Source: Oceanimonas pelagia (GTDB lineage: Bacteria > Pseudomonadota > Gammaproteobacteria > Enterobacterales > Aeromonadaceae). Taken from it: a stretch of 64,000 nucleotides of DNA. Under the pieces are notes generated by a model, which searched no databases, was not told the DNA's origin, and was given only the letters and a program-made list of their open reading frames with translations. Below are positions 1 through 64,000 of this stretch, one piece after another (the first letter of the stretch is position 1; each line of letters opens with the position of its first letter). The translations under genes were made by a program, and so were the position numbers. The stretch lies in contig NZ_CP118224.1 in the NCBI RefSeq assembly GCF_030849025.1, positions 790,001-854,000 of the forward strand. The letters are read 5' to 3'.

Positions 1-657
1 GGCCCCCGCCAGCTTAAACTGGCCGACGAGCATCTGTTTTACGGGGTGCTGGCCGACCGGCTGGAGCGGGTGGATAACGGTGATGACCAGGCACTGGCTT
101 ACGAGGTCAACGCCTGGGCTGGCCGCGACTACGACCGGGCCGTGGTGAGGGCGGAAGGCGACATTGAACACGGCAGGCTGGCGGAAGCCAGCACCGAGCT
201 GCTGTGGCGCCATGCCCTGACCGGGTTCTGGAACAGCGATCTGGGGGTACGTTACGACACCGGGCACGGCCCGGATCAGGGCTGGCTGGCCGCCGGTGTG
301 TCGGGGCTGGCACCCTACTGGCTGGAGCTGGACGCCACCGCCTACCTGGGCGACGACGGCCAGACCGCGTTGGCACTGGAGGCGGAATACGAGCTGTTAT
401 TGACCCAGCGGCTGGTGTTGCAACCGGCCATTGAACTCACCGCTTATGGCAGCAACGATGCCGAGCGCGGTCAGGGCCAGGGGCTGTCGGAACTGGTGGC
501 CGGTGCCCGATTGCGCTATGAGATAACTCGGCAGTTCGCGCCCTATGTGGGCTGGGAATGGCAGGCTGCCCTGGGTGATCGCGCTGATCAACTCAGAGAA
601 GAAGACGAGGCTACTCAGGAACATCGCTGGGTAGCCGGGGTCAGATTCTGGTTTTAA
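1..657 (+). CDS. copB: Copper resistance protein B (CopB/PcoB), C-terminal part
   Basis: The reading frame is open from the first base of the window, so the N-terminus and the Met/His-rich region are missing; about 218 residues are seen. The protein shows alternating hydrophobic beta-strand patterns such as YGVLADRLERVD and YVGWEW, and ends in RFWF with a terminal aromatic residue, as outer-membrane barrels do. This matches the CopB/PcoB family, outer-membrane proteins that bind or export copper together with the multicopper oxidase CopA/PcoA. It sits just upstream of cupredoxin and Cu-ATPase genes on the same strand, which supports a copper-resistance operon. A pcoA-type oxidase would be expected to the left, outside the window. 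Confidence 0.88.
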   Translation, partial: GPRQLKLADEHLFYGVLADRLERVDNGDDQALAYEVNAWAGRDYDRAVVRAEGDIEHGRLAEASTELLWRHALTGFWNSDLGVRYDTGHGPDQGWLAAGVSGLAPYWLELDATAYLGDDGQTALALEAEYELLLTQRLVLQPAIELTAYGSNDAERGQGQGLSELVAGARLRYEITRQFAPYVGWEWQAALGDRADQLREEDEATQEHRWVAGVRFWF

Positions 658-694
658 GCTGCAGACATTTTTTTATTTATCAGGAGCAATACCA

Positions 695-1183
695 ATGAAA
701 ACCACGTTGTCCGTTTTAATGCTTTCCTTGTTGCCCGGCTTGGCGCTGGCCGCCGGTGAGCACGGCCACCATGAGGGCCATAATGCCGCCTCCATGCAAC
801 AGAGCATGCACGGGGTGGGTCGCCCCGGTCAGCCGGCCGAGGTCAGCCGTACCATAGCAGTAGACATGGGGGATGACATGCGCTTCACCCCGGCTGCCAT
901 TGAGGTAAAGGCGGGTGAAACCGTGCGCTTTTTTGTAAAAAATGCCGGCAAGCTTAATCACGAGCTGGTGCTGGGCAACCTGGCCATGTTGAAGGAGCAT
1001 GCCGACATGATGCGTGAAATGCCGGGCATGCAGCACGCCGAACCCAATATGCTGAGCCTCAAGCCCGGTCAGAAAGGGGGACTGGTGTGGCATTTTGATC
1101 AAGCCGGCACCGTGGACTTTGCCTGCTTGATCCCGGGGCACATGGAAGCCGGCATGACAGGTCAGGTTCAGGTCGTACAATAA
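695..1183 (+). CDS. Periplasmic cupredoxin-family copper protein
   Basis: 162 residues with a Sec signal peptide (cleavage near residues 20-21, ALA-AG), followed by a His/Met-rich stretch (residues 22-45) and a plastocyanin-like beta domain. The likely type-1 copper ligands are His89 (LNHELV), Cys144 and His149 (FACLIPGH) and Met154. The protein resembles the CopI-type copper-tolerance cupredoxins found beside copA genes. It is inferred to bind or oxidise periplasmic copper. The gene starts 37 bases after copB, with the start preceded by CAGGAG. A hairpin follows the stop. Confidence 0.85.
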   Translation: MKTTLSVLMLSLLPGLALAAGEHGHHEGHNAASMQQSMHGVGRPGQPAEVSRTIAVDMGDDMRFTPAAIEVKAGETVRFFVKNAGKLNHELVLGNLAMLKEHADMMREMPGMQHAEPNMLSLKPGQKGGLVWHFDQAGTVDFACLIPGHMEAGMTGQVQVVQ

Positions 1184-1186
1184 CCA

Positions 1187-1216
1187 GCAGGCCCGCCTTC
1201 AGGCGGGCCTGCTTGT
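1187..1216 (+). terminator. Hairpin after cupredoxin gene
   Basis: An 11-base-pair perfect GC-rich inverted repeat (left arm 1187-1197, loop TTCA, right arm 1202-1212) follows the stop codon directly. The T-run after it is weak (TTGTATG), so it may attenuate rather than fully stop transcription into the cytochrome gene 45 bases on. Confidence 0.6.
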
Positions 1217-1260
1217 ATGGGCAAAGCTGGGCTGAAGACTCTGGAACAAAAGGGGAAAAA

Positions 1261-1674
1261 ATGAGCAAGTCATCGGATTCATCCCGCTGGGTGCTCTGGC
1301 TGGCCGGGGCCGTGGCCCTCGTGTTACTGGCCATGATTGCCAGCCATTTTCTGATGGGTGGCAGCCAAATGTGGGGGGACATGCCCCACGAACGGGTACT
1401 TTCGGCGCAGGGACAGGCCGCTTACGGTGAATATTGCGCCAGTTGCCATGGTGCTGACCTCAGAGGCACCCCAAAGGGGCCACCCTTTATTCACAAGGTA
1501 TATGAGCCGTCACACCATGGTGACGAAGCCTTTTACCGGGCCGCCGCCAACGGTGTGCGTGCCCATCACTGGCGCTTTGGCGACATGCCGCCGGTGGAAG
1601 GCATCGGTCGCGATGAGGTGAGCGACATTATCGGCTATGTGCGTGAGCAGCAACGGCAGAATGGCATTAGATGA
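1261..1674 (+). CDS. Membrane-anchored c-type cytochrome
   Basis: 137 residues from the ATG at 1261, chosen because AGGGGAAAAA precedes it; an upstream TTG in the same frame has no ribosome site. One N-terminal membrane segment (about residues 10-32) is followed by a periplasmic class I cytochrome c domain with the haem motif CASCH (near residues 58-62) and a distal Met in GDMPP. It probably shuttles electrons for copper oxidation or respiration. Similar small cytochromes often sit in marine copper-resistance clusters; the electron partner cannot be read from the sequence. Confidence 0.85.
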   Translation: MSKSSDSSRWVLWLAGAVALVLLAMIASHFLMGGSQMWGDMPHERVLSAQGQAAYGEYCASCHGADLRGTPKGPPFIHKVYEPSHHGDEAFYRAAANGVRAHHWRFGDMPPVEGIGRDEVSDIIGYVREQQRQNGIR

Positions 1675-1850
1675 TCGGGAAAGGGCCCCGATGGTGGCTG
1701 TGTGATGGCAGCCTGAGCCGGTGATTTCAGGCCGAACACTCAGCAAGGTCCATGTGCCGTCAGCCCTTGCATGTTGAACACAGGAGCAGTCTGCACATCT
1801 AAAGAAACGGACCCTTGGTTTTACCTTTTCATTTTCAAGGAAACCAGATC

Positions 1851-4157
1851 ATGGCGAAAGCGGTACGACACCAGGACAAACACGGCAAGGCGGATGCTGA
1901 AAAGCAACGTTGCCATGATGGCATGGAGCAGCAACAGGAGCTGTTGATTCAAGGAGCCAGCTGTGCCGGCTGTGTCAAAAAAATTGAAGCGGCCTTGCAA
2001 AGCGTGCCTGGTGTCACCCATGCCGAAATGAATTTTGCTCAGCGTACTGTCAGTGTTGAAGGGGCGGTCGACGCCAGCATCCTGATCAAGGCGATAGAGC
2101 AGGCCGGCTATGGCGCACAAACTCAGTCTGCAGACAGCGATGACGACGCCCTGGAGGAAAAAGAAAAAGCCGACCGTGCCTACTACAAACGCCTGATGCT
2201 GGAGATGACCATTGCTCTTGGCCTGGGTGTGCCCTTGATGATTTATGGGCTGCTTATCGGTGAAATGACCGTCACCACAACCACCGAGCGCATTGCCTGG
2301 CTGCTGGTTGGCCTGCTGACACTGGGAGTGATGCTCTTTTCCGGAAAGCATTTTTATGTAGGGGCCTGGCAGTCCTGTAAAAATCATTCTGCCAACATGG
2401 ATACCCTGATTGCCCTGGGCACGGGCACAGCCTGGCTGTATTCGATGGTAGTGGTGTTTTTCCCCCAGGTCGTACCCGACATGGCCCGCCATGTTTATTT
2501 TGAAGCGACCGCCATGATTATTGGCCTGATCGATCTGGGGCTGGCACTGGAGCTGAAAGCGCGGGGGCGCACTTCAGAAGCCATTAAGCGCTTGATTGGC
2601 CTTCAGCCCAAAACGGCGCGTGTCATTCGCGATGGCAATGACATGGATATTCCCATCGAGCAAGTCAGGTTGCATGACCTGGTTCGAGTACGCCCCGGAG
2701 AGAAGGTGCCGGTAGACGGTGAAGTCATTGAAGGTCATACCGCCATTGATGAATCCATGCTGACCGGAGAGCCCATGCCGGTGGAAAAAGCGGAACAGGA
2801 TGAGGTGGTGGCGGGCACCATCAATAAAACGGGGTCGATTGTGTTCAAGGCGACCCGGGTCGGTAAGGACACGGCTCTGGCGCAAATTATCGGTATGGTA
2901 AAACGGGCCCAGAACTCCAAGCCGCCCATTGGCCGGCTGGCGGATGTGATTGCTGCGTATTTTGTCCCTGTGATCATGATGATTGCCATCGTCAGTGCGT
3001 TGGCCTGGCTGAATTTTGGGCCTGAACCGGCAGTGGCCTTTGCGGTGGTATCGGCGACCACGGTATTGATTATTGCCTGCCCGTGCGCCCTGGGTCTGGC
3101 CACGCCCATGTCGGTGATGGTGGGCGTTGGCAAGGCCGCAGAGGCGGGTGTGCTGATCCGCAATGGCGAAGCTCTGCAAACTTCCTCCAAAATCACCGCC
3201 ATGATCCTGGATAAAACCGGCACCATTACCCTGGGTGCCCCCAAGGTGACGGACATTGTAACGGTGGACGGGGTTGACGAGGCCGGGGTGTTGCAACAGG
3301 TTGCCAGCCTGGAATCCGGCTCTGAACACCCCCTGGCCTTGGCTGTGGTCGAGTCGGCCAAAGAGCGTGGTATTAAACCCTTGGCCGTTACCGGATTCAA
3401 CGCCATTGCCGGTCACGGTGTCGAGGCGGTTGTCGAGGGTAAAAACCTGTTGTTTGGCAACGAAAAGTTAATGAAGGATCAGGGTGTTGCCCTTGATGAC
3501 TTCGTTGACAAGGCGCAGCAGCTGGCCGCCGAGGCTAAAACCCCCATGTATTTTGCCGTGGATGGCAGGCTGGCGGCACTCATTGCCGTGGCCGACCCTA
3601 TCAAGGAAGACTCCATTGCGGCTATCAAGCGTCTGCAACATAACGGTATTCGTGTGGTCATGCTGACTGGTGACAACCGTGCCACGGCCAAGGCTGTGGC
3701 GGAAAAGGCCGGTATCAAGGAATTTTTTGCCGAGGTTCTGCCGGAGGACAAGTCCAAAAAAGTACAGGAACTGCAAATGCAAGGGGAGGTGGTCGGCATG
3801 ACCGGTGACGGCATCAACGATGCGCCGGCATTGGCGATGGCCAATGTGGGGTTTGCCATCGGCACCGGCACCGATGTGGCGATTGAGAGTGCCGACATTA
3901 CCCTGATGCGTGGTTCACTGCATGGTCTGGCCGATGCCATTGCCGTGAGCAAGGCGACATTGCGTAACATCAAACAAAACCTGTTTGGTGCCTTTATTTA
4001 CAATATTGCGGGTGTGCCCGTTGCCGCCGGTTTGCTGTACCCCTTCTTTGGGCTTCTGCTAAGCCCGGTCATTGCGGGGGCCGCCATGGCGTTTTCCTCG
4101 CTGACGGTGGTCACCAATGCCAACCGCCTGAGACTGTTCAAAACCCGGGAGCACTAA
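1851..4157 (+). CDS. copA: Cu(I)-translocating P1B-type ATPase
   Basis: 768 residues from ATG 1851, preceded by AAGGAAACC. It exports Cu(I) from the cytoplasm. There is one N-terminal heavy-metal domain with GASCAGC (Cys38, Cys41), then paired membrane helices. The actuator TGE lies in TGEPMPVEK (near 303), the transmembrane CPC in [10 protein letters not shown] (near 410), the phosphorylated Asp in DKTGTIT (near 454), the P1B-specific HP motif in SEHPLA, and the hinge in TGDGINDAP (near 650). The N-terminus also has a short His-rich lead (HQDKHGK). It lies between a cytochrome gene and a second cupredoxin gene on the same strand. No clear CueR-type palindrome was seen in the 176 bases upstream. 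Confidence 0.96.
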
Positions 4158-4169
4158 GGAGGAGGGGGA

Positions 4170-4523
4170 ATGATTTTAGTTAACGTACTTGGCGTTTTGC
4201 TCATTGCCTTGATTGTCTGGTGGTTTTGGCTATATCAACCCCAGGCAACCGACCTGGGTGCAAGCGAACTGACCATTGTGGTGGAAAATGGCACCTATCA
4301 GCCGGCGCGCATCCAAGTGCCGGCCAATCAATCCGTGGTCTTGAGTTTTTTGCGTAAAGACTCGTCCCCCTGCTCCGAGACGGTTTTGTTCCCGGCGTTG
4401 AAGCTCAGCGAGACCTTGCCATTAAACAAGGTCAAGAACATCACACTGCCGGCGATGCAGGAGGGTGAATATGACTTTCATTGCCAGATGCAAATGTACC
4501 GAGGCCGGCTTCTGGTGGTGTGA
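4170..4523 (+). CDS. Membrane-anchored cupredoxin-domain protein
   Basis: 117 residues. An N-terminal membrane helix (residues 1-22) is followed by an EfeO/cupredoxin-like beta domain with Cys in SSPCSE, and Cys and Met in FHCQMQM near the C-terminus. It starts 12 bases after copA with the strong site AGGAGGGGG, so it is almost certainly co-transcribed and perhaps translationally coupled. Proteins of this type accompany CopA in many marine gammaproteobacteria and probably accept or buffer copper at the periplasmic face. The exact copper site is not certain because the usual N-terminal His ligand is not obvious. Confidence 0.75.
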   Translation: MILVNVLGVLLIALIVWWFWLYQPQATDLGASELTIVVENGTYQPARIQVPANQSVVLSFLRKDSSPCSETVLFPALKLSETLPLNKVKNITLPAMQEGEYDFHCQMQMYRGRLLVV

Positions 4524-4609
4524 GGGATAAAGAAAGATCTGCAATGGAGTCAGGTGCGAACCTGTCGGTTTGAAACGCCGTTATCGATGTGATTGAGCTG
4601 AGGTATGCC

Positions 4610-4897
4610 ATGAATAAAAAACCGTCATTCTTGTCGACGCCCAGAGGGTGGCTCATTTTAGGTGTGGTTGCTTCACTCACTTACTTCTTGTTGGTCGAGC
4701 ATAAACAGCACCTGTTTATCTTTTTACCCTATCTTATTTTTTTGCTGTGTCCATTAATGCACCTGTTTATGCACAGAGGGCACAAGCATGGCGAACATCA
4801 CCATCATGAGCCTGGTGCCGATGAGACCAAGGAAGAAGCTTATCGTCGGGGGTTGGAGCAGGGGCGTCGAGAAGCTAAAGACAAACCAGAGGATTAA
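4610..4897 (+). CDS. DUF2933 family small membrane protein
   Basis: 95 residues from ATG 4610; GAGCTGAGGT upstream decides this start over an earlier in-frame codon. Two closely spaced hydrophobic segments (about 16-30 and 36-54) are followed by a His-rich cytoplasmic or periplasmic stretch (HRGHKHGEHHHHEP) and a charged tail. The pattern fits DUF2933, whose members lie in copper and silver resistance clusters. The His cluster suggests metal binding. No enzymatic role is known. Confidence 0.75.
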   Translation: MNKKPSFLSTPRGWLILGVVASLTYFLLVEHKQHLFIFLPYLIFLLCPLMHLFMHRGHKHGEHHHHEPGADETKEEAYRRGLEQGRREAKDKPED

Positions 4898-4990
4898 CAT
4901 GTAGTTGGAGGGGTAACAGTAATTACACTGCTACAAGAGTTTCGATGTTATTTGTACTGAAACACAGTTACTCATATCAGGAGAAATATC

Positions 4991-5431
4991 ATGAAAAAGT
5001 TAATTTTCGCTTTAACCCTGTCCTCCCTGTTCGCAATGCCTGCAATGGCTGAACAGGATAACCATCATCAGCAAGGCCAGAATATGCCCTTTCAGGGGGA
5101 TATGATGATGAACCATGAGCAGATGATTACGATGCGTGAACATATGCGATCGGCTGCTGACACCATGATGCAATTGCAGGGAGAAACCGATCCCGAAAAA
5201 CGTCAGGCTCTGATGCAGGAACACCTGGAACAGATGCAGGAAGGCATGCAGATGATGGACATGATGCATGAGGGTAATGATGACCAGCTCCCAATGCCCA
5301 ACATGATGGATATGTTGCAGCAGCGCATGAACATGATGAACGAAAATATGGATATGACGAAGATGATGATGGACCAGATGCAAATGCATGAAAGTGAACA
5401 GCGGCGTGAGCAAATGCACAGGGATGAATGA
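4991..5431 (+). CDS. Methionine-rich periplasmic protein, probable copper buffer
   Basis: 146 residues with a clear signal peptide cut after AMA (residue 21). Of the 146 residues, 34 are Met, many in MM, MxM and HxxM arrangements such as MQMMDMMHE, with added His. Met-rich motifs bind Cu(I) and Ag(I) in CusF, CopC/PcoE and similar proteins, so periplasmic copper sequestration is inferred. The body reads as amphipathic helix and vaguely recalls the CpxP/Spy fold, but no LTxxQ motif is present. CAGGAGAAAT gives a strong ribosome site. Confidence 0.7.
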   Translation: MKKLIFALTLSSLFAMPAMAEQDNHHQQGQNMPFQGDMMMNHEQMITMREHMRSAADTMMQLQGETDPEKRQALMQEHLEQMQEGMQMMDMMHEGNDDQLPMPNMMDMLQQRMNMMNENMDMTKMMMDQMQMHESEQRREQMHRDE

Positions 5432-5481
5432 TCTAAGGGGGCAGGGACTCTAGCCATGTTTCAATGAAAGGAGGGTTAGGT

Positions 5482-5832
5482 ATGGCGAATCATAGAGCAG
5501 GGATTAACCCGGGGTTTTTGACAACCCATACCCTGAGTCTGACTGAAATGAGTCGGGCCAATATGGATGCCATGCTGGCGGAGATTGAAGCGCAGCACTG
5601 GGTTGACACGCTGGCGCTGGATAGTAAAACGAAAAAGCTGAAGGTTGCTTATGAGGCATCATCTCATAACATCGATGATATTATCGACATCATTGAGCAG
5701 CATGGTGCGGCGTTAAAAGATAGTTGGTGGAGTCGTACAAAACTTGGCTGGCAGCGGCAAACCGACGAGAACATTAAAAATAATGCAAAGCATGAGCCGC
5801 ATTGTTGTAATAAAGCCCCACCTGGCCATTGA
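5482..5832 (+). CDS. HMA-like small protein lacking the CxxC metal motif
   Basis: 116 residues from ATG 5482; AAAGGAGG at 5467-5474 fits this start, while the ATG at 5464 overlaps that site. The central segment (about residues 18-78) has the beta-alpha-beta-beta-alpha rhythm of heavy-metal-associated domains: LSLTEMSRANMDAMLAEI, then KKLKVAYEA, then DDIIDIIEQHG. The CxxC loop is absent, and a pair of Cys lies in the tail (HCCNK). It ends the forward copper run. Similar proteins are annotated as cation transporters or hypothetical proteins in copper clusters. Function is inferred only from fold and context. Confidence 0.6.
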   Translation: MANHRAGINPGFLTTHTLSLTEMSRANMDAMLAEIEAQHWVDTLALDSKTKKLKVAYEASSHNIDDIIDIIEQHGAALKDSWWSRTKLGWQRQTDENIKNNAKHEPHCCNKAPPGH

Positions 5833-5843
5833 AATAATGTATC

Positions 5844-5877
5844 AGCCCATGCTGTCGGTTATATGCTCGCATGGGCT
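5844..5877. terminator. Inverted repeat between convergent genes
   Basis: A 9-base perfect inverted repeat (5844-5852 with 5869-5877) and a 16-base loop lies between the HMA-like gene and the convergent kinase gene. No long T-run is present. It may act as a two-way terminator. Confidence 0.4.
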
Positions 5878-5891
5878 CATTTGCTTACCGT

Positions 5892-7292
5892 TCATTCCGT
5901 GCCGGAAAGAGGAAAACGGGCGGTAAAGCAGGTTTCCTGCTCGTCGGAGTGTACCGACAGGGTGCCTCCGTGGCTGGTCACAATGGCCTTGGCGATGGCC
6001 AAGCCCAGTCCAGATCCTTCGGTCACCTGCTGGCGGGCGTGATCCGCCCGGTAAAACCGGTCAAACAGCCGAGGCCATTCCTCGGGAGGAATGGGGGAGC
6101 CCGGGTTGGCCACCTCCACAGTCACGGCGCTGTCATCGCCGTTTACACGAATACTCACTTCTTGGTGTGCCGGGGTGTAACGAATGGCATTGGTCAGCAG
6201 GTTGCTGATGGCCCGTTGCAGCATGGCCCTGTCTCCCCACAACCGGGCATGGCCCAGGCGTTGCAACCGCACCTGTCGCTCACTGGCCAGCGGCTCGAAA
6301 AACTCGATCAACTCATCCACTTCTTCCGCCAGATCCAGCGACTGGCACTGTATGGCTAATTGTCCCTGCTCCGATTTGGCCAAAAACAGCATTTCATTGA
6401 TCATTCTGTTCAATCGTTCGGCGGCCTCCAGGTTGGCATAGAGAGCTTCCCGGTAGTCGTGGTCCGAGCGGGTCTGGCTGAGTGCCACCTGGGTTTGCAG
6501 TAGCAGGCCGTTCACCGGGGTGCGCAATTCGTGGGCAATGTCGGAGGAAAAGGTGGTGAGCCGCTGAAAGGATTCTTCCAGCCGATCCAGCATGTTGTTA
6601 AAGGCGTGAATGGGCCCATGCAGCTCGATCGGAGCACCGCTTACCGGCAGCCGGTGATCCAGCTTGTTGGCGGTGACTTGCGTGGACAGCCTGGCCAGAG
6701 AACGCAGGGGCTTGAGTCCGGCGCGCGAGGCCATCCAGCCCAGCAAAATTGAGATCAGGGCAATGCCGCCGGTCAGCCAAAGCAGGCCGTTTTTGATATC
6801 ATTGATAAAATGCTGGTGGTAGCGGGTGTCGAATACCACGCGGATCATCACCGTATCCGGCATCTCCGACACGGATGTCCGGGGCGGCAGAGCAAAAGGA
6901 GCAGATATGCTGCGGTAGTGAATGCCGTTTTCTTCCCAGCTTTCAATCACAGGCCCAGCATTGGCGTCTGTGGCCGGAGGTCGGAATAGCTGACTGCCCG
7001 CCAGCAGTCGCCCCTGGGGAGTGGTGATTTGCAACCTGTGGTCGCCATAGCCGGCCAGAGCGCTATGCAACCTGGACTCCAGCCTGGTCCAGTCCGGTTG
7101 GCCATTGTCCAACTGGGTAGCCAGCAGGTTTTTCACCAGTACCATTTTGCCCCTGAGATCGGCCTCGTCCTGGCGGGCGAAGTGCTGATCCAACGCCTGT
7201 ATCAACACCAAGCTGACCAAGCCCCAGATAGCCAGCATGGTCAGGCTGAACATCAAGCTCAGGCGTGCGGTAAGGGAAAGATGATTGCGCAT
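5892..7292 (-). CDS. cusS: Heavy-metal sensor histidine kinase, CusS type
   Basis: 466 residues. Membrane helices near residues 12-34 and 168-188 flank a periplasmic sensor domain of about 130 residues. A HAMP linker follows, then the phospho-acceptor His254 in SSDIAHELRTP, an N box (NLLTNAIRYTP near 365), the DRFYRAD F box and the G box GSGLGLAIAKAIV. This is the CusS/CopS/IrlS heavy-metal class, which senses periplasmic Cu(I) or Ag(I) and phosphorylates CusR. No response regulator gene precedes it; instead a gene fragment and rcnR are found. It may work with a regulator elsewhere or be an orphan left by a deletion. Confidence 0.88.
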   Translation of the reverse strand: MRNHLSLTARLSLMFSLTMLAIWGLVSLVLIQALDQHFARQDEADLRGKMVLVKNLLATQLDNGQPDWTRLESRLHSALAGYGDHRLQITTPQGRLLAGSQLFRPPATDANAGPVIESWEENGIHYRSISAPFALPPRTSVSEMPDTVMIRVVFDTRYHQHFINDIKNGLLWLTGGIALISILLGWMASRAGLKPLRSLARLSTQVTANKLDHRLPVSGAPIELHGPIHAFNNMLDRLEESFQRLTTFSSDIAHELRTPVNGLLLQTQVALSQTRSDHDYREALYANLEAAERLNRMINEMLFLAKSEQGQLAIQCQSLDLAEEVDELIEFFEPLASERQVRLQRLGHARLWGDRAMLQRAISNLLTNAIRYTPAHQEVSIRVNGDDSAVTVEVANPGSPIPPEEWPRLFDRFYRADHARQQVTEGSGLGLAIAKAIVTSHGGTLSVHSDEQETCFTARFPLSGTE

Positions 7293-7393
7293 GGTATGCC
7301 GCCCGTTTGAATGAACCCAATCGTGATTTCTAAAGGGAATGCGATGTTAGCAAATACAGGAAGCCGAGCAACAGTAGAGGCAACCGGTATTAC

Positions 7394-7570
7394 CTTGGTC
7401 AGCGGGTGTACAGATCATCAATCACATGGAGGCCCCATAGTGGTACAGGTGAACTGACCGCCGCCTTCAAGGGCAACCATGGCTGGTTTTTTCGCAACAG
7501 AAACAGTGCGGATGTAACCGTGGTGCTGCGCACCGATGGTGAGTACGGCCAGATGAAACGCGTATTGTAA
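7394..7570 (+). pseudogene. Relic of a transmembrane anchor protein gene, C-terminal end
   Basis: Read on the plus strand in the frame ending at TAA 7568-7570, this gives a tail containing GTGELTAAFKGNHGWFFRNR and then VTVVLRTDGEYGQMKRV. This is the C-terminal pattern (G-x-L-x-A-x-F-x-G-x-HGW-x-W/F-x-N) of the roughly 200-residue membrane anchor proteins that ride with cadmium and copper resistance genes. No start codon, signal anchor or N-terminal part is present upstream, where the kinase gene begins divergently. It is inferred to be a truncated relic, perhaps from the event that removed the regulator gene. Confidence 0.6.
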
Positions 7571-7660
7571 TGTGAACCACAGGGGCGGGAAGAACGCGGC
7601 AAGGTGCTTTTCCTTCCGCCCCTTTTTTCATCAGCACTGCTCCCTGGGCTGAGAAAATAA

Positions 7661-7933
7661 CTATTTCATATAAGAATCAAGTATTTTCAGAACAACATCC
7701 ATATCCGCCTCGCGCTTGCTGAGGTCTTCTTCAAGCACCAGATGCTCGGCGAGATGGCCTTTAATCACTTCCCGCATTAGGCCGTTTACCGCTCCACGAA
7801 TGGCGGCAATTTGCTGCAATACCTGCTGACATTCATGATCTTCTAGCAGCATTTTTTGCAGGCCATTCACCTGGCCCTGGATTTTGCTGACCCGTGCATT
7901 GAGCTTCTTTTGTTCTCGCAGGGTATGAGACAT
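7661..7933 (-). CDS. rcnR: Ni/Co-responsive repressor RcnR
   Basis: 90 residues of the CsoR/RcnR all-helical family, very close to E. coli RcnR (for example [30 protein letters not shown]). The metal ligands known for RcnR are all in place: His3, Cys35, His60 and His64. RcnR represses rcnA and its own gene until Ni(II) or Co(II) binds. The gene is divergent from rcnA with two operator-like G-tract sites between them. Confidence 0.93.
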
Positions 7934-7995
7934 GGCATACCTCTTCTGTCATAAAAACCACTGTATCCGACCCGGAGAATGTACCATTCGGCTGA

Positions 7996-8030
7996 TACTG
8001 GGGGGTAGCATCCTATACTAGGGGGGAGTA
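7996..8030. promoter_or_regulatory. Paired RcnR operator sites
   Basis: Two copies of the RcnR half-site pattern lie 5 bases apart: TACT-G6-T-AGCA at 7996-8010 and TACTA-G6-AGTA at 8016-8030. The known E. coli consensus is TACT-G6-N-AGTA. They sit between the divergent rcnR and rcnA starts and are expected to control both. Confidence 0.85.
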
Positions 8031-8069
8031 TAGTTCGACCCGATTCAAACGGTATTCAAGAGGTTGAGA

Positions 8070-9146
8070 ATGGACTTTGCAGCGTTACTGCAACAGGGCA
8101 ATGGCTGGTTCTTTATTCCCAGTGCGATATTGCTGGGGGCTTTACACGGGCTAGAGCCCGGCCACTCCAAGACCATGATGGCGGCGTTCATTGTGGCGGT
8201 AAAAGGCACCGTCAGGCAGGCGGTCATGCTGGGGCTGGCGGCCACCCTGTCTCACACCGCCATCGTCTGGCTCATCGCCGTGGGCGGCATGTATATCAGT
8301 CAGAAGTTCACCGCAGAAGCCGCTGAGCCCTGGATGCAACTGGTGTCGGGGGGGATCATACTGTCGACGGGTGTCTGGATGTTCTGGCGAACCCGGCGCG
8401 ATGAGCAAAGATGGCGGCGGGCCCAGCGCCATGCGCAGGACTGGAAAACGCAAGTGGTGGATACGGGGCACGGACATGTGGCTCTGTCGATTGCTGACGG
8501 AGAAGGACATCAGCGCTTTCAGTTGAAAACCCTTAGCGGAAAACCGTTGAGCGCAGATCATGTTCATCTGCGTGTGGCTCCCGCAGGGGCTTCCTCTCCC
8601 GAGGTGTATCACTTCATTGAGAAAGAAGGTTACCTGGAGTCGGCCTCGTGTGTAGAGAAGGCTGAGCACCTGGCGCTGACCCTGAGCATAGGGCACCACG
8701 ATCATTCCCATGACTTCGATGTGCACTTTCACCCCCATGCGCATGGCAGCGAAGGAGGGCAGGAATATCAGGATGCCCACGAGCGGGCCCATGCGCTGGA
8801 TATTCAGCGGCGTTTCGCCAACCGGGAAGTGAGCAACCGGCAAATCCTGCTGTTTGGCCTGACCGGCGGCCTCATTCCCTGCCCGGCCGCCGTGACCGTG
8901 TTGCTGATCTGTATTCAGCTTAAAGCCCTGACCCTGGGAGCAACACTGGTGGTGTCATTCAGCATAGGGTTAGCCCTGATCCTGGTGGCGGTGGGCATCG
9001 TGGCGGCGGTTGGCGTGCAAAAGGCCAGTAACAAGTGGAGTGGCATGAATGAACTCGCGCGCAAGGCGCCCTACTTGTCGAGCCTGCTGATCAGCGCTGT
9101 GGGGCTGTATATGGGCACGCACGGTTATATGGCACTGATGGGTTAA
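8070..9146 (+). CDS. rcnA: Nickel/cobalt efflux protein RcnA
   Basis: 358 residues from ATG 8070 (AAGAGG upstream; an in-frame TTG six bases earlier is less likely). The N-terminus, LLQQGNGWFFIPSAILLGAL followed by HGLEPGHSKTM, is nearly that of E. coli RcnA. Six or so membrane helices flank a long hydrophilic loop (about residues 115-250) with a His-rich stretch (HHDHSHDFDVHFHPHAH), longer than in E. coli RcnA (about 274 residues). The second half carries LTGGLIPCPAA, typical of the NicO/RcnA family. It exports Ni(II) and Co(II) across the inner membrane and is controlled by the adjacent RcnR. Confidence 0.94.
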   Translation: MDFAALLQQGNGWFFIPSAILLGALHGLEPGHSKTMMAAFIVAVKGTVRQAVMLGLAATLSHTAIVWLIAVGGMYISQKFTAEAAEPWMQLVSGGIILSTGVWMFWRTRRDEQRWRRAQRHAQDWKTQVVDTGHGHVALSIADGEGHQRFQLKTLSGKPLSADHVHLRVAPAGASSPEVYHFIEKEGYLESASCVEKAEHLALTLSIGHHDHSHDFDVHFHPHAHGSEGGQEYQDAHERAHALDIQRRFANREVSNRQILLFGLTGGLIPCPAAVTVLLICIQLKALTLGATLVVSFSIGLALILVAVGIVAAVGVQKASNKWSGMNELARKAPYLSSLLISAVGLYMGTHGYMALMG

Positions 9147-9203
9147 ACATGTAATTTCACTAATAGCTGTGTATTGCTGTTTTCTAACCAGAATAACCGG
9201 TTC

Positions 9204-9231
9204 ACTCTTTACCCCATTTGGGGTAGGGAGT
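9204..9231. terminator. Hairpin downstream of rcnA
   Basis: An inverted repeat centred on TACCCCA-TT-TGGGGTA (9210-9225), extended by ACTC/GAGT arms, lies between rcnA and the convergent HNH gene. The T-run is short (TGTTTAT). It is a probable terminator for either strand. Confidence 0.4.
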
Positions 9232-9278
9232 GTTTATAAGTTTCGAGACGTAAGCTAAGCGATGTCCCGTGCTACGTT

Positions 9279-9878
9279 TTACAGCAGCCCCTGGCGATGT
9301 GCTTCAAACCACACAAAAGGCGAGCGCTGTTTCAGAAATTCAGCAGTATAGAAGCCCTGTATGTAATCAGAAAAATGGCGGGCACGAACTTCCTTGCAAC
9401 CCTCGTCATCAAGTTTCAGCCGCTGAATGCAGGTGTCCACCTCGTCCAGTAATGGGGACTGCAGCTCTGGATTGGGGTAAATATGGCCCGAAATCAGTTC
9501 AAGACGAAACAGGCCGTTTTCGATGACAAAAGGGTCCAGCACATCGTCATAATCGTTTTTCCGGCTGTTCATGCGCGAGCAGGCCAGGCGGTAGTTGGAC
9601 CACTCGTAAGCCTGCTCTGGCCGTGCCGATTTGGCCACAAAGTGATCTACGCTACCAGCTCCGGTAATACGCTCAAAATGAATGGCCAGATAGGCGCAAA
9701 TGCCCTGATAGCTTTCATACAAGGCAGGTAAACAGGCGCGCCAGTATGGCTGCAACTGGGTACCTTCGGGCAGGGGCTGGTTGATATCAATACCGGCCTT
9801 CTTCAGATGGGCCAGTCCTTTTTGCCGCACTTCGGCATCGAAGTCAGCGGGCTCGGGCTGAGGGGTTACATGCAGCAT
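9279..9878 (-). CDS. HNH endonuclease of an ATPase-HNH defence cassette (PtuB-like)
   Basis: 199 residues from ATG 9878, one base after the upstream ATPase stop codon, so translation is probably coupled; AAGGGTGG supplies the ribosome site. The core VDHFVAKSARPEQAYEW, then NYRLAC and NSRKND, is the HNH pattern of the TIGR02646/PtuB family that pairs with ATPases in Septu and retron Ec78-type systems. His of VDHF and the Asn residues are the likely metal-site residues. It is expected to be the DNA- or RNA-cleaving effector, gated by the ATPases. Confidence 0.8.
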   Translation of the reverse strand: MLHVTPQPEPADFDAEVRQKGLAHLKKAGIDINQPLPEGTQLQPYWRACLPALYESYQGICAYLAIHFERITGAGSVDHFVAKSARPEQAYEWSNYRLACSRMNSRKNDYDDVLDPFVIENGLFRLELISGHIYPNPELQSPLLDEVDTCIQRLKLDDEGCKEVRARHFSDYIQGFYTAEFLKQRSPFVWFEAHRQGLL

Positions 9879-9879
9879 G

Positions 9880-11157
9880 TTAGAGCCACCCTTTTTTCTC
9901 GGCCACAAAACGCCACCGCATCCAAAAAGGATCGGTATCACTCAGCACCCGGCGTAGCCGGGCATCCAGTTTTTTTGCCTCATTGGCATTAAAGCCGGGA
10001 TCGCTGAGCGCTTGGGTAGCCTCAGCCAGCACGGCTTCTGCTTCTCTTGAACGGGCACTTTCCAGATCGAAGGCCTCACTGGTCAGCCAGCTTGAGGCAT
10101 CACCCTGGCGAACAAACGGCCGCTGCCGCAGCTTTACCTCGCCTTGCTCCAGGTCCAGGTCAAACCAGGCGTCTTTTACGAGGTCGAACACCGGCTCAAC
10201 CGAGGCCATGATCAACGGCGAATGAGTGGCGGTGATTAACTGCACATCCGGACGGCGGGTCAGCTTTTCCATCACCGACAACAGGGCGGGAATAATACTG
10301 CGTTGCCAGCTGGGGTGAAGGTGCGATTCCACTTCGTCGATCAGAAACACCACCTGGTGAGTGGGCTCTTCCTGCAGCAGGTCAGCGGCTTTGCGATGTT
10401 CTTCCCAGGCCCAGACCAGAAAGTAGGCCAAGGCAATCACTCGGCGAATACCAGAGGAAGCATGCACTACCGGCACATCCTGGCCATAGGGCATGCGAAT
10501 GGTGGGAATATCGCGAGCTTCATCCAGGCTGATGCGGGTCAGATCGCCTGGCTGCAGCACTTCCTTGTCGGAAGGGGACAATACCTTCAGCACCTGCACC
10601 AGGTGATTAAACGCCTCGCCTTTTTCCTTTTGCCAAGTGCCCCAGTCCTGAATAAGGCCATTACAGAGCACGGTGCCATCATCGGCCTTGAGCCCCTGCC
10701 AGACTTCATCGGGCGCAAACACATAGGCAGGGCGGCGCTCTTGTATATCCACGCCATTGCGGGTTTGCCAGTAGTTGCGGGCCGGATCCCATACGGCAAA
10801 GCTGCCGTCGGTCATGGCATAAAGCACCAGCCCAGGGTTGGCCGGACGTCCGGCGCTGCCGGTCCAGGCTTCTTCCCGGCGCTCATAGCTGCTTTCGTAG
10901 CTGACGTCTTTCACCTTGCCCGAGAAGGAGAAGCTGATGGCCGACTCACCCTTGTGACGAGGCTGCACCTTTTTGCCTACTGTCAGCTTGGGGTTGATCT
11001 CGGATGGCCATTTACGGGTCATCGACCACCAGGCTATATCCAGCAAAAAACTTTTGCCCAGGCCGTTGTCCCCGGTGATCAGATTCAGGCGCTTGCCAAA
11101 CTCAAGCGCCATGGCGGGAGCCGGACCCACATTGGTCAGTTTCAGTTCTTTAATCAT
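9880..11157 (-). CDS. AAA ATPase of the ATPase-HNH cassette (PtuA-like)
   Basis: 425 residues from ATG 11157 (MIKELKLTNVGPAPAM). An upstream in-frame ATG at 11199 would overlap the previous gene. It has the ABC/SMC-like ATPase layout of one polypeptide: Walker A GDNGLGKSF (near residue 32), a signature-like SSGIRRVIALAYFLV, Walker B VVFLIDEVESHLHP, and the switch His in ATHSPLIMAS. This is the RecF/OLD/PtuA class that couples to HNH nucleases. It follows the first ATPase gene by 19 bases and precedes the HNH gene by one, forming a three-gene operon. It is the paralogue of the relic at 13980-14045. Confidence 0.8.
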   Translation of the reverse strand: MIKELKLTNVGPAPAMALEFGKRLNLITGDNGLGKSFLLDIAWWSMTRKWPSEINPKLTVGKKVQPRHKGESAISFSFSGKVKDVSYESSYERREEAWTGSAGRPANPGLVLYAMTDGSFAVWDPARNYWQTRNGVDIQERRPAYVFAPDEVWQGLKADDGTVLCNGLIQDWGTWQKEKGEAFNHLVQVLKVLSPSDKEVLQPGDLTRISLDEARDIPTIRMPYGQDVPVVHASSGIRRVIALAYFLVWAWEEHRKAADLLQEEPTHQVVFLIDEVESHLHPSWQRSIIPALLSVMEKLTRRPDVQLITATHSPLIMASVEPVFDLVKDAWFDLDLEQGEVKLRQRPFVRQGDASSWLTSEAFDLESARSREAEAVLAEATQALSDPGFNANEAKKLDARLRRVLSDTDPFWMRWRFVAEKKGWL

Positions 11158-11176
11158 GATCAGACTTGTTGCTCCG

Positions 11177-12274
11177 TTATGGTCTTCCGCCCAACACATT
11201 TTTTTCCCAGAGTTCGCCTATCGAGTAATCTTCCAGCCAAGGTTCTAATTCTTGTGCATCCAGGCGCTTGAACACTGAGGCGCCTTGCTCCAGCTCCACC
11301 ACGATCAAATCCGCGATGGAAAAATGATTGAGCAGCGAAGACGATTGGGTGGCCACAATTACCTGGGTGTGGGTTGCGGCCTGGTGGATAAGTTCAGCCA
11401 GGATCACCATGGCCGTAGGGTGCAATCCCAGTTCCGGTTCGTCAATGATAATGGCGGTGGGAGGCTTGTGCTGCATCAGAGCGGTTACCAGGCAAATAAA
11501 GCGAATGGCGCCGTCCGACAGCTGACTTGGCCACAGCGCATAGTCACTGTTTTTTTGCCTCCAGAGCAGGCGTATTTGCTGCTCTTCGGTGGCCAGTGTT
11601 TCGGGTTTGAGCACAAAGTCATCAAAAAACGGGATGGCCAGGCGCACTATTTTGCAGATCCGGCAATACACCACCGGCGCTTCCTGCTGCAGCCGGTAGA
11701 GAAAAGCGGCCAGGTTAGCGGCATCCTCGCGCAGGTGCTCATTATCGTTAAGAGCACAGCTGCGTTTAACACCAGCGGTATCGCTGGTATCGTGAAAGTG
11801 ATAGACCTGCCAGCTGGCGATGGCGTTAAAGCAGTCGCTGGCTATCTTCTGCAGGATCCCCTGTTCCCTTGCCTTGTGCAGCTTGGCCTCGACATGCCCT
11901 TCACCCAGCCCTGGCAGAGTAATGCCATCAACGGGCTCATCAACATAGAGTTGCTCCCGGGCAAAGGTAAAGGCGCCATCCGGGGTGGGTTTTAGCACAA
12001 TGTTGTAGCCATTGGCACCAAAGCGAATGGCGGTGGTGAGTACCGAGGTTTCTTTGCTGCCGAAGCTCAGAATGCGCTCGGCACCGCCCTGCAGGCTGCT
12101 CCATAGTTGCAGCCTGCCCTTAACCAGCTCGGGTAACATACGGAAGTAGTCAACAAAGTTGCTTTTGCCTGCGCCGTTGGCGCCAATCAACACATTAAGC
12201 GAGCCTAGCGGTAGCCGCTCCAGATGGCGAATGGACTTGAAACCACTGATCGACAGATGCTTGATTGTACTCAT
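11177..12274 (-). CDS. AAA_21-type SMC/ABC-like ATPase, first gene of the cassette
   Basis: 365 residues. Walker A GANGAGKSN (residues 32-40), signature region LSDGAIRFICLVTALM, Walker B AIIIDEPELGLHP and switch region VIVATQSSSLLNHF give a complete ATPase of the single-chain DUF/AAA_21 family found in defence islands. There is no nuclease or TOPRIM domain at the C-terminus. It heads the operon with a second, different ATPase and an HNH protein. Solo members are common, so it could be an independent gene that happens to be adjacent; the 19-base spacing argues for a joint unit. Confidence 0.8.
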   Translation of the reverse strand: MSTIKHLSISGFKSIRHLERLPLGSLNVLIGANGAGKSNFVDYFRMLPELVKGRLQLWSSLQGGAERILSFGSKETSVLTTAIRFGANGYNIVLKPTPDGAFTFAREQLYVDEPVDGITLPGLGEGHVEAKLHKAREQGILQKIASDCFNAIASWQVYHFHDTSDTAGVKRSCALNDNEHLREDAANLAAFLYRLQQEAPVVYCRICKIVRLAIPFFDDFVLKPETLATEEQQIRLLWRQKNSDYALWPSQLSDGAIRFICLVTALMQHKPPTAIIIDEPELGLHPTAMVILAELIHQAATHTQVIVATQSSSLLNHFSIADLIVVELEQGASVFKRLDAQELEPWLEDYSIGELWEKNVLGGRP

Positions 12275-12371
12275 TTGGCTGCCATGTGAATGTTGTATGT
12301 CGGATTATGCCTGATCTCCGCAGCTCATGCTTTGGCCCTGTTGCTAGGATAAGTGGCAATTTTAGCTACTT

Positions 12372-12643
12372 TTATTACTGAATCCTGGTGTGCTGGACGA
12401 AGGGCTGCGCTCCGGACTGTTCTTGTTCGGCATGCGCCGTACCGGCAAGACCACCTTTTCGGCCGATGCCGCCGCCGGTTATGCCAACCAGCTGGGGAGG
12501 GAGGTCAAGGTGGAGGAAATCCAGCCCGTGCTCAATGTGATGGTGGTGGAAAACCTGGTGATGCGCACCGGCCACGGGGTGTACTCGGTGGCCGATCCCT
12601 TTGTGCAGGAAATAGGCGGGAGCGGCTGGACCTGTTCTGGTAA
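12372..12643 (+). pseudogene. Internally deleted, frameshifted ATPase gene relic
   Basis: The plus-strand frame reads RSGLFLFGMRRTGKTTF, an N-terminal Walker A segment, and after only about 20 residues runs into VLNVMVVENLVMRTGHGVYS and DPFVQEI, which looks like the extreme C-terminus of the same ATP-binding family. About the whole middle of the gene is therefore missing. One base is also missing near 12615, moving the natural end (RERLDLFW, stop at 12641-12643) into another frame. It is convergent with the intact ATPase gene. It is clearly non-functional as an ATPase. Confidence 0.65.
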
Positions 12644-13846
12644 TCACTCCTGCTCGGTATGGCGCCAATCCTGCTGCGGCATGGATCGTTTCATAAACTC
12701 GTCGAACAGGGGCACGGTAAAGGCAGTATCACCATGGCTGGGGCTGTAGATCATGCCCTTGTTGATCAGGTTGCTGCGAGTGGGGGCCAGGCTGGTCACT
12801 TCTCTGCCCAGTAGTGATGCGATATCGCCGGAACGATGCGGTCCCGGCCCCAGCTCTGCCATGGCGCGAATATAGCGTTTTTCTCCCGGGGTAAGCCGAT
12901 CGAAGCGAACCCTGAAAAAGCTTTCATCCAGAGCGGCAATCGCTTCCCGGGCGGCAAGCTGCACATCCGCCAGCGTGATCGGGCTTTCGGTTGCCACATC
13001 CCAGGCATGTTTGCCCCATTCCTGCAAAAAGTAGGGGTAGCCCCGGGTGTGACGTATGATTTCCTGTACCGCCTGCGGCTCGTAGCTCACCCCTTCTTCT
13101 TCCGCCGGTTTTACCAGGGCGGTGGCAGCATCCGACTCTGACAGCGGACCGACCTCGGGATAGTCGAACAGGCGCTCCGCATAGGACTTGGCACTGCCTG
13201 CCTTACCTCTTAGCTGAGGCAAGCCTGCTCCGATGAGCGACACCGGCAATCTGTCCAGCGCACAGCGGTGTAAGGCGCTGATCAAGGCCGATAGCTCTTC
13301 TTCCTGCACATACTGCAGCTCGTCAATGCACATCACCAGGGCCGTATTGGCTTCCCTGGCCGCCACGCCCACTTGCTCGAGCAGGGCAGTTAAATCCCCT
13401 TCCAGATCCCCGTTATCAGCCAGACCCGGTTCCGGCTCCAAATCCAGGCCTACTTCAATATCACCGAACTTGACCTTGAGTGCGGTGGCAAAGCCCGCCA
13501 ACGCCCTAAGCCCTTGCTGGGCATATTCCTTGGCCGACTCCACCCGGCTCAGCCGCAACAGGGCCAGGCGCAGTTGGGGAGCCAGCAAGGCGGGCAGAGA
13601 GCGGCTTTCCGGTGTTTCGATACGCAGGGTATGGATGCCTTCTTTCTCAGCATCCAGCCGCATCCGTTCCAGCAACACGGTTTTACCCACACCGCGCAAT
13701 CCTACCAAAATCATGCTCTTGGCAGGACGTCCAAGCCTCAAGCGGGCAATGGCGATGCGCACGGCTTCCCGCAATGCTTCACGGCCGGCCAGCTCCGGCG
13801 GCTGGGTACCTGCGCCTGGTGCATAGGGGTTGGTGATGGGATCCAT
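12644..13846 (-). CDS. STAND/AAA_16-like P-loop ATPase with C-terminal winged helix
   Basis: 400 residues. Walker A is GLRGVGKTVLLERM (near residues 50-57) and Walker B ALVMCIDELQYV (near 170). A sensor segment follows (VSLIGAGLPQL), then a lid with RHTRGYPYFLQEWGKHAW. The last 80 residues, beginning LTPGEKRYIRAMAELG, look like a winged helix-turn-helix. The layout resembles Orc1/Cdc6-like and STAND ATPases. No partner gene is adjacent in an operon; it lies alone among ATPase relics. A sensor or switch role in defence is inference only. Confidence 0.7.
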   Translation of the reverse strand: MDPITNPYAPGAGTQPPELAGREALREAVRIAIARLRLGRPAKSMILVGLRGVGKTVLLERMRLDAEKEGIHTLRIETPESRSLPALLAPQLRLALLRLSRVESAKEYAQQGLRALAGFATALKVKFGDIEVGLDLEPEPGLADNGDLEGDLTALLEQVGVAAREANTALVMCIDELQYVQEEELSALISALHRCALDRLPVSLIGAGLPQLRGKAGSAKSYAERLFDYPEVGPLSESDAATALVKPAEEEGVSYEPQAVQEIIRHTRGYPYFLQEWGKHAWDVATESPITLADVQLAAREAIAALDESFFRVRFDRLTPGEKRYIRAMAELGPGPHRSGDIASLLGREVTSLAPTRSNLINKGMIYSPSHGDTAFTVPLFDEFMKRSMPQQDWRHTEQE

Positions 13847-13952
13847 TATTGCATCCTTACATTGGTTTATCTGATTTCAGTAAGTTTATATAAGGTAGCA
13901 ATAAAATCAAACTTAGGCCTTGGTTGGGATAGGCTACTTGCAAGCCTGATCT

Positions 13953-13992
13953 GGCATGGCATGGCATGGCATGGCATGGCATGGCATGGCAG
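13953..13992. repeat. GGCAT pentanucleotide tandem array
   Basis: Seven perfect GGCAT units in a row (13953-13987), then GGCAG. It lies at the broken edge of an ATPase relic and looks like slippage expansion of the ATGGC present in the intact paralogue. Confidence 0.95.
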
Positions 13993-14045
13993 GAGCGGGG
14001 CCAATATTGGTTAGTTTGAGTTCTTTAATCGTGATCCGCTTGTTG
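13980..14045 (-). pseudogene. N-terminal relic of a paralogue of the cassette ATPase
   Basis: On the minus strand the segment translates as IKELKLTNIGPAPAM, almost the same as the start of the intact ATPase at 11157 (IKELKLTNVGPAPAM). At the DNA level the two stretches align over about 60 bases with few changes. The start codon is changed (ATG to ACG) and the reading runs into the GGCAT array. Only the first codons survive. Confidence 0.75.
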
Positions 14046-14218
14046 TTCGGTGACGGCCAGCTGCCGGCCCTGATAATGCAGTGTGCCAGCGCATTGTGCC
14101 GTCATCTTGGCTCCTGGTGGTTAGCACCTTTGATCTTTGGGAGCATATCACATCGACCCAGGCGGCCGGGAAAAGGTAAACTATGGGGTTTACTGCTGGC
14201 TGTGTGATGAGGGAAGGC

Positions 14219-14495
14219 GTGAAGTTATCCAAACTGACTCTGCAAAACTATCGCCGATTTGAGGACTTTGAGGTCACATTCCATCCCGAGTTGACCGTGA
14301 TCGCTGCGCGTAAGTGTCAGGGTAAACCCGCAGTACTGAAAGCCATTGCTGCTTGGCCACTTTGTGGGCGCCTTTGACATGGGAAAATTACCGCAGCCCC
14401 TTATGTCGAAAAAAAAAGACCTAGACCGTTTGGTTGGGCTGGTTGATGAATATGATGATGGCTTGTTTGTCTCTTGCCTGGAAGCTGGTTGTGCG
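14219..14495 (+). pseudogene. Broken N-terminus of a PtuA/RecF-like ATPase gene
   Basis: The plus strand reads KLSKLTLQNYRRFEDFEVTF and then HPELTVIAARKCQGK, the usual start of PtuA-like ATPases, but the Walker A motif is degraded (expected GxNGxGKT, seen ARKCQGKP). Frame changes follow: FVGAFDMGK is read in one frame and GKITAAPYVEKK in the next. Nothing of the Walker B half remains. It is a decayed fragment standing just upstream of the DUF262-hsd operon. Confidence 0.7.
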
Positions 14496-14693
14496 GACTA
14501 GTGCAAATACTTGTCTGGCGGACGAGTTGTTCCGTCTTCAGCGTTAAGTTCGCATAATAAAATCAATGCGGAATACACCATTGACCAGCTGAACTTTAAC
14601 AGCCCATTTTTGGTAAACCGGCGAAGAGCCAAGCTGGCTCCGGGCTACCAAGCACCGGGCAGCCCAAAGAAACGATAGGAAAGAAGAAAACCA

Positions 14694-16424
14694 ATGGCGA
14701 AGACACTTGAGGCCCACGACAAACTGATCCGTGAGATTTTCGAGGGCAGCTACCAGTTCGAGATTCCAGACTACCAGCGCCCCTACGCCTGGACGACCGA
14801 GCAGGCTGGGGAGTTGTTCGACGATCTGATCTCGGCGATGCAGGATGCCCGTGTCTCCGGCGCGACCAGCCAGTACTTCCTCGGCAGCATCGTTCTAATC
14901 AAGAACGACCGGGAGCCCAAATCGTCGGTGGTCGATGGCCAGCAGCGCTTGTCCACGCTGACGATGCTGTTCGCGGTGCTGCGCGAGGCCATGCCAGACG
15001 CTGCCGACGACATCACTGATTTCCTCTACAAAAAGGGCAAGGTCAGCCTCGGTGAGAAAAACGAGTACCGCCTGACAGCTCGCGAGGAAGATGCCGACTT
15101 CTTTCGCTTCAACATTCAGGAGCCGGGAGGTATCGCGCAGCTGGTCGTCAGCACCGACAAGTTGAAAGACAGTCGTCTGCGTTACCGCGAGAACGCCACA
15201 CTGCTGCTCGAAAAGGCCAAGGCGCTGTCACCTGCCGATCTGAACGCCCTGTGGAAGTTCCTCGCCAACGACTGCTCGCTGGTTGTCATCTCAACGCCGG
15301 ACCTCGAAGCCGCATACCGCATCTTCTCAGTGCTCAACAACCGGGGACTCGACCTCGCTCCCATCGATATCATCAAGGCGCAGGTGCTGGGCCTGATCCG
15401 TACCACGGCAGGCGACGTCAAGAGCCGCGCCTACGCCAAGGAGTGGAGCCGCATCGAGACCGAGCTGGGCCGTGACGCCTTCGGTGACCTTTTTGGCCAC
15501 ATCCGCAGCATCTATGCCAAGAAAAAGCAGAAGTACATTCTGGTCAAGGAATTCCAGGAACACGTCACCGAATACAAGGCCCCCATCGATCTCATCGACA
15601 AGGTCATCAAACCCTACTCTGAGGTGTGGGACTTCGTGCGCAATGCCGACTTCGAGGCCACGGAGCACGCCGAGACCATCAACGAACACCTGTCTTGGCT
15701 CAATCGTGTGGATTTCAAGGACTGGGTGCCCCCGGCCCTGGTCTATTTCAAGCGCTTTCGGCAGCAGCCCAAACTGCTCGCAGAGTTTTTCCAGTCGCTG
15801 GAACGCCTGACCTACTTCCTACTGGTTACCAAGGTGGGCATCAACGAGCGCATCGAAACCTACGCTGCGCTCATCAAGGAAATAGAGCCCGGAGCCTTCG
15901 ACGGCGATCGGGCTGCGTTGAATACTCTGACCCTCACGGACAAACAGAAGCGTGAGTTCGTGGCCGCGCTCGACGGTAACATTTACCGCAATCTGCCCAA
16001 AGCCCGCATGGCGTTGGTATTGCGCCTTGAATCCTTGGTGCGCGCTCCTGGCGTGCAGTTGCAAAACGCCGTGTCGCTGGAGCACGTCCTGCCGCAAACA
16101 CCGCCCGAGGGTTCGGACTGGATCAAATGGTTCCCGGATGAAGACGAGCGAGATGGCTGGACGCATCGTCTTGCCAACCTGGTTCCGCTGGATAGGAACA
16201 AGAACTCGTCTGCCAGCAACTATGACTTTGCCAAGAAGAAGGATGCTTACTTCAGGGGCAAAGGAAAGGCGTCGCCCTTCGTGCTGACGCAAGAAGTCAG
16301 ATCAGAAAACGAGTGGACCCCCACACTTCTGGCTGAGCGCCAACAACGCCTTGTGGGTGAACTCAAGAATCATTGGAAACTCGCTGTCACCTCAGACAAT
16401 GCCAGTGCCTCAGCGGCGAATTGA
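14694..16424 (+). CDS. GmrSD-like DUF262/DUF1524 nuclease
   Basis: 576 residues from ATG 14694 with AGGAAAGAAG upstream. The N-terminal DUF262 half has DYQRPYAW (near 24) and the nucleotide-binding VDGQQRLSTL (near 80). The C-terminal DUF1524 half has an HNH-like site, SLEHVLPQ (near 463), followed by HRLANLVPLDRNKNSSASN. Fused proteins of this kind resemble GmrSD type IV restriction enzymes that cut modified phage DNA with NTP hydrolysis. It begins the operon leading into hsdM only 11 bases downstream, suggesting it works with, or guards against phages resistant to, the type I system. Confidence 0.88.
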   Translation: MAKTLEAHDKLIREIFEGSYQFEIPDYQRPYAWTTEQAGELFDDLISAMQDARVSGATSQYFLGSIVLIKNDREPKSSVVDGQQRLSTLTMLFAVLREAMPDAADDITDFLYKKGKVSLGEKNEYRLTAREEDADFFRFNIQEPGGIAQLVVSTDKLKDSRLRYRENATLLLEKAKALSPADLNALWKFLANDCSLVVISTPDLEAAYRIFSVLNNRGLDLAPIDIIKAQVLGLIRTTAGDVKSRAYAKEWSRIETELGRDAFGDLFGHIRSIYAKKKQKYILVKEFQEHVTEYKAPIDLIDKVIKPYSEVWDFVRNADFEATEHAETINEHLSWLNRVDFKDWVPPALVYFKRFRQQPKLLAEFFQSLERLTYFLLVTKVGINERIETYAALIKEIEPGAFDGDRAALNTLTLTDKQKREFVAALDGNIYRNLPKARMALVLRLESLVRAPGVQLQNAVSLEHVLPQTPPEGSDWIKWFPDEDERDGWTHRLANLVPLDRNKNSSASNYDFAKKKDAYFRGKGKASPFVLTQEVRSENEWTPTLLAERQQRLVGELKNHWKLAVTSDNASASAAN

Positions 16425-16435
16425 GATAAGTATCG

Positions 16436-18826
16436 ATGCAGAAGAAACAACAACAAGACCAAAGCCAGATCAAGTGGATCTCCGACTTCATCTGGAACAT
16501 TGCCGACGACCGCCTGCGTGATGTCTACGTGCGCGGCAAATACCGTGATGTGATCTTGCCCTTCACCGTACTGCGGCGGCTCGATGCCGTACTGGAAGCC
16601 ACCAAGGAAGCGGTGCTGGAGCGCAAGAGGTTCCTCGACACCCACAAGGTGGCCGAGCAGGATGGCGCGTTGCGCATGGCGGCAGGTCAGGCATTCTACA
16701 ACGTCTCCGAATTCACGCTGGCAAAGCTGAAGTCCAGCGCGGCGGGGCAGCGCCTGCGTGATGACTTCATTGCGTATCTGGATGGTTTCTCGCCCAACGT
16801 GCAGGAGATCCTCACCAAGTTCAACTTCCGCAACCAGATCCAGAAACTGGTGGATTCCCACGTTCTTGGCTACCTGATCGAGGACTTCCTCGACCCAGAG
16901 GTCAACCTCGCGCCGCTGCCCGTCAAGGATGCCGACGGTCGCATCAAGCTGCCCGCACTGGACAATCACGGTATGGGCACGGTGTTCGAAGAGCTGATCC
17001 GCCGTTTCAACGAAGACAACAACGAAGAGGCAGGCGAGCACTTCACCCCGCGCGACGTGGTGCAGCTCATGGCCAAGCTGCTGTTCCTGCCGGTGGCCGA
17101 GCGCATTGAGTCCAGCACCTATTCGCTCTATGACGGCTCCTGCGGCACCGGCGGCATGCTCACAGTAGCCGAGGAAGCGCTACACGAGCTGGCCGAGCAG
17201 CATGGCAAAGAGGTATCCATCCACCTGTTCGGGCAAGAAATCAGCGACGAAACCTACGCCATCTGCAAGGCTGACCTGCTCTTGAAGGGGGAAGGCGAAG
17301 AAGCTGAGAACATCGTCGGAGGACCTGATAAATCGACCCTGTCCGCCGATCAGTTCCGCAGCCGCGAATTTGATTTCATGATCTCCAACCCGCCCTATGG
17401 CAAGAGTTGGAAGACCGATCTGGAGCGCATGGGCGGCAAGAAGGAATTCAATGATCCGCGTTTCATCGTCAGCCACGCGGGTAACCCCGAGTTCAAGCTC
17501 ATTACCCGTTCCAGCGACGGGCAGCTTATGTTCCAGGTGAACAAGCTGCAAAAGATGAAACACAACACACCGTTGGGCAGCCGCATTGCGCTGGTGCATA
17601 ACGGCTCGGCGCTGTTCACCGGCGACGCAGGCCAGGGCGAGAGCAACATCCGCCGCTGGGTGCTGGAAAACGACTGGCTCGAAGCCATCATCGCCCTGCC
17701 GCTCAACATCTTCTACAACACCGGTATCGCCACCTACATCTGGGTGCTGGCCAACCAGAAGGCCGCACACCGCAAAGGCAAGGTTCAGCTGATTGACGCA
17801 TCGCAGTGGTTCCAGCCGCTGCGCCGCAATCTCGGCAAGAAGAACTGCGAACTCTCGGATGGAGACATCCAGCGAATCCTCGACCTCTACCTCGATGAGG
17901 CACAGGAAACCGCCCCAGAAACTGAAAAGTGCAAATGGTTCGACACCCAGGACTTCGGCTACTGGAAGATCACCGTCGAGCGCCCGTTGCGCCTGAAAAG
18001 TCAGCTTTCAGACGAACGCATCGAGCCCCTGCGCTTTGCGTCTGGTGACGAGGCGCTGCGCGCCGAGATCTACGCCACCCATGACGAGGCGCTTTATACC
18101 GAGTTCGCCAAGCGCAAACCGGCCATCGAGGCATGGCTGAAAGGCGAGGAAGAGAACGAAGACGAAGACAACGACAGCGGCGATGACAGCGAGGCTCCCG
18201 CCGCGCGCAAGGCCGTGCCCGCCAAGCGCCGCAAGAAGCTGCTCGACGCATCGACGTGGCAGCGTGACAAGGGGTTGATGGAGGTAGCGCAACGGGCGAA
18301 GAAGGCACTGGGCAGCACCGTTTTCGACGACCACAATGAGTTTCGCACACGCTTCGATGCTGCGTGCAAGGCGCAGGGAGACAAGCTCAGCGCACCGGAG
18401 AAGAAGGCCATCTACAAGGCAGTCAGCTGGCGCGACGAAGCCGCGCCGCCGGTCATCGCTAAACGCACCAAACTCAAGTCGAACGACTTCTTTGAACCAA
18501 GCTTCGATGGAGCATACTTGGAAACCGTGGGCAAGGATCGCTTCATTGTCGAGTACGAGCCAGACAGCGAGCTGCGCGACACCGAGCAGGTGCCGTTGAA
18601 AGAATCGGGCGGTATCGACGCCTTTTTCGAGCGTGAAGTGCTTCCACACGCGCCGGACGCCTGGATCGCCACAGACAAGACCCAGATCGGCTACGAGATT
18701 TCCTTCACCCGCTATTTCTACAAGCCAGCGCCGCTGCGCACACTGGCCGAAATCCGCGCCGACATCCTCGCGCTGGAGCAACAGAGCGAGGGGTTGTTGC
18801 ACAAAATCGTGGGGAGCGCGCAATGA
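16436..18826 (+). CDS. hsdM: Type I restriction-modification methyltransferase HsdM
   Basis: 796 residues. An HsdM N-terminal helical domain (WISDFIWNIADDRLRD) is followed by the N6-adenine methylase core with SAM motif I DGSCGTGGML (near 230) and catalytic motif IV NPPYG (near 317). A long C-terminal extension of about 300 residues includes an acidic linker (GEEENEDEDNDSGDDS) and accounts for the size above the usual 500 or so. It methylates the host recognition site as M2S and is part of the R2M2S complex. The ATG overlaps nothing upstream; its stop overlaps hsdS (ATGA). Confidence 0.94.
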   Translation: MQKKQQQDQSQIKWISDFIWNIADDRLRDVYVRGKYRDVILPFTVLRRLDAVLEATKEAVLERKRFLDTHKVAEQDGALRMAAGQAFYNVSEFTLAKLKSSAAGQRLRDDFIAYLDGFSPNVQEILTKFNFRNQIQKLVDSHVLGYLIEDFLDPEVNLAPLPVKDADGRIKLPALDNHGMGTVFEELIRRFNEDNNEEAGEHFTPRDVVQLMAKLLFLPVAERIESSTYSLYDGSCGTGGMLTVAEEALHELAEQHGKEVSIHLFGQEISDETYAICKADLLLKGEGEEAENIVGGPDKSTLSADQFRSREFDFMISNPPYGKSWKTDLERMGGKKEFNDPRFIVSHAGNPEFKLITRSSDGQLMFQVNKLQKMKHNTPLGSRIALVHNGSALFTGDAGQGESNIRRWVLENDWLEAIIALPLNIFYNTGIATYIWVLANQKAAHRKGKVQLIDASQWFQPLRRNLGKKNCELSDGDIQRILDLYLDEAQETAPETEKCKWFDTQDFGYWKITVERPLRLKSQLSDERIEPLRFASGDEALRAEIYATHDEALYTEFAKRKPAIEAWLKGEEENEDEDNDSGDDSEAPAARKAVPAKRRKKLLDASTWQRDKGLMEVAQRAKKALGSTVFDDHNEFRTRFDAACKAQGDKLSAPEKKAIYKAVSWRDEAAPPVIAKRTKLKSNDFFEPSFDGAYLETVGKDRFIVEYEPDSELRDTEQVPLKESGGIDAFFEREVLPHAPDAWIATDKTQIGYEISFTRYFYKPAPLRTLAEIRADILALEQQSEGLLHKIVGSAQ

Positions 18827-20229
18827 CGGTGGCGATCGCGTACCCGAGCTACCGGCAACCGAAGATGCGCTGGTTGCCCGCTGTGCCGGAACACTGGAAC
18901 GAGCAACGCGCCAAGACCTTCTTCCGCGAGGTGGATGAGCGCTCGAAGACCGGACAGGAAGAGCTGCTGTCAGTATCTCACCTCACCGGCGTTACCCCGC
19001 GCAGCCAGAAGAAGGTCACGATGTTCAAGGCGGCGAGCTACGTCGGTTCCAAGCTGTGTCAACCTGGCGACATCGTCATCAACACGCTGTGGGCATGGAT
19101 GGCTGCGTTGGGTGCGAGTAGGCACGTGGGCATCGTCAGTCCCGCCTATGGCGTGTACCGCCCGCACAGTGCCGACAGCTTCAACCCGGCCTATCTCGAT
19201 TACTTGTTGCGTACTCGTGCCTACGTGGCCGAATACATCGGGCGCTCGACCGGGATTCAATCCTCCCGCCTGCGCCTGTACCCGAACCAGTTCCTCGATA
19301 TCTCGCTGATCCAGCCACCGCGCCCCGAGCAAGACCAAATCGTTGCTTACCTGCGGGCGCAGGACGCGCACATCGCCCGCTTCATCAAGACCAAGCGCGA
19401 TCTCATCAAGCTGCTCACCGAACAGAAGCTGCGCATTATCGACCACGCCGTCACGCGCGGCCTCGATGCATCGGTGGCGCTGAGGCCTTCCGGCATCGAG
19501 TGGCTGGGCGAGATGCCGGAGCATTGGAAAGTTCAACGACTCAAGAACGTTGCCCATGTGGTCCTGGGAAAAATGCTGACCACCGAAGCCAAGGGGGGGG
19601 ACGGCGATTTCAAGCCCTACCTGCGCTCGACGAATGTGCAATGGATTAAACCCGATGTGTGCGACGTAAAGGAAATGTGGATTGCTAAGGCTGAGATGGC
19701 GCAGCTCCGCGTTCGCAAGGGGGACTTGCTAGTCAGTGAAGGTGGCGAAGTTGGCCGTACCTGCATGTGGAACGATGAACTGCTGGAGTGTTACATCCAG
19801 AACTCAGTGCATCGGGTTGCCGCCAAGCCGACGATGCTTCCGGAGTTCCTATTTCATCAGTTCTTCGTGTATGGCAAACGTGGCCGCTTCAATGCCATCG
19901 TGAACCGCGTCAGCATCGCGCACCTGACGCGCGAAAAGCTCGTGACGATTCCGTTCACGGTACCACCCGTCGAGGAACAACAGGCCATCTGCCGCTGGAT
20001 CACCGACGAATGCAAGCCGCTAGACGACGCCATCGCCCGCACGGAAGAAGAAATCAAGTTGATCCGCGAATACCGCGACCGCCTGATTGCCGATGTGGTC
20101 ACCGGTCAGGTGGACGTGCGGGGCTGGCAGCCCGGCCCGGACGACGTAGTGGACGACGCGGCGCTGGCCGCGCTGGGCGATGAACAGGAAGATGTGACCG
20201 AAGAGGAGGATGGTGATGGCGAAGACTGA
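18823..20229 (+). CDS. hsdS: Type I restriction specificity subunit HsdS
   Basis: 468 residues with two target-recognition domains, each opened by the usual W-L-x-x-x-P-E-H-W pattern (RWLPAVPEHW near 25; WLGEMPEHWKVQRL near 226) and each closed by a conserved helix (PRPEQDQIVAYLRAQD; PPVEEQQAICRWITDE). The start overlaps hsdM by four bases. A run of eight G bases at 19593-19600 lies in the second recognition domain, where slippage would truncate the protein. The C-terminal tail is acidic (EEEDGDGED). Confidence 0.93.
   Translation: MTVAIAYPSYRQPKMRWLPAVPEHWNEQRAKTFFREVDERSKTGQEELLSVSHLTGVTPRSQKKVTMFKAASYVGSKLCQPGDIVINTLWAWMAALGASRHVGIVSPAYGVYRPHSADSFNPAYLDYLLRTRAYVAEYIGRSTGIQSSRLRLYPNQFLDISLIQPPRPEQDQIVAYLRAQDAHIARFIKTKRDLIKLLTEQKLRIIDHAVTRGLDASVALRPSGIEWLGEMPEHWKVQRLKNVAHVVLGKMLTTEAKGGDGDFKPYLRSTNVQWIKPDVCDVKEMWIAKAEMAQLRVRKGDLLVSEGGEVGRTCMWNDELLECYIQNSVHRVAAKPTMLPEFLFHQFFVYGKRGRFNAIVNRVSIAHLTREKLVTIPFTVPPVEEQQAICRWITDECKPLDDAIARTEEEIKLIREYRDRLIADVVTGQVDVRGWQPGPDDVVDDAALAALGDEQEDVTEEEDGDGED
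19593..19600 (+). repeat. G8 homopolymer inside hsdS
   Basis: Eight consecutive G bases at about codon 257 of hsdS, in frame for the full-length protein in this sequence. Tracts of this kind are prone to slippage. Confidence 0.9.
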
Positions 20230-23200
20230 CACCAGCGAGCGCTGGTTCGAGGCACGCGTGGTGCGCGGCCTGACCGGCGTGCCGCAGCCCGAGTACAGCC
20301 ATGAGCTGGCTCCCACGGACTTCGCCGCCACCCACAACGGCTACGTGCAGGGCAAACCTACCGACTACAACCGCGACGTGGCCCTGGATGTGACGCAGTT
20401 GCTGGCCTTCTTGCAGGTCACCCAGCCCAAGGTGGTAGAGACGCTGGAACTGGCGGCGGACGGCATTAAGCGCACCCAGTTCCTGCACCGGCTGCAAGGC
20501 GAGATCACCAAGCGCGGCGTGGTGGACGTGCTGCGCAAGGGCGTGAGCCACGGGCCGGTTCACGTCGATCTCTACAAGCTGCTTCCCACACCGGGCAACA
20601 CCGCCGCCGCAGACGCTTTCGGCAAGAACATCTTCAGTGTCACCCGGCAGGTGCGCTACAGCAACGACTCCGGCAACGAACTGGACTTGGCGATCTTCAT
20701 CAACGGCCTGCCAGTGCTGACTTTTGAGTTGAAGAACTCGCTGACCAAGCAGACCCTGGCCGACGCCATCGTCCAGTACCAGACCACGCGCAGCCCGCTG
20801 GAGCTGCTATTCCAGTTAGGCCGTTGTGTGGCGCATTTTGCCGTTGATGACGCGGAGGTCGCGTTCTGCACCGAGCTCAAGGGCAAGGCGTCGTGGTTCC
20901 TGCCATTCAACCAGGGCTGGAACAGCGGCGCGGGCAACCCGCCCAACCCGGATGGCTTGAAGACCGACTACCTGTGGAAGCAGGTGCTGACCCGCGAATC
21001 GCTGGCCAACATCATCGAGAGCTACGCGCAGGTGGTGGAGGAGGAGGAAACCGGCGCCAGCGGCAAGAAACGCAAGAAGCGCAAGCAGATCTTCCCGCGT
21101 TTCCACCAATTGCGCACGGCACGGGCCCTGCTGCGCCGCGCCCACAACGACGGAGTGGGCAACCGATATCTAATTCAACATTCGGCAGGCAGCGGCAAGA
21201 GCAACACCATTGCCTGGCTGGCGCACCAGTTGGTGGAGTTGCGTCGCAAGGACGACCCGCTGACGGCGCAGTTCGACTCCATCATCGTCATCACCGACCG
21301 GCGTGCGCTGGACACACAGATCGCTCGCACCATCAAGGGTTACGACCACGTGGCGTCGATCTTCGGCCACTCCGACAACGCTCAGGAGCTGCGAGGCTTC
21401 TTGCAAAAGGGCAAGAAGATCATCGTCACTACGGTGCAAAAGTTCCCCTTCATCCTCGATGAGCTGGGCGACCTCTCCGGCAAGCGCTTCGCGCTGTTGA
21501 TCGACGAGGCGCATTCCAGCCAAGGCGGCAAGACCACGGCGCGGATGCACGAAGCCCTCGGCGGCAAAGCCGCCGATACAGGCACGACCGGCAAGGTTGC
21601 CGAGGAGGAATTCGAGGAAGACAGTACGCAGGATGCGGTTAACGCGGAAATCGAGAAGCGCATCGCCTCTCGTAAGCTGCTGCTCAACGCCAGTTACTTC
21701 GCGTTCACAGCTACCCCCAAGAACAAGACGCTGGAGTTATTCGGCGAGAAGACTCTTGTTGGCGACAAGGTTCAGTTCCGCTCGCCCGAGGAGCTGACCT
21801 ACACCACCAAGCAGGCCATCCAGGAGAAGTTCATCCTCGACGTGGTGGAAAATTACACCACCTACGACAGCTTCTACCAAGTGGCCAAGACGGTGGCGGA
21901 CGACCCGGAATTCGACAAGGTGAAGGCGCTGAAGAAAATCCGCCACTACGTTGAATCGCATGACAAGGCCATCCGCCGCAAGGCCGAGATCATGGTCGAC
22001 CACTTCATCGCACAGGTCGCGGGCAAGCAGAAGATCGGCGGCAAGGCGCGGGCCATGATCGTGTGCAACGGCATAGCACGGGCCATCGACTACTGGCGCG
22101 AGGTGTCGGACTACCTTACGCAGATCAAGAGCTCGTACAAGGCCATAGTGGCGTATTCGGGTGACTTCGAAATCGCAGGCGAGAAGAAAAACGAAGCTGA
22201 CTTGAACGACTTCCCTAGCAAGGACATTCCGGCGAAATTCAAGCAGGATCCTTATCGATTTTTAATTGTTGCCAACAAGTTCGTCACCGGCTTCGATGAG
22301 CCCTTGCTGCACACTATGTACGTGGATAAGCCGCTGGCGGGTGTGCTCGCGGTTCAGACTCTATCGCGCTTGAACCGGGCACATCCGCAGAAGCACGATA
22401 CTTTCGTGCTCGACTTCGCGGACAACGCCGAGGCTGTGAAGGCGGCGTTCCAGGACTACTACCGAGCCACTATCCAAACAGGCGAAACCGACGCCAACAA
22501 ATTGCACGATCTAAAGGCCGAACTCGACGGGCAGCAGGTGTATAGCTGGCAGCAGGTAGAAGACTTGGTGGCGCTGTACTTGAGCGGCGCGGACCGGGAC
22601 AAGCTCGACCCTATCCTCGACACTTGCGTGGCCGAGTACACGGAAAAGCTCGGCGAGGACGATCAGGTCAAGTTCAAGGGCAAAGCCAAGGCTTTCCTTC
22701 GCAGCTACGGCTTTCTTGCCGCGATCCTGAGCTACGGCCATCCGACGTGGGAGAAGTTGTCGATCTTCCTGAACTTCCTCACCCCCAAGTTGCCCGCCCC
22801 GAAAGAGGATGACTTCTCCAAGGGGGTGCTGGAGACCATCGACATGGACAGCTACAGGGTGGAGGCCAAAGCGGCGCTGAAGATGAGGATGGCCGACGCC
22901 GATGCCACGGTAGACCCAGTGCCGTCGGGCGGCGGTGGCGGCAAGGGCGAAGCAGAAATCGACAAGCTCTCCGCGATCATCAAAACCTTCAACGACCTGT
23001 TCGGCAACATTGAGTGGAAGGACGAGGACAAGATCCGCAAGGTCATTGCAGAGGAAATCCCGGCGCGGGTGGCGCAGGACAAGGCTTACCAGAACGCGCA
23101 GGCTAACTCCGACAAGCAAAACGCCAAACTGGAGCACGACAAGGCGCTCAACCGCGTGGTGCTGGAGTTGCTGTCCGATCACACCGAACTGTTCAAGCAG

Positions 23201-23314
23201 TTCAGCGACAACCCCAATTTCAAGCGTTGGCTGACGGACACTGTGTTCGATGCGACCTATCACCGGGGCGCGGTGCCGTCGAAGACACCGCCACAGACTG
23301 GGGCGTCGGCATGA
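20216..23314 (+). CDS. hsdR: Type I restriction endonuclease subunit HsdR
   Basis: 1032 residues from ATG 20216; GGAGG at 20205-20209 gives the best spacing to it, with an ATG two codons earlier as alternative. The N-terminal PD-(D/E)xK nuclease site is ELDLAIFINGLPVLTFELKN (near 155-172). The SF2 helicase/translocase has motif I AGSGKSN (near 324), Ia VITDRRALD, motif II IDEAHSSQ (near 429) and motif III FTATPK (near 495). It translocates DNA using ATP and cuts unmodified DNA. It overlaps the end of hsdS by 14 bases. Confidence 0.95.
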   Translation: MAKTDTSERWFEARVVRGLTGVPQPEYSHELAPTDFAATHNGYVQGKPTDYNRDVALDVTQLLAFLQVTQPKVVETLELAADGIKRTQFLHRLQGEITKRGVVDVLRKGVSHGPVHVDLYKLLPTPGNTAAADAFGKNIFSVTRQVRYSNDSGNELDLAIFINGLPVLTFELKNSLTKQTLADAIVQYQTTRSPLELLFQLGRCVAHFAVDDAEVAFCTELKGKASWFLPFNQGWNSGAGNPPNPDGLKTDYLWKQVLTRESLANIIESYAQVVEEEETGASGKKRKKRKQIFPRFHQLRTARALLRRAHNDGVGNRYLIQHSAGSGKSNTIAWLAHQLVELRRKDDPLTAQFDSIIVITDRRALDTQIARTIKGYDHVASIFGHSDNAQELRGFLQKGKKIIVTTVQKFPFILDELGDLSGKRFALLIDEAHSSQGGKTTARMHEALGGKAADTGTTGKVAEEEFEEDSTQDAVNAEIEKRIASRKLLLNASYFAFTATPKNKTLELFGEKTLVGDKVQFRSPEELTYTTKQAIQEKFILDVVENYTTYDSFYQVAKTVADDPEFDKVKALKKIRHYVESHDKAIRRKAEIMVDHFIAQVAGKQKIGGKARAMIVCNGIARAIDYWREVSDYLTQIKSSYKAIVAYSGDFEIAGEKKNEADLNDFPSKDIPAKFKQDPYRFLIVANKFVTGFDEPLLHTMYVDKPLAGVLAVQTLSRLNRAHPQKHDTFVLDFADNAEAVKAAFQDYYRATIQTGETDANKLHDLKAELDGQQVYSWQQVEDLVALYLSGADRDKLDPILDTCVAEYTEKLGEDDQVKFKGKAKAFLRSYGFLAAILSYGHPTWEKLSIFLNFLTPKLPAPKEDDFSKGVLETIDMDSYRVEAKAALKMRMADADATVDPVPSGGGGGKGEAEIDKLSAIIKTFNDLFGNIEWKDEDKIRKVIAEEIPARVAQDKAYQNAQANSDKQNAKLEHDKALNRVVLELLSDHTELFKQFSDNPNFKRWLTDTVFDATYHRGAVPSKTPPQTGASA

Positions 23315-23339
23315 GAAGGAACTGGTAAGGGAAAGTGCG

Positions 23340-23538
23340 ATGACCGGAATATCTACAGAGGATCAAGCCAAAATTTCTGCGCTTCGTAGAGGCTGAGCGG
23401 CTGGAAGAAGATGCACTGTATTCGAGCAAGGCGCATTTCAACGCCGAATACACATGGGTTCGGCGCAACTACTGGCTGGGTGTGCCAGTAACTGCTCTGG
23501 GTGCAATAGCTGGTGCCGCTGCTGACGGGGGTTTATGA
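23340..23538 (+). pseudogene. Frameshifted, truncated SLATT-like membrane protein gene
   Basis: The ATG at 23340 opens MTGISTEDQAK, then a one-base slip at the AAAA run near 23370 is needed to reach FLRFVEAERLEEDALYSSK, AHFNAEYTWVRRNYWLG and a hydrophobic segment ending at TGA 23536-23538. This is the N-terminal helix plus first membrane segment of SLATT-type proteins, which are predicted pore-forming effectors in defence loci. The second membrane segment and C-terminus are missing. It starts 25 bases after hsdR, so the intact gene was probably part of that operon. Confidence 0.55.
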
Positions 23539-23888
23539 CCTTTCTAAAGCCCAATGAGCGTGCTGCGATACACCGGCAGCTGCTGGCTAGTTTTTGGCTC
23601 TTCGGAATGAAGCCCGTTTTTTCGTGAGTTCGAATTGTTTGAGACAGATCGGCTGAGCGAGCTTCCTGCGAGATTGAAGGTGCTAAAGACCAGATTTTTA
23701 CCATGGTCTTGAATGAATCTTTTATGCTCATGATAATCTTGGGGAGAAACACGACTAAAAAATTCTTTACCCAAGTTTGTCTGTAAGAGTTGCTTTTTTT
23801 CATCAAACTGTACATAAACTGTTTAACAAGAATGTGGGGAGCGGCGTTAGTAATAGGGGAATAATTCAGTTGCTCATCACACACAAAA
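23539..23888. other. Gene-free stretch
   Basis: No convincing coding sequence, repeat or RNA is seen on either strand. Base composition falls towards AT, marking the boundary between the restriction operon and the minus-strand element backbone. Confidence 0.5.
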
Positions 23889-23913
23889 AAAAAGCGACAC
23901 ACCGTCGCTTTTT
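23885..23913 (-). terminator. Rho-independent terminator of the minus-strand operon
   Basis: A 10-base perfect stem (AAAAAGCGAC at 23889-23898 with 23904-23913) and 5-base loop, followed on the minus strand by a run of T (A9 on the plus strand). It lies 9 bases after the YkvA-family stop codon. Confidence 0.85.
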
Positions 23914-23921
23914 CAGTTTAT

Positions 23922-24266
23922 CTACCCAAACCACTCACGCAGTTTGCGGTCGGCTTGTCGCTCTACCTCAGCATCCACGTATAGCGAGATGGTGACCAGG
24001 GCGGCGCTCAGCACCGCCAGGTCATCGCTGTAGCCAATCACGAACACAGCATCCGGAATGGCATCCAGCGGGATAAGGAAGTAGGCCAGGGCACCATACA
24101 CCACCGTCTTGGCCCAGAGCGGGGTCTCCGGCTTCTGGGCTGCGTAGTGGAGGCACAGGCAGTGGCGGATCACTTCCTTACCCGCCCTGCGCAGGTTGGC
24201 CCTGAGCTTGCGCCAGAACCGTTGCTCGTTGAACTGGGGCTCCAGCTCATTCGGGTTGAACTCCAT
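23922..24266 (-). CDS. YkvA family (DUF1232) membrane protein
   Basis: 114 residues. The DUF1232 signature is clear: AYFLIPLDAIPDAVFVIGYSDD, a hydrophobic helix with the IPDxxP-like loop, and a second hydrophobic segment LAVLSAALVTISLYV. The family has no proven function; members are common in integrative elements. The gene is last in the minus-strand run, 14 bases after radC-like, with a terminator behind it. Confidence 0.85.
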   Translation of the reverse strand: MEFNPNELEPQFNEQRFWRKLRANLRRAGKEVIRHCLCLHYAAQKPETPLWAKTVVYGALAYFLIPLDAIPDAVFVIGYSDDLAVLSAALVTISLYVDAEVERQADRKLREWFG

Positions 24267-24280
24267 GGGGACTCCTTGGG

Positions 24281-24778
24281 TTAAATCTGGCCGCGCTCTG
24301 CCAGAGACACGCAGCCTTCCAGGCCAACAACCACATGATCCAGAGTGCGGATATCTACCAAGTTAAGCGCATCGCGCAGGCGCTGGGTAATGGCCAGGTC
24401 CGCCCGGCTGGGCTCGGGATCGCCAGAGGGGTGGTTATGCACAAAGATGGCGGCAGCTGCGTTGCAGGTCAGGGCCAGCTTGACCACCTCCCGGGGGTAG
24501 ACGCTGGCGGCGTCGATGGTGCCGCGAAACAGCTGTTCAAAGCGCAGAATGCGGTGCTGATTGTCGAGCAGTACCACTGCAAAGATTTCATGCTCGCATT
24601 CCTGCAGCAGGGTTTGCAGCGCCTCAAAGGTTTTACTCGGGGCGTCGAGTACCCGGCCCTTGGCCAGCCGGCGGCGGGCCAGCTTGTGGGCCATGTGCAG
24701 AATGTCGGCCTCGGTGACCGGACCGGGGGCCAGGTAAGTGCCGGACTGCTCACCGGCGATAAAGATGTTATTGCTCAT
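24281..24778 (-). CDS. RadC-family JAB/MPN domain protein
   Basis: 165 residues. The JAMM motif of the RadC family is complete: E in [28 protein letters not shown] (near 113-130) and the D-H in TLDHVVVG. The N-terminal helix-hairpin-helix of chromosomal RadC is missing, which is typical of the short RadC proteins carried by genomic islands. Its biochemical role is unresolved in spite of the DNA-repair name. It belongs to the minus-strand element operon. Confidence 0.9.
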
Positions 24779-24794
24779 GGGATCCTCCAGGCAT

Positions 24795-24818
24795 AAAAAA
24801 CGCCGCTCAGTGGCGGCG
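24795..24818 (-). terminator. Hairpin with T-run upstream of radC-like gene
   Basis: A six-base GC stem (24801-24806 with 24813-24818) followed on the minus strand by six T. It separates the small membrane peptide gene from the radC-like gene. Confidence 0.7.
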
Positions 24819-24852
24819 CGTAAAAGGGGTATTTATAACCAGGGCGTGAGGG

Positions 24853-24942
24853 CTAGAAGCGTTTCACTTCCAGATAAACTGAAACGCCAGCAATGATGAT
24901 TAACAGCCCCCAGGCAAGCCATTCAATCCAGGGTTTGTTCAT
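24853..24942 (-). CDS. 29-residue single-pass membrane peptide
   Basis: On the minus strand an ATG at 24942 opens a 29-codon frame: MNKPWIEWLAWGLLIIIAGV, then SVYLEVKRF and a stop. It has a Trp-rich amphipathic start, one hydrophobic helix and a basic tail, the look of small membrane proteins or type I toxins. It lies between the RDF-like gene and a hairpin with a T-run, so it has its own transcript end. The ribosome site is weak (GAGACTCAGA). No family is recognised. Confidence 0.5.
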   Translation of the reverse strand: MNKPWIEWLAWGLLIIIAGVSVYLEVKRF

Positions 24943-24956
24943 TCTGAGTCTCGTTT

Positions 24957-25859
24957 CTACTTGGTTGATGGAACGACAGTGCCGAGTTTGTTGGTCAGGC
25001 GAGTGGCCTTGACCAGGTTGGCGGGTTTGTTTTCAGGCTCTGACTGTTCGGTTTGCTCCGGGTAGAACTCGTCCAGCAGCAGCGGGACTTCGTCTTCACC
25101 GTCTTCAAACTGGCCGTTGTGCAGCAGTTGCCTGGCGGTGTGTTCCAGGCTGGCCATGTCCACACCGGCCTGGCGGTAGTGCTCGGCTTCCTGCAAGGCC
25201 GTGCTGACCGCTTTCGCCAGAGTATCTTCGTCGCGCAGGGTCAAGTCTACATAGTACACAGGAGTGCGGTAAGACTGGGTGGTGCTTTTGGCCCTGAGCT
25301 TGAGTTGCAGCGCCAAGTGCCGGGTATGGCCACCGGTCACCGCCTCAAAGTAGCGTAGCCGGGCCGCCAGGGTTCGCACCGAGTTATAACCTGTGGTGCG
25401 AAAGATAAAGCTGCCCAGTTCATCGTTTTGTCCTTCCACCTGCAGGTTAAGGCGGCCATAAAGCTTGCAGCCCTGTTCATGGGCAAAGCGGCAATACTCC
25501 GGCCCCGGACAAGTCACCTCTTCTATTCCTCCTTCATTAACGCGTTTGGCGTTCTCGCCATTGCCCACACACAGCGGTCGTCCGGTACTGCGATCAAAGG
25601 CGCTGTACTCGGCCCGCAGGTTAAGCTCACTGTCGTTGAACAATACCCGCACCGGGATCGCCCGGATCTTGCCGTTGGCCGCCGTTTCAGCGTATTGCTG
25701 GTGCAGCGGATGCAGCATCCAGCCGTTACGGTTTTGAACCTGAGTGGTTAGGGTAAAGCTGTCGTCCTTTTCCGGCAGCCACTTGTCGTTCTTGTTGACC
25801 AGCTTGCCAATGCTGATCCGCCCGATGATGGGCGGCGTGATGGCCAGTCCTTTGATCAT
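24957..25859 (-). CDS. RDF-like / 'hydrolase or metal-binding' island protein
   Basis: 300 residues from ATG 25859, which overlaps the previous stop (ATGA) and has GGAG six bases upstream. The start, MIKGLAITPPIIGRISIGK, and a cysteine cluster CPGPEYCRFAHEQGC, then KLYGRLNLQV, recall the recombination-directionality-factor-like (Gp3-like) family; databases often call it hydrolase or metal-binding protein. The four Cys/His positions suggest a zinc site. It might control excision of the element or act in recombination together with the YqaJ nuclease. Assignment rests on pattern recall. Confidence 0.6.
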   Translation of the reverse strand: MIKGLAITPPIIGRISIGKLVNKNDKWLPEKDDSFTLTTQVQNRNGWMLHPLHQQYAETAANGKIRAIPVRVLFNDSELNLRAEYSAFDRSTGRPLCVGNGENAKRVNEGGIEEVTCPGPEYCRFAHEQGCKLYGRLNLQVEGQNDELGSFIFRTTGYNSVRTLAARLRYFEAVTGGHTRHLALQLKLRAKSTTQSYRTPVYYVDLTLRDEDTLAKAVSTALQEAEHYRQAGVDMASLEHTARQLLHNGQFEDGEDEVPLLLDEFYPEQTEQSEPENKPANLVKATRLTNKLGTVVPSTK

Positions 25860-26839
25860 GACTTGCTCCTTTGCAGTTGCACGGTAAAGCGGCGAGAGCC
25901 GGGCACGGTTTTGCTGCAATGCTGCAGCCATTCCGGATGGGAGTTACTGAGCTTTTCCATATCGGGCACCACGCGATCACGGCTGCGTTTCCAGCTGATC
26001 TTTCCTTCCTGAAATACCGCGCCGCCGGCATCGCCCAGGGCGGCCTGCAGTTGCTGCTTGAGCCTGGCCTCACGGGCTTCGGCTTCTTCCTTCTTCTCCT
26101 TGGCACTGAGAAAGTGACTGAACAGGGTGTTCATTTCTGCCGACTCGGTGAGATCCAGCACCGGTGTCTTGTCTTCGGGATAAAGCGCCTGCAGGGCCTG
26201 GCCGGCGTCTTCCGAACCGTCCGGCTCTGGTTGGGTGTCGTTGATCACGTGTTGCCAGAAGGCACTTTCCCGCCGAATGAGATCGGCAATTTTGTCGTCG
26301 TCCCGGTTGATGCGGTAAATACGAAAATCCTGCCCGGCGATCAGTACTGCCACATCGGCCCAGGCATGACCGGTGACGGCCAACTGATGCAGCACCTGGC
26401 ACTGATAGGCGAGGGGAATGCCCTGCTCCCACTGGGGCGCGGAGTGATAGCCGGCGGTCTTGATCTCCAGCGTGCCCACGCCATCGGGATGGCCCAGCAC
26501 TTCCCGATCCAGATTGGCGAGCATAAAGGGATGGTCCGGGTGTTGCAGCACCGCATTCACCCGGCGCACCTTGAGCTTGGTACGTTGGGCATAAACGTAA
26601 GCCAGCACCGGCTCCAGAGTGGTGCCCCAGAATACCGCTTCGTTGTTGCTCAAATCTGGTGCCGGACGACGACCGGTTTTCTCCAGCCACAGTGACAAGG
26701 GGCTCTTGTAGGGAGAGAGGCCAATGGCCACGGCTGCATCGGATGAGCCAATACCGGACTGGCGCACCTCCAGCCATTGTTGGTGAGTGAGCGCCTTGGT
26801 GTCGGCCAGACGCAGAGCTTGAGAGTAACGAGTTTTCAT
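25856..26839 (-). CDS. YqaJ-type viral recombinase (lambda exonuclease fold)
   Basis: 327 residues from ATG 26839 with GGAGACTCACC upstream. The N-terminal GIGSSDAAVAIGLSPYKSP motif, the E in TTLEPVLAYVY, D in HPDGVGTLEIKTAG and the Q in YQCQVLHQL form the YqaJ/lambda-exonuclease catalytic set (E, D, E-x-K). It resects double-strand ends for annealing-type recombination. A RecT/Beta-type annealing partner would be expected; no recognised one is next to it, and the RDF-like gene occupies that place. Confidence 0.88.
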   Translation of the reverse strand: MKTRYSQALRLADTKALTHQQWLEVRQSGIGSSDAAVAIGLSPYKSPLSLWLEKTGRRPAPDLSNNEAVFWGTTLEPVLAYVYAQRTKLKVRRVNAVLQHPDHPFMLANLDREVLGHPDGVGTLEIKTAGYHSAPQWEQGIPLAYQCQVLHQLAVTGHAWADVAVLIAGQDFRIYRINRDDDKIADLIRRESAFWQHVINDTQPEPDGSEDAGQALQALYPEDKTPVLDLTESAEMNTLFSHFLSAKEKKEEAEAREARLKQQLQAALGDAGGAVFQEGKISWKRSRDRVVPDMEKLSNSHPEWLQHCSKTVPGSRRFTVQLQRSKS

Positions 26840-26862
26840 GGTGAGTCTCCTTAAACGCATAA

Positions 26863-26892
26863 AGGCCCTGCTGGCGCTTGCCAGCAGGGCCT
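26863..26892 (-). terminator. Strong hairpin between DUF932 and YqaJ genes
   Basis: A 12-base perfect stem (26863-26874 with 26881-26892) and six-base loop lies in the 77-base gap. The T-run on the minus strand is short (TTTATG), so it may attenuate rather than end transcription. Confidence 0.6.
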
Positions 26893-26916
26893 ATGTGGGT
26901 TGTGTGGGTAATCAAT

Positions 26917-27870
26917 TCAGGAAAGCAGGGCCATGGCCTGGCCGTAGGCTTTTTGTTTCAGTTGAGCGCCGAGTCCGAACCAGGCGGAGTCGAGCCGGTT
27001 GTCCTGACTGCGGGCACGGCGGTGATGGTCCACAAACTCGGTCATGGCGTTCACCAGGCCCCAGGCGGTGTTCTTGCTGGAAGCCAGGTCAGCGCCCATA
27101 CCGGCACCGTCGTACAGGCTCAGCAATTGCTGCATGGGTTTTGACGGGGTCAAATCGGTTTCACTTAAACATGGGTCGTCCAGCACTTCTGCAAAGAAGC
27201 GGTGCGCTTCTTCTGGCGAAATCGGACGCTGGCTCATGGCCTTCAGGTCGCGCATGAAGGTATCCCAGCTCGACAGGCCCAGCCCCAGAGCCTCTTTCAC
27301 CTGCTTGGGGTCAAACACGGTGGAATGAGGAACCTTGATGGCTCCGGCTTTCTGGTTAACGGCCACTTGCAGGGTGTTGTTGCACACTACTCGCACCGAG
27401 GTGAATTGTGCCGTGGTACACAGGGTGCCGTCGCAACTGGTGGCCAGCAGCAGATAACCCTTGATGTGGTCGTTTCCCTTGAGCTTGTCCGCCTGGCCGG
27501 TTTTGGCCAGCGCCCACAGCTTGCGACCACCCTTGAGCACACCGGCGGTTTCCAGCTCAAAGCCACCGGCATGCACCAGATCTTTATAGAAATGCAGTAC
27601 CTCCTTGGGCTGCACCACCTTGTAGCGATTGGACACCACCGACAGCGGAGCCAGGGTATCGGAGCGATACAGCACCTGAGCGCCTTCGTGACTGCGCAGG
27701 AACAGTCCGTCATCGGCGGCGTTGAACATGACATCGCTTTGCTTGATGGACCAGTCCATGCCAGCCTCCTTGAGCCAGACCGACAGCGGCTGCTGGCGGC
27801 TGAGCTGATTGCCCAGGCCATGCCAGGGCGTTTGGCCCACGTAGGCCATGGATTCGATGAGGTGAGACAT
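26917..27870 (-). CDS. DUF932 family protein
   Basis: 317 residues from ATG 27870 (GGAGTATTCGTT upstream). The DUF932 pattern starts with YVGQTPWHGLGNQL and continues with YKVVQPKEVLHFYKDLV and CDGTLCTTAQFTSVRVVCNN followed by TL. Members are widespread in plasmids, phages and islands and resemble phage/plasmid-like proteins with no firm biochemical role. Here it leads the YqaJ, RDF-like and radC-like genes on the same strand. Confidence 0.88.
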   Translation of the reverse strand: MSHLIESMAYVGQTPWHGLGNQLSRQQPLSVWLKEAGMDWSIKQSDVMFNAADDGLFLRSHEGAQVLYRSDTLAPLSVVSNRYKVVQPKEVLHFYKDLVHAGGFELETAGVLKGGRKLWALAKTGQADKLKGNDHIKGYLLLATSCDGTLCTTAQFTSVRVVCNNTLQVAVNQKAGAIKVPHSTVFDPKQVKEALGLGLSSWDTFMRDLKAMSQRPISPEEAHRFFAEVLDDPCLSETDLTPSKPMQQLLSLYDGAGMGADLASSKNTAWGLVNAMTEFVDHHRRARSQDNRLDSAWFGLGAQLKQKAYGQAMALLS

Positions 27871-27998
27871 AACGAATACTCCATTGATGCCTGGGAGGCC
27901 CAGACGAGGGGATTGGGCTGTGAGGCCCTGCAAATATCAGTAGGGTGATATGTTTTTGAAATAAACTTGAATGGACTGCTTGCAGGGCTATAGACTTG

Positions 27999-28202
27999 CT
28001 ACTGGTTTGGCTTGGTGGTGGTGCCGTCTCGCAGAGCGATACGCTCGAGAATCCATTCCTGGATTTCACCTTCTATCCAGGCCACAGCACGCTCACCCAG
28101 GGGGACAGGTTTAGGGAAGCTATCCTCGGATATGAACTTGTAGATAGTAGAGCGAGCCAGCCCAGTGCAATCCATGACTTCTTTAAGTTTGATTAATCTC
28201 AT
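27999..28202 (-). CDS. AlpA-family excisionase / regulator
   Basis: 67 residues with a MerR-like winged helix start, LIKLKEVMDCTGLARSTIYK, then FPKPVPLGERAVAWIEGEIQ, the usual AlpA signature. AlpA activates integrase expression in the CP4-57 prophage and acts as an excisionase-like factor. It sits about 2.5 kb from the P4-type integrase gene, and its own start faces the Gp2-type gene. Confidence 0.88.
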   Translation of the reverse strand: MRLIKLKEVMDCTGLARSTIYKFISEDSFPKPVPLGERAVAWIEGEIQEWILERIALRDGTTTKPNQ

Positions 28203-28296
28203 GACGAACTCCGGTTGTTTTGGTCATGACATATGCCAGCTGTGTACAAATTTACGTTAGGTATCTGGTAGCGGAGTGGCTAAGGGTGGTACCGCT

Positions 28297-28965
28297 CTAC
28301 TTTTGTGAGCAGCCAAAGCATCGCCGTCCATCACTGCGGTCTTTACTCTCAACCTTTGCTAGATAACTGGCTCGATAGTAAACCTCCTGATATTCCTGGA
28401 GGTGGTTGATAAGATCGTTTCTGTTCATCTGGTAGAAGGGGTTCTGAGGGATGTGAACCAAGTGGTTTCTATCATCTGTATCTAGACCTAATGCACTATT
28501 CCATGCTTTGCGAACCATATTGACCAGCACGTTGCTTTCATTTTTATAACTCCCAATGAAGCGATAGGTATCCTTGTTGAGAAATAGCATGACGTGATAG
28601 TGCTCCTTATGATTTTCACTCCTTTCTCTTGCCCATATGTACCGCAAGGTGCACTTATGCACCCTGACGCCGGCCTTAATTCTCTTTCTCTGGTCATGAT
28701 TAAGCTGAGCTTTTAGTGAGGCGAAAAACCTGGAGATGAGCTCATCTTTGCTATTGGTGAAAAATACAGGGCTGTCTCTCTCCAGGTGACAAGCTGAAAC
28801 TGAAGGCATCCTCAAATCCACCCTTATGGCAAGTGTTCTCGGGTGTTCGGTCAGTGCTTTTTCTAGGGTTTCCTTGATCCGAGAAAGGTGGCTCTGGTTC
28901 AGCTCTCCCCGATGACTGATTACTGTTGAGGGTGCGGTTGCTGATTGGCTTGGCTTGCTGTTCAT
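28297..28965 (-). CDS. Inovirus Gp2 / YagK-YfjJ family protein
   Basis: 222 residues. The segment RTLAIRVDLRMP, HVMLFLNKDTY and NMVRKAWNSALGLD matches the YagK/YfjJ C-terminal domain, related to inovirus Gp2 rolling-circle replication initiators (H-x-H-x-like HKEHYHVMLFL). The YfjJ genes are a hallmark of CP4-57-like and satellite islands. The HYHV stretch would be the metal site and a downstream Tyr (VYYRASYLAK) the possible nicking residue. The gene starts next to an AT-rich region with a perfect GC hairpin that could be its origin. Confidence 0.75.
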   Translation of the reverse strand: MNSKPSQSATAPSTVISHRGELNQSHLSRIKETLEKALTEHPRTLAIRVDLRMPSVSACHLERDSPVFFTNSKDELISRFFASLKAQLNHDQRKRIKAGVRVHKCTLRYIWARERSENHKEHYHVMLFLNKDTYRFIGSYKNESNVLVNMVRKAWNSALGLDTDDRNHLVHIPQNPFYQMNRNDLINHLQEYQEVYYRASYLAKVESKDRSDGRRCFGCSQK

Positions 28966-29500
28966 TCCTCTCTCTTCCTATGGTCGTAGTCCATAGGAGT
29001 AGGCTTCGGTGTAATAATATATTTCTGATGATATTTGGATTCGCCACTCCCCCACCTTATGGGTGGGGGAGTGGCTGCCATGCATCTCTAAGGCTACAGA
29101 GAGATGATGGTTATATTAGACAAACCGACACATCACTGAAGCCTAGGGCCCCGCTAACAAAAGGGAGCGGCTGGGAAATCACAAGCCTCAGCGAGCAATG
29201 TTGAGGGAAGAGCGCTCTGGAGTTAACCACCTTTGCTCAATAGAGTGAAAAGGTTTTGGTTCGTTCTTACTTGGTTTTGTTGTTTAAGTGTTTGATTTTA
29301 ATCTTTTGTTTGTCTTTTTAGACATCATAAAACAAACCAAAAAATAATGTAAAAATGTCTGTTTTTGTGATAAAAGACACCATTAAATTGCTTTTATTTT
29401 ACTTAGTAATTTTCTAGATGATTGGTGTCCGTATGTCTAGATGTGTGTAGCTCTAGGTGTCTTTTTTGGTTTCTGTTGATGTGTTGTTTGGAGGTGGGAT
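28966..29500. other. AT-rich intergenic region with hairpin and inverted repeats
   Basis: The 535 bases between the divergent Gp2-type gene and the orphan gene hold no convincing frame. They contain the perfect hairpin at 29042-29074, AAAAGACACC at about 29376-29385 inverted against GGTGTCTTTT at about 29456-29465, another GGTGTC at 29424-29429, and runs such as TTTTAGACATC. It is a good place for a divergent promoter, operator or replication origin. Confidence 0.5.
29042..29074. repeat. Perfect 14-bp GC-rich hairpin
   Basis: GCCACTCCCCCACC at 29042-29055 pairs exactly with 29061-29074 around a five-base loop. No T-run follows on either strand, so it does not look like a terminator. Confidence 0.9.
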
Positions 29501-30505
29501 TTGGCAGTAAGGAAGCCTATCGGCGATCGAGTGGTTGATCGAGATATAAGAGTACTTAGAGTCTGTAGAGACTACCTCGCAAGACTTAGTATGGTTGATG
29601 ATATATCGTTTCGTGGCGGTGATATTGATAGGTACCTCTTTGATATAAATAATACTATATCTGGTTATTTTTCAGATGAGTTTGATAGAGGTGAGTTTAT
29701 TGATAAGATGCTTTCCATATGTAAATCACAGTGCGTATCTGAAAGTGATGTTGCATGGTTGAATAACGATGATAAAGCATGTATTTGGTATTGGTTAAAA
29801 ATTCTTACTTGCTTGCCTGCTAGTGAAAGTAGAATGCCTGTAAGTGCGTTTTCTAAAATGGTTCAGCAGGGTGTCATTGATAGCCATAGAAATAATGGGC
29901 CTAATAAAAGAGTGCTGAGTTACAAGGTTTTCTATTTTGATGAGCTTGGGTTGACTCATATTCCCACACCATCATCACATGAAGATAGAGTGAGAGTGCT
30001 AATTGAGTACCTTGATAGGTTTTCAGTTGATTATAACTATAAAAATAAAATGATGGCTGATCTTAAAGATGAGTGGTCTGTTATTGTAAATAGAAAAGAT
30101 CCTTTTAAGTGGGTTGATAGAGAGGATGAAGAGCAATGTGATTGGGTTTGGAGTTATTTAAGTTCAGAGGTTGTTCCAAGGTTTGATTTTAATGACGTGT
30201 TTAATCTTAACTCTCTCTTGCCAATAAGTAGTGGCGAGAGATACCTTTTTTCTTATGGTCTTTTTCATAATTGGAGCGCACATCCTTCAGAAAAGGATTT
30301 GTTAATTGTGAAGATGAAAAATGCATGGGGGCAGAAGAAGTTTAGGAGGAAGAAGTCGGCTAAGAGAAGCATTAATACATACATAGATCCTGTTGTGGGT
30401 AAAAAGCTAGATGAGTTGGTGTTTCACTATGATTTGTCAATACATAGAACAATAGAAATGCTCATAAAAAAAGAATACGAAAGGCTGAAGGGGAAAGGAA
30501 TATGA
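29501..30505 (+). CDS. AT-rich orphan protein with RHH-like C-terminus
   Basis: 334 residues from TTG 29501, chosen because GGAGG at 29490-29494 stands six bases before it and no ATG lies nearby. The body is charged and helical with many Asp and aromatic residues and no motif I recognise. The last 45 residues (KRSINTYIDPVVGKKLDELV, then HYDLSIHRTIEMLIKKEYE) look like a ribbon-helix-helix or plasmid-type DNA-binding tail. Base composition is far lower in GC than its neighbours, which marks recent transfer. It could be a replication or partition regulator; function is unknown. Confidence 0.7.
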   Translation: MAVRKPIGDRVVDRDIRVLRVCRDYLARLSMVDDISFRGGDIDRYLFDINNTISGYFSDEFDRGEFIDKMLSICKSQCVSESDVAWLNNDDKACIWYWLKILTCLPASESRMPVSAFSKMVQQGVIDSHRNNGPNKRVLSYKVFYFDELGLTHIPTPSSHEDRVRVLIEYLDRFSVDYNYKNKMMADLKDEWSVIVNRKDPFKWVDREDEEQCDWVWSYLSSEVVPRFDFNDVFNLNSLLPISSGERYLFSYGLFHNWSAHPSEKDLLIVKMKNAWGQKKFRRKKSAKRSINTYIDPVVGKKLDELVFHYDLSIHRTIEMLIKKEYERLKGKGI

Positions 30506-30664
30506 CTCACGGGTGGGTTTGGGTGTTTTTATTAAAAACAAACGATTGATTTGGTTGGTGTGATCCCTGCCTGAAGCACATAATACTCAACATGCTTAGC
30601 GTGAAATCTGCCTGGCGAAGCATGTTGGTACGCAGCAAAAGTAATACGATAGCCTTATTTGTAC

Positions 30665-31858
30665 TTAACTGGATATTGTGATTTTCTCACTCCACCATTC
30701 CATCATCTTCCTACGCCGATCAAGGTAGGTCGCCCGGTTATAAGCTCGCCGGACCTCGTTCTTGTCGATGTGAGCCAGGGCGGCCTCAATCAAGTCTGGA
30801 TCAAAACCTTCCTCGTTCAGCGTTGTGCTGGCAAGCGATCTCAGGCCATGAGCAACCAGGGTGCCACCAAAACCCATTCTCTTTAGCGCCATATTAGCCG
30901 TCTGGCTATTCATCGGCACCTTGGGATCTTTGACCCCAGGAAAAATAAATTCTCTATGGCCACTGATCGGCTGCATGAATTCCAGTATTGCAAGGGATTG
31001 GGGGGTAAGTGGCACAATATGCTCGCGGCCGGCTTTCATCCTGTCACCAGGGATCCGCCAAAGCTTGGCATCATAGTCTATCTCTGCCCAGCGAGCGCTG
31101 GCGGCTTCACCGGGCCTGGCCATGGTGTGAAGGCTCCATTCTATCAGGCGTCGTGTTTGCAGGTTGATACTCGCCGTGGTGAGCACCGACATCAGTTCTG
31201 GCAGTTGTTCCGGACTGATGCTCGGCATGTGCTTTTTCTTTGGCTGCTGAAAAACCTGGCGGACGCCGGCAATCGGGTTGGCATCGATAAGGCCGGAGTT
31301 GACCGCATAGGTCATGATTTCGTTGATACGCTGAATCAAGCGTTTCAGGGTCTCCAGGTTTCCACGGCTTTGGACCGGCTGCAGGGCCGCGATCACCGTC
31401 TGAGCTTTAACTGCGGTGATGGGTAAGGCGCCGATGAGCGGAAGTACATCTCGCTCAAGCGAGCGCCAGATGTCAAAGGCGTGATCTGCGGTGACCTTGG
31501 TCTTCTTGAGTGCCATCCAGCGTTCGGCAACGGCCGAGAAGGTGTTTGCCGCTTCCGCCAGGGCACTGGCGTGCTGCTCCTTGAGGTGCTCCTGGGGGTC
31601 TATCCCTCGGGCAAGCAGGCTGCGTGCTTCTTCACGCCTTCGGCGCGCATCGGCCAGCGATACTTCGGGGAAGGCACCGAAGCCCATATTGGTGCGTTTC
31701 TTGGTGATAGGGCGGTAGTAGTCGAACAGCCACAGCTTGGTGCCGTTCTTCTTGATCCTGAGGTACAGGCCATCGCCGTCGCGTAGGGTGTACTCCTTGT
31801 CCTGGGGCTTGGCGGCTTTGATCTCGGTTTGGCTCAGGGGTTTGGTAACTCTTGCCAT
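30665..31858 (-). CDS. int: P4-type tyrosine integrase
   Basis: 397 residues. A DUF4102 arm-binding domain (DGDGLYLRIKKNGTKLWLFD) is followed by the core-binding domain and a catalytic domain with Arg in MARPGEAAS, H-x-x-R in VAHGLRSLAS, His in ALAHIDKNEV and Tyr in RATYLDRRR. It is the P4/CP4-57 class that integrates at tRNA or tmRNA 3' ends. It begins 177 bases from the ssrA 3' end and points away from it, the usual arrangement for an element inserted there. Confidence 0.95.
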   Translation of the reverse strand: MARVTKPLSQTEIKAAKPQDKEYTLRDGDGLYLRIKKNGTKLWLFDYYRPITKKRTNMGFGAFPEVSLADARRRREEARSLLARGIDPQEHLKEQHASALAEAANTFSAVAERWMALKKTKVTADHAFDIWRSLERDVLPLIGALPITAVKAQTVIAALQPVQSRGNLETLKRLIQRINEIMTYAVNSGLIDANPIAGVRQVFQQPKKKHMPSISPEQLPELMSVLTTASINLQTRRLIEWSLHTMARPGEAASARWAEIDYDAKLWRIPGDRMKAGREHIVPLTPQSLAILEFMQPISGHREFIFPGVKDPKVPMNSQTANMALKRMGFGGTLVAHGLRSLASTTLNEEGFDPDLIEAALAHIDKNEVRRAYNRATYLDRRRKMMEWWSEKITISS

Positions 31859-31870
31859 GCGGGGCTCTCT

Positions 31871-31922
31871 TAGCTACATCAGTTGGAACACTGGTGTTCC
31901 GGTGTAGCTACGAGTGTAGCTA
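31871..31922. repeat. TGTAGCTA repeats upstream of integrase
   Basis: TAGCTACA (31871-31878), its inverse TGTAGCTA (31903-31910) and a third TGTAGCTA (about 31915-31922) cluster in the integrase promoter. A further imperfect palindrome (GGAACACTGGTGTTCC) lies between. They are likely integrase arm sites or an autoregulatory operator. Confidence 0.7.
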
Positions 31923-31967
31923 AAAGGGCGGGCTGGTAGTAGATGTTGCTGGACTCAAACAGATAGT

Positions 31968-32005
31968 AAAAAGCCCTTGAACCGTTATGATTCAAGGGCT
32001 TTTAG
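31968..32005 (-). terminator. ssrA terminator
   Basis: A 12-base stem (31970-31981 with 31991-32002), nine-base loop and T-run on the minus strand, 30 bases beyond the tmRNA CCA end. Confidence 0.9.
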
Positions 32006-32034
32006 ACTTTTCTGGACTCTATTGTCCAATCGAT

Positions 32035-32395
32035 TGGTGGAGCTGGCGGGAGTTGAACCCGCGTCCGAAAAACCTACGTCGTCGGTACTACATGCTTAGT
32101 CAGTCATTGAATTCGCCAGCTGCTGCGGACTGACACGCCACAGACAGACTATCCTGAATTGGTTTTAACGCTTCAACCGTCAGGCACGGCATCCACGCGA
32201 TCCTGTGAAGGATGACCTTCCGATTCCCTAAGTCACAGGCAAGTTAGGGCAGAAGGGCTCTCTACAGGTTATTAAGCTGCGAGTGCGTAGTTTTCGTCGT
32301 TTGCGACTATTTTTTTGCGATTGTTTAACGAGGCCTATCGCACCTCGGCATGCACCTAGGAGTTCGAGAATCTCGTCGAATCCTGAATCAGCCCC
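32035..32395 (-). ncRNA. ssrA: tmRNA
   Basis: 361 bases on the minus strand. The 5' end GGGGCTGATTC (ending at 32395) and the 3' end with the T-arm GTTCAACTCCCGCC and encoded CCA (32035-32037) form the tRNA-like part. The tag frame runs 32304 to 32272 and reads ANDENYALAA then stop, as in many gammaproteobacteria. It rescues stalled ribosomes with SmpB, whose gene follows upstream at 32446. Its 3' end is the likely attB of the neighbouring integrase. Confidence 0.97.
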
Positions 32396-32445
32396 AAGTA
32401 ACGGTTCAATCCTATTTCAAATTGCGCCGGAACACAAGTCCTTGC

Positions 32446-32931
32446 TCAGCGGCCCTTGTGTTTCATCATGCGGGCCTTTTCCCGTTGCCAGTCGCGCTCC
32501 TTCAGATCCTGACGCTTGTCGTGGGCCTTCTTGCCCTTCACCAGGCCGATCTCGGCCTTGACCCAGGACTTGGACCAGTACAGAGACAGGGGCACCAGGG
32601 TGTAGCCCTCACGTTCAATCAGGCCGGTCAGGCGATCCAGCTGGCGTTTGTGCAGCAGCAGTTTGCGGGTGCGCAAGGGATCACAGACCACATGGGTAGA
32701 GGCCATGTTGAGTGGGGTAATGGTGGCGGCAAACAGAAAGGCCTCACCGTTGCGCATGAACACGTAGGCCTCGCCGATGTTGGCCTTGCCGGCCCGCAGC
32801 GCCTTGACTTCCCATCCTTGCAGCTCAACACCGGCTTCGAGTTTTTCCTCAATGGAATATTCGTGCCGGGCCTTGCGGTTAACGGCAATGGTGTTGGAGC
32901 CGGGTTTCTTTTTGGTTTTGTTTTTTGCCAT
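32446..32931 (-). CDS. smpB: SsrA-binding protein SmpB
   Basis: 161 residues from ATG 32931, the length of E. coli SmpB; a longer frame exists but begins without a ribosome site. The OB-fold signature is clear: [46 protein letters not shown] and a basic C-terminal tail ([20 protein letters not shown]) that enters the mRNA channel. It carries tmRNA to stalled ribosomes; its gene lies directly upstream of ssrA as in relatives. Confidence 0.97.
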
Positions 32932-33068
32932 AGTGCGCGCAGTATACGGCGTCCTTTGATGCTTGGGAATTGGTGAACAGACAACCGGCGGCTTTTTGAG
33001 CAATTGCGAAGGGTGAGCCTGGGTCCCATAAGTGTTAAAATCGCCCGGTCAGAATGCCAGGAGAGGTT

Positions 33069-33518
33069 ATGCCGAGTATTACCCGAAGCGCGCTGGTGAT
33101 GTTCAGTGCCAAGCAGATGTATGAGCTGGTCAACAATGTGGACGACTACCCCCAGTTTTTGCCGGGTTGTGTGGCCAGTCGCGTACTGGATAAAAGCGAG
33201 CACAGCATTACGGCAGCGCTGGACGTGGCCAAGGCGGGCATTCGCAAGACCTTCACCACCCGCAATCGTCTGGAGCGGGATCACAAGATCAACATGGAGC
33301 TGGTGGACGGTCCCTTCAAGTCCCTGAACGGCGGCTGGACCTTTATTCCTCTTGATGAAGACGCCTGCAAGGTTGAGCTGAAGCTGCATTTCGAGTTTCA
33401 GTCGCGACTGGTGGAGCTGGCCTTTGGCGGCATTTTCAAGGAACTCACCAATGCCATGGTGCATGCCTTCAGTGAACGGGCCCGGGAGGTGTACGGCAGT
33501 GAATCTTATTCAGGTTGA
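33069..33518 (+). CDS. ratA: RatA-type START/coenzyme-Q-binding protein
   Basis: 149 residues from ATG 33069 (AGGAGAGG upstream; an in-frame ATG five codons earlier is less well placed). The START/SRPBCC fold shows in FSAKQMYELVNNVDDYPQFL, LDVAKAGIRKTFTTRN, and LVDGPFKSLNGGWTF. E. coli RatA was reported to block 70S assembly, and the family is also linked to ubiquinone (Coq10-like). It is divergent from smpB as in E. coli and overlaps rnfH by 20 bases. Confidence 0.93.
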   Translation: MPSITRSALVMFSAKQMYELVNNVDDYPQFLPGCVASRVLDKSEHSITAALDVAKAGIRKTFTTRNRLERDHKINMELVDGPFKSLNGGWTFIPLDEDACKVELKLHFEFQSRLVELAFGGIFKELTNAMVHAFSERAREVYGSESYSG

Positions 33519-33840
33519 GGTGGTGTACGCGCTGCCGGCCAAACAGACGGTACTCGCCCTGCGGGTGGCGCCCGAGGCCTGCGTACGGGAGATTATCGAG
33601 CAGTCCGGCATATTGCGGCAGTTTCCCGAGATCGATCTGGCGCAAAACGCCGTTGGTATTTTCAGCCGTCCGGTCAGGCTCGATCAGACGGTGCACGACG
33701 GCGACCGTATCGAAATTTACCGTCCGTTGCTGGCGGATCCCAAGGAAATCCGCCGGCGTCGGGCCGAGCAGGCCAAGGAAGAAGGCCGGGCCGACAAGGT
33801 CACCGGTGGCCGGCCCGATCCGAAACGAACCCGCAAATAA
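33499..33840 (+). CDS. rnfH: RnfH family ubiquitin-like protein
   Basis: 113 residues from GTG 33499 within the end of ratA; GGGAGGT at 33484-33490 fits this start. The RnfH/UPF0125 (RatB) signature is IQVEVVYALPAKQTVLALRV, GIFSRPVRLDQTVHDGDRIE and IYRPLLADPKEIRRRRAEQA. The fold is beta-grasp. The tail is basic. Function is unknown; the ratA-rnfH pairing is strongly conserved. Confidence 0.93.
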   Translation: MNLIQVEVVYALPAKQTVLALRVAPEACVREIIEQSGILRQFPEIDLAQNAVGIFSRPVRLDQTVHDGDRIEIYRPLLADPKEIRRRRAEQAKEEGRADKVTGGRPDPKRTRK

Positions 33841-33844
33841 AAAG

Positions 33845-33866
33845 CGGAGCCAAAAGGCTCCGTTTT
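33845..33866. terminator. Bidirectional terminator between rnfH and bamE
   Basis: A seven-base stem CGGAGCC (33845-33851 with 33856-33862), loop AAAA and T-run TTTT, with an A-run on the other side, serving both convergent genes. Confidence 0.88.
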
Positions 33867-33883
33867 GTCATCAGGCTAATGGC

Positions 33884-34222
33884 TCAAAGCCCCTGATAAA
33901 AGGCCTCGGGCACCTCAAAGTCGCCGCCCAGGGTCGTCAGGCTGTCATTGGTAAAGTCCAGTACCAGGCGCTTTTGTTCAAGCTCGCCCCGGCCCGGCTT
34001 GAAGTAATAGAGATAGACCCAGCGGTCGTGGTTGAAGCCGTCCAGGCTCATGGGGTTGCCCAGCAGATAGCGCACCTGCTCCCGGGTCATGCCCTGGCGA
34101 AGCTGAGCCACCTGTTTTTCTTCCAGATAGTTGCCCTGGGGAATATCCACCTTATAAACCAGGTTACAACCGGTCAGGGGCAACGCCAGAAAAAGAGAGA
34201 AAATCAAGCTTTTGAGTTGCAT
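33884..34222 (-). CDS. bamE: Outer-membrane assembly lipoprotein BamE
   Basis: 112 residues with a lipobox LTGC (Cys near 19) behind a signal peptide. The SmpA/OmlA signature is QGNYLEEKQVAQLRQGMTRE, then QVRYLLGNPM and WVYLYYF. It is a subunit of the BAM complex that folds outer-membrane proteins, and binds BamD and phosphatidylglycerol. Convergent with rnfH, as in many gammaproteobacteria. Confidence 0.96.
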   Translation of the reverse strand: MQLKSLIFSLFLALPLTGCNLVYKVDIPQGNYLEEKQVAQLRQGMTREQVRYLLGNPMSLDGFNHDRWVYLYYFKPGRGELEQKRLVLDFTNDSLTTLGGDFEVPEAFYQGL

Positions 34223-34384
34223 ATGGGATTATGTCCTTTGAGTCCTGCCGGCATCATAACGGCTGGTGGTTTCGATGTAAAAGACTGACCGGCCACACGG
34301 CGTTTGGTTCCGGCGTCAAAGCATGGCGATTTGGCGCCGGCTGGCTTAGTATGCAGGGTTAATGTACTCGGTTGGGAACTTGTT

Positions 34385-35143
34385 ATGACCAAACACGTTT
34401 TTCATCTTGGCGTGACCGATGACGAGCTGCAGGGCGCCAGGGTGGCGATAATGCCCGGCGACCCCGAGCGGGTAGAGCGCATTGCTCGCCATCTTGCCAA
34501 CCCCAGGCACCTGGCCAGCAAGCGGGAGTTCACTTCCTGGCTGGGAGAGCTGGACGGCAAGCCGGTGGTGGTGTGCTCCACCGGCATTGGTGGTCCGTCT
34601 ACCTCCATTGCGGTGGAAGAGCTGGCCCAGCTGGGCGTGCGCACCTTTTTGCGGGTGGGCACTACGGGGGCCATTCAGCCTCAGGTGGTGGTGGGCGACA
34701 TCATCGTAACCACGGCGGCGGTGCGCCTGGACGGCGCCAGCGGGCATTTTGCTCCCCCGGAATTTCCGGCGGTGGCCGACTTCGACTGCACCTGTGCCCT
34801 GGTGGATGCCGCCCGGGAACTGGGCGTGGCGCCTCATGTGGGCATTACCGCGTCGTCCGATACCTTCTACCCCGGTCAGGAGCGTTACGACACCCACTCG
34901 GCCCGCATGCTGCGCCGGTTCCAGGGCAGCATGAAGGAATGGCAGGCGATGGGAGTGCTCAACTACGAGATGGAGTCGGCGACCCTGTTTACCATGTGTG
35001 CCAGCCAGGGCTTAAGGGCCGGCTGTGTGGCGGGGGTGGTCGTTAACCGCACCCAGCAGGAAATACCCGATGAAAGCAGCCTGAAGGACACCGAGCAAAG
35101 GGCCATCGACATTGTTATTGGCGCTGCCCGCCGGCTGGTGTAG
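34385..35143 (+). CDS. udp: Uridine phosphorylase
   Basis: 252 residues from ATG 34385, matching the family length (253 in E. coli). The nucleoside phosphorylase-I signatures are visible: [12 protein letters not shown] (phosphate site), [29 protein letters not shown] and the substrate loop [14 protein letters not shown]. It splits uridine to uracil and ribose-1-phosphate. A monocistronic gene; a hairpin region lies before the convergent recN. Confidence 0.96.
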
Positions 35144-35155
35144 ACGCTGGACATG

Positions 35156-35183
35156 AGATGTGGGACTTCCCGTTTCCACATCT
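35156..35183. terminator. Inverted repeat between udp and recN
   Basis: AGATGTGG (35156-35163) pairs with CCACATCT (35176-35183) in the gap between the two convergent genes. No strong T-run, but the region is rich in TTTCC. Confidence 0.4.
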
Positions 35184-35197
35184 TCCGTTTCCCCGTT

Positions 35198-36865
35198 TCA
35201 CTCACACACCAGCAGCTCCCGGGCGTTGGCCAGGGTGTTGTCGGTAATGCGGTTGCCGCCCAGCAGCCGGGCCAGTTCCTGCAACCGGTTTGCTTCATCC
35301 AGCTCCTGCATGCGGGTTTCGGTATGGTCGGCATCGCTGCTCTTGCTCACAAAGAAATGCTGATGGCCATTACCCGCCACCTGGGGCAGGTGCGTTATCA
35401 CCAGCACCTGGGTGGACTCGCCCAGTTTACGCAGCAGTTTGCCCACCACGGCAGCGGTGGGGCCACTCACGCCCACGTCCACCTCATCGAAGATCAGCGT
35501 CGGCGTTTCCACCTTCTGGGCGGTGATCACCTGAATGGCCAAGCTGATGCGCGAAAGCTCGCCGCCTGAGGCCACCCGGGCCAGGGGGCTCAGGGGCTGG
35601 CCGGGGTTGGTGCTTACCAGAAATTCCACCCGGTCGATGCCCAGCGGCGAATACCCGGCGTCGGCATCGGCATTCACCTGGATTTCAAAACGGCCCTTTT
35701 CCATGCTGAGCTGGTGCAGGCTTTGGGTGATCTGCCTGTTCAGAGCCGCGGCATAACGCTGGCGACTCTGGCTCAGGCGCTCGGCGGCCTGTACAAAGTG
35801 TTCACGGGCCAGCTCCACTTCCTCATCCAGCCCTTGCAGCCGGTTGCTGTTGTGATCCATGTCTGCCAGCCGGGCCCTGAGCTGCTGATGAAAATCGAAC
35901 AAGTCGGCGGCGGGCACATGGTGCTTGCGCGACAACTCCATCACCTTGCTCATGCGACTTTCCACCTCATGCAAGCGCTCCGGATCCAGTTCCAGCCGAT
36001 CCAGATAGCGGCCCAGCTCGCTGTGACCTTCTTCCAGCTGAATAAGGCTGCCTTCCACCATTTCCAGCGCCGGGCCCAGGCGTGAGTCCATGACCACCAG
36101 CTCGTTCAGGGTTTTCAGCCCCTGGCGCAGCAGTTGCAGGGCGTTGCTTTCGTCGTTGTCGCCCAGCAGGTTGAGGGCCAGCTGGCAGTTGTTAAGCAGC
36201 TCGGCGCCGTTGGACAGCCGTTTGTGTTCGGCTTCCAGCTCGGGAAATTCATCTTCGGCCAGGGCCAGCTCGTCGAGTTCTGCCACCTGGTATTCCAGCA
36301 ACTGGCGCTCGGCCTGCCATTTTTCCTGTTCGGCCTGCAACTGCCTGCGTTCGTTGCTGAGCTGGCGCCAGAGCTGATAGCCAGCGCTGGTCTGGGCCAG
36401 CAGCTGGTGGTGGCCGGCATAGGCGTCGAGCAGGGCGCGCTGGTGATCGGGCTTTTGCAGTTCCTGATGGGCGTGCTGGCCATGAATATTGACCAGCAGA
36501 GCGCCCAGCGCCTTGAGTTGCGACAGCGGCACCGGGGTGCCGTTGATGTAACCCCGGGAGCGGCCTTCCCGGCTCAGGGTGCGGCGCAGTATGCATTCAT
36601 CCTGCTCGTCCAGCTCCTGCTCGCACAGCCAGGCCTTGACCCGGGGCAGCTTGTCGATGCGAAAACGGGCGCTGATGTCGGTTTTGTCGGCACCGGGGCG
36701 CACCGAGTCGGCGTCGGCGCGCTCACCCAGGGCCAGGGCCAGGGCGTCGATGGCAATGGATTTGCCGGCGCCGGTTTCGCCGGTAATGCTGGTCATGCCC
36801 TGGCGCAAGTCCAGCTCAAGAAAGGAAACGATGGCGAAATTGCTGATGGTGAGCTGAAGCAACAT
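35198..36865 (-). CDS. recN: DNA repair ATPase RecN
   Basis: 555 residues from ATG 36865 (E. coli 553). SMC-like: Walker A GETGAGKSIAIDAL (near 30-37), a long coiled coil interrupted in the middle, signature region VASGGELSRISLAIQV and Walker B PTLIFDEVDVGVSG, ending with VITHLPQVAG. It holds DNA ends together during double-strand break repair. Two LexA boxes stand upstream, so it is an SOS gene. Confidence 0.97.
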   Translation of the reverse strand: MLLQLTISNFAIVSFLELDLRQGMTSITGETGAGKSIAIDALALALGERADADSVRPGADKTDISARFRIDKLPRVKAWLCEQELDEQDECILRRTLSREGRSRGYINGTPVPLSQLKALGALLVNIHGQHAHQELQKPDHQRALLDAYAGHHQLLAQTSAGYQLWRQLSNERRQLQAEQEKWQAERQLLEYQVAELDELALAEDEFPELEAEHKRLSNGAELLNNCQLALNLLGDNDESNALQLLRQGLKTLNELVVMDSRLGPALEMVEGSLIQLEEGHSELGRYLDRLELDPERLHEVESRMSKVMELSRKHHVPAADLFDFHQQLRARLADMDHNSNRLQGLDEEVELAREHFVQAAERLSQSRQRYAAALNRQITQSLHQLSMEKGRFEIQVNADADAGYSPLGIDRVEFLVSTNPGQPLSPLARVASGGELSRISLAIQVITAQKVETPTLIFDEVDVGVSGPTAAVVGKLLRKLGESTQVLVITHLPQVAGNGHQHFFVSKSSDADHTETRMQELDEANRLQELARLLGGNRITDNTLANARELLVCE

Positions 36866-36891
36866 GATGATTCCCTGCAACAAAAATTATG

Positions 36892-36927
36892 CTGTATGGG
36901 AATACAGTATACTGTTGTTTTATACAG
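36892..36927 (-). promoter_or_regulatory. Two LexA boxes upstream of recN
   Basis: CTGTATGGGAATACAG (36892-36907) and CTGTTGTTTTATACAG (36912-36927) both fit CTGT-N8-ACAG. They lie 27 to 62 bases before the recN start, as the paired boxes of E. coli recN do. Confidence 0.93.
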
Positions 36928-36973
36928 TGCAAGGTGGAGGTGGAAGATGAGGCGCAAGAGCTTGGAGGAGATC

Positions 36974-37678
36974 TCACTCCTCACGAGCCAGCGAAAGTAC
37001 TCGCGTCAGTTGCCCGAACACCTCATAGCGCACGTTATAGTCATACAGCCGCACGCCATATTGCTGCCAGCTCTGCTCGGTCTTCTTGTAAGCCGGGCGC
37101 GGATCCTGCACCAGCACTTCGGTAATGAATTCCTTCAGCTCAGGGACTTCCGAGCGGGCACAGGCTTGCTCTGCCTCGGCGGAGAAGATGACCTCCATGC
37201 CCAGGTCCGGTGGTGCAGGGGCAAAACCACCGTGGGCATGGGGCACGGCGTCGGCCCAGGGCAAATAGGGCTTGAGGTCGACAATGGGCGTGCCGTCCAC
37301 CAAATCAACCCCACCCAGCTCCAGCCATACCTTGCTGCCGCTTTTGCACATGTCGCGCAGTTCCACCACCGACAGGCCAATGGGGTTGGGCCGAAAGGTG
37401 GAGCGGGTGGAAAACACGCCCACCCGCTCGTTGCCGCCCAGACGGGGGGGCCGCACCGTGGGCTTCCAGCCCTGCTCCATGGTCTGGTGGAACACAAACA
37501 CCAGCCACAAATGGCTGAACTCCCTCAGGCCGCGAAAGGCACTGGGGTCGTTATAAGGCGGCAGCATCTCCAGCTGTGCCCGGGCGCGGCTCACCAGCCC
37601 GGGCTGGCGTGGCACCGCGAATTTTTCCTTGTAGGGCGAGCGAATAATACCGATGGGGTCTAGCTTGATGGTGTTCAC
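36974..37678 (-). CDS. trmO: tRNA m6t6A37 methyltransferase TrmO (TsaA)
   Basis: 234 residues. The TsaA/TrmO signature appears in order: IGIIRSPYKEKFAVPRQPG, FSHLWLVFVFH, GVFSTRSTFRPNPIGLSVVE, GVDLVDGTPIVDLKPY. It uses S-adenosylmethionine to methylate t6A at position 37 of threonine tRNA. It overlaps rcsF by four bases (ATGA), a pairing known from E. coli (rcsF-trmO). Confidence 0.95.
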   Translation of the reverse strand: MNTIKLDPIGIIRSPYKEKFAVPRQPGLVSRARAQLEMLPPYNDPSAFRGLREFSHLWLVFVFHQTMEQGWKPTVRPPRLGGNERVGVFSTRSTFRPNPIGLSVVELRDMCKSGSKVWLELGGVDLVDGTPIVDLKPYLPWADAVPHAHGGFAPAPPDLGMEVIFSAEAEQACARSEVPELKEFITEVLVQDPRPAYKKTEQSWQQYGVRLYDYNVRYEVFGQLTRVLSLAREE

Positions 37679-38043
37679 TCACTTACCTTCAGCGCTTGTC
37701 CACTGCACAGTACCTGTTCAAGGCAGCCGGGCATGTCTTCAAAGCGAATGCAGCGGTCCAGCAGAATGCCGTTGGCTCCCAGGTCGGCGGCGCGGCGGCG
37801 AATGTCGGCGCGGGCGTCGGCATCCTTCGGCGGCGGCTCGTTGGCCTCCACCTGACAGGCCTCACCTTCCACCGTGCCCAGGGTCACATAGTTCACGCCC
37901 TTGAGCTCATCGCGACCGTAGAGCGCCACGTTATTACCCTTGTAATAATCCTTGATGCCGGCGGGCGACACATTGCTGTTGAACCCCATGTTGGCGCAGC
38001 CGGAAAGAGTCAGGGCCACCAAGGCCATACCGAGAACACGCAT
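37675..38043 (-). CDS. rcsF: Outer-membrane stress sensor lipoprotein RcsF
   Basis: 122 residues with lipobox LSGC (Cys near 16). Four further cysteines in GEACQ, LDRCIRF, MPGCLEQVLC form the two RcsF disulphides. It senses envelope damage and triggers the Rcs phosphorelay through IgaA, which often controls capsule genes; the polysaccharide cluster begins just to the right, though a link is only inference. It is first in a two-gene unit with trmO. Confidence 0.92.
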   Translation of the reverse strand: MRVLGMALVALTLSGCANMGFNSNVSPAGIKDYYKGNNVALYGRDELKGVNYVTLGTVEGEACQVEANEPPPKDADARADIRRRAADLGANGILLDRCIRFEDMPGCLEQVLCSGQALKVSE

Positions 38044-38357
38044 GACAAATCCTTAATATCAGAGTGAGTTACCATTATTCTGCACCGGGCCGGGCAGAAG
38101 ATCGAATGAAATTGCAAAAGCATGCACATCTGTTCTGTACAGTACCGTGGTGCCGTGGCGTACTTGTTTGTGGGGTGTACGGAACGCGATCACTTCCGTT
38201 GTGCTCAGCGGAGCTGAGAGTCAATGCTTCCCACAGGTTTCACCACCGCTCTAAATCCCTTAGAATACTGCGACTTTGCAGGTCTCAGTATTTGCAAAAT
38301 GCAATAAAACAGGCGCAAGTACCGGGCCGTGGGGGAAAGGCCAAGCAAAACCCTTTG

Positions 38358-38369
38358 GGCGGTAGCGTG
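38358..38369 (+). promoter_or_regulatory. ops element (JUMPstart-like) for RfaH
   Basis: GGCGGTAGCGTG matches the ops consensus GGCGGTAGNNTN exactly and is preceded by G-rich sequence as in JUMPstart leaders. RfaH recruited here suppresses early termination in long polysaccharide operons. The leader lies between rcsF (divergent) and the surface polysaccharide genes, but an inserted ISAs1 element now separates them. Confidence 0.85.
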
Positions 38370-38407
38370 TCTCCAGGGCGCTGTTGATCAAATCAGAGCC
38401 GGAGCAG

Positions 38408-39740
38408 TAGGGCAAGATCATGAAAAAACCTTGTGTGGCAAGGCTTTCAGCGGGGTGAAAATTAAAACACTAGCAGCCAGTTTGTACACCGGAACGCACG
38501 TTTTTTGAAGAAAAATGTTGATTTTCAAGGATCGCTTTGACGATCTATCCCAGCTGTGATCATATGCTGTCTTTTCAACAGCAGAGCAGCACCATGAATG
38601 GACTCAGCCTTTGGGACCACCTTTCCGTCATCAGAGACCCATGTCAGCAGTGGAAAATCGAGCTCAAACTCGCCGATATCCTGTTTCTGACCATCGCGGC
38701 CGTTATTGGCGGCGCCGAGGGTTGGGAGGACATCGAGGATTTCGGACATGATCATCTTGATTGGTTGCGCCAGCACGGTGACTTCGAGAACGGCGTGCCG
38801 GTTCATGACACCATTGCTCGGGTGATGGGGATGCTGTCTGCGACAAAACTGCAGAAGAGCTTTGCGTCCTGGATGCAGGCTTGCTACGACGTGACTGAGG
38901 GCGAAGTGATTGCCGTTGACGGTAAAACCCTGCGGTGCAGCTATGACAAGGGCAAGCGTAAAGGGGCCATTCATATGGTATCTGCCTTCAATGCCGCCAA
39001 TCAGGTGGTGCTGGGGCAGGTGAAAACCAGTGAGAAGTCCAATGAGATCACCGTCATTCCTGAGTTACTGGAGCTACTGAGCATTCGTGGTTGTCTGGTG
39101 ACCATCGATGCCATGGGCTGTCAGCGAGCGATAGCCAAAAAGGTGCTTGACAAAGGGGCCGACTACCTGCTGGCTGTGAAAGGTAATCAGCCCAGCCTGG
39201 AAGCCGCTTTCAACGACTACTTCCGGTTGGACATGTTCCAGCAGGAAGACGCCAACGGCTATAGCATCCAGGAAGTCGGCCATGGTCGGAAGGAAACCCG
39301 GCTGAGCCTGGTGATGGAAGACTTGTCCATCTTGGGTGATCTGGAATATGAGTGGCCAGCACTGAAAACATTGGGAATTGTGGGGTCGATCCGGGAAGAG
39401 CGCAGCCAGCCCGTGAAAGAGCTGGATATTACGGTGCGTTACTATATCAGCTCGGCGCAGCTGTCGCCTAAGGAAATGCTGGAGGCTACTCGCTCGCACT
39501 GGTCAATCGAATCACAGCTGCACTGGCGGCTGGACGTGGGCATGCGGGAAGATGATTGTCGCATTCGCCGTGAGCAGGCTGGTGAAAACATGGCAGCCAT
39601 TCGTCATATGGCGTTCAATGCCCTGAACAGTGATACCAGCTTTAAGGCTGGTATCAAACGTAAACAGAAGCGGGCAAGTCGCAATACCGAGTACCTATCG
39701 CAAGTCCTGTCAGGACTGGGGCTTTCGTAATCTTGCCCTG
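38408..39740 (+). mobile_element. ISAs1-family insertion sequence
   Basis: About 1333 bases bounded by imperfect inverted repeats: left TAGGGCAAGATCATGAAA (from 38408), right complement CAGGGCAAGATTACGAAA (to 39740). No target duplication was seen in the flanks. It holds one intact transposase gene and has cut an IS110-family gene at its right edge. Confidence 0.85.
38594..39730 (+). CDS. ISAs1-family transposase
   Basis: 378 residues from ATG 38594, the usual length for the family; longer starts at 38537 and 38564 are possible. The N-terminal helical domain LADILFLTIAAVIGGAEGWE is typical. The DDE residues are Asp in VIAVDGKTLRCSYD, Asp in LVTIDAMGCQ and Glu in HWSIESQLHWRLDVGMREDD. No frameshift or stop is present, so it is probably active. 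Transcribed in the same direction as the polysaccharide operon. Confidence 0.93.
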   Translation: MNGLSLWDHLSVIRDPCQQWKIELKLADILFLTIAAVIGGAEGWEDIEDFGHDHLDWLRQHGDFENGVPVHDTIARVMGMLSATKLQKSFASWMQACYDVTEGEVIAVDGKTLRCSYDKGKRKGAIHMVSAFNAANQVVLGQVKTSEKSNEITVIPELLELLSIRGCLVTIDAMGCQRAIAKKVLDKGADYLLAVKGNQPSLEAAFNDYFRLDMFQQEDANGYSIQEVGHGRKETRLSLVMEDLSILGDLEYEWPALKTLGIVGSIREERSQPVKELDITVRYYISSAQLSPKEMLEATRSHWSIESQLHWRLDVGMREDDCRIRREQAGENMAAIRHMAFNALNSDTSFKAGIKRKQKRASRNTEYLSQVLSGLGLS

Positions 39741-39894
39741 CCATGCCAATCAAACAGGGTGGCAGATCGGCAAAAAACGTCGCCATTTGTGAACGTTTAA
39801 GTTGCTTGTTAAACAACCGCTTGCCTTGCTCATTCACGCCGTGGAATTGGAATACTACTTTTGCCAAATCAATACCGATAGTTTGAACCTTCAT
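39741..39894 (-). pseudogene. IS110-family transposase relic, N-terminus
   Basis: From ATG 39894 the minus strand reads MKVQTIGIDLAKVVFQFHGV, then GKRLFNKQL and DLPPCLIGM, the DEDD RuvC-like start of IS110 transposases with the first catalytic Asp. It stops exactly at the ISAs1 right end (39740). The rest of the gene is not on the other side of ISAs1, so a deletion followed or accompanied the insertion. The 80 or so bases beyond the start may be part of the IS110 non-coding end. Confidence 0.85.
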
Positions 39895-40141
39895 GGCGGT
39901 CTCTCCAATCACAGTGATGAGTCATTATCCTACTTTGGCACATCGGATGCCGGTTTGAGAGGGGCGACCATTTCCATTAACAGCGCCCATGTAATCGGAT
40001 CATGAGCAAGACATATAGCTCCTTGATTTAGGCAACCACTGCTTCGCAAGAGGTCATTAAAATAGAAAGAAATCAGCTTTTAGGTAAACGTTTATTTTGG
40101 ACTTGCAGGTTAGTTGCTGCCAATCATTTTTCCTATTTTTA

Positions 40142-40150
40142 GGGGGGGGG
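40142..40150 (+). repeat. G9 tract at the wzy start
   Basis: Nine G bases directly before ATG 40151. The tract supplies the ribosome-binding bases, so a change of length would alter spacing and perhaps translation. Confidence 0.85.
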
Positions 40151-41431
40151 ATGAATAATAAAATAGACATTATTGGCGGGGTGAGAGAACGATTCGGTAT
40201 TGATTGGCTTGAAAAGGGTAAGGGTGCTTTGCTCCTTGCGTTTGTTATTGGGGTTTCTGTACTGGGCAATATAAAGCTCTATATAGGTTCTCCTATGGTA
40301 TGGCTGATTTTGTTGGCTCCTATTTTTATTTATAGTTTGCTTTGTAAGCGGCTGAGCGTGGCTTTTTTGATGGCTAACCCCTTCATTATTTTAATTTTTA
40401 TGGGGTGGTTGATATTTGTTTCTGGAATCGCCTTGGCAGGCTGGCTACATGATGGAAAAGGTGTTTATACAATCATTAAATATTTAGTGATTATGCTTGT
40501 GTTGTTGGGGTGTATTCTTATTCAGCCAACTGAAAGGCAATTGGAGTTTTCACTTTATGCAGGCTTTGTAGTTTCATTTTTACCATTGTTGATTCTTATG
40601 CTAACTAGAAAGCATGAGCTATTGGTTATATTGGGTGATGGACGAGCTGGCTGGTATGCAGCATGGCCTGGTGTCGTATGGAAGACTGCAGCCTTGATAT
40701 GGCCTATGGCACTTTGGAGTTATCTTAATAAAAGAAATTGGCGTTGTTATCTTCTTGTCGCCTCCTCTATGTTGGTGGTATCAATTGATGGAAGCAGAAC
40801 AGCTATGCTGTGGATGGCTTTAACTTATATTTTGTTTTTCTTGGTGTTTTGTCTTTCCCGTCATTGGCCTGGATTGCGGCCTGGTAAACATATTGCTCTA
40901 TTATCCACATTCTTGGTTGTTTTTCTGGTTTTACAGCCATCACTACTGAGCTGGGTGAATTTAGGTGGGCAGCCAGCCTTACTTGATGTTACTGAACTAT
41001 CAGGGTCCACTATCGACAGGGTAGCTGCAGGGAATACTAGTACAAGAATGGAGATGTTATATATCGGATGGATGAGTGCTATAGCTGAATTTCCTTTTGG
41101 CGCCGGTTTTGGTCAGACTGTTGCCTTGGATGCTGGAGTGCCGACAGTCATTCATATGACCTATCTTCAGTTGTTGGCTGATACCGGGGTGTTAGGCTTA
41201 ACAGGGTATTTGGCCATATTCGTAATACCTTTAATCGTTGTTGTCAGATTCATTGTTAATGGTGCAGGTAGCATTCATGAGAGGATTGGTTATGTTTTGC
41301 CTGCATCGAGTGGGATTTTACTTTATTTATTCTCAGGGCTTTTTCATCCTGTTAGTAACGAGTTGATGGAATGGATGGTTGTCTTGTTGTCAATTGCTGT
41401 GGTAATAACTCGTGTCCCGTATCGTAACTAG
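40151..41431 (+). CDS. wzy: O-antigen/polysaccharide polymerase (Wzy-like)
   Basis: 426 residues from ATG 40151, the first good start after the G9 tract. About eleven hydrophobic helices run through it, with a long periplasmic loop (about residues 280-345) holding NTSTRMEMLYIGWMSAIAEF and IHMTYLQLLADTGVLG, the Wzy_C/O-antigen ligase pattern. It is expected to polymerise repeat units made by the genes downstream. AT-rich like the next four genes. A WaaL role is less likely because another such gene lies at 54089. Confidence 0.8.
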   Translation: MNNKIDIIGGVRERFGIDWLEKGKGALLLAFVIGVSVLGNIKLYIGSPMVWLILLAPIFIYSLLCKRLSVAFLMANPFIILIFMGWLIFVSGIALAGWLHDGKGVYTIIKYLVIMLVLLGCILIQPTERQLEFSLYAGFVVSFLPLLILMLTRKHELLVILGDGRAGWYAAWPGVVWKTAALIWPMALWSYLNKRNWRCYLLVASSMLVVSIDGSRTAMLWMALTYILFFLVFCLSRHWPGLRPGKHIALLSTFLVVFLVLQPSLLSWVNLGGQPALLDVTELSGSTIDRVAAGNTSTRMEMLYIGWMSAIAEFPFGAGFGQTVALDAGVPTVIHMTYLQLLADTGVLGLTGYLAIFVIPLIVVVRFIVNGAGSIHERIGYVLPASSGILLYLFSGLFHPVSNELMEWMVVLLSIAVVITRVPYRN

Positions 41432-42635
41432 TGCCTTCTGGTTGTTGCTGGCCCATGTCGGTGGGTTGTTAATTCCTTTGATTGAATTGCCTGTGCTGGC
41501 CCGTGCTTTGGGGCCGAAAGAGTATGGCTTGGTTCTTTATGCACTGGGTGTAGCTTTAACTGCTTCAGTCTTTGTTGAGTTTGGGTTTGGTTTGAGTGGT
41601 GCCAGAGCCGTGGCCCAGCTTAAGGAAGATAAGTCTGAATTAGGGCAACTGGTTGCGGACTTGTTTTTGTCCAAGTTATTACTGCTTGGACTGGTTTTGT
41701 TAGCAGTTGCTCCTCTTTTTATATTCCAATTGGGAGGGACGAGTTTTCCTGTTAGTTGGGGGGTGTGGATCTCGATTTTTATTTTTTCCTTTGGCTTTAG
41801 CCCTATGTGGTACTTTATCGGATCTGAACGGCTGGTTCTGGTTTCTATATTTGATATTGTACTCCGAGTTGCTGGACTTGTAGCTGTAATCTTATTTGTG
41901 TCTGAGCCGGAGCATTCGGAGCGAGTGTTATGGATACAGGCCACTGTCGGGGCCTTGAATACTCTTGTTCCAACATTGTTGATGATAAGGGAAACAGGGT
42001 TTGGAAAGCTTGAACTTGGCCGGGCACTTTTGGCCATAAAAATCAGTTGGAATCTTTTTCTCTATAAAGGAAGCCAGAATATCATGGGCTCCCTGGCGTC
42101 AACTTTGCTTGGAGCTCTGGGTGGCCCCAGAATGGTAGGAGCTTTTGTACCGGCAGAAAAGTTGGTTAGAGCGGCGAATGGTTTGGCGGGAACTTTACTC
42201 AACCTGATATTCCCACGATTGGTGTTGATGCAAAATAATTCACAGGGCGATGCAAAACGAAAGGTTTCTCTTATTATTCTTTCTTTGACCGCTTTAACTT
42301 TAACCTTCTGCGTTATCACTGTAAGTCTGGCCCCTTTGTTGGTTTCTTTTATTTTTGGGAAAGGGTATGAAGAAGCCGTTCCTGTATTAAAGATTTTGGT
42401 CTGGGTTGTGCCTCTTCGTGTGCTCAGTATGACATTGGCTATTCTGTGGTATATACCCGCGGGTCAAGATCGTATAACAAGCCGGGGGATGATATTAAAC
42501 GTTTTTACTATCGTAAGTTTGGCATTTTTACTGGTGCCGCAATTCGGTGGTGCAGGCATGGCATGGGCATTTATTATTGCTGAGATGCTTATGTCTTCAA
42601 TTCTTATTACCATGTTTATCAGGAAGTCGGTTTGA
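41412..42635 (+). CDS. wzx: Polysaccharide flippase (Wzx family)
   Basis: 407 residues from GTG 41412, overlapping wzy by 20 bases. Twelve to fourteen hydrophobic segments are present; the N-terminus SAFWLLLAHVGGLLIPLIEL, PVLARALGPKEYG and the C-terminal GGAGMAWAFIIAEM are typical of Polysacc_synt/MATE-like flippases. It moves lipid-linked repeat units across the inner membrane. AT-rich. Confidence 0.88.
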   Translation: MSRIVTSAFWLLLAHVGGLLIPLIELPVLARALGPKEYGLVLYALGVALTASVFVEFGFGLSGARAVAQLKEDKSELGQLVADLFLSKLLLLGLVLLAVAPLFIFQLGGTSFPVSWGVWISIFIFSFGFSPMWYFIGSERLVLVSIFDIVLRVAGLVAVILFVSEPEHSERVLWIQATVGALNTLVPTLLMIRETGFGKLELGRALLAIKISWNLFLYKGSQNIMGSLASTLLGALGGPRMVGAFVPAEKLVRAANGLAGTLLNLIFPRLVLMQNNSQGDAKRKVSLIILSLTALTLTFCVITVSLAPLLVSFIFGKGYEEAVPVLKILVWVVPLRVLSMTLAILWYIPAGQDRITSRGMILNVFTIVSLAFLLVPQFGGAGMAWAFIIAEMLMSSILITMFIRKSV

Positions 42636-43513
42636 GTGATTTAAGTATAGTTATTACCTCCTTTAACAGACCATTGTTGTTGACTCGCGCTGTCCAATCA
42701 GTACTGGATAATGCCGGGCAGATAGAAATTGAAGTTATAGTTGTTGATGATGCATCCAGTGAGCCTCTGCCATCTTTCAGAGATGAAAAAGTCAAGGTTC
42801 TCAGAATGGAAAAAAATGGTGGTCCAGGACCAGCCAGAATGAGGGGGATCAGGGCTGCCAAAGCACCTTGGGTTATGATCCTGGATGATGATGATGTAGT
42901 TAAGCCGGGAGCTTTTTCAATATTATCAAGAGCACTAAGAGGGCAGGATTATAGTTCATGTTCTGTCATTCAATTTGCGCGTTCAAATGGTAGTTTAGAA
43001 GGTTGCTTTCGCGTTGTAAAATTATCCGACTACTTGAATGGAAAGATTAAGGGAGATTTTACACCAGTATTTAATAGAAGCAATTTTTTAGGGACAGGGC
43101 TTAGCTATCCAGATAATAGAGCAGGTGGAGAGCATATTTTGTGGTGGGAATTGGCTAAGGAATACAATGGTATTCCTTCTTTTTCTGATGTTCTTGTCCT
43201 TACTTTAGAGGATGCTGAAAGCAGGTTGACTAATGTTTCTTCCCAAATAAGAAAGGCAGAAGATCACTATCAACTCGCACAAGCTACGTTGAATAGGTTT
43301 GGTGAAATACTTAAAAAAGATTTCCCACAAGAGTATCGTCGTGTCTGTTTGGGAAGGATCACTTATGGCTTGTTGAGTGGTCGACGTAAAGAAGCCAGAG
43401 AACACCTGAGTGAAATGCCGAATTGCGGAGCTATAAGAGCAGTTTTGTGGGTTATTACGTGGGCACCTCTTTTCTTGGTTAAGGCGTTGTTTCGTCTCTA
43501 TCGACAGCGCTAG
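42632..43513 (+). CDS. Glycosyltransferase family 2
   Basis: 293 residues from TTG 42632, which overlaps the flippase stop (TTGA). The GT-A nucleotide-binding start LSIVITSFNRPLLLTRAVQS, VIVVDDASSE and the DxD-type LDDDD (near 88) are all visible. It transfers a sugar of the repeat unit; donor and acceptor are unknown. The C-terminus ends in a hydrophobic, basic segment (LWVITWAPLFLVKALFRLYR) that may bind the membrane. Confidence 0.88.
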   Translation: MSDLSIVITSFNRPLLLTRAVQSVLDNAGQIEIEVIVVDDASSEPLPSFRDEKVKVLRMEKNGGPGPARMRGIRAAKAPWVMILDDDDVVKPGAFSILSRALRGQDYSSCSVIQFARSNGSLEGCFRVVKLSDYLNGKIKGDFTPVFNRSNFLGTGLSYPDNRAGGEHILWWELAKEYNGIPSFSDVLVLTLEDAESRLTNVSSQIRKAEDHYQLAQATLNRFGEILKKDFPQEYRRVCLGRITYGLLSGRRKEAREHLSEMPNCGAIRAVLWVITWAPLFLVKALFRLYRQR

Positions 43514-43523
43514 GAGCATATTT

Positions 43524-44621
43524 GTGCGTATTGACTTTTTAATTACCGGTCTGGACTATGGGGGCGCTGAAATTCAGGTGGTTTCCTTACTGGAGCGACT
43601 TAAATGTAGAGGGCATAAGGTTAGAATTATATCATTAACACCCCCTCTGGCTTTTGTAGACAAACTGACCGCCATGGATATTCCTGTGATCAGCTTGAAT
43701 ATGAAAAGTGCATTTGACTTCCCGCGTGCTCTTTTTAAGCTTGGGAAGTTGTTGAGCGCTGAATGTCCAGATGTTTTACATGGCCATATGGTGCATGCAA
43801 ATATAATGGCACGCTTGTCACGCTTACTATCACCTAAAATTAGACTTGTGACTACAGCTCATAACACTACAGAAGGAGGAAAATTAAGAGACTGGGTCTA
43901 TCGTTTGACCAATCCTTTAAGTCATCTGAATACGACAGTTAGTGAGTCAGCTACGCGTCGCTTTTTGAGTGATAAGGTATTTCCGATTTCAAATACTCGA
44001 ACTATTTTTAATGGAATAGATACAGAGCGTTTTTCCCCAAGTGAAGTTGAAGTTAATGTTGAATCTAAATCACAAGTATTTACTTGGCTAGCTGTGGGGC
44101 GCTTAGCCGAACAGAAAGATTATCCAACACTGCTTGAGGCTTTTTCCCTGCTGTCAACAGGGAAGTTATTGATTGCCGGGAAGGGGCCTCTTCAGGGAGA
44201 GTTGGAAGAGATGGTTGAACGGTTGTCACTTGGTGAGAGGGTCAGTTTTTTAGGTGTAAGAAATGACGTTGATGAACTTTATCGCCAGGTCGATGGGTTT
44301 GTGTTGTCTTCAGCCTGGGAAGGTTACGGGCTTGTTGTCGCCGAAGCCATGGCTACATCCCTTCCTGTTGTGGTGACAGACAGCGGGGGGCCCGGTGAAA
44401 TTGTGGGAAGTGGAGGCAACTTCGGGCGTTTGGTTCCAGTTCGAAATCATGAAGCGTTAGCCGCTGCAATGACTGAAATTATGAAAATGACAACAGAGGA
44501 ACGGTTTCAACTTGGTTTAGCCGGGCGTCAGCGTATTCTTAATCACTTTTCACTGGATACAGTGGTTAGTGATTGGGAGAATATTTATCTAGAGTTGACT
44601 TCTGTTGGCGGTGGCAAATGA
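43524..44621 (+). CDS. Glycosyltransferase family 4 (GT-B)
   Basis: 365 residues from GTG 43524 with AGGAGC upstream. GT-B fold: N-terminal MRIDFLITGLDYGGAEIQVV, a donor-site AVGRLAEQKDYPTLLEAFSL and the E-x7-E motif SSAWEGYGLVVAEAMAT. It builds the polysaccharide repeat unit. It comes 10 bases after the GT2 gene in the same AT-rich block. Confidence 0.9.
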   Translation: MRIDFLITGLDYGGAEIQVVSLLERLKCRGHKVRIISLTPPLAFVDKLTAMDIPVISLNMKSAFDFPRALFKLGKLLSAECPDVLHGHMVHANIMARLSRLLSPKIRLVTTAHNTTEGGKLRDWVYRLTNPLSHLNTTVSESATRRFLSDKVFPISNTRTIFNGIDTERFSPSEVEVNVESKSQVFTWLAVGRLAEQKDYPTLLEAFSLLSTGKLLIAGKGPLQGELEEMVERLSLGERVSFLGVRNDVDELYRQVDGFVLSSAWEGYGLVVAEAMATSLPVVVTDSGGPGEIVGSGGNFGRLVPVRNHEALAAAMTEIMKMTTEERFQLGLAGRQRILNHFSLDTVVSDWENIYLELTSVGGGK

Positions 44622-44637
44622 TGACTGGGAGGTGGTT

Positions 44638-45789
44638 TTGAATTTTGCCATTGTTTCACAAGATGTTTCACCAGGGATATTGATATTTAGAAAAGACTTC
44701 ATTATTGAACTGGTTGGTGCCGGTTATACAGTTTATGCCTTTGCCACCAACTATAATGAAGAGTCAAGGAAAAGGGTGGAGTCATTAGGTGCAATTCCTG
44801 TTGAGTACTCCCTCAGTCGAGCAGGCATGAACCCTCTTAAAGATATCTCTGATATTGTTAAACTTTCTCAAACACTAAAAAAGCTGAAAATTGACTATGT
44901 GTTCAGTTTTTTTGTTAAACCATCTATTTATGCCACTCTGGCTGCCAGGTTAGCCAATGTACCCCATCGGTATGCCTTGCTGGAAGGCTTGGGTTTTATA
45001 CATACTCCAACTAAAAGAGGATTTACTTTTAAAAAACGAGTATTGCAGCTGATACAGGGAGGGCTGGCAAGCATAAGCTATCAGTTTGCAAGAAAAGTGT
45101 TTTTTTTAAATCAGGATGACCCTGCTGATCTGAGTAAAACGGCAATTATACAAAAAAGCAAGTTGCATGTGCTGGGGCCTATAGGGCTGAAGTTGAATGA
45201 ATACCCTGCGCACCCTGTTACGGTAGATGATGATGGTGTCAGGTTTGTTTTTATTGCCCGTCTACTTGGTGAAAAAGGAATTTTTGAGTATTTGGCTGCT
45301 GCGCGCCTGGTAAAGCAGCGTTATCCTAATGCCGAATTTTTTGTTCTGGGAGGGCTCGATCCGGAGAATCCAGCTGCACTCACATCATCACAGCTGCAAG
45401 CTGTTATTGATGAAGGGGTTATTACCTATCCGGGGTATGTAGACAATGTTCATGAATGGATAACCAATTCACATGTATTTGTATTGCCATCTTATCGTGA
45501 AGGATTTCCACGTAGTACACAGGAAGCAATGGCTATTGGTCGTGCAGTAATTACTACAGATGTTCCCGGCTGTCGCGAAACAGTAGAAGATGGAGTTAAT
45601 GGCTTCCTTGTACCGCCATGGGATGAAGTGGCTCTCGCGGAAAAAATGACTTATTTTATTGAAAATAACAGCGAAATTGTACGCATGGGAAGTAACAGCC
45701 ATGCTATGGCTCAAAAAAGATTTGATGTTGATCAGGTTAATGTAAGGTTGATGGATTTGATGGGCTTGCGCAGGAATTCCAGTGTGTAA
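44638..45789 (+). CDS. Glycosyltransferase family 4 (GT-B)
   Basis: 383 residues from TTG 44638, selected because GGGAGG (44627-44632) precedes it; a GTG at 44605 in frame has no such site. N-terminal NFAIVSQDVSPGILIFRKDF, then FIARLLGEKGIFEYLAAARL and the E-x7-E motif SYREGFPRSTQEAMAIG followed by TTDVPGCRETVEDGVNG. This subclass is often annotated as acting on N-acetylgalactosamine or QuiNAc-linked acceptors (WbpT/PglA-like), but the substrate is inference. Confidence 0.88.
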   Translation: MNFAIVSQDVSPGILIFRKDFIIELVGAGYTVYAFATNYNEESRKRVESLGAIPVEYSLSRAGMNPLKDISDIVKLSQTLKKLKIDYVFSFFVKPSIYATLAARLANVPHRYALLEGLGFIHTPTKRGFTFKKRVLQLIQGGLASISYQFARKVFFLNQDDPADLSKTAIIQKSKLHVLGPIGLKLNEYPAHPVTVDDDGVRFVFIARLLGEKGIFEYLAAARLVKQRYPNAEFFVLGGLDPENPAALTSSQLQAVIDEGVITYPGYVDNVHEWITNSHVFVLPSYREGFPRSTQEAMAIGRAVITTDVPGCRETVEDGVNGFLVPPWDEVALAEKMTYFIENNSEIVRMGSNSHAMAQKRFDVDQVNVRLMDLMGLRRNSSV

Positions 45790-45840
45790 TTTTTATCAAC
45801 AATCATGATGTGGATATTATGAAAAAAAATGGAATAAATT

Positions 45841-46791
45841 ATGGTTGATAACGTTATCTTAACTGGTGCTACCGGGTTTGTTGGCAAGGCTTTACATCAG
45901 CAGTTGATGAATCTTCCTGACTATTATGTGAGCGCAGCCCTGCGCAATAATACAAGCTTTATTAACTCTCATAACTTTATAGTTGGCGATTTCAACAGTA
46001 ACACCAACTGGACTACAGCCCTGGCGGATCAACAAGTCGTTATCCACGCCGCTGCCCGCGCTCACATTATGAAAGACGAAGTGGCCAATCCGCTGACGGA
46101 ATACCGCAAGGTGAATGTGGAGGGCACGCTTAACCTTGCCCGACAGGCTACGGTGGCAGGGGTGAAGCGTTTCATTTTTATCAGCTCCATCAAGGTGAAT
46201 GGTGAGCAAACACCATTGGGCCAGCCCTTTACCGCAGAAGATCTACCGGCACCGGAAGATGCCTATGGCATTTCCAAACATGAAGCCGAACAGGGTCTGC
46301 AGCAACTGGCCGCCGAAACCGGCATGGAGGTGGTGATTATTCGCCCGCCGCTGGTTTACGGGCCGGGCGTTAAAGGCAATTTTGCCAGCATGGTCAAGCT
46401 GGTTGAAAAAGGCCTGCCTTTGCCACTGGGTGCCATTAATAACCAGCGCTCGCTGGTGGCGCTGGATAATCTGGTTGACCTTATTATCACCTGCATTGAT
46501 CATCCTGCGGCGGCCAATCAGGTGTTTCTGGCCGGCGACGGAGAAGACTTGTCGACCACGGATCTGTTGCGCGGGGTGGCCAATGCTGCGGGCAAGCCGT
46601 GCCGGTTGCTTCCGGTGCCGTCGGGCTTGCTGCAGTCTGGGGCCACTCTGCTGGGTAAAAAAGCCATGGCACAGCGGTTGCTGGGTTCGCTGCAGGTGGA
46701 TATTTCCAAGGCTCGTGAGTTATTGGGCTGGGTGCCGCCGCTGTCGGTGGAGCAAGGATTAAAAAGGTGTTTTGATGATTCGGTTGTTTGA
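45841..46791 (+). CDS. SDR-family nucleotide-sugar epimerase/4-ketoreductase (WbpV/WreQ-like)
   Basis: 316 residues. The NAD(P) site is LTGATGFVGKAL; the catalytic Ser/Tyr/Lys set is FISSIKVNG and YGISKHEAEQG. In the extended SDR group it resembles WbpV and WreQ, which reduce the 4-keto product of a WbpM-type dehydratase to UDP-D-QuiNAc or the FucNAc isomer. It lies before a PglC-like transferase and WbpM, as in P. aeruginosa and Rhizobium clusters. The first 170 or so bases are AT-rich like the upstream block; the rest is GC-rich. Confidence 0.78.
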   Translation: MVDNVILTGATGFVGKALHQQLMNLPDYYVSAALRNNTSFINSHNFIVGDFNSNTNWTTALADQQVVIHAAARAHIMKDEVANPLTEYRKVNVEGTLNLARQATVAGVKRFIFISSIKVNGEQTPLGQPFTAEDLPAPEDAYGISKHEAEQGLQQLAAETGMEVVIIRPPLVYGPGVKGNFASMVKLVEKGLPLPLGAINNQRSLVALDNLVDLIITCIDHPAAANQVFLAGDGEDLSTTDLLRGVANAAGKPCRLLPVPSGLLQSGATLLGKKAMAQRLLGSLQVDISKARELLGWVPPLSVEQGLKRCFDDSVV

Positions 46792-47326
46792 TATTGTATT
46801 TTCACTGCTGGGGCTGGTGTGCGGCTTTCCGGTGCTGCTGTTGCTTACCGTTATCGGCTTTTTTGATACCGGCTCGCCCATTTTCCGCCAGGTGCGGGTG
46901 GGGCGTCACCAAAAGCCCTTTACCTTGGTGAAGTTTCGCACCATGAAGGTGGACACCGCTTCCGTGGCGTCTCACCTGGCAAGTGCTTCTTCCATTACGC
47001 CCTTTGGCCATTTTTTGCGCCGCACCAAGCTGGATGAACTGCCTCAATTGTGGAACGTGCTGAAAGGCGAAATGAGCCTGGTGGGGCCACGACCCGGCCT
47101 GTTTAATCAGGAAGAGCTAACGGCTGCCCGTGCCGCTCGTGGCGTGTATAATGTGCGCCCCGGCATTACCGGCCTGGCACAGGTGAATGAAATTGACATG
47201 TCCACCCCCGAGCTACTGGCCGAGACGGATCAAAAAATGCTCCAGTCGCTGTCGGTTAAGGATTATTTTCGTTACATACTGCTTACCGTGTCCGGCAAGG
47301 GCAGTGGCGATCGGGTAAAAAGCTGA
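46775..47326 (+). CDS. Initiating sugar-phosphate transferase (PglC/WreU-like)
   Basis: 183 residues from ATG 46775, overlapping the SDR gene by 17 bases. A short membrane anchor (residues 8-27) is followed by the bacterial sugar transferase domain: KPFTLVKFRTMKVD, FLRRTKLDELPQLWNVL, KGEMSLVGPRP and RPGITGLAQVNEID. This is the minimal phosphoglycosyl transferase form without the extra N-terminal helices of WcaJ. It loads the first sugar phosphate on undecaprenyl phosphate. Confidence 0.92.
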   Translation: MIRLFDIVFSLLGLVCGFPVLLLLTVIGFFDTGSPIFRQVRVGRHQKPFTLVKFRTMKVDTASVASHLASASSITPFGHFLRRTKLDELPQLWNVLKGEMSLVGPRPGLFNQEELTAARAARGVYNVRPGITGLAQVNEIDMSTPELLAETDQKMLQSLSVKDYFRYILLTVSGKGSGDRVKS

Positions 47327-47353
47327 AATAACAATACACCAACGGGATATTGC

Positions 47354-49297
47354 ATGATCCATCAGGCCATTCACTGGCTGTTTCAACAGCCTCGCTCGGT
47401 AAAGCGCATTATCAGCCTGCTGCTGGATACGCTGTTTATTTCGCTGGCGTTCTGGGCGGCTTATCTGCTGCGGCTGGACAGCTCCAGCCTGCTGGGCTCG
47501 TTCCGGCACTGGCTGGTGCTGGCAACCATGGTGCCGGTTACGCTGCTGTGTTTTGTTCGCTTTGGTCTTTACCGGGCGGTGCTCCGTTACCTGGGGCATC
47601 ACGCTACCATGGTGATGCTGGGAGGAGTAGCGGTCTCGGCCATAGCCATGGTGCTGGCAGCTTACTACTTTCACGCCTTTTTGCCCCGCTCTGTGCCCAT
47701 TATTTATGCATCGCTGGCGTTGCTGCTGTGTGGTGGTGCTCGTACCATGGGGCGGGCACTGTATAACCAAAGTACCAAAAGACAAAAAACTCCGGTCATT
47801 ATCTACGGTGCTGGCGCTTCGGGCCGTCAGCTGAATACCTCGCTCAGCCATGGAAATGAATATCGGGCTGTGGCCTTTGTGGATGACAATGTTGGTCTAC
47901 AAAAGGCCCTGCTGCAAGGATTAACGGTTTATGCACCTGATCAGTTGCCTTGGCTGGTGGAGCGCTTTGGTGCACAAAAGCTGCTGCTGGCCATGCCCAG
48001 CATCAGCCGTCAGCGCCGGCGCGAAATTGTAGACAGCCTGGAAGAGCTGCCTGTGGATATTCTTACCATTCCCGGTATGGCCGATTTGGTCAGCGGCAAG
48101 GCCAAGCTGAGTGAGCTGCACGAAGTGAATGTGGAAGACCTGCTCGGGCGGGATCCGGTGGAGCCTTTTCCCGAGCTGATTGGCGCTAACATTCACGGCA
48201 AGGTGGTGATGGTTACCGGGGCCGGAGGCTCTATTGGCTCCGAGCTGTGCCGGCAAATAGTGCAGCAGGGGCCAACGACTCTGGTGCTGTTTGAAATGTC
48301 GGAATATGCCCTGTACCAAATTGATCAGGAGCTGAGTGGCATGTGCCGTAAGGCCGGCTGCCCGGTGCGTATTGTGCCAATTATGGCCTCGGTACAACGG
48401 CAAAACCGGCTGGAAGCGGTAATGCAGGCTTTTGGGGTGCACACCGTGTATCACGCTGCAGCCTGCAAGCATGTGCCGCTGGTGGAATACAACGTGGTGG
48501 AGGGGGTACGCAACAATGTGTTCGGCACCTGGCGGGCGGCGGAAGCGGCCATTAACTGCGGGGTGGAAACCTTTGTGCTTATCTCTACCGATAAGGCAGT
48601 GCGCCCCACCAATGTAATGGGCACCAGCAAGCGCCTGGCCGAGCTGGTGCTGCAGGGGTTGGCGCTGCGCCAGAGCAACACCCGCTTTTGTATGGTGCGT
48701 TTTGGCAATGTGCTGGGCTCTTCTGGCTCTGTGGTGCCATTGTTCAAGCGGCAGATCCGCGCTGGCGGGCCCATCACCCTTACTCACGAAGACATTACCC
48801 GCTATTTTATGACCATTCCCGAGGCAGCTCAGCTGGTTATCCAAGCCGGCGCCATGGGTAAGGGCGGCGATGTGTTTGTGCTGGATATGGGCGAGCCGGT
48901 CAAGATTATCGACCTTGCCCGCAAAATGGTGCGGTTAATGGGTTATGAGGTAAAAGATGCCAAACACCCGGACGGCGATATAGAAATCAAGGTTACCGGT
49001 CTGCGCCCCGGGGAGAAGCTGTATGAAGAGCTGCTGATCGGCGGCAATGAGCTGCCCACCGCCCATCCGCGTATTCGCACCGCTCATGAGGTGCATCTGC
49101 CCTGGCAGGACATGGCCGCTTTGTTGCAGGAGCTGAACACTGCTTGTGAGCAATATAACCAGCCCCGTATTCGTGAGCTGCTGCTGCAGGCCCCCACGGC
49201 GTTTAACCCTCAGGATGGTATTTGCGACCTGGTGTGGCAGCAAAGCCAGACCGCTGAAACCGGGAATGAAAACAAGGTAGTGGCGCTGGCTTTGTAG
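47354..49297 (+). CDS. wbpM: UDP-sugar 4,6-dehydratase, WbpM/CapD type
   Basis: 647 residues. Four N-terminal membrane helices are followed by a first Rossmann domain (VIIYGAGASGRQLN) and a second catalytic one with GAGGSIGSELCRQI, STDKAVRPTNVMGTSK (the modified M-x3-K form in place of Y-x3-K) and GLRPGEKLYEELL. It turns UDP-GlcNAc into the 4-keto-6-deoxy sugar. It is the last GC-rich gene of the transferase set and ends the polysaccharide operon. A 40-base repeat unit follows its stop. Confidence 0.94.
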   Translation: MIHQAIHWLFQQPRSVKRIISLLLDTLFISLAFWAAYLLRLDSSSLLGSFRHWLVLATMVPVTLLCFVRFGLYRAVLRYLGHHATMVMLGGVAVSAIAMVLAAYYFHAFLPRSVPIIYASLALLLCGGARTMGRALYNQSTKRQKTPVIIYGAGASGRQLNTSLSHGNEYRAVAFVDDNVGLQKALLQGLTVYAPDQLPWLVERFGAQKLLLAMPSISRQRRREIVDSLEELPVDILTIPGMADLVSGKAKLSELHEVNVEDLLGRDPVEPFPELIGANIHGKVVMVTGAGGSIGSELCRQIVQQGPTTLVLFEMSEYALYQIDQELSGMCRKAGCPVRIVPIMASVQRQNRLEAVMQAFGVHTVYHAAACKHVPLVEYNVVEGVRNNVFGTWRAAEAAINCGVETFVLISTDKAVRPTNVMGTSKRLAELVLQGLALRQSNTRFCMVRFGNVLGSSGSVVPLFKRQIRAGGPITLTHEDITRYFMTIPEAAQLVIQAGAMGKGGDVFVLDMGEPVKIIDLARKMVRLMGYEVKDAKHPDGDIEIKVTGLRPGEKLYEELLIGGNELPTAHPRIRTAHEVHLPWQDMAALLQELNTACEQYNQPRIRELLLQAPTAFNPQDGICDLVWQQSQTAETGNENKVVALAL

Positions 49298-49335
49298 CGC
49301 CCAGCGTTAAGCGCCCGGCGCCCAGTTGCTTTGAG
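49296..49335. repeat. 40-bp intergenic repeat, copy 1
   Basis: AGCGCCCAG, a short variable part, then AAGCGCCCGGCGCCCAGTTG and TTTGAG. It begins one base before the end of the wbpM stop codon. Copies 2 and 3 are at 50963 and 63691. Confidence 0.85.
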
Positions 49336-49483
49336 CGGTCCTGGAATTTTGGAGTGCGGGCCGTCGGCCCGTATTAGCGCCGACAGGCACTTAAATCCTG
49401 TATATTGTGTAGACACCAATGCCCGTTGTTTGATGTGACAACGGGCATTTTTGTTTTTTGCGGGCTATGGTCTTCCGTGTATG

Positions 49484-49570
49484 TTGTAGGCCACGCTTTA
49501 GCGGGGAAACGGTATCACATGCAGCATGGTTTGCCCGCTTTCAGCGGCGGCTGAAGCCGTGCCTACAACG
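49484..49570. repeat. Second intergenic repeat type, copy 1
   Basis: An element bounded by TTGTAGGC and GCCTACAA inverted ends with internal hairpins (AGCGGGGAAACGGT, GTTTGCCCGCTTTCAGC). A diverged relative lies at about 63735-63825. It resembles a REP/MITE-like unit and occupies most of the gap before the MBL gene. Confidence 0.65.
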
Positions 49571-49614
49571 GAATACAACAACAAGGAGAGAACATGACCA
49601 AGTGACTGGAGATT

Positions 49615-50964
49615 TTGTATCATGGGGTGGTGAACGGCGTTACCGGCTCGTGTCATGAACTGCGGGCGGGCAATGCCGGTATTTTAATTGACTGCGGTCT
49701 GTTTCAGGGGCTTGAAGGCAAGCGCGAGCTTTCCATCGACTTTGATATTGCGCACATCAAGGCGCTGGTGGTTACTCATGTGCATATCGACCACGTGGGC
49801 CGGCTGCCTTACCTGCTGGCGGCGGGGTTTGACGGGCCCATCTATTGCTCGCAGCCTTCCGCCTTGTTGTTGCCGGCCATGCTGGAAGATGCGCTTAGAA
49901 TCGGCTTCACCCGCAATGAGCAGCTTATTCACCGGGTGCTCAAGCTGCTGGCGTCAAAGCTGCGGCCTTTGCCTTACGGCCAGTGGCAGCAAGTAGAGGG
50001 CAGTAACATTGCCATTCGGCTGCAGCGGGCCGGGCATATTCTGGGCTCGGCCTATGTGGAGTGTGAGATGGCTGGCCAGCGGGTGGTGTTTAGCGGCGAT
50101 TTGGGCGCCCCTCATTCGCCGCTGCTGGTGGCGCCGGCACCACCCGAGCGCTGCAATGTGCTGGTGCTGGAAAGCACCTACGGTGATAAAAACCATGAAA
50201 GCCGGATTGATCGCCGCCTGCGGCTGAAGGCGGCGGTGGAGCACGCGCTGGAAGACGGAGGCACCTTGCTGATCCCGGCCTTTAGCCTGGGGCGCACCCA
50301 AGACCTGCTTTATGAGCTGGAAAGTCTGATTGCCGAGTTCGGTGGCGAGCAGGCGGCGCCGGGCCTGCCCTGGAACGAGCTGGAGGTAGTAGTAGATTCG
50401 CCCCTGGCGGCCAATTTCACTCAGCTTTACCGTGAGCTCAAGCCGTTCTGGAATGAGGAAGCCCGGGAGCGGGTAAGCGAGGGGCGGCATCCGCTGTCGT
50501 TTGAGCAGTTAACGGTGGTGAATGCCCATAACGATCATCTTAATGCAGTGGGCTACCTGGCCCGCTCCCACAAGCCTTGCGTGGTGCTGGCGGGCTCGGG
50601 CATGTGCGCCGGCGGCCGAGTGGTGAATTACTTGAAAGCGTTGCTGAATGACCCGCGCAACGATGTGTTGTTTGTGGGTTACCAGGCCGAAGGCACCCCG
50701 GGGCGGGACATTCTGGAATACGGGCCGAAAGAAGGCTGGGTGGAACTGGATGGCGAACGTTTCACCATTCGGGTGCGAGTGCACCAGGTGAGCGGCTATT
50801 CGGCCCACGCCGGCAAGGAGGATTTGATAAACTTTGCCACCGGCATTAACACGCCGCCTGAGCAGATACGCCTGATACACGGCGAGGCCAATGCCAAAGC
50901 GGCGTTGCAGGCGCGGTTGAAGGAGTTGCTGCCGGAAACAGAGGTGGTAGTTCCTGGTGGTTAG
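49615..50964 (+). CDS. MBL-fold/beta-CASP metallohydrolase, start disrupted
   Basis: 449 residues from TTG 49615. The metallo-beta-lactamase motif is THVHIDHVGRLPYLL (residues 54-68), with later ligands in GHILGSAYVE and FSGDLG, then beta-CASP (LVLESTYGDK, LLIPAFSLGRTQDLLYE, GSGMCAGGRVVNYLK, SGYSAHAGKEDL). The family includes mRNA 3'-end exonucleases and YtpP-like RNases. The natural start appears to be ATG 49594 with AAGGAGAG upstream, but codon 4 is TGA (49603-49605). Translation could reinitiate at TTG 49615, or the gene may be off. Confidence 0.8.
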   Translation: MYHGVVNGVTGSCHELRAGNAGILIDCGLFQGLEGKRELSIDFDIAHIKALVVTHVHIDHVGRLPYLLAAGFDGPIYCSQPSALLLPAMLEDALRIGFTRNEQLIHRVLKLLASKLRPLPYGQWQQVEGSNIAIRLQRAGHILGSAYVECEMAGQRVVFSGDLGAPHSPLLVAPAPPERCNVLVLESTYGDKNHESRIDRRLRLKAAVEHALEDGGTLLIPAFSLGRTQDLLYELESLIAEFGGEQAAPGLPWNELEVVVDSPLAANFTQLYRELKPFWNEEARERVSEGRHPLSFEQLTVVNAHNDHLNAVGYLARSHKPCVVLAGSGMCAGGRVVNYLKALLNDPRNDVLFVGYQAEGTPGRDILEYGPKEGWVELDGERFTIRVRVHQVSGYSAHAGKEDLINFATGINTPPEQIRLIHGEANAKAALQARLKELLPETEVVVPGG

Positions 50965-51002
50965 CGCCCAGCTACAAGCGCCCGGCGCCAAGTTGTTTTG
51001 AG
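50963..51002. repeat. 40-bp intergenic repeat, copy 2
   Basis: AGCGCCCAGCTACAAGCGCC and CGGCGCCAAGTTGTTTTGAG, beginning at the stop of the MBL gene. About 45 bases later GCCCGTATTAGCGC is again shared with the region after copy 1. Confidence 0.85.
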
Positions 51003-51165
51003 TTGCTTGGTGGAGAGCGGGCCTTGTCTCTGGATGAGGGCAGCTTGCCCGTATTAGCGCTGCTCGCATTGGCCGTCATTCCCGCGAAGCGGCAACGCTG
51101 CACTTATCTTCGCATCACCGGAAAATTCGTGAGTGCTTATTTCCATTAATAAAAAGAGATAAACA

Positions 51166-52191
51166 ATGACCATTCTGGTAACCGGCGGAGCCGGGTATAT
51201 TGGCTCTCACACTGTGGTGGAGCTGCTGAACGCCGGCAACAGTGTGCTGGTGCTGGATAATCTGTCCAACTCTTGTTCCGAATCGCTAACGCGGGTGGAG
51301 CAAATCACCGGCAAGGTGGTGCCCTTTGTGAAAGGGGATATTCGCGACTCGGCCCTGCTGGAGCAGTTGTTTTCCGGGCACACCATTGATGCGGTGGTGC
51401 ATTTTGCCGGGCTGAAGGCGGTGGGCGAGAGTGTGCAAAAGCCGCTTGAGTATTACGACAACAACGTAAACGGCACCCTGGTGCTGGTGGAAGCCATGCG
51501 CCGTGCCGGCGTGTTTAAGCTGGTGTTCAGCTCGTCGGCTACCGTGTATGGCGAGCCGCAGCACATGCCCATTACCGAAGACTTTGCCGTGGGCGGCACT
51601 ACTAATCCGTATGGCACCTCCAAGCTGATGGTGGAGCGAGTGTTGCAGGATGTGAGCAGGTCGGACCCGCGCTGGGCCATTGCCCTGCTGCGTTATTTCA
51701 ATCCGGTGGGGGCGCATGAGTCTGGCCTGATTGGAGAAGACCCGAACGGCATTCCCAATAACCTGTTGCCCTATATCACTCAGGTGGCGGTAGGCCGGCT
51801 TAAGCAGCTGGCGGTGTTTGGTAACGATTACCCCACGCCCGATGGCACCGGCGTGCGTGATTACATTCATGTGGTGGACCTGGCCCTGGGCCACCTCAAG
51901 GCACTGGAGCGCATTGCAAAGCAGGATGGCGTAAGCATTTACAATCTGGGCACCGGCCAGGGTTATTCGGTGCTGCAAATGGTTAAGGCCTTTGAGCAGG
52001 CTAGCAGCCGGAGTGTGCCTTATGCCATTGCTCCCCGCCGCCCCGGCGACATTGCCGAGTGCTGGTCGGATCCGTCCAAGGCCTTGCGGGAGCTGGGCTG
52101 GCAAGCCGAGCGGGGCCTTGAGCAAATGATGACCGACGCCTGGCGCTGGCAGTCGCAGAATCCTTGCGGATACAGGACAGGTGAGGAGTGA
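51166..52191 (+). CDS. galE: UDP-glucose 4-epimerase
   Basis: 341 residues. NAD site [15 protein letters not shown], catalytic Ser/Tyr/Lys in FSSSATVYG and [11 protein letters not shown], substrate loop [20 protein letters not shown] and [14 protein letters not shown] all match GalE (338 in E. coli). It interconverts UDP-glucose and UDP-galactose for surface polysaccharide. Standalone gene followed by a repeat and pgi. Confidence 0.96.
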
Positions 52192-52265
52192 GGGGTGAAG
52201 AGTGAGGAGGTAAAACAGATGTCATTGTTTGCTCACACCTCACTCTTCACACCTCACACCTCAAG
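52181..52265. repeat. GTGAGGAGTGAG-type inverted repeat
   Basis: A left arm of GTGAGG/GTGAAG units (52181-52209) is answered by CTCACACCTCACTCTTCACA and similar units (52232-52262) on the right. The structure crosses the 3' end of galE and the space before pgi. Confidence 0.75.
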
Positions 52266-52302
52266 TGTGAAAGTAAAATTTAATAAAAAACAGTGGGATA
52301 GA

Positions 52303-53943
52303 ATGACGTCTTTAGTCCGGCAGCCGGCTTTTATGGCCCTGCAGCAGTTAAAACAAAAAGAGCAGGCCATCAGTCTGGCGCAGCGGTTTGCCGCAGAGTC
52401 CAATCGCTTTGAGCAGTTCAGCCTGGGGTTTGGCGAGCAGTTGCGGGTGGACCTGTCGCGCCAGCACTGGTCGGTCGAGGTGCGGGCGTTGTTGTGCCGG
52501 CTGGCGCACGACATGGGGCTTAAGACTGCCATTGAAGCGCTGTTTGCCGATAACCGCTTCAACCACACCGAGGGCCGGGCGGCGCTGCACGCGGCGTTGC
52601 GCATGCCGCCCGGCGCTGTGTTGGAGCACAAGGGCGAGAACGTGGTGCCCAAGGTGCATGCCGAGCTTGCGCGCATTCAGGCCTTTTGTCAGCAAGTGCA
52701 TAGCGGCGACTGGCGAGGGTTCTCTGGCCAGCCCATTCGTGATGTGGTCAACATTGGCATTGGTGGCTCCGACCTTGGCCCTGCCATGGTGGTGGAAGCG
52801 CTGGTGCCTTATCAGGATCAGGGCCTGCGGGCACATTTTGTGTCGAACATGGACGGTGCCCAGCTGGGTAGTGTGCTGGCGGGGCTGAACCCGGCCACCA
52901 CTCTGTTTGTGATCTCGTCAAAAACCTTTACCACCGACGAAACCATGACCAACGCCCGCGCCGCACGGGCCTGGCTGCTGGCGGCCTGTGGCAGCGAGCA
53001 ACACATTGCCCGGCACTTTGTGGCGGTGTCCACCAACACTGAAGCGGTAACGGCCTTTGGCATTGATGAAGCGAACATGTTCCGCTTCTGGAGCTGGGTG
53101 GGTGGCCGCTTTTCGCTGTGGTCCGCCATTGGCCTGCCCATTGCCCTGGCGCTGGGGTTTGAGCGTTTTCAGCAGTTGCTGGCGGGCGCCCATGCCATGG
53201 ATGAGCACTTGCGCCACACCCCCTTTGAGCACAACATTCCGGTGCAGCTGGCGCTGCTCAGCATCTGGAACATCAACGTGCTGGGGCTGCAGAGTGAGGG
53301 GGTGTTCCCCTACAGCCAGCAGCTCAAGCGTTTTCCTGCCTTTTTGCAGCAGCTGAACATGGAGTCGAACGGCAAGGGCGTAAACAACGCCGGCCAGCCG
53401 CTTGACCATGCCACCGGCCCGGTGGTGTGGGGTGAGGTGGGCACCAATGGCCAGCATGCGTTTTTTCAGTTGCTGCACCAGGGCAGTGTGGTGGTGCCGG
53501 CGGAGTTTATTGGCTTTGCCCGCTCTGCCTACCCGTACCCCGAGCACCAGCGCAAGCTGCTGGCGAACATGCTGGCCCAGGCCCAGGCCATGGCCTTTGG
53601 CAAGTCACGCGAGCAGGTAGAAGCCGAGCTGGCGGCCGAAGGGTACAGTACCGAGGCCATTGCTCGCCTGGCACCGTATAAGGTAATGCCCGGCAACCGC
53701 CCCTGCACGGTAATGTTGTGCGATGAGCTGAGCCCCTATAACCTGGGCGCGTTGATTGCCATGTATGAACACAAAACCTTTGTGCAGGGTGTGCTCTGGA
53801 ACATTAACAGTTTTGATCAGTGGGGCGTGGAGCTGGGCAAGAAACTGGCCGCAAAATTAATTGACGATCTGGCAAACGGTGTGACCGATGGCCACGACAG
53901 CGCTACCAACGGCCTGTTGGCGCAGATTAAACACTGGAGCTGA
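52303..53943 (+). CDS. pgi: Glucose-6-phosphate isomerase
   Basis: 546 residues from ATG 52303 (GGGATAG upstream), against 549 in E. coli. A longer frame opens at ATG 52219 with a strong GGAGG, but that start lies inside the GTGAGG repeat and would add 28 unrelated residues. Signatures: NIGIGGSDLGPAMVVEAL, SKTFTTDETMTNA, GEVGTNGQHAFFQLLHQG and SPYNLGALIAMYEH. It converts glucose-6-phosphate to fructose-6-phosphate, the entry point for sugar-nucleotide supply. Confidence 0.96.
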   Translation: MTSLVRQPAFMALQQLKQKEQAISLAQRFAAESNRFEQFSLGFGEQLRVDLSRQHWSVEVRALLCRLAHDMGLKTAIEALFADNRFNHTEGRAALHAALRMPPGAVLEHKGENVVPKVHAELARIQAFCQQVHSGDWRGFSGQPIRDVVNIGIGGSDLGPAMVVEALVPYQDQGLRAHFVSNMDGAQLGSVLAGLNPATTLFVISSKTFTTDETMTNARAARAWLLAACGSEQHIARHFVAVSTNTEAVTAFGIDEANMFRFWSWVGGRFSLWSAIGLPIALALGFERFQQLLAGAHAMDEHLRHTPFEHNIPVQLALLSIWNINVLGLQSEGVFPYSQQLKRFPAFLQQLNMESNGKGVNNAGQPLDHATGPVVWGEVGTNGQHAFFQLLHQGSVVVPAEFIGFARSAYPYPEHQRKLLANMLAQAQAMAFGKSREQVEAELAAEGYSTEAIARLAPYKVMPGNRPCTVMLCDELSPYNLGALIAMYEHKTFVQGVLWNINSFDQWGVELGKKLAAKLIDDLANGVTDGHDSATNGLLAQIKHWS

Positions 53944-54088
53944 CTGTGGATGCAGGCAGTTCTCCAGTGCTGCCTGTTGTATTCATTTAAGTTAGGATGT
54001 CGTGGGTTTGAGGAGTGTCTGGTTGCTTGGCCATGGTTATAAAGAGCGAGCACGTGGTGTTGTTAATAAAAAGGCTGAAGCTGAACTG

Positions 54089-55330
54089 ATGAATATAAAA
54101 AAACTGATTGATAACAATAACTTCATCTCATTGATGGTGTTTTTATCGTTGGCGTTACTGCTGTCAACACCGGGCGGCTCAGTGGCTGCATTTGTCATGC
54201 TGCTGCTGGTGGCGCTGTTTTTTTTGTTTCGGGATAAGGATAAACCCGAGCTGAATCATACCGACAAGTTGCTTGTTTTCTCTTTTGTGTTCATGTTTTT
54301 AACGGTGCTGCCGCCTTTTGTAAGCGACGGATTTAGAGGGCGTTACCTCGATCTCTCGTTGCGCTTCTTACTGGTCGTACCTATATTGTGGCTGCTGCTT
54401 AAAACCCCTCCCAAAGCGAGTTGGCTGTTTGGCGGAGCAGTAGTGGGCTGCATCAGCTCCTTTGTCCTTGCAGTTTATCAGTATTTTTATGCAGGAATGC
54501 CCAGGGCTGACGGCTTTCTTTACAGCATTAATTTTGGCTACCTTGCCTGTTCATTGGCGTTTCTGTCGTTTTCCGGCATGATTTTTTTTGAACGTGCAAG
54601 ATGGAAGTTTTTCGCTTTTGTTGGCTTCGCTCTGGCCATGTTTTCCATGGTACTCACCGGTACCCGTGGCGCCTATATTGCCGTGCCTGTGCTGGCTGTG
54701 CTGCTGATTGTTCTGTACAGAAAGGAGCTGGGTGCAAAGCTGCTCATTCTGGTGACTGTGGCCACCATTTCCATGCCTGCCGCCAGCTACATGGTCGTGC
54801 CTCAGGTACAGCAACGTTTTGATGTGCTGATCAACGAACTGGTCAACTATGAGAGCGGTGATGCCAGCAAGGCATACACGTCCAGCGGACTCCGTCTGGA
54901 GCTGTGGAAGGCGGCCATTGAGGCATTCAGGCAAAGTCCGCTGTACGGCTTGAATTACAACCAACGTGAAGCACTGAACGCTCAACTGGTGGATGATGGT
55001 GTGGTTATTCCCCAGGTGTTAACAGTGTCGCGCGGGCATGCTCACAGTGAGTATTTTGAAGTGCTGGCCGGAAGAGGGCTGTTGGGTATTACTGCTTTGT
55101 TTATGTTGTTTCTGGTGCCCGGGGTAATTTTTCTGCGCAAGGCCATGAGTACCTGTGGCAAGGAAAAAGCACTGGCAGCCGCCGGGGTGACCTTTGTTGC
55201 CGGTTTTATGGTGTATGGCATCAGTGAGGCACCGTTACAGGGCAATGTGATATCCGGGTGTTACGCTCTGACCGTGGTCGCCATTTACGCCATGCTGAAA
55301 CGACCAGAAGCAGCCGGGTTACGGGCTTAA
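54089..55330 (+). CDS. waaL: O-antigen ligase (WaaL-like)
   Basis: 413 residues from ATG 54089. Ten to twelve membrane helices; the large periplasmic loop (about residues 255-350) has SGLRLELWKAAIEAFRQSP, and the conserved His in RGHAHSEYFEVLAGRGLLG. The start LMVFLSLALLLSTPGGS and GTRGAYIAVPVL fit the O-antigen ligase superfamily. It probably joins finished polysaccharide to lipid A-core. It could also be another polymerase; the presence of a separate wzy in the cluster favours ligase. Confidence 0.8.
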   Translation: MNIKKLIDNNNFISLMVFLSLALLLSTPGGSVAAFVMLLLVALFFLFRDKDKPELNHTDKLLVFSFVFMFLTVLPPFVSDGFRGRYLDLSLRFLLVVPILWLLLKTPPKASWLFGGAVVGCISSFVLAVYQYFYAGMPRADGFLYSINFGYLACSLAFLSFSGMIFFERARWKFFAFVGFALAMFSMVLTGTRGAYIAVPVLAVLLIVLYRKELGAKLLILVTVATISMPAASYMVVPQVQQRFDVLINELVNYESGDASKAYTSSGLRLELWKAAIEAFRQSPLYGLNYNQREALNAQLVDDGVVIPQVLTVSRGHAHSEYFEVLAGRGLLGITALFMLFLVPGVIFLRKAMSTCGKEKALAAAGVTFVAGFMVYGISEAPLQGNVISGCYALTVVAIYAMLKRPEAAGLRA

Positions 55331-55528
55331 CGTATCGAATCTGGGCTCCAATGTTACATGACGATGTTGGAGCCCACAGGCTGCAAAGCCCACCGACAAT
55401 TCACCAGCCCTTCCTGTTAACCCTCCGCTACCATCCCCAGCGCCCTGGGCGCACCAATCGTTCGATTTTTAGCCGCATTTCCATAACTTCACTAGAATAA
55501 GATTCAGGCGCTTCCACATGGAGCAGTT

Positions 55529-57676
55529 ATGGGTATGCAGGATGCAAACGCGCGCATTTGTCCGTTGTTGCAAAGCCTGGTGTTTCTCACCCGGTTTTAC
55601 GGGCAGCCCCATCAGGGCGAGGCCCTGGTCAATGGCCTGCCCCTGGCCGATGGCCGGCTGACCGTTGCCCTGTTCTCCCGCGCCGCCCATCGCGCCGGCT
55701 TTTCCTCCCGCCAGGATGTTTCCCCCCTTGAGAATATTTCCGAGCTGCTGCTGCCCTGCATTCTGCTGCTGAAAAACGGTGGCGCCTGCGTGCTGCTGGA
55801 AGTGAGCGACGCGCGTGGCTGCCGGGTCATGCTGCCTCACACCGGCGAGGGTGAGCAGTGGCTGCCCACCGAGCAGCTGGCCAAAAGCTACAGCGGCCGG
55901 GTGATCTTGCTCAAACCCCGTTTTCGCTTTGACGAACGCTCCCCACAGGTACTGGATCATGAGCACGGCCACTGGTTCTGGAGCACATTGCGCCGCTCTT
56001 CCTCCATCTACCGGGACGTATTGATTGGCTCCCTGCTGATCAACCTGTTCGCCCTGGTTACGCCGCTGTTCACCATGAATGTGTACGACAAAATCGTGCC
56101 CAACCTGGCGTTCGACTCGCTCTGGGTGCTGGCCACCGGCGCCGCCGTGGTGTTCGTGTTCGACTTTGTCATGCGCCTGCTGCGCAGCCACTTTATCGAC
56201 GTGGCCGGCAAAAAGGCCGATGTGCTGCTCTCCGCCCGCATTTTTGCCAAGGTTATGGGCATGCGCATGGAGGCCCGGCCACCGTCCACCGGCGCCTTTG
56301 CCCGGCACTTGCAGGAATTTGAGTCCATTCGCGAGTTTCTCACCTCGGCCACGGTGGCGGCGCTGGTCGACATTCCCTTTGCCCTGCTGTTTTTGTTCAT
56401 CATCTGGCTCTTTGCCGGCCACATGGTGTGGGCGCCGCTTATGGCCATGCTGTTGCTGGTGGCGGTCAGCCTGCTGGTGCAGCGTCCGCTGCGCCACAGC
56501 ATTGAAGAGGGCTCCAGGCTTGCATCCCAGAAAAACGCCAATCTGGTGGAGGGCATCGCCGGGCTGGAAACCATCAAGCTGTTTGGTGCCCAGGGGGCCT
56601 TTCAGCACCGCTGGGAGCAGGCGGTAAGCCACATGGCCAGCTGGGGCATGAAAACCCGCCGCCTCACCAACGGTGTTTCCACCCTGGCCAACGTTACCCA
56701 GCAGATCACCACGGTCAGCCTGATTGTGCTGGGGGTGTACCTGATTGCTGCCGGCGAGCTGTCCATGGGCGGGCTGATTGCCGCTGTCATGCTCGGCAGC
56801 CGGGCCATTGCGCCCATGGTGCAGCTGTCGGTGCTGTCCACCCGCTATAACCACGCCCGCTCGGCCATGGACATTCTGGAAAAGGTCATGGCCGCTCCCG
56901 ACGAGCAGGAAGACGGCCGGCGCTTTATTCATCATCCCGAGTTTGAGGGCGACATAGTGTTCGACCGGGTGAGCTTTCGTTATCCCGGGGCGGAGCAGAA
57001 TGTGCTGACCGAGGTCAGCCTGCACATCAAGCCCGGCGAAAAGGTGGCCATTATCGGCCGCATCGGCTCGGGCAAAACCACCCTGGAGCGGCTGGTGGCC
57101 GGGCTCTACAAACCCACCGAGGGCGCCATTCGCATAGACGGCATCGACATTGCCCAGCTGCAACCGGCGGTGCTGAGGCGCAACCTGGGTTTTGTACCTC
57201 AGGATGTGACCCTGTTTTACGGCTCCATTCGCGACAATATTGTGATCGCCAACCCGCTGGCGGACGAAGAGGCCGTGCTCAGGGCCGCCGAACGTGCCGG
57301 GGTGACGCTGTTTTCCCATCAGGATCCCGACGGCCTGGAGCGTCAGGTGGGCGAGGGCGGCCGGCTGTTGTCGGGCGGCCAGCGTCAGGCGGTGGCCATC
57401 GCCCGGGCCCTGCTGAATGAGCCCGTGATGCTGATCATGGACGAACCCACCTCCAACATGGACAACCGCTCCGAGCTGCATGTGCGCCAGCAACTGAACA
57501 GGCTGGGGGCGGGCCGAACCCTGCTGCTGGTTACGCATCGTACCTCCATGCTCGATGTGGCCGAGCGCATCATTGTGCTGGAGCAGGGCCGGGTGATGGC
57601 CGACGGTCCCAAGGAGCGGGTGCTGGCGCAGTTGCAGGCGGGCCAGGTCACCATGCGGGAGGTCAGTCATGGCTAG
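55529..57676 (+). CDS. lapB: Type I secretion ABC transporter (LapB-like)
   Basis: 715 residues from ATG 55529 (GGAGCAG upstream). A degenerate C39-peptidase-like N-terminal domain lacks the catalytic Cys, so it only recognises substrate. Six membrane helices follow, then an ABC ATPase with Walker A IGRIGSGKTTLERL, signature LLSGGQRQAVAIARAL and Walker B PVMLIMDEPTSNMD. It is the inner-membrane engine for secreting a giant RTX adhesin. Overlaps lapC by eight bases. Confidence 0.92.
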   Translation: MGMQDANARICPLLQSLVFLTRFYGQPHQGEALVNGLPLADGRLTVALFSRAAHRAGFSSRQDVSPLENISELLLPCILLLKNGGACVLLEVSDARGCRVMLPHTGEGEQWLPTEQLAKSYSGRVILLKPRFRFDERSPQVLDHEHGHWFWSTLRRSSSIYRDVLIGSLLINLFALVTPLFTMNVYDKIVPNLAFDSLWVLATGAAVVFVFDFVMRLLRSHFIDVAGKKADVLLSARIFAKVMGMRMEARPPSTGAFARHLQEFESIREFLTSATVAALVDIPFALLFLFIIWLFAGHMVWAPLMAMLLLVAVSLLVQRPLRHSIEEGSRLASQKNANLVEGIAGLETIKLFGAQGAFQHRWEQAVSHMASWGMKTRRLTNGVSTLANVTQQITTVSLIVLGVYLIAAGELSMGGLIAAVMLGSRAIAPMVQLSVLSTRYNHARSAMDILEKVMAAPDEQEDGRRFIHHPEFEGDIVFDRVSFRYPGAEQNVLTEVSLHIKPGEKVAIIGRIGSGKTTLERLVAGLYKPTEGAIRIDGIDIAQLQPAVLRRNLGFVPQDVTLFYGSIRDNIVIANPLADEEAVLRAAERAGVTLFSHQDPDGLERQVGEGGRLLSGGQRQAVAIARALLNEPVMLIMDEPTSNMDNRSELHVRQQLNRLGAGRTLLLVTHRTSMLDVAERIIVLEQGRVMADGPKERVLAQLQAGQVTMREVSHG

Positions 57677-59051
57677 GCAACCCACCCCGGAGCAGCTCGA
57701 CTACACCAGCGACACCGCCGCCGCCGTGCTGCTCAACACGCCCAGGGGAGCCCGGGCGCTGCTGTGGTGCATGCTGGCCTTTGTGCTGGCGGCCATTGTG
57801 TGGGCCCGCTTTGCCGAGCTGGAGGAGGTAACTTCCGGCAACGGCACCGTGATCCCCTCCAGCCAGTTGCAGGTGGTGTCGAACCTGGAAGGGGGCATAG
57901 TGCGCGAGCTGTATGTGCGTGAGGGCCAGCAGGTGGAGCAGGGGCAACCCCTGTTGCTGATCGACGACACCCGTTTCAGGTCGGATCTGCGCGAGCGCGA
58001 GCAGGAAATTGCCGCGCTGCAGGGCGATGTGCTTCGGCTGGAAGCCCAGGTGGCGTCCATTCAGGTGCGGGAGGCGGAGGATTCTGGCTGGCGCGAGCAG
58101 GTGCAGGTCACACCGGCGGAGCTGGTGTTTCCCCACGAGTTTACAGAGCAGTTCCCCCAGCAGCCCGCCATTCAGCGTTCGCTTTATAACGAGCGGCTCG
58201 AGTTTGTGAAAAACCAGCTGTCGATTTTCGGCAACCAGATCCAGCAGCGCGAGCAGGAAATTGTGGAAACCAGGGCCAAGGTGCGCACCCTGGGCCGGGG
58301 GGTGGGGCTGGCCGCCCGCGAGGTCAACATGAGCCGGCCTCTGGCCCGGGAAGGCATAGTGCCGCAGGTGGAAATTCTGCGCCTGGAGCGTCAGCTCAAC
58401 GAACTGCAGGGCGAGCTGGAGTCGGCCCGGCTGCTGTTGCCCAAGCTGGAGGCCACCCTTAAGGAAACCATCTTCAAGCGCAAGGAAGTGGCCCTCGGCT
58501 TCCGTTCCGAGGCGCAGCAGCAACTGAACGAACGGCGCGGCCAGCTGGCCCGGCTGAAGGCCGGCGAGGTGGGCCTGCAGGACAGGGTCACGCGCACTTC
58601 TGTGCTGTCGCCGGTCAAGGGCACGGTCAAGACCCTGAGCGTGAACACGGTGGGCGGAGTGGTGCAGCCGGGGGTGAGCCTGGTGGAAATCGTGCCGCTG
58701 GAAGACACCCTGTTGGTGGAGGCGCGCATTGAGCCCCGCGACATCGGCTTCCTGCGGCCGGGGCTGGAGGCCATGGTCAAGTTCACCGCCTATGATTTCA
58801 CTATTTATGGAGGCCTGGTGGGCGAGGTGGAAAAAATCAGCGCCGATTCCATTCAGGACGATGACGGCAACACCTTTTTCCTGGCCACCATCCGCACCAA
58901 AGAGAGCTTTTTGGGCAGCGAGCAGGCACCGCTTCGGATTATTCCGGGTATGCAGGCGGGGGTAGACATCATCACCGGCAAGAAAACGGTGCTGGACTAC
59001 CTGCTCAAACCCATTCTAAGAGCAAAGCAGGGCGCTTTGCGTGAGCGTTGA
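57669..59051 (+). CDS. lapC: HlyD-family membrane fusion protein (LapC-like)
   Basis: 460 residues. One N-terminal membrane helix (residues 33-52), a lipoyl/barrel-sandwich half (GNGTVIPSSQLQVVSNLEGG), long coiled coil (about residues 100-290) and the second lipoyl half with TRTSVLSPVKGTVKTLSVNT. It links the LapB transporter to the outer-membrane LapE. Operon with lapB and the tolC-like gene. Confidence 0.93.
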   Translation: MARQPTPEQLDYTSDTAAAVLLNTPRGARALLWCMLAFVLAAIVWARFAELEEVTSGNGTVIPSSQLQVVSNLEGGIVRELYVREGQQVEQGQPLLLIDDTRFRSDLREREQEIAALQGDVLRLEAQVASIQVREAEDSGWREQVQVTPAELVFPHEFTEQFPQQPAIQRSLYNERLEFVKNQLSIFGNQIQQREQEIVETRAKVRTLGRGVGLAAREVNMSRPLAREGIVPQVEILRLERQLNELQGELESARLLLPKLEATLKETIFKRKEVALGFRSEAQQQLNERRGQLARLKAGEVGLQDRVTRTSVLSPVKGTVKTLSVNTVGGVVQPGVSLVEIVPLEDTLLVEARIEPRDIGFLRPGLEAMVKFTAYDFTIYGGLVGEVEKISADSIQDDDGNTFFLATIRTKESFLGSEQAPLRIIPGMQAGVDIITGKKTVLDYLLKPILRAKQGALRER

Positions 59052-59073
59052 GTCGAAGAAAGGGAGAAAAACA

Positions 59074-60378
59074 ATGAGAAAATCGGCGATTGCAGTGCTG
59101 GTGGGCGCCGCCATGGTGCTGCCGGTCCATGGGCAAACACTGGAAGAGGCGGTAACCCAGACCCTGATGACCCACCCCAAGGTCAAGGAAGCCTTTCACC
59201 TTTATCAGTCCCGGCAATATGATCACGACGAGGCCTTTGCCGGCTATTTGCCAAAGCTCGATGCCAATGCCGGCATTGGTTATGAATACACCGACAGCCC
59301 CGGCGTGCGCGACGGTGATCCCAGGGCCGACAAAACCCTGACCCGCAAGGAGGCCGGGTTGTCGCTGCGGCAGATGCTGTTCGACGGCTTTAAAACCCCG
59401 AGCAATGTGCACCGCACCCAGGCGGAAGCCGATGCCCAGCGTTATGCGCTGTTGTCGGATGCGGAAAACATCGCCCTGCGGGTGGCCGAGGTGTACCTCG
59501 ATGTGCTGCGCCAGGACGAGATCGTGGAGCTGTCGCGCCGTAACCTGGCCACCCACGAGCAGATCCTGTCCGACATTCAGCGGCGCACCAATTCCGGGGT
59601 GGGCTCCACCGCCGATCTCAACCAGATCAACGGCCGGGTGGCGCGGGCCTATTCCAACATGACGGCGGCGGAAAACAACCTGCGGGACGCCCAGAGCCAG
59701 TTCATGTCTCTGGTCAACCAGATGCCCGGTGATCTGCGCCAGCCCCAGCCCGACGCCAACTATGTGCCGCCCACCCTGGACGACGCCCTGGCCATGGCCC
59801 AGGAAAACCACCCCACCCTGATGTCGGCATCCTTTGATGTGGCCGCGGCGCACCAGCAGCACAGAGACGCCAAGTCCGGTTTTTACCCCACGGTGAACAT
59901 TGAACTCGACAGCAACTGGAACGACGACATCGACGGTGTGCGCGGCCATAACAACGACTTCACCGCCATGGTGCGCATGCGCTACAACCTGTTCAACGGC
60001 GGCGCCGATATGGCGCGCAGCCGCTCTACCTCGGCGCTGGAAATGCAGGCCAAGGACATTCAGATGAACGCGCACCGTCAGGTGGAAGAGGGCATGCGCC
60101 TGGCCTGGGCGGCTTATGAATCCCTGGGCCGGCAAAAGGACTTTCTGCAGCGCCATGTGGAGTCGAGCTACGACACGGTCGATGCCTACAAAAAGCAGTT
60201 CTCCCTCGGCAACCGCACCCTGCTGGACGTGCTCAACACCGAAAACGAGCTGTTCGAGGCGCGGCGTTCCTACATTAACGCCGAATACGATCAACTGCTG
60301 GCAGAGTACCGCATCATGAACGCCTCGGGCCGCCTGCTGGAAGCCCTGCGTTTTACCCAGCCCGAGCAGTGGCAGTAA
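59074..60378 (+). CDS. lapE: TolC-family outer-membrane channel (LapE-like)
   Basis: 434 residues from ATG 59074 (AAGGGAGAAAAAC upstream; an earlier GTG overlaps lapC). Signal peptide cleaved after VHG, then two OEP domains with the typical repeat (EEAVTQTLMTHPKVKEAFHL; DDALAMAQENHPTLMSASFD). It provides the outer-membrane duct of the type I system. Third gene of the operon. Confidence 0.93.
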   Translation: MRKSAIAVLVGAAMVLPVHGQTLEEAVTQTLMTHPKVKEAFHLYQSRQYDHDEAFAGYLPKLDANAGIGYEYTDSPGVRDGDPRADKTLTRKEAGLSLRQMLFDGFKTPSNVHRTQAEADAQRYALLSDAENIALRVAEVYLDVLRQDEIVELSRRNLATHEQILSDIQRRTNSGVGSTADLNQINGRVARAYSNMTAAENNLRDAQSQFMSLVNQMPGDLRQPQPDANYVPPTLDDALAMAQENHPTLMSASFDVAAAHQQHRDAKSGFYPTVNIELDSNWNDDIDGVRGHNNDFTAMVRMRYNLFNGGADMARSRSTSALEMQAKDIQMNAHRQVEEGMRLAWAAYESLGRQKDFLQRHVESSYDTVDAYKKQFSLGNRTLLDVLNTENELFEARRSYINAEYDQLLAEYRIMNASGRLLEALRFTQPEQWQ

Positions 60379-60397
60379 TAACAAAAGGAGAATTGCG

Positions 60398-60997
60398 ATG
60401 AAACCATGGATTTTGCTGGCTCTGGTGCTGCCGCTGGCGGGTTGTACCCTGACCGCCGAGCCGGAGCGCGATACCACGCCCGAATATGATCTTACCGACA
60501 TGGACCGCGACGGGGTGATCACCGCCCGGGATAACTGCCTGGACTCGGCTCTGAACTCATCTGTAGATAATGACGGTTGTGGCGGCAGTGAGAATCAGGT
60601 GCTGCAGCAGGACATAGTGGTACTGTTTGCTCACGACAAGTCGAACATTACGCCGAAATATCAGGACGAAATTAACCGCATGGCCAGCTTTATGGCCGAA
60701 AACCCCGAGCTGAAGCTGCTGCTGGAAGGGCATGCCAGCCAGGTGGGCACATCGGAATATAACCTGGCGCTGTCGAAACGGCGGGCCCAGGCGGTGCGCC
60801 ATGCCCTGATGCAGCAGGGGGTGCCCGGTGAACGGCTGGAGATCATCGGTTATGGCGAGAGCAAGCCGTTGATCATGGGAGACGACGAGCAGGCCGCTGC
60901 CGCCAACCGTCGGGTGGTGGGCGCGCTTACCAACATGCGTGAGGGCGTGAGAATGCGCTGGAATGTATACAGCATGGAGCCGTCTTCTGAGCAATGA
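60398..60997 (+). CDS. OmpA-like lipoprotein with calcium-binding repeat
   Basis: 199 residues. Signal peptide and lipobox LAGC (Cys near 16), then a thrombospondin type 3-like Ca-binding segment DMDRDGVITARDNCLDSA, then an OmpA peptidoglycan-binding domain with LLLEGHASQVGTSEYNLALS and ERLEIIGYGESKPL. It anchors the secretion complex or envelope to peptidoglycan. It lies inside the Lap operon between lapE and lapG and overlaps lapG by four bases. Confidence 0.9.
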   Translation: MKPWILLALVLPLAGCTLTAEPERDTTPEYDLTDMDRDGVITARDNCLDSALNSSVDNDGCGGSENQVLQQDIVVLFAHDKSNITPKYQDEINRMASFMAENPELKLLLEGHASQVGTSEYNLALSKRRAQAVRHALMQQGVPGERLEIIGYGESKPLIMGDDEQAAAANRRVVGALTNMREGVRMRWNVYSMEPSSEQ

Positions 60998-61677
60998 GGC
61001 CGACTTGTCAGCGGCTTTGCGGGCTGGCGCTGCTGGGCGTGTTGCTCGGCGTGCCAGCCTGGTCACTGGAAGAGGAAGACAGCAACATGCGCGTGGCGGT
61101 GCAATCCGTGTATGGCCGTTCGGCGGCCCACCGATTGCTGGAATGGCGCCGGCTGGTGCGGGAAGGCCAGGCGGCCGCCTGGGGCGAGCAGGAGGCCATT
61201 GAGCGGGTCAACCGCTTTTTTAACCGGCTGGTTTTTATTGACGACATTAAATTGTGGGCCAGCGAGGATTACTGGGCCACGCCGCTGGAGTTTCTGGGGG
61301 CCGGTGGCGGCGACTGTGAAGACTTCAGCCTGGCCAAGTATTTTTCCCTGCGCGAACTGGGGGTGCCCGACGACAAGCTGCGGCTGGTGTACGTCAAGGC
61401 GCTGGAGCTGAACCAGTTTCATATGGTGGTGGCCTATTACCCCACGCCGGCGGCAGTGCCGCTGATCCTGGACAACCTCAAGCCGGCCATTTTGCCGGCC
61501 ACGCGACGGGGAGATCTGGCGCCCATTTACAGTTTCAACGGTCAGCACTTGTGGCTGATGAAGGAAAGAGGCAGGGGTGAACTGGCCGGAGCGTCTTCGC
61601 GTTTGTCGTTATGGAACGAGTTGCGCAGCCGGCTGGAACAGTCGCGGCTGCAGCGACCGGCAATCAACCTGGACTGA
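60994..61677 (+). CDS. lapG: Periplasmic adhesin protease LapG
   Basis: 227 residues of the transglutaminase-like cysteine peptidase (BTLCP) family. After a signal peptide (cut near SLE), the catalytic triad is Cys in GGGDCEDFSLAKY (near 108), His in LNQFHMVV (near 144) and Asp in LILDNLKP. LapG cuts the N-terminus of the LapA adhesin to release it from the surface; LapD holds LapG back when c-di-GMP is high. lapD follows by 97 bases. Confidence 0.93.
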   Translation: MRPTCQRLCGLALLGVLLGVPAWSLEEEDSNMRVAVQSVYGRSAAHRLLEWRRLVREGQAAAWGEQEAIERVNRFFNRLVFIDDIKLWASEDYWATPLEFLGAGGGDCEDFSLAKYFSLRELGVPDDKLRLVYVKALELNQFHMVVAYYPTPAAVPLILDNLKPAILPATRRGDLAPIYSFNGQHLWLMKERGRGELAGASSRLSLWNELRSRLEQSRLQRPAINLD

Positions 61678-61707
61678 ATGATAACGATGCGGGAGTTACG
61701 AAACAGC

Positions 61708-61735
61708 CGTCATGCCCGCGCAGGCGGGAGTGACG
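61708..61735. repeat. GTCATTCCCGC-type palindrome
   Basis: CGTCATGCCCGCGCAGGCGG, then GAGTGACG, is an imperfect palindrome between lapG and lapD. A partial copy (CGTCATTCCCGCGAAGCGG) is at 51074-51092. The motif recalls short palindromic elements common in bacterial intergenic DNA. Confidence 0.7.
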
Positions 61736-61774
61736 AATGAGGAGACGGCGGCGTGTTAAAGGGAATTACATAAT

Positions 61775-63682
61775 ATGACTCTGTACCGGCAACTTCTGCT
61801 TACCATGCTGCTGCTGTTTGCCCTGCTGTTTGTGTCGGCCTATTCGGTGCAGTTCAGCTCCACCCGCAGTTATCTGGCCCAGCAGCAGGAATTCATGGTC
61901 ATTAATACCGTTACCTCCCTGGGGCTGGCATTAACCCCCTATCTGGAAAACGACGATGCCGTGGGTGCCGAGTCGGTGATCAACGCCCTGTTCGACGGCG
62001 GCTACTACCGCAAGGTGGAGCTGCGGCTGCTGGCCAGCAATAAAACCATTACCCGGGAAAACACCGCCCCCCCGCAGCGGGTGCCGGCCTGGTTTACCGA
62101 TCTCGACCTGTTTGAGGGAGGGCATCACCAGGCGGTGCTCACTTCGGGCTGGCTGCAACTGGGCCAGTTGTATGTGGAAGGGCACACTGGCCATGCCTAT
62201 TACCAGCTGTGGCGGGGCATGAGCCGGCTGGCCACCTGGTTTGCCGTGAGTTTTGTGCTGGTGTGGGCCTTGCTGGTGCTGGCCCTGCGTCATTTGCTCA
62301 AGCCGCTGCACAGCATAGAGGAGCAGGCGCGGGAAATTGAACAGCACCATTTTGGCAAGACCATTCCGCTGCCGGCCACCCGTGAGCTCAGGCAGGTGGT
62401 GTCGGCCATCAACGGCATGTCGGGCAAGCTTGAGGCCCAGTTTCAGGAGCAGGCCGCCGAGGCCGAGCGGCTGCGCCACCGGGCCTTTATGGACGATACC
62501 TCGGGGTTGGGCAACCGGGCCTGGCTGATGGCCCAGAGCCAGGGCTGGCTGGGCGACGGACGGGGTGGCGCCGTGGTGCTGGTGTCGGCCCGGGTGCTGG
62601 ACTGGCTGTATCGTGACGAAGGCTTTGAGGTGCGGGATCAGATGATTCGAGTGATTGGCAAAAACCTGCGCCAGCTGTGCCGGGATCATGGTGAGCATGT
62701 GCTGGCGCGCATTTCGGCCACCGAATACGCCATGCTGGTGAGCGAGTCGGATCCGGCCACCCTGAAGCAACTGGGAGAGGCCATTAACCGGCAGATTGCC
62801 GAGCTGGTCAAGGATCCGGAAGACGATCGGGAGATCTCGGTGGTGGGCATTGCCCTGGTGCAGCCCGGCGACGAAATCGGCCGCCTGCTGACCCGGGCCG
62901 ACCATGCCCTTAACCGGGCCCACATGAATGAAACCGGTGTGGTGGTGGAGGCCCACCAGCAGCGCGAACGGCTGGGCCGGCTGCAGTGGAAGCAGTTGCT
63001 GGAGGAGGCTCTGGAGCACGACGGCTTTGAGCTCAGCGCCCAGGCGGTGATGGGCTTTCAGGGCGAACGCTACCATGAAGAGGTGTTTGTCAGCATACGC
63101 CGGGAAGGCATCGCCTATGGCGCCGACAATTTTCTGCCGGTGGCCGAGCAGTTTGGCCTGGGAGAACGGCTGGATCTGCACGTGGTGGCCCGGGCCCTGC
63201 GCATGCTGGAAGGCCGGCCGGAGCTGAAACTGGCGGTGAATTTAACGCGCCAGAGCTGCCATCAGGACGGTTTCTGGCGCAAGCTGTTTCAGATCCTGGA
63301 GCGTTACGAGTCGGTACGGGACCGGCTGTTGCTGGAGCTGCCGGAAAGCGCCTTTGCCGTTGGCTGGGAACGGCTGATCGCCCCGCTGGCGGGGCTCAAG
63401 GTGGAGTGGGGAGTGGATCATTTCGGGCGCCATTTCGATCTGCTGGTGCACCTGGGCCAGCTCAGGCCGAAATACGTGAAGCTGGATCAGGGCTACACCA
63501 GCCAGGTGCAGCAGCCCGATTACAACGACGCCTTTCTGGCCGCCGTGTGCCGCGCCGCCCACAGCATGGGGGCTTTGACCATTGCCTCCCGGGTGGAAAC
63601 CGGCGAGCAGGTGGAGCGCCTGAAAAGCCTGCACGTGGATGCTTATCAGGGATATGTCAGCCCGCCCGGCCGTCTTTGCTGA
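61775..63682 (+). CDS. lapD: Inside-out c-di-GMP receptor LapD
   Basis: 635 residues. An N-terminal membrane helix (residues 7-25), periplasmic LapD/MoxY output domain, second helix (about 150-170) and HAMP are followed by a degenerate GGDEF domain (RISATEYAML where GGDEF would stand, near 312-320) and a C-terminal EAL-like domain without the catalytic EAL. It therefore binds c-di-GMP but should not make or break it. When bound it sequesters LapG and keeps the adhesin on the surface. Confidence 0.93.
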   Translation: MTLYRQLLLTMLLLFALLFVSAYSVQFSSTRSYLAQQQEFMVINTVTSLGLALTPYLENDDAVGAESVINALFDGGYYRKVELRLLASNKTITRENTAPPQRVPAWFTDLDLFEGGHHQAVLTSGWLQLGQLYVEGHTGHAYYQLWRGMSRLATWFAVSFVLVWALLVLALRHLLKPLHSIEEQAREIEQHHFGKTIPLPATRELRQVVSAINGMSGKLEAQFQEQAAEAERLRHRAFMDDTSGLGNRAWLMAQSQGWLGDGRGGAVVLVSARVLDWLYRDEGFEVRDQMIRVIGKNLRQLCRDHGEHVLARISATEYAMLVSESDPATLKQLGEAINRQIAELVKDPEDDREISVVGIALVQPGDEIGRLLTRADHALNRAHMNETGVVVEAHQQRERLGRLQWKQLLEEALEHDGFELSAQAVMGFQGERYHEEVFVSIRREGIAYGADNFLPVAEQFGLGERLDLHVVARALRMLEGRPELKLAVNLTRQSCHQDGFWRKLFQILERYESVRDRLLLELPESAFAVGWERLIAPLAGLKVEWGVDHFGRHFDLLVHLGQLRPKYVKLDQGYTSQVQQPDYNDAFLAAVCRAAHSMGALTIASRVETGEQVERLKSLHVDAYQGYVSPPGRLC

Positions 63683-63690
63683 CCTAATGG

Positions 63691-63730
63691 AGCGCCCGGG
63701 TACAAGCACCCGGCGCCCAGCTGTTTCGAG
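63691..63730. repeat. 40-bp intergenic repeat, copy 3
   Basis: AGCGCCCGGGTACAAGCACC then CGGCGCCCAGCTGTTTCGAG, starting nine bases after the lapD stop. It matches copies 1 and 2 in length and order with about six changes. Confidence 0.85.
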
Positions 63731-63734
63731 TGAT

Positions 63735-63825
63735 GGGCAGTCCCCGGTTTATCGGGGCAACGGTGTTGCATAAAGCATGATTTACCCGCTTACAGCCGTG
63801 AATAAATCTGCACCTATAAAGCTTG
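63735..63825. repeat. Second intergenic repeat type, copy 2 (diverged)
   Basis: CGGTTTATCGGGGCAACGGT, then GCATGATTTACCCGCTTACAGC, matches the order and spacing of the unit at 49484-49570 but the terminal GTAGGC/GCCTAC ends are decayed. Confidence 0.55.
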
Positions 63826-64000
63826 CATCTCTTTTAACCTCCACCACCATCCCGCTGGGTGCTGGACCTTAAAATCATCCATTTTTTCGAAAGGTATTCT
63901 CCCGTTTTATGCGGGTGGTGGCGATATTTTGTGCAGGATCCATCAGGCATTCCCCCCTAGCCTTAAGGTAAGCGAAGCGGTAACAGGGATGCAGACATGG
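63826..64000 (+). other. Leader region before an unseen gene
   Basis: No frame is complete. The last bases (ACAGGGATGCAGACATGG) hold two ATG codons that may open the next gene; the large Lap adhesin is one possibility, but only a few codons are visible so nothing can be claimed. Confidence 0.25.

Follow-up and report, generated by a model that had tools for sequence, protein, structure and literature searches.

A Septu-type gene pair preceded by a HEC-01A-type ATPase without its usual DUF4276 partner in Oceanimonas pelagia

Organization of the Locus

The window, that is, the whole stretch of 64,000 nucleotides of Oceanimonas pelagia analysed here, contains three minus-strand genes, named A, B, and C (Table 1), which fill positions 9279-12274, with 19 nt between A and B and a single nucleotide between B and C. 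The starts of B and C were ATG codons at 11157 and 9878, respectively, and no internal stop was present in A, B, or C, so that the ORFs confirmed the compact unit described in the initial annotation, with its three members intact. Its claim of two different SMC/ABC-like ATPases also held, as Pfam AAA_21 matched both A and B while their best PADLOC families differed, corresponding to two different ABC/SMC-head-type ATPases. The PtuB-like HNH protein proposed for C was recognized by PADLOC, with Pfam HNH reaching only an E value of 0.021, under its cut-off. No promoter-like match was detected in the A-B gap, in a scan that gave no more promoter-like sites than shuffled sequences.

Table 1. Features of the locus and its surroundings (positions within the window).
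Feature	Position	Strand	Description
Heavy-metal P-type ATPase	1815-4157		
Gene C	9279-9878	minus	199 aa, PtuB-type HNH protein (PADLOC)
Gene B	9880-11157	minus	425 aa, PtuA-type ATPase (PADLOC); clade often nested in BREX operons
A-B gap	11158-11176	minus	19 nt; spot where DUF4276 begins in other A loci
Gene A	11177-12274	minus	365 aa, HEC-01A-type ABC ATPase (PADLOC)
Shortened ATPase remnant	12353-12749	plus	390-aa version complete in G716 (L162 7986-9158, plus)
AAA_16 ATPase	12644-13846	minus	400 aa (Pfam)
N-terminal stub of another PtuA, different from B	14198-14374	plus	retron-Ec78 PtuA-like, E 1.2e-9 (NCBIfam)
GmrSD gene	14694-16424		Pfam
Type I R-M genes	16436-23314		PADLOC
Tyrosine integrase	30665-31858		
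tmRNA gene	32035-32395		

Defence genes surround the trio, as had been proposed, with GmrSD and the type I restriction-modification (R-M) genes on one side, and the heavy-metal P-type ATPase and the integrase are also present. The tyrosine integrase and the tmRNA gene are only 176 nt apart, which suggests that the region is likely an ssrA-integrated island; no far end of this island was found among direct repeats. The integrase region near the tmRNA (24281-32395) also includes RDF-like, YqaJ, DUF932, YfjJ, and RadC genes. A short tandem repeat with a 10-nt unit (TGGCATGGCA) was located at 13952-13991. In homologous loci (L) from other genomes (G), shorter copies of the AAA_16 ATPase were found in L007 of Zobellella (234 aa) and in L162 (216 aa). 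In addition, L007 carries nearby, at 331-1428 of the minus strand, 365 aa of a PtuA from another PADLOC clade.

Genes B and C Encode a Septu-Type Pair

The products of B and C were assigned by PADLOC to PtuA1 (E 2.9e-187) and PtuB1 (E 5.5e-72), respectively, in agreement with the Septu-type ATPase-HNH pair initially annotated, and their arrangement, a PtuA-type ATPase gene followed after 1 nt by a PtuB-type HNH gene, is that of Septu type I. In the Septu type II or type I-A retron, PtuAB is preceded by a reverse transcriptase gene (PMC8565338), whereas in our case, considering the locus only, the gene in front encodes an ATPase. Against the NCBIfam retron-Ec78 models, which are equivalogs of the retron Ec78 effectors and not of all Septu proteins, B scored 68.2 bits as PtuA (cut-off 500) and C 32.9 bits as PtuB (cut-off 150); being far below these cut-offs, B and C constitute a divergent Septu-type pair.

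Protein B retains 139 of the 140 positions conserved at 90% or more among 91 homologues, including G32-K35 and D274-E275, and C retains 46 of the 48 positions conserved at this level among 82 homologues, including D78-H79, N95, and N104. By analogy, these conserved positions would correspond to catalytic residues. Protein C also has K107, as well as the sequence CAYL at 61-64. Within its PtuB clade, C61 is kept in 82/82 homologues and Leu is found at 64 in 74/82, at the position of the second Cys of the canonical PtuB motif, CAYC, and the clade could possibly represent a zinc-less HNH. Comparison of C by sequence with solved chains gave no match.

Gene A and Its DUF4276 Partner

Protein A was assigned by PADLOC to HEC-01A (E 2e-139), the ATPase of a two-gene candidate system, which upholds the initial view that it is distinct from the Septu definition. 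Its match to an AriA model (1.1e-24), as well as that of B (9.8e-41), was far below those to their best PADLOC families. It is full length, with ATP-site motifs, and retains 73 of the 76 positions conserved among 48 DUF4276-linked homologues, in an alignment of copies of at least 270 aa that excluded L057, L115, L116, and L137 as well as redundant entries from the genomes of the window, L007, and L066. A conserved stretch in its C-terminal part, LWEKNVLGG, could be where A contacts a partner. The predicted structure of A (pLDDT 73.8) matched only generic SMC, RecN, Rad50, and PtuA heads.

Among the 51 A loci without PtuAB that were sampled, 48 have DUF4276 (HEC-01B) encoded directly after A. 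These loci are not independent, as some pairs (e.g., L147/L150) are nearly identical, and several of the DUF4276 copies are partial; the A stub of G716 (L151) and the copies of G698 and G709 stand outside these 51. Gene B was beside A in none of the 51 (flanks of 1.5 kb, or 2.5 kb on plasmids, some cut by contig ends). In the phylum sample, 31 of 398 genomes, including that of the window, carried A; among the 36 matches outside the window's genome, 29 were fetched and counted, and DUF4276 was right behind A in 27 of them, the exceptions being L091, with an integrase-like frame next, and L110. A further locus, G352:C14 (= L134), has DUF4276 and was left out of the A count. In the family, A was present in 13/75 genomes, with DUF4276 in 11/11 full copies besides those of the window's genome, G698, and G709. 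On plasmids, where 15 records at 43% identity or more were selected from 247 in all, DUF4276 was found in 10 of the 11 loci fetched, and in six annotated ones its start and the end of A overlap by 1 to 8 nt. No relatives of A were found on viral contigs.

In the window, the gene adjoining this HEC-01A is PtuA and not HEC-01B. No DUF4276 was found genome-wide in a search whose positive control gave matches in 4/4 other genomes (a second search, the 14 controls of the first one having remained silent), and the presence of DUF4276 hidden elsewhere in the genome was rejected. Copies of A beside PtuAB were without DUF4276 in 5/8 cases versus 3/51 elsewhere (Fisher p 0.0005, on related and differently sampled rows; 0.012 when counted as three events and 0.058 as two). 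Genome G716, from the window's genus, presented a complete A-DUF4276 pair and a 71-residue A stub, 94% identical; the 18 kb covered there contained neither B nor C. The HEC-01A-DUF4276 pair adjoins methyltransferase and helicase genes in R-M-like operons in L125, L127, L157, and L162, as it does on Aeromonas plasmids.

Residues E18-G19, E22, and D82 are invariant in DUF4276, a pattern that resembles TOPRIM, and on the basis of these residues DUF4276 may be an effector nuclease. Its predicted structure, from an alignment of three sequences only, reached a pLDDT of 42.6, too low to be informative. No match was obtained against solved chains with the single protein or a 28-sequence profile, nor in NCBIfam, and a search of the open-licence literature for DUF4276 found nothing.

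Genomic Contexts of the B-C Pair

The surroundings of B were analysed in the best 80 of at least 532 relatives, several of these loci being cut by contig ends near B. Within these best 80, a match to C was found in 77, A directly upstream of B without DUF4276 in four (L007, L066, L020, and L024), and HEC-01A with DUF4276 near B in three (upstream in L032, downstream in L026, and as a distant HEC-01A upstream in L057). This low co-occurrence, together with the absence of B from the 51 A loci, does not support the three-gene defence system put forward in the initial annotation; neither does PADLOC, which captures all three proteins as Septu (B and C) plus HEC-01A (A), and not as one system.

In the family, B was present in 5/75 genomes. 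Three of them belong to the window's genus (its own genome, G698, and G709) and have A in front, broken in G709, and the other two have no A in front. In the class sample, B was detected in 2/274 genomes including the window's own, the other one without A. On plasmids, A accompanied B in none of the four loci fetched (4 of 5 places with a match covering 80% of B), and seven B relatives were found on viral contigs, with A beside none. Phage records gave only partial, low-identity matches, both for B and for the A of L024. Across lineages, A, B, and C were not found together in this order more often than apart, consistent co-occurrence being confined to the window's genus (3/3).

BREX genes (clustering with PglX, PglZ, or BrxL, each called with one representative named by Pfam) were present in 29 of these best 80 loci (of at least 532), including L033, which entered the count through a PglZ-like piece 76% identical to the PglZ of L032. 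The usual order was PglX, optional cargo, PtuA, PtuB, PglZ, and BrxL, and PtuA was immediately preceded by PglX in six of the 29 loci, by GmrSD in five, by A in three, and by a TIR protein in two, among others. The order PglX-A-PtuA-PtuB-PglZ was found in L020, L024, and L066. In the window's genome, no BrxL was found. In two of the 29 loci, L028 (266-3888) and L069, PtuAB is preceded inside the BREX operon by an OLD-like TOPRIM ATPase followed by a UvrD-type helicase, which we take to be Gabija-like. Another BREX operon, in L008 of Marinobacterium (2069-5874), contains a second PtuA-clustering ATPase before the PtuAB pair.

Separate Histories and Uncoupled Decay of A and B-C

In the tree of A (60 proteins of at least 270 aa, after removal of duplicates from the genomes of the window, L007, and L066), the copies that are linked to PtuAB and lack DUF4276 require two changes, which cannot separate gain from loss, so that the DUF4276-less A-PtuAB order has at least two origins. 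A single origin, with these copies in one clade, was rejected (AU p 5.47e-31). Both DUF4276-less clades sit among DUF4276-bearing copies, and the A proteins of L020 and L024 are sisters of that of L026, which carries both modules. In the tree of B (92 proteins, quick method), the same label needs four changes, three of them forced by starred branches; L057 was labelled in it as having no A, though a distant HEC-01A and DUF4276 lie upstream.

The A proteins of the window, L007, and L066 form a clade, with L066 as the sister, whereas the B proteins of these three do not: those of the window and L007 group with that of L008, which has no A, and that of L066 is placed elsewhere. Between the window and L066, dS amounted to 0.65 in A and to 2.1 in B. 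Two Marinobacter loci, L030 and L032, share 96.7% identity in PtuA, 96.2% in PtuB, 98.5% in PglZ, and 99.2% in BrxL, but PglX touches PtuA in L030, while A-DUF4276 stands in front of PtuA in L032, where the gene before A is not PglX (no BLAST match to six PglX proteins and no Pfam family). The discordance between the A and B trees and the contrast between L030 and L032 indicate that A enters and leaves beside PtuAB.

Broken versions were also found. Locus L066 (Oceanisphaera) has kept PtuAB and the BREX genes, with an A that is missing 70 residues and its C-terminus. In L007 (Zobellella), the frame of A is kept, C is mostly gone, and B is missing its end; since this A has lost two signature residues (D254N and G255S), the locus does not cleanly illustrate an A that survived its B-C pair. 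The PtuA of L063 is shortened.

Selection on A, B, and C

The dN/dS values, calculated by NG86, were 0.254 (0.153-0.41) for A and 0.109 for B between the window and L007, and 0.122 (0.064-0.193) for A, 0.093 for B, and 0.076 for C in the Desulfobacteraceae pair L020/L024. As a yardstick, 15 hand-chosen pairs of DUF4276-bearing A, with shared rows and without intervals, ranged from 0.028 to 0.131. In the lineage of the window, constraint on A is relaxed but not neutral, and in the L020/L024 pair A is constrained, inside the DUF4276-bearing range. This constraint and the co-occurrence within the genus are the main facts that favour a role for A.

Interpretation of the Trio

The Septu system of E. 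coli B88 needs the Walker motifs of PtuA and the H-N-H residues of PtuB and cleaves tRNA-Tyr (PMC13096335), and in PARIS the sensor is a hexameric ABC ATPase that is paired with a Toprim tRNase (PMC12409363). By analogy with both, B-C would comprise sensor and effector, and A would be a sensor minus its effector. The PtuA ATPase (B) would form an oligomer, sense infection, and control the PtuB HNH nuclease (C), which would then stop phage growth by cutting nucleic acid, the target in the E. coli examples being tRNA. Similarly, A would be the sensing ATPase of HEC-01, a separate pair that resembles PARIS and joins an ATPase to DUF4276, and would have lost the gene of its effector. Taking the family assignments, the intact frames, the missing DUF4276, and the separate histories of A and B-C, as read from the sequences, we consider it reasonably probable that the trio consists of a Septu-type pair and an orphaned HEC-01 ATPase, two modules that met in a defence island. 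The B-C pair is predicted to be the working defence, and A, deprived of its putative effector, is probably idle or only weakly useful here. A new three-part defence machine is most likely not what the locus encodes. In addition, A as a general Septu component was rejected on co-occurrence and trees.

Several facts point nevertheless to the recruitment of A into Septu as its third member, an additional sensor that would have lost its own effector and act through PtuAB: the tight adjacency of A and B (gaps of 19, 19, 12, 3, and 2 nt in the window, L007, L020, L024, and L066, respectively), the repeated emergence (at least twice) of a DUF4276-less A next to PtuAB, the presence of A in front in all three B genomes of the window's genus, and dN/dS values of A that are not neutral (0.254 and 0.122). 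We regard this recruitment as rather unlikely, as most B loci (best 80 of at least 532) are without A, Oceanisphaera has PtuAB with a broken A, A and B re-assort, constraint on A is relaxed in the window lineage, and the published Septu works as PtuA plus PtuB (PMC13096335). A bolder version, which we find unlikely, would be that an OLD/PARIS-type sensor ATPase swapped its effector, losing DUF4276 and being captured by a Septu pair independently in Aeromonadaceae and Desulfobacteraceae, thus giving a two-sensor, one-nuclease Septu. Were recruitment true, effector swapping between ABC-ATPase sensors would be directly testable with one small operon.

The broken versions in relatives (L007, L066, and the A stub of G716), along with the PtuA stub and the shortened ATPase remnant in the flank, could also suggest that the whole locus is a decaying remnant that has lost its defence, but this is improbable considering that the three window genes have no internal stops, that B and C keep nearly all their conserved positions, and that the dN/dS of B is 0.109. 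Finally, it seems very improbable that A works by itself or through an effector encoded elsewhere: even though 3/51 sampled A loci are also without a detected DUF4276 and some constraint persists on A, no DUF4276 was found in the genome and only ATPase families were detected in A by Pfam.

Under the reading that we favour, a Septu-type pair beside an orphaned HEC-01 ATPase, the parts are ordinary and the arrangement is instructive. Adjacency alone is a poor ground for naming new multi-gene defence systems, and a module that sits in a BREX or R-M slot can look fused to its neighbour once one of its halves is gone.

Comparison with Known Systems

No A-PtuAB trio was found by title or abstract among the matches listed in the open-licence literature on Septu with further components and on HEC-01. 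The HECs stem from a preprint devoted to embedded systems (Payne 2024, as cited in PMC12988326), and HEC-01 is mentioned in PMC12724379. OLD-ABC ATPases that are embedded in BREX and have TOPRIM or HNH nucleases as partners are already described (PMC12839542); similarly, both modules occur in BREX operons of relatives (L020, L024, and L066, and with DUF4276 L026 and L032), whereas the window's genome is without a detected BrxL.

The logic of A, a sensor ATPase with a separate effector, would by analogy be that of PARIS (AriA ATPase and AriB Toprim nuclease), but A matches an AriA model only at 1.1e-24 and has PtuA, not AriB, as the next gene. With HEC-01 (Hma-embedded candidate 1, ATPase plus DUF4276), the locus shares a full-length HEC-01A, and it differs in that HEC-01B (DUF4276) was not found at the locus or in the genome. 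The closest correspondence of B and C is with Septu type I, by PADLOC families, gene order, the 1-nt gap, and the conserved ATPase and HNH-type positions. They depart from it in their low scores against the NCBIfam retron-Ec78 models and in the CAYL of C versus the CAYC of canonical PtuB, and the locus as a whole departs from it in carrying an extra ATPase gene, A, in front of the pair.
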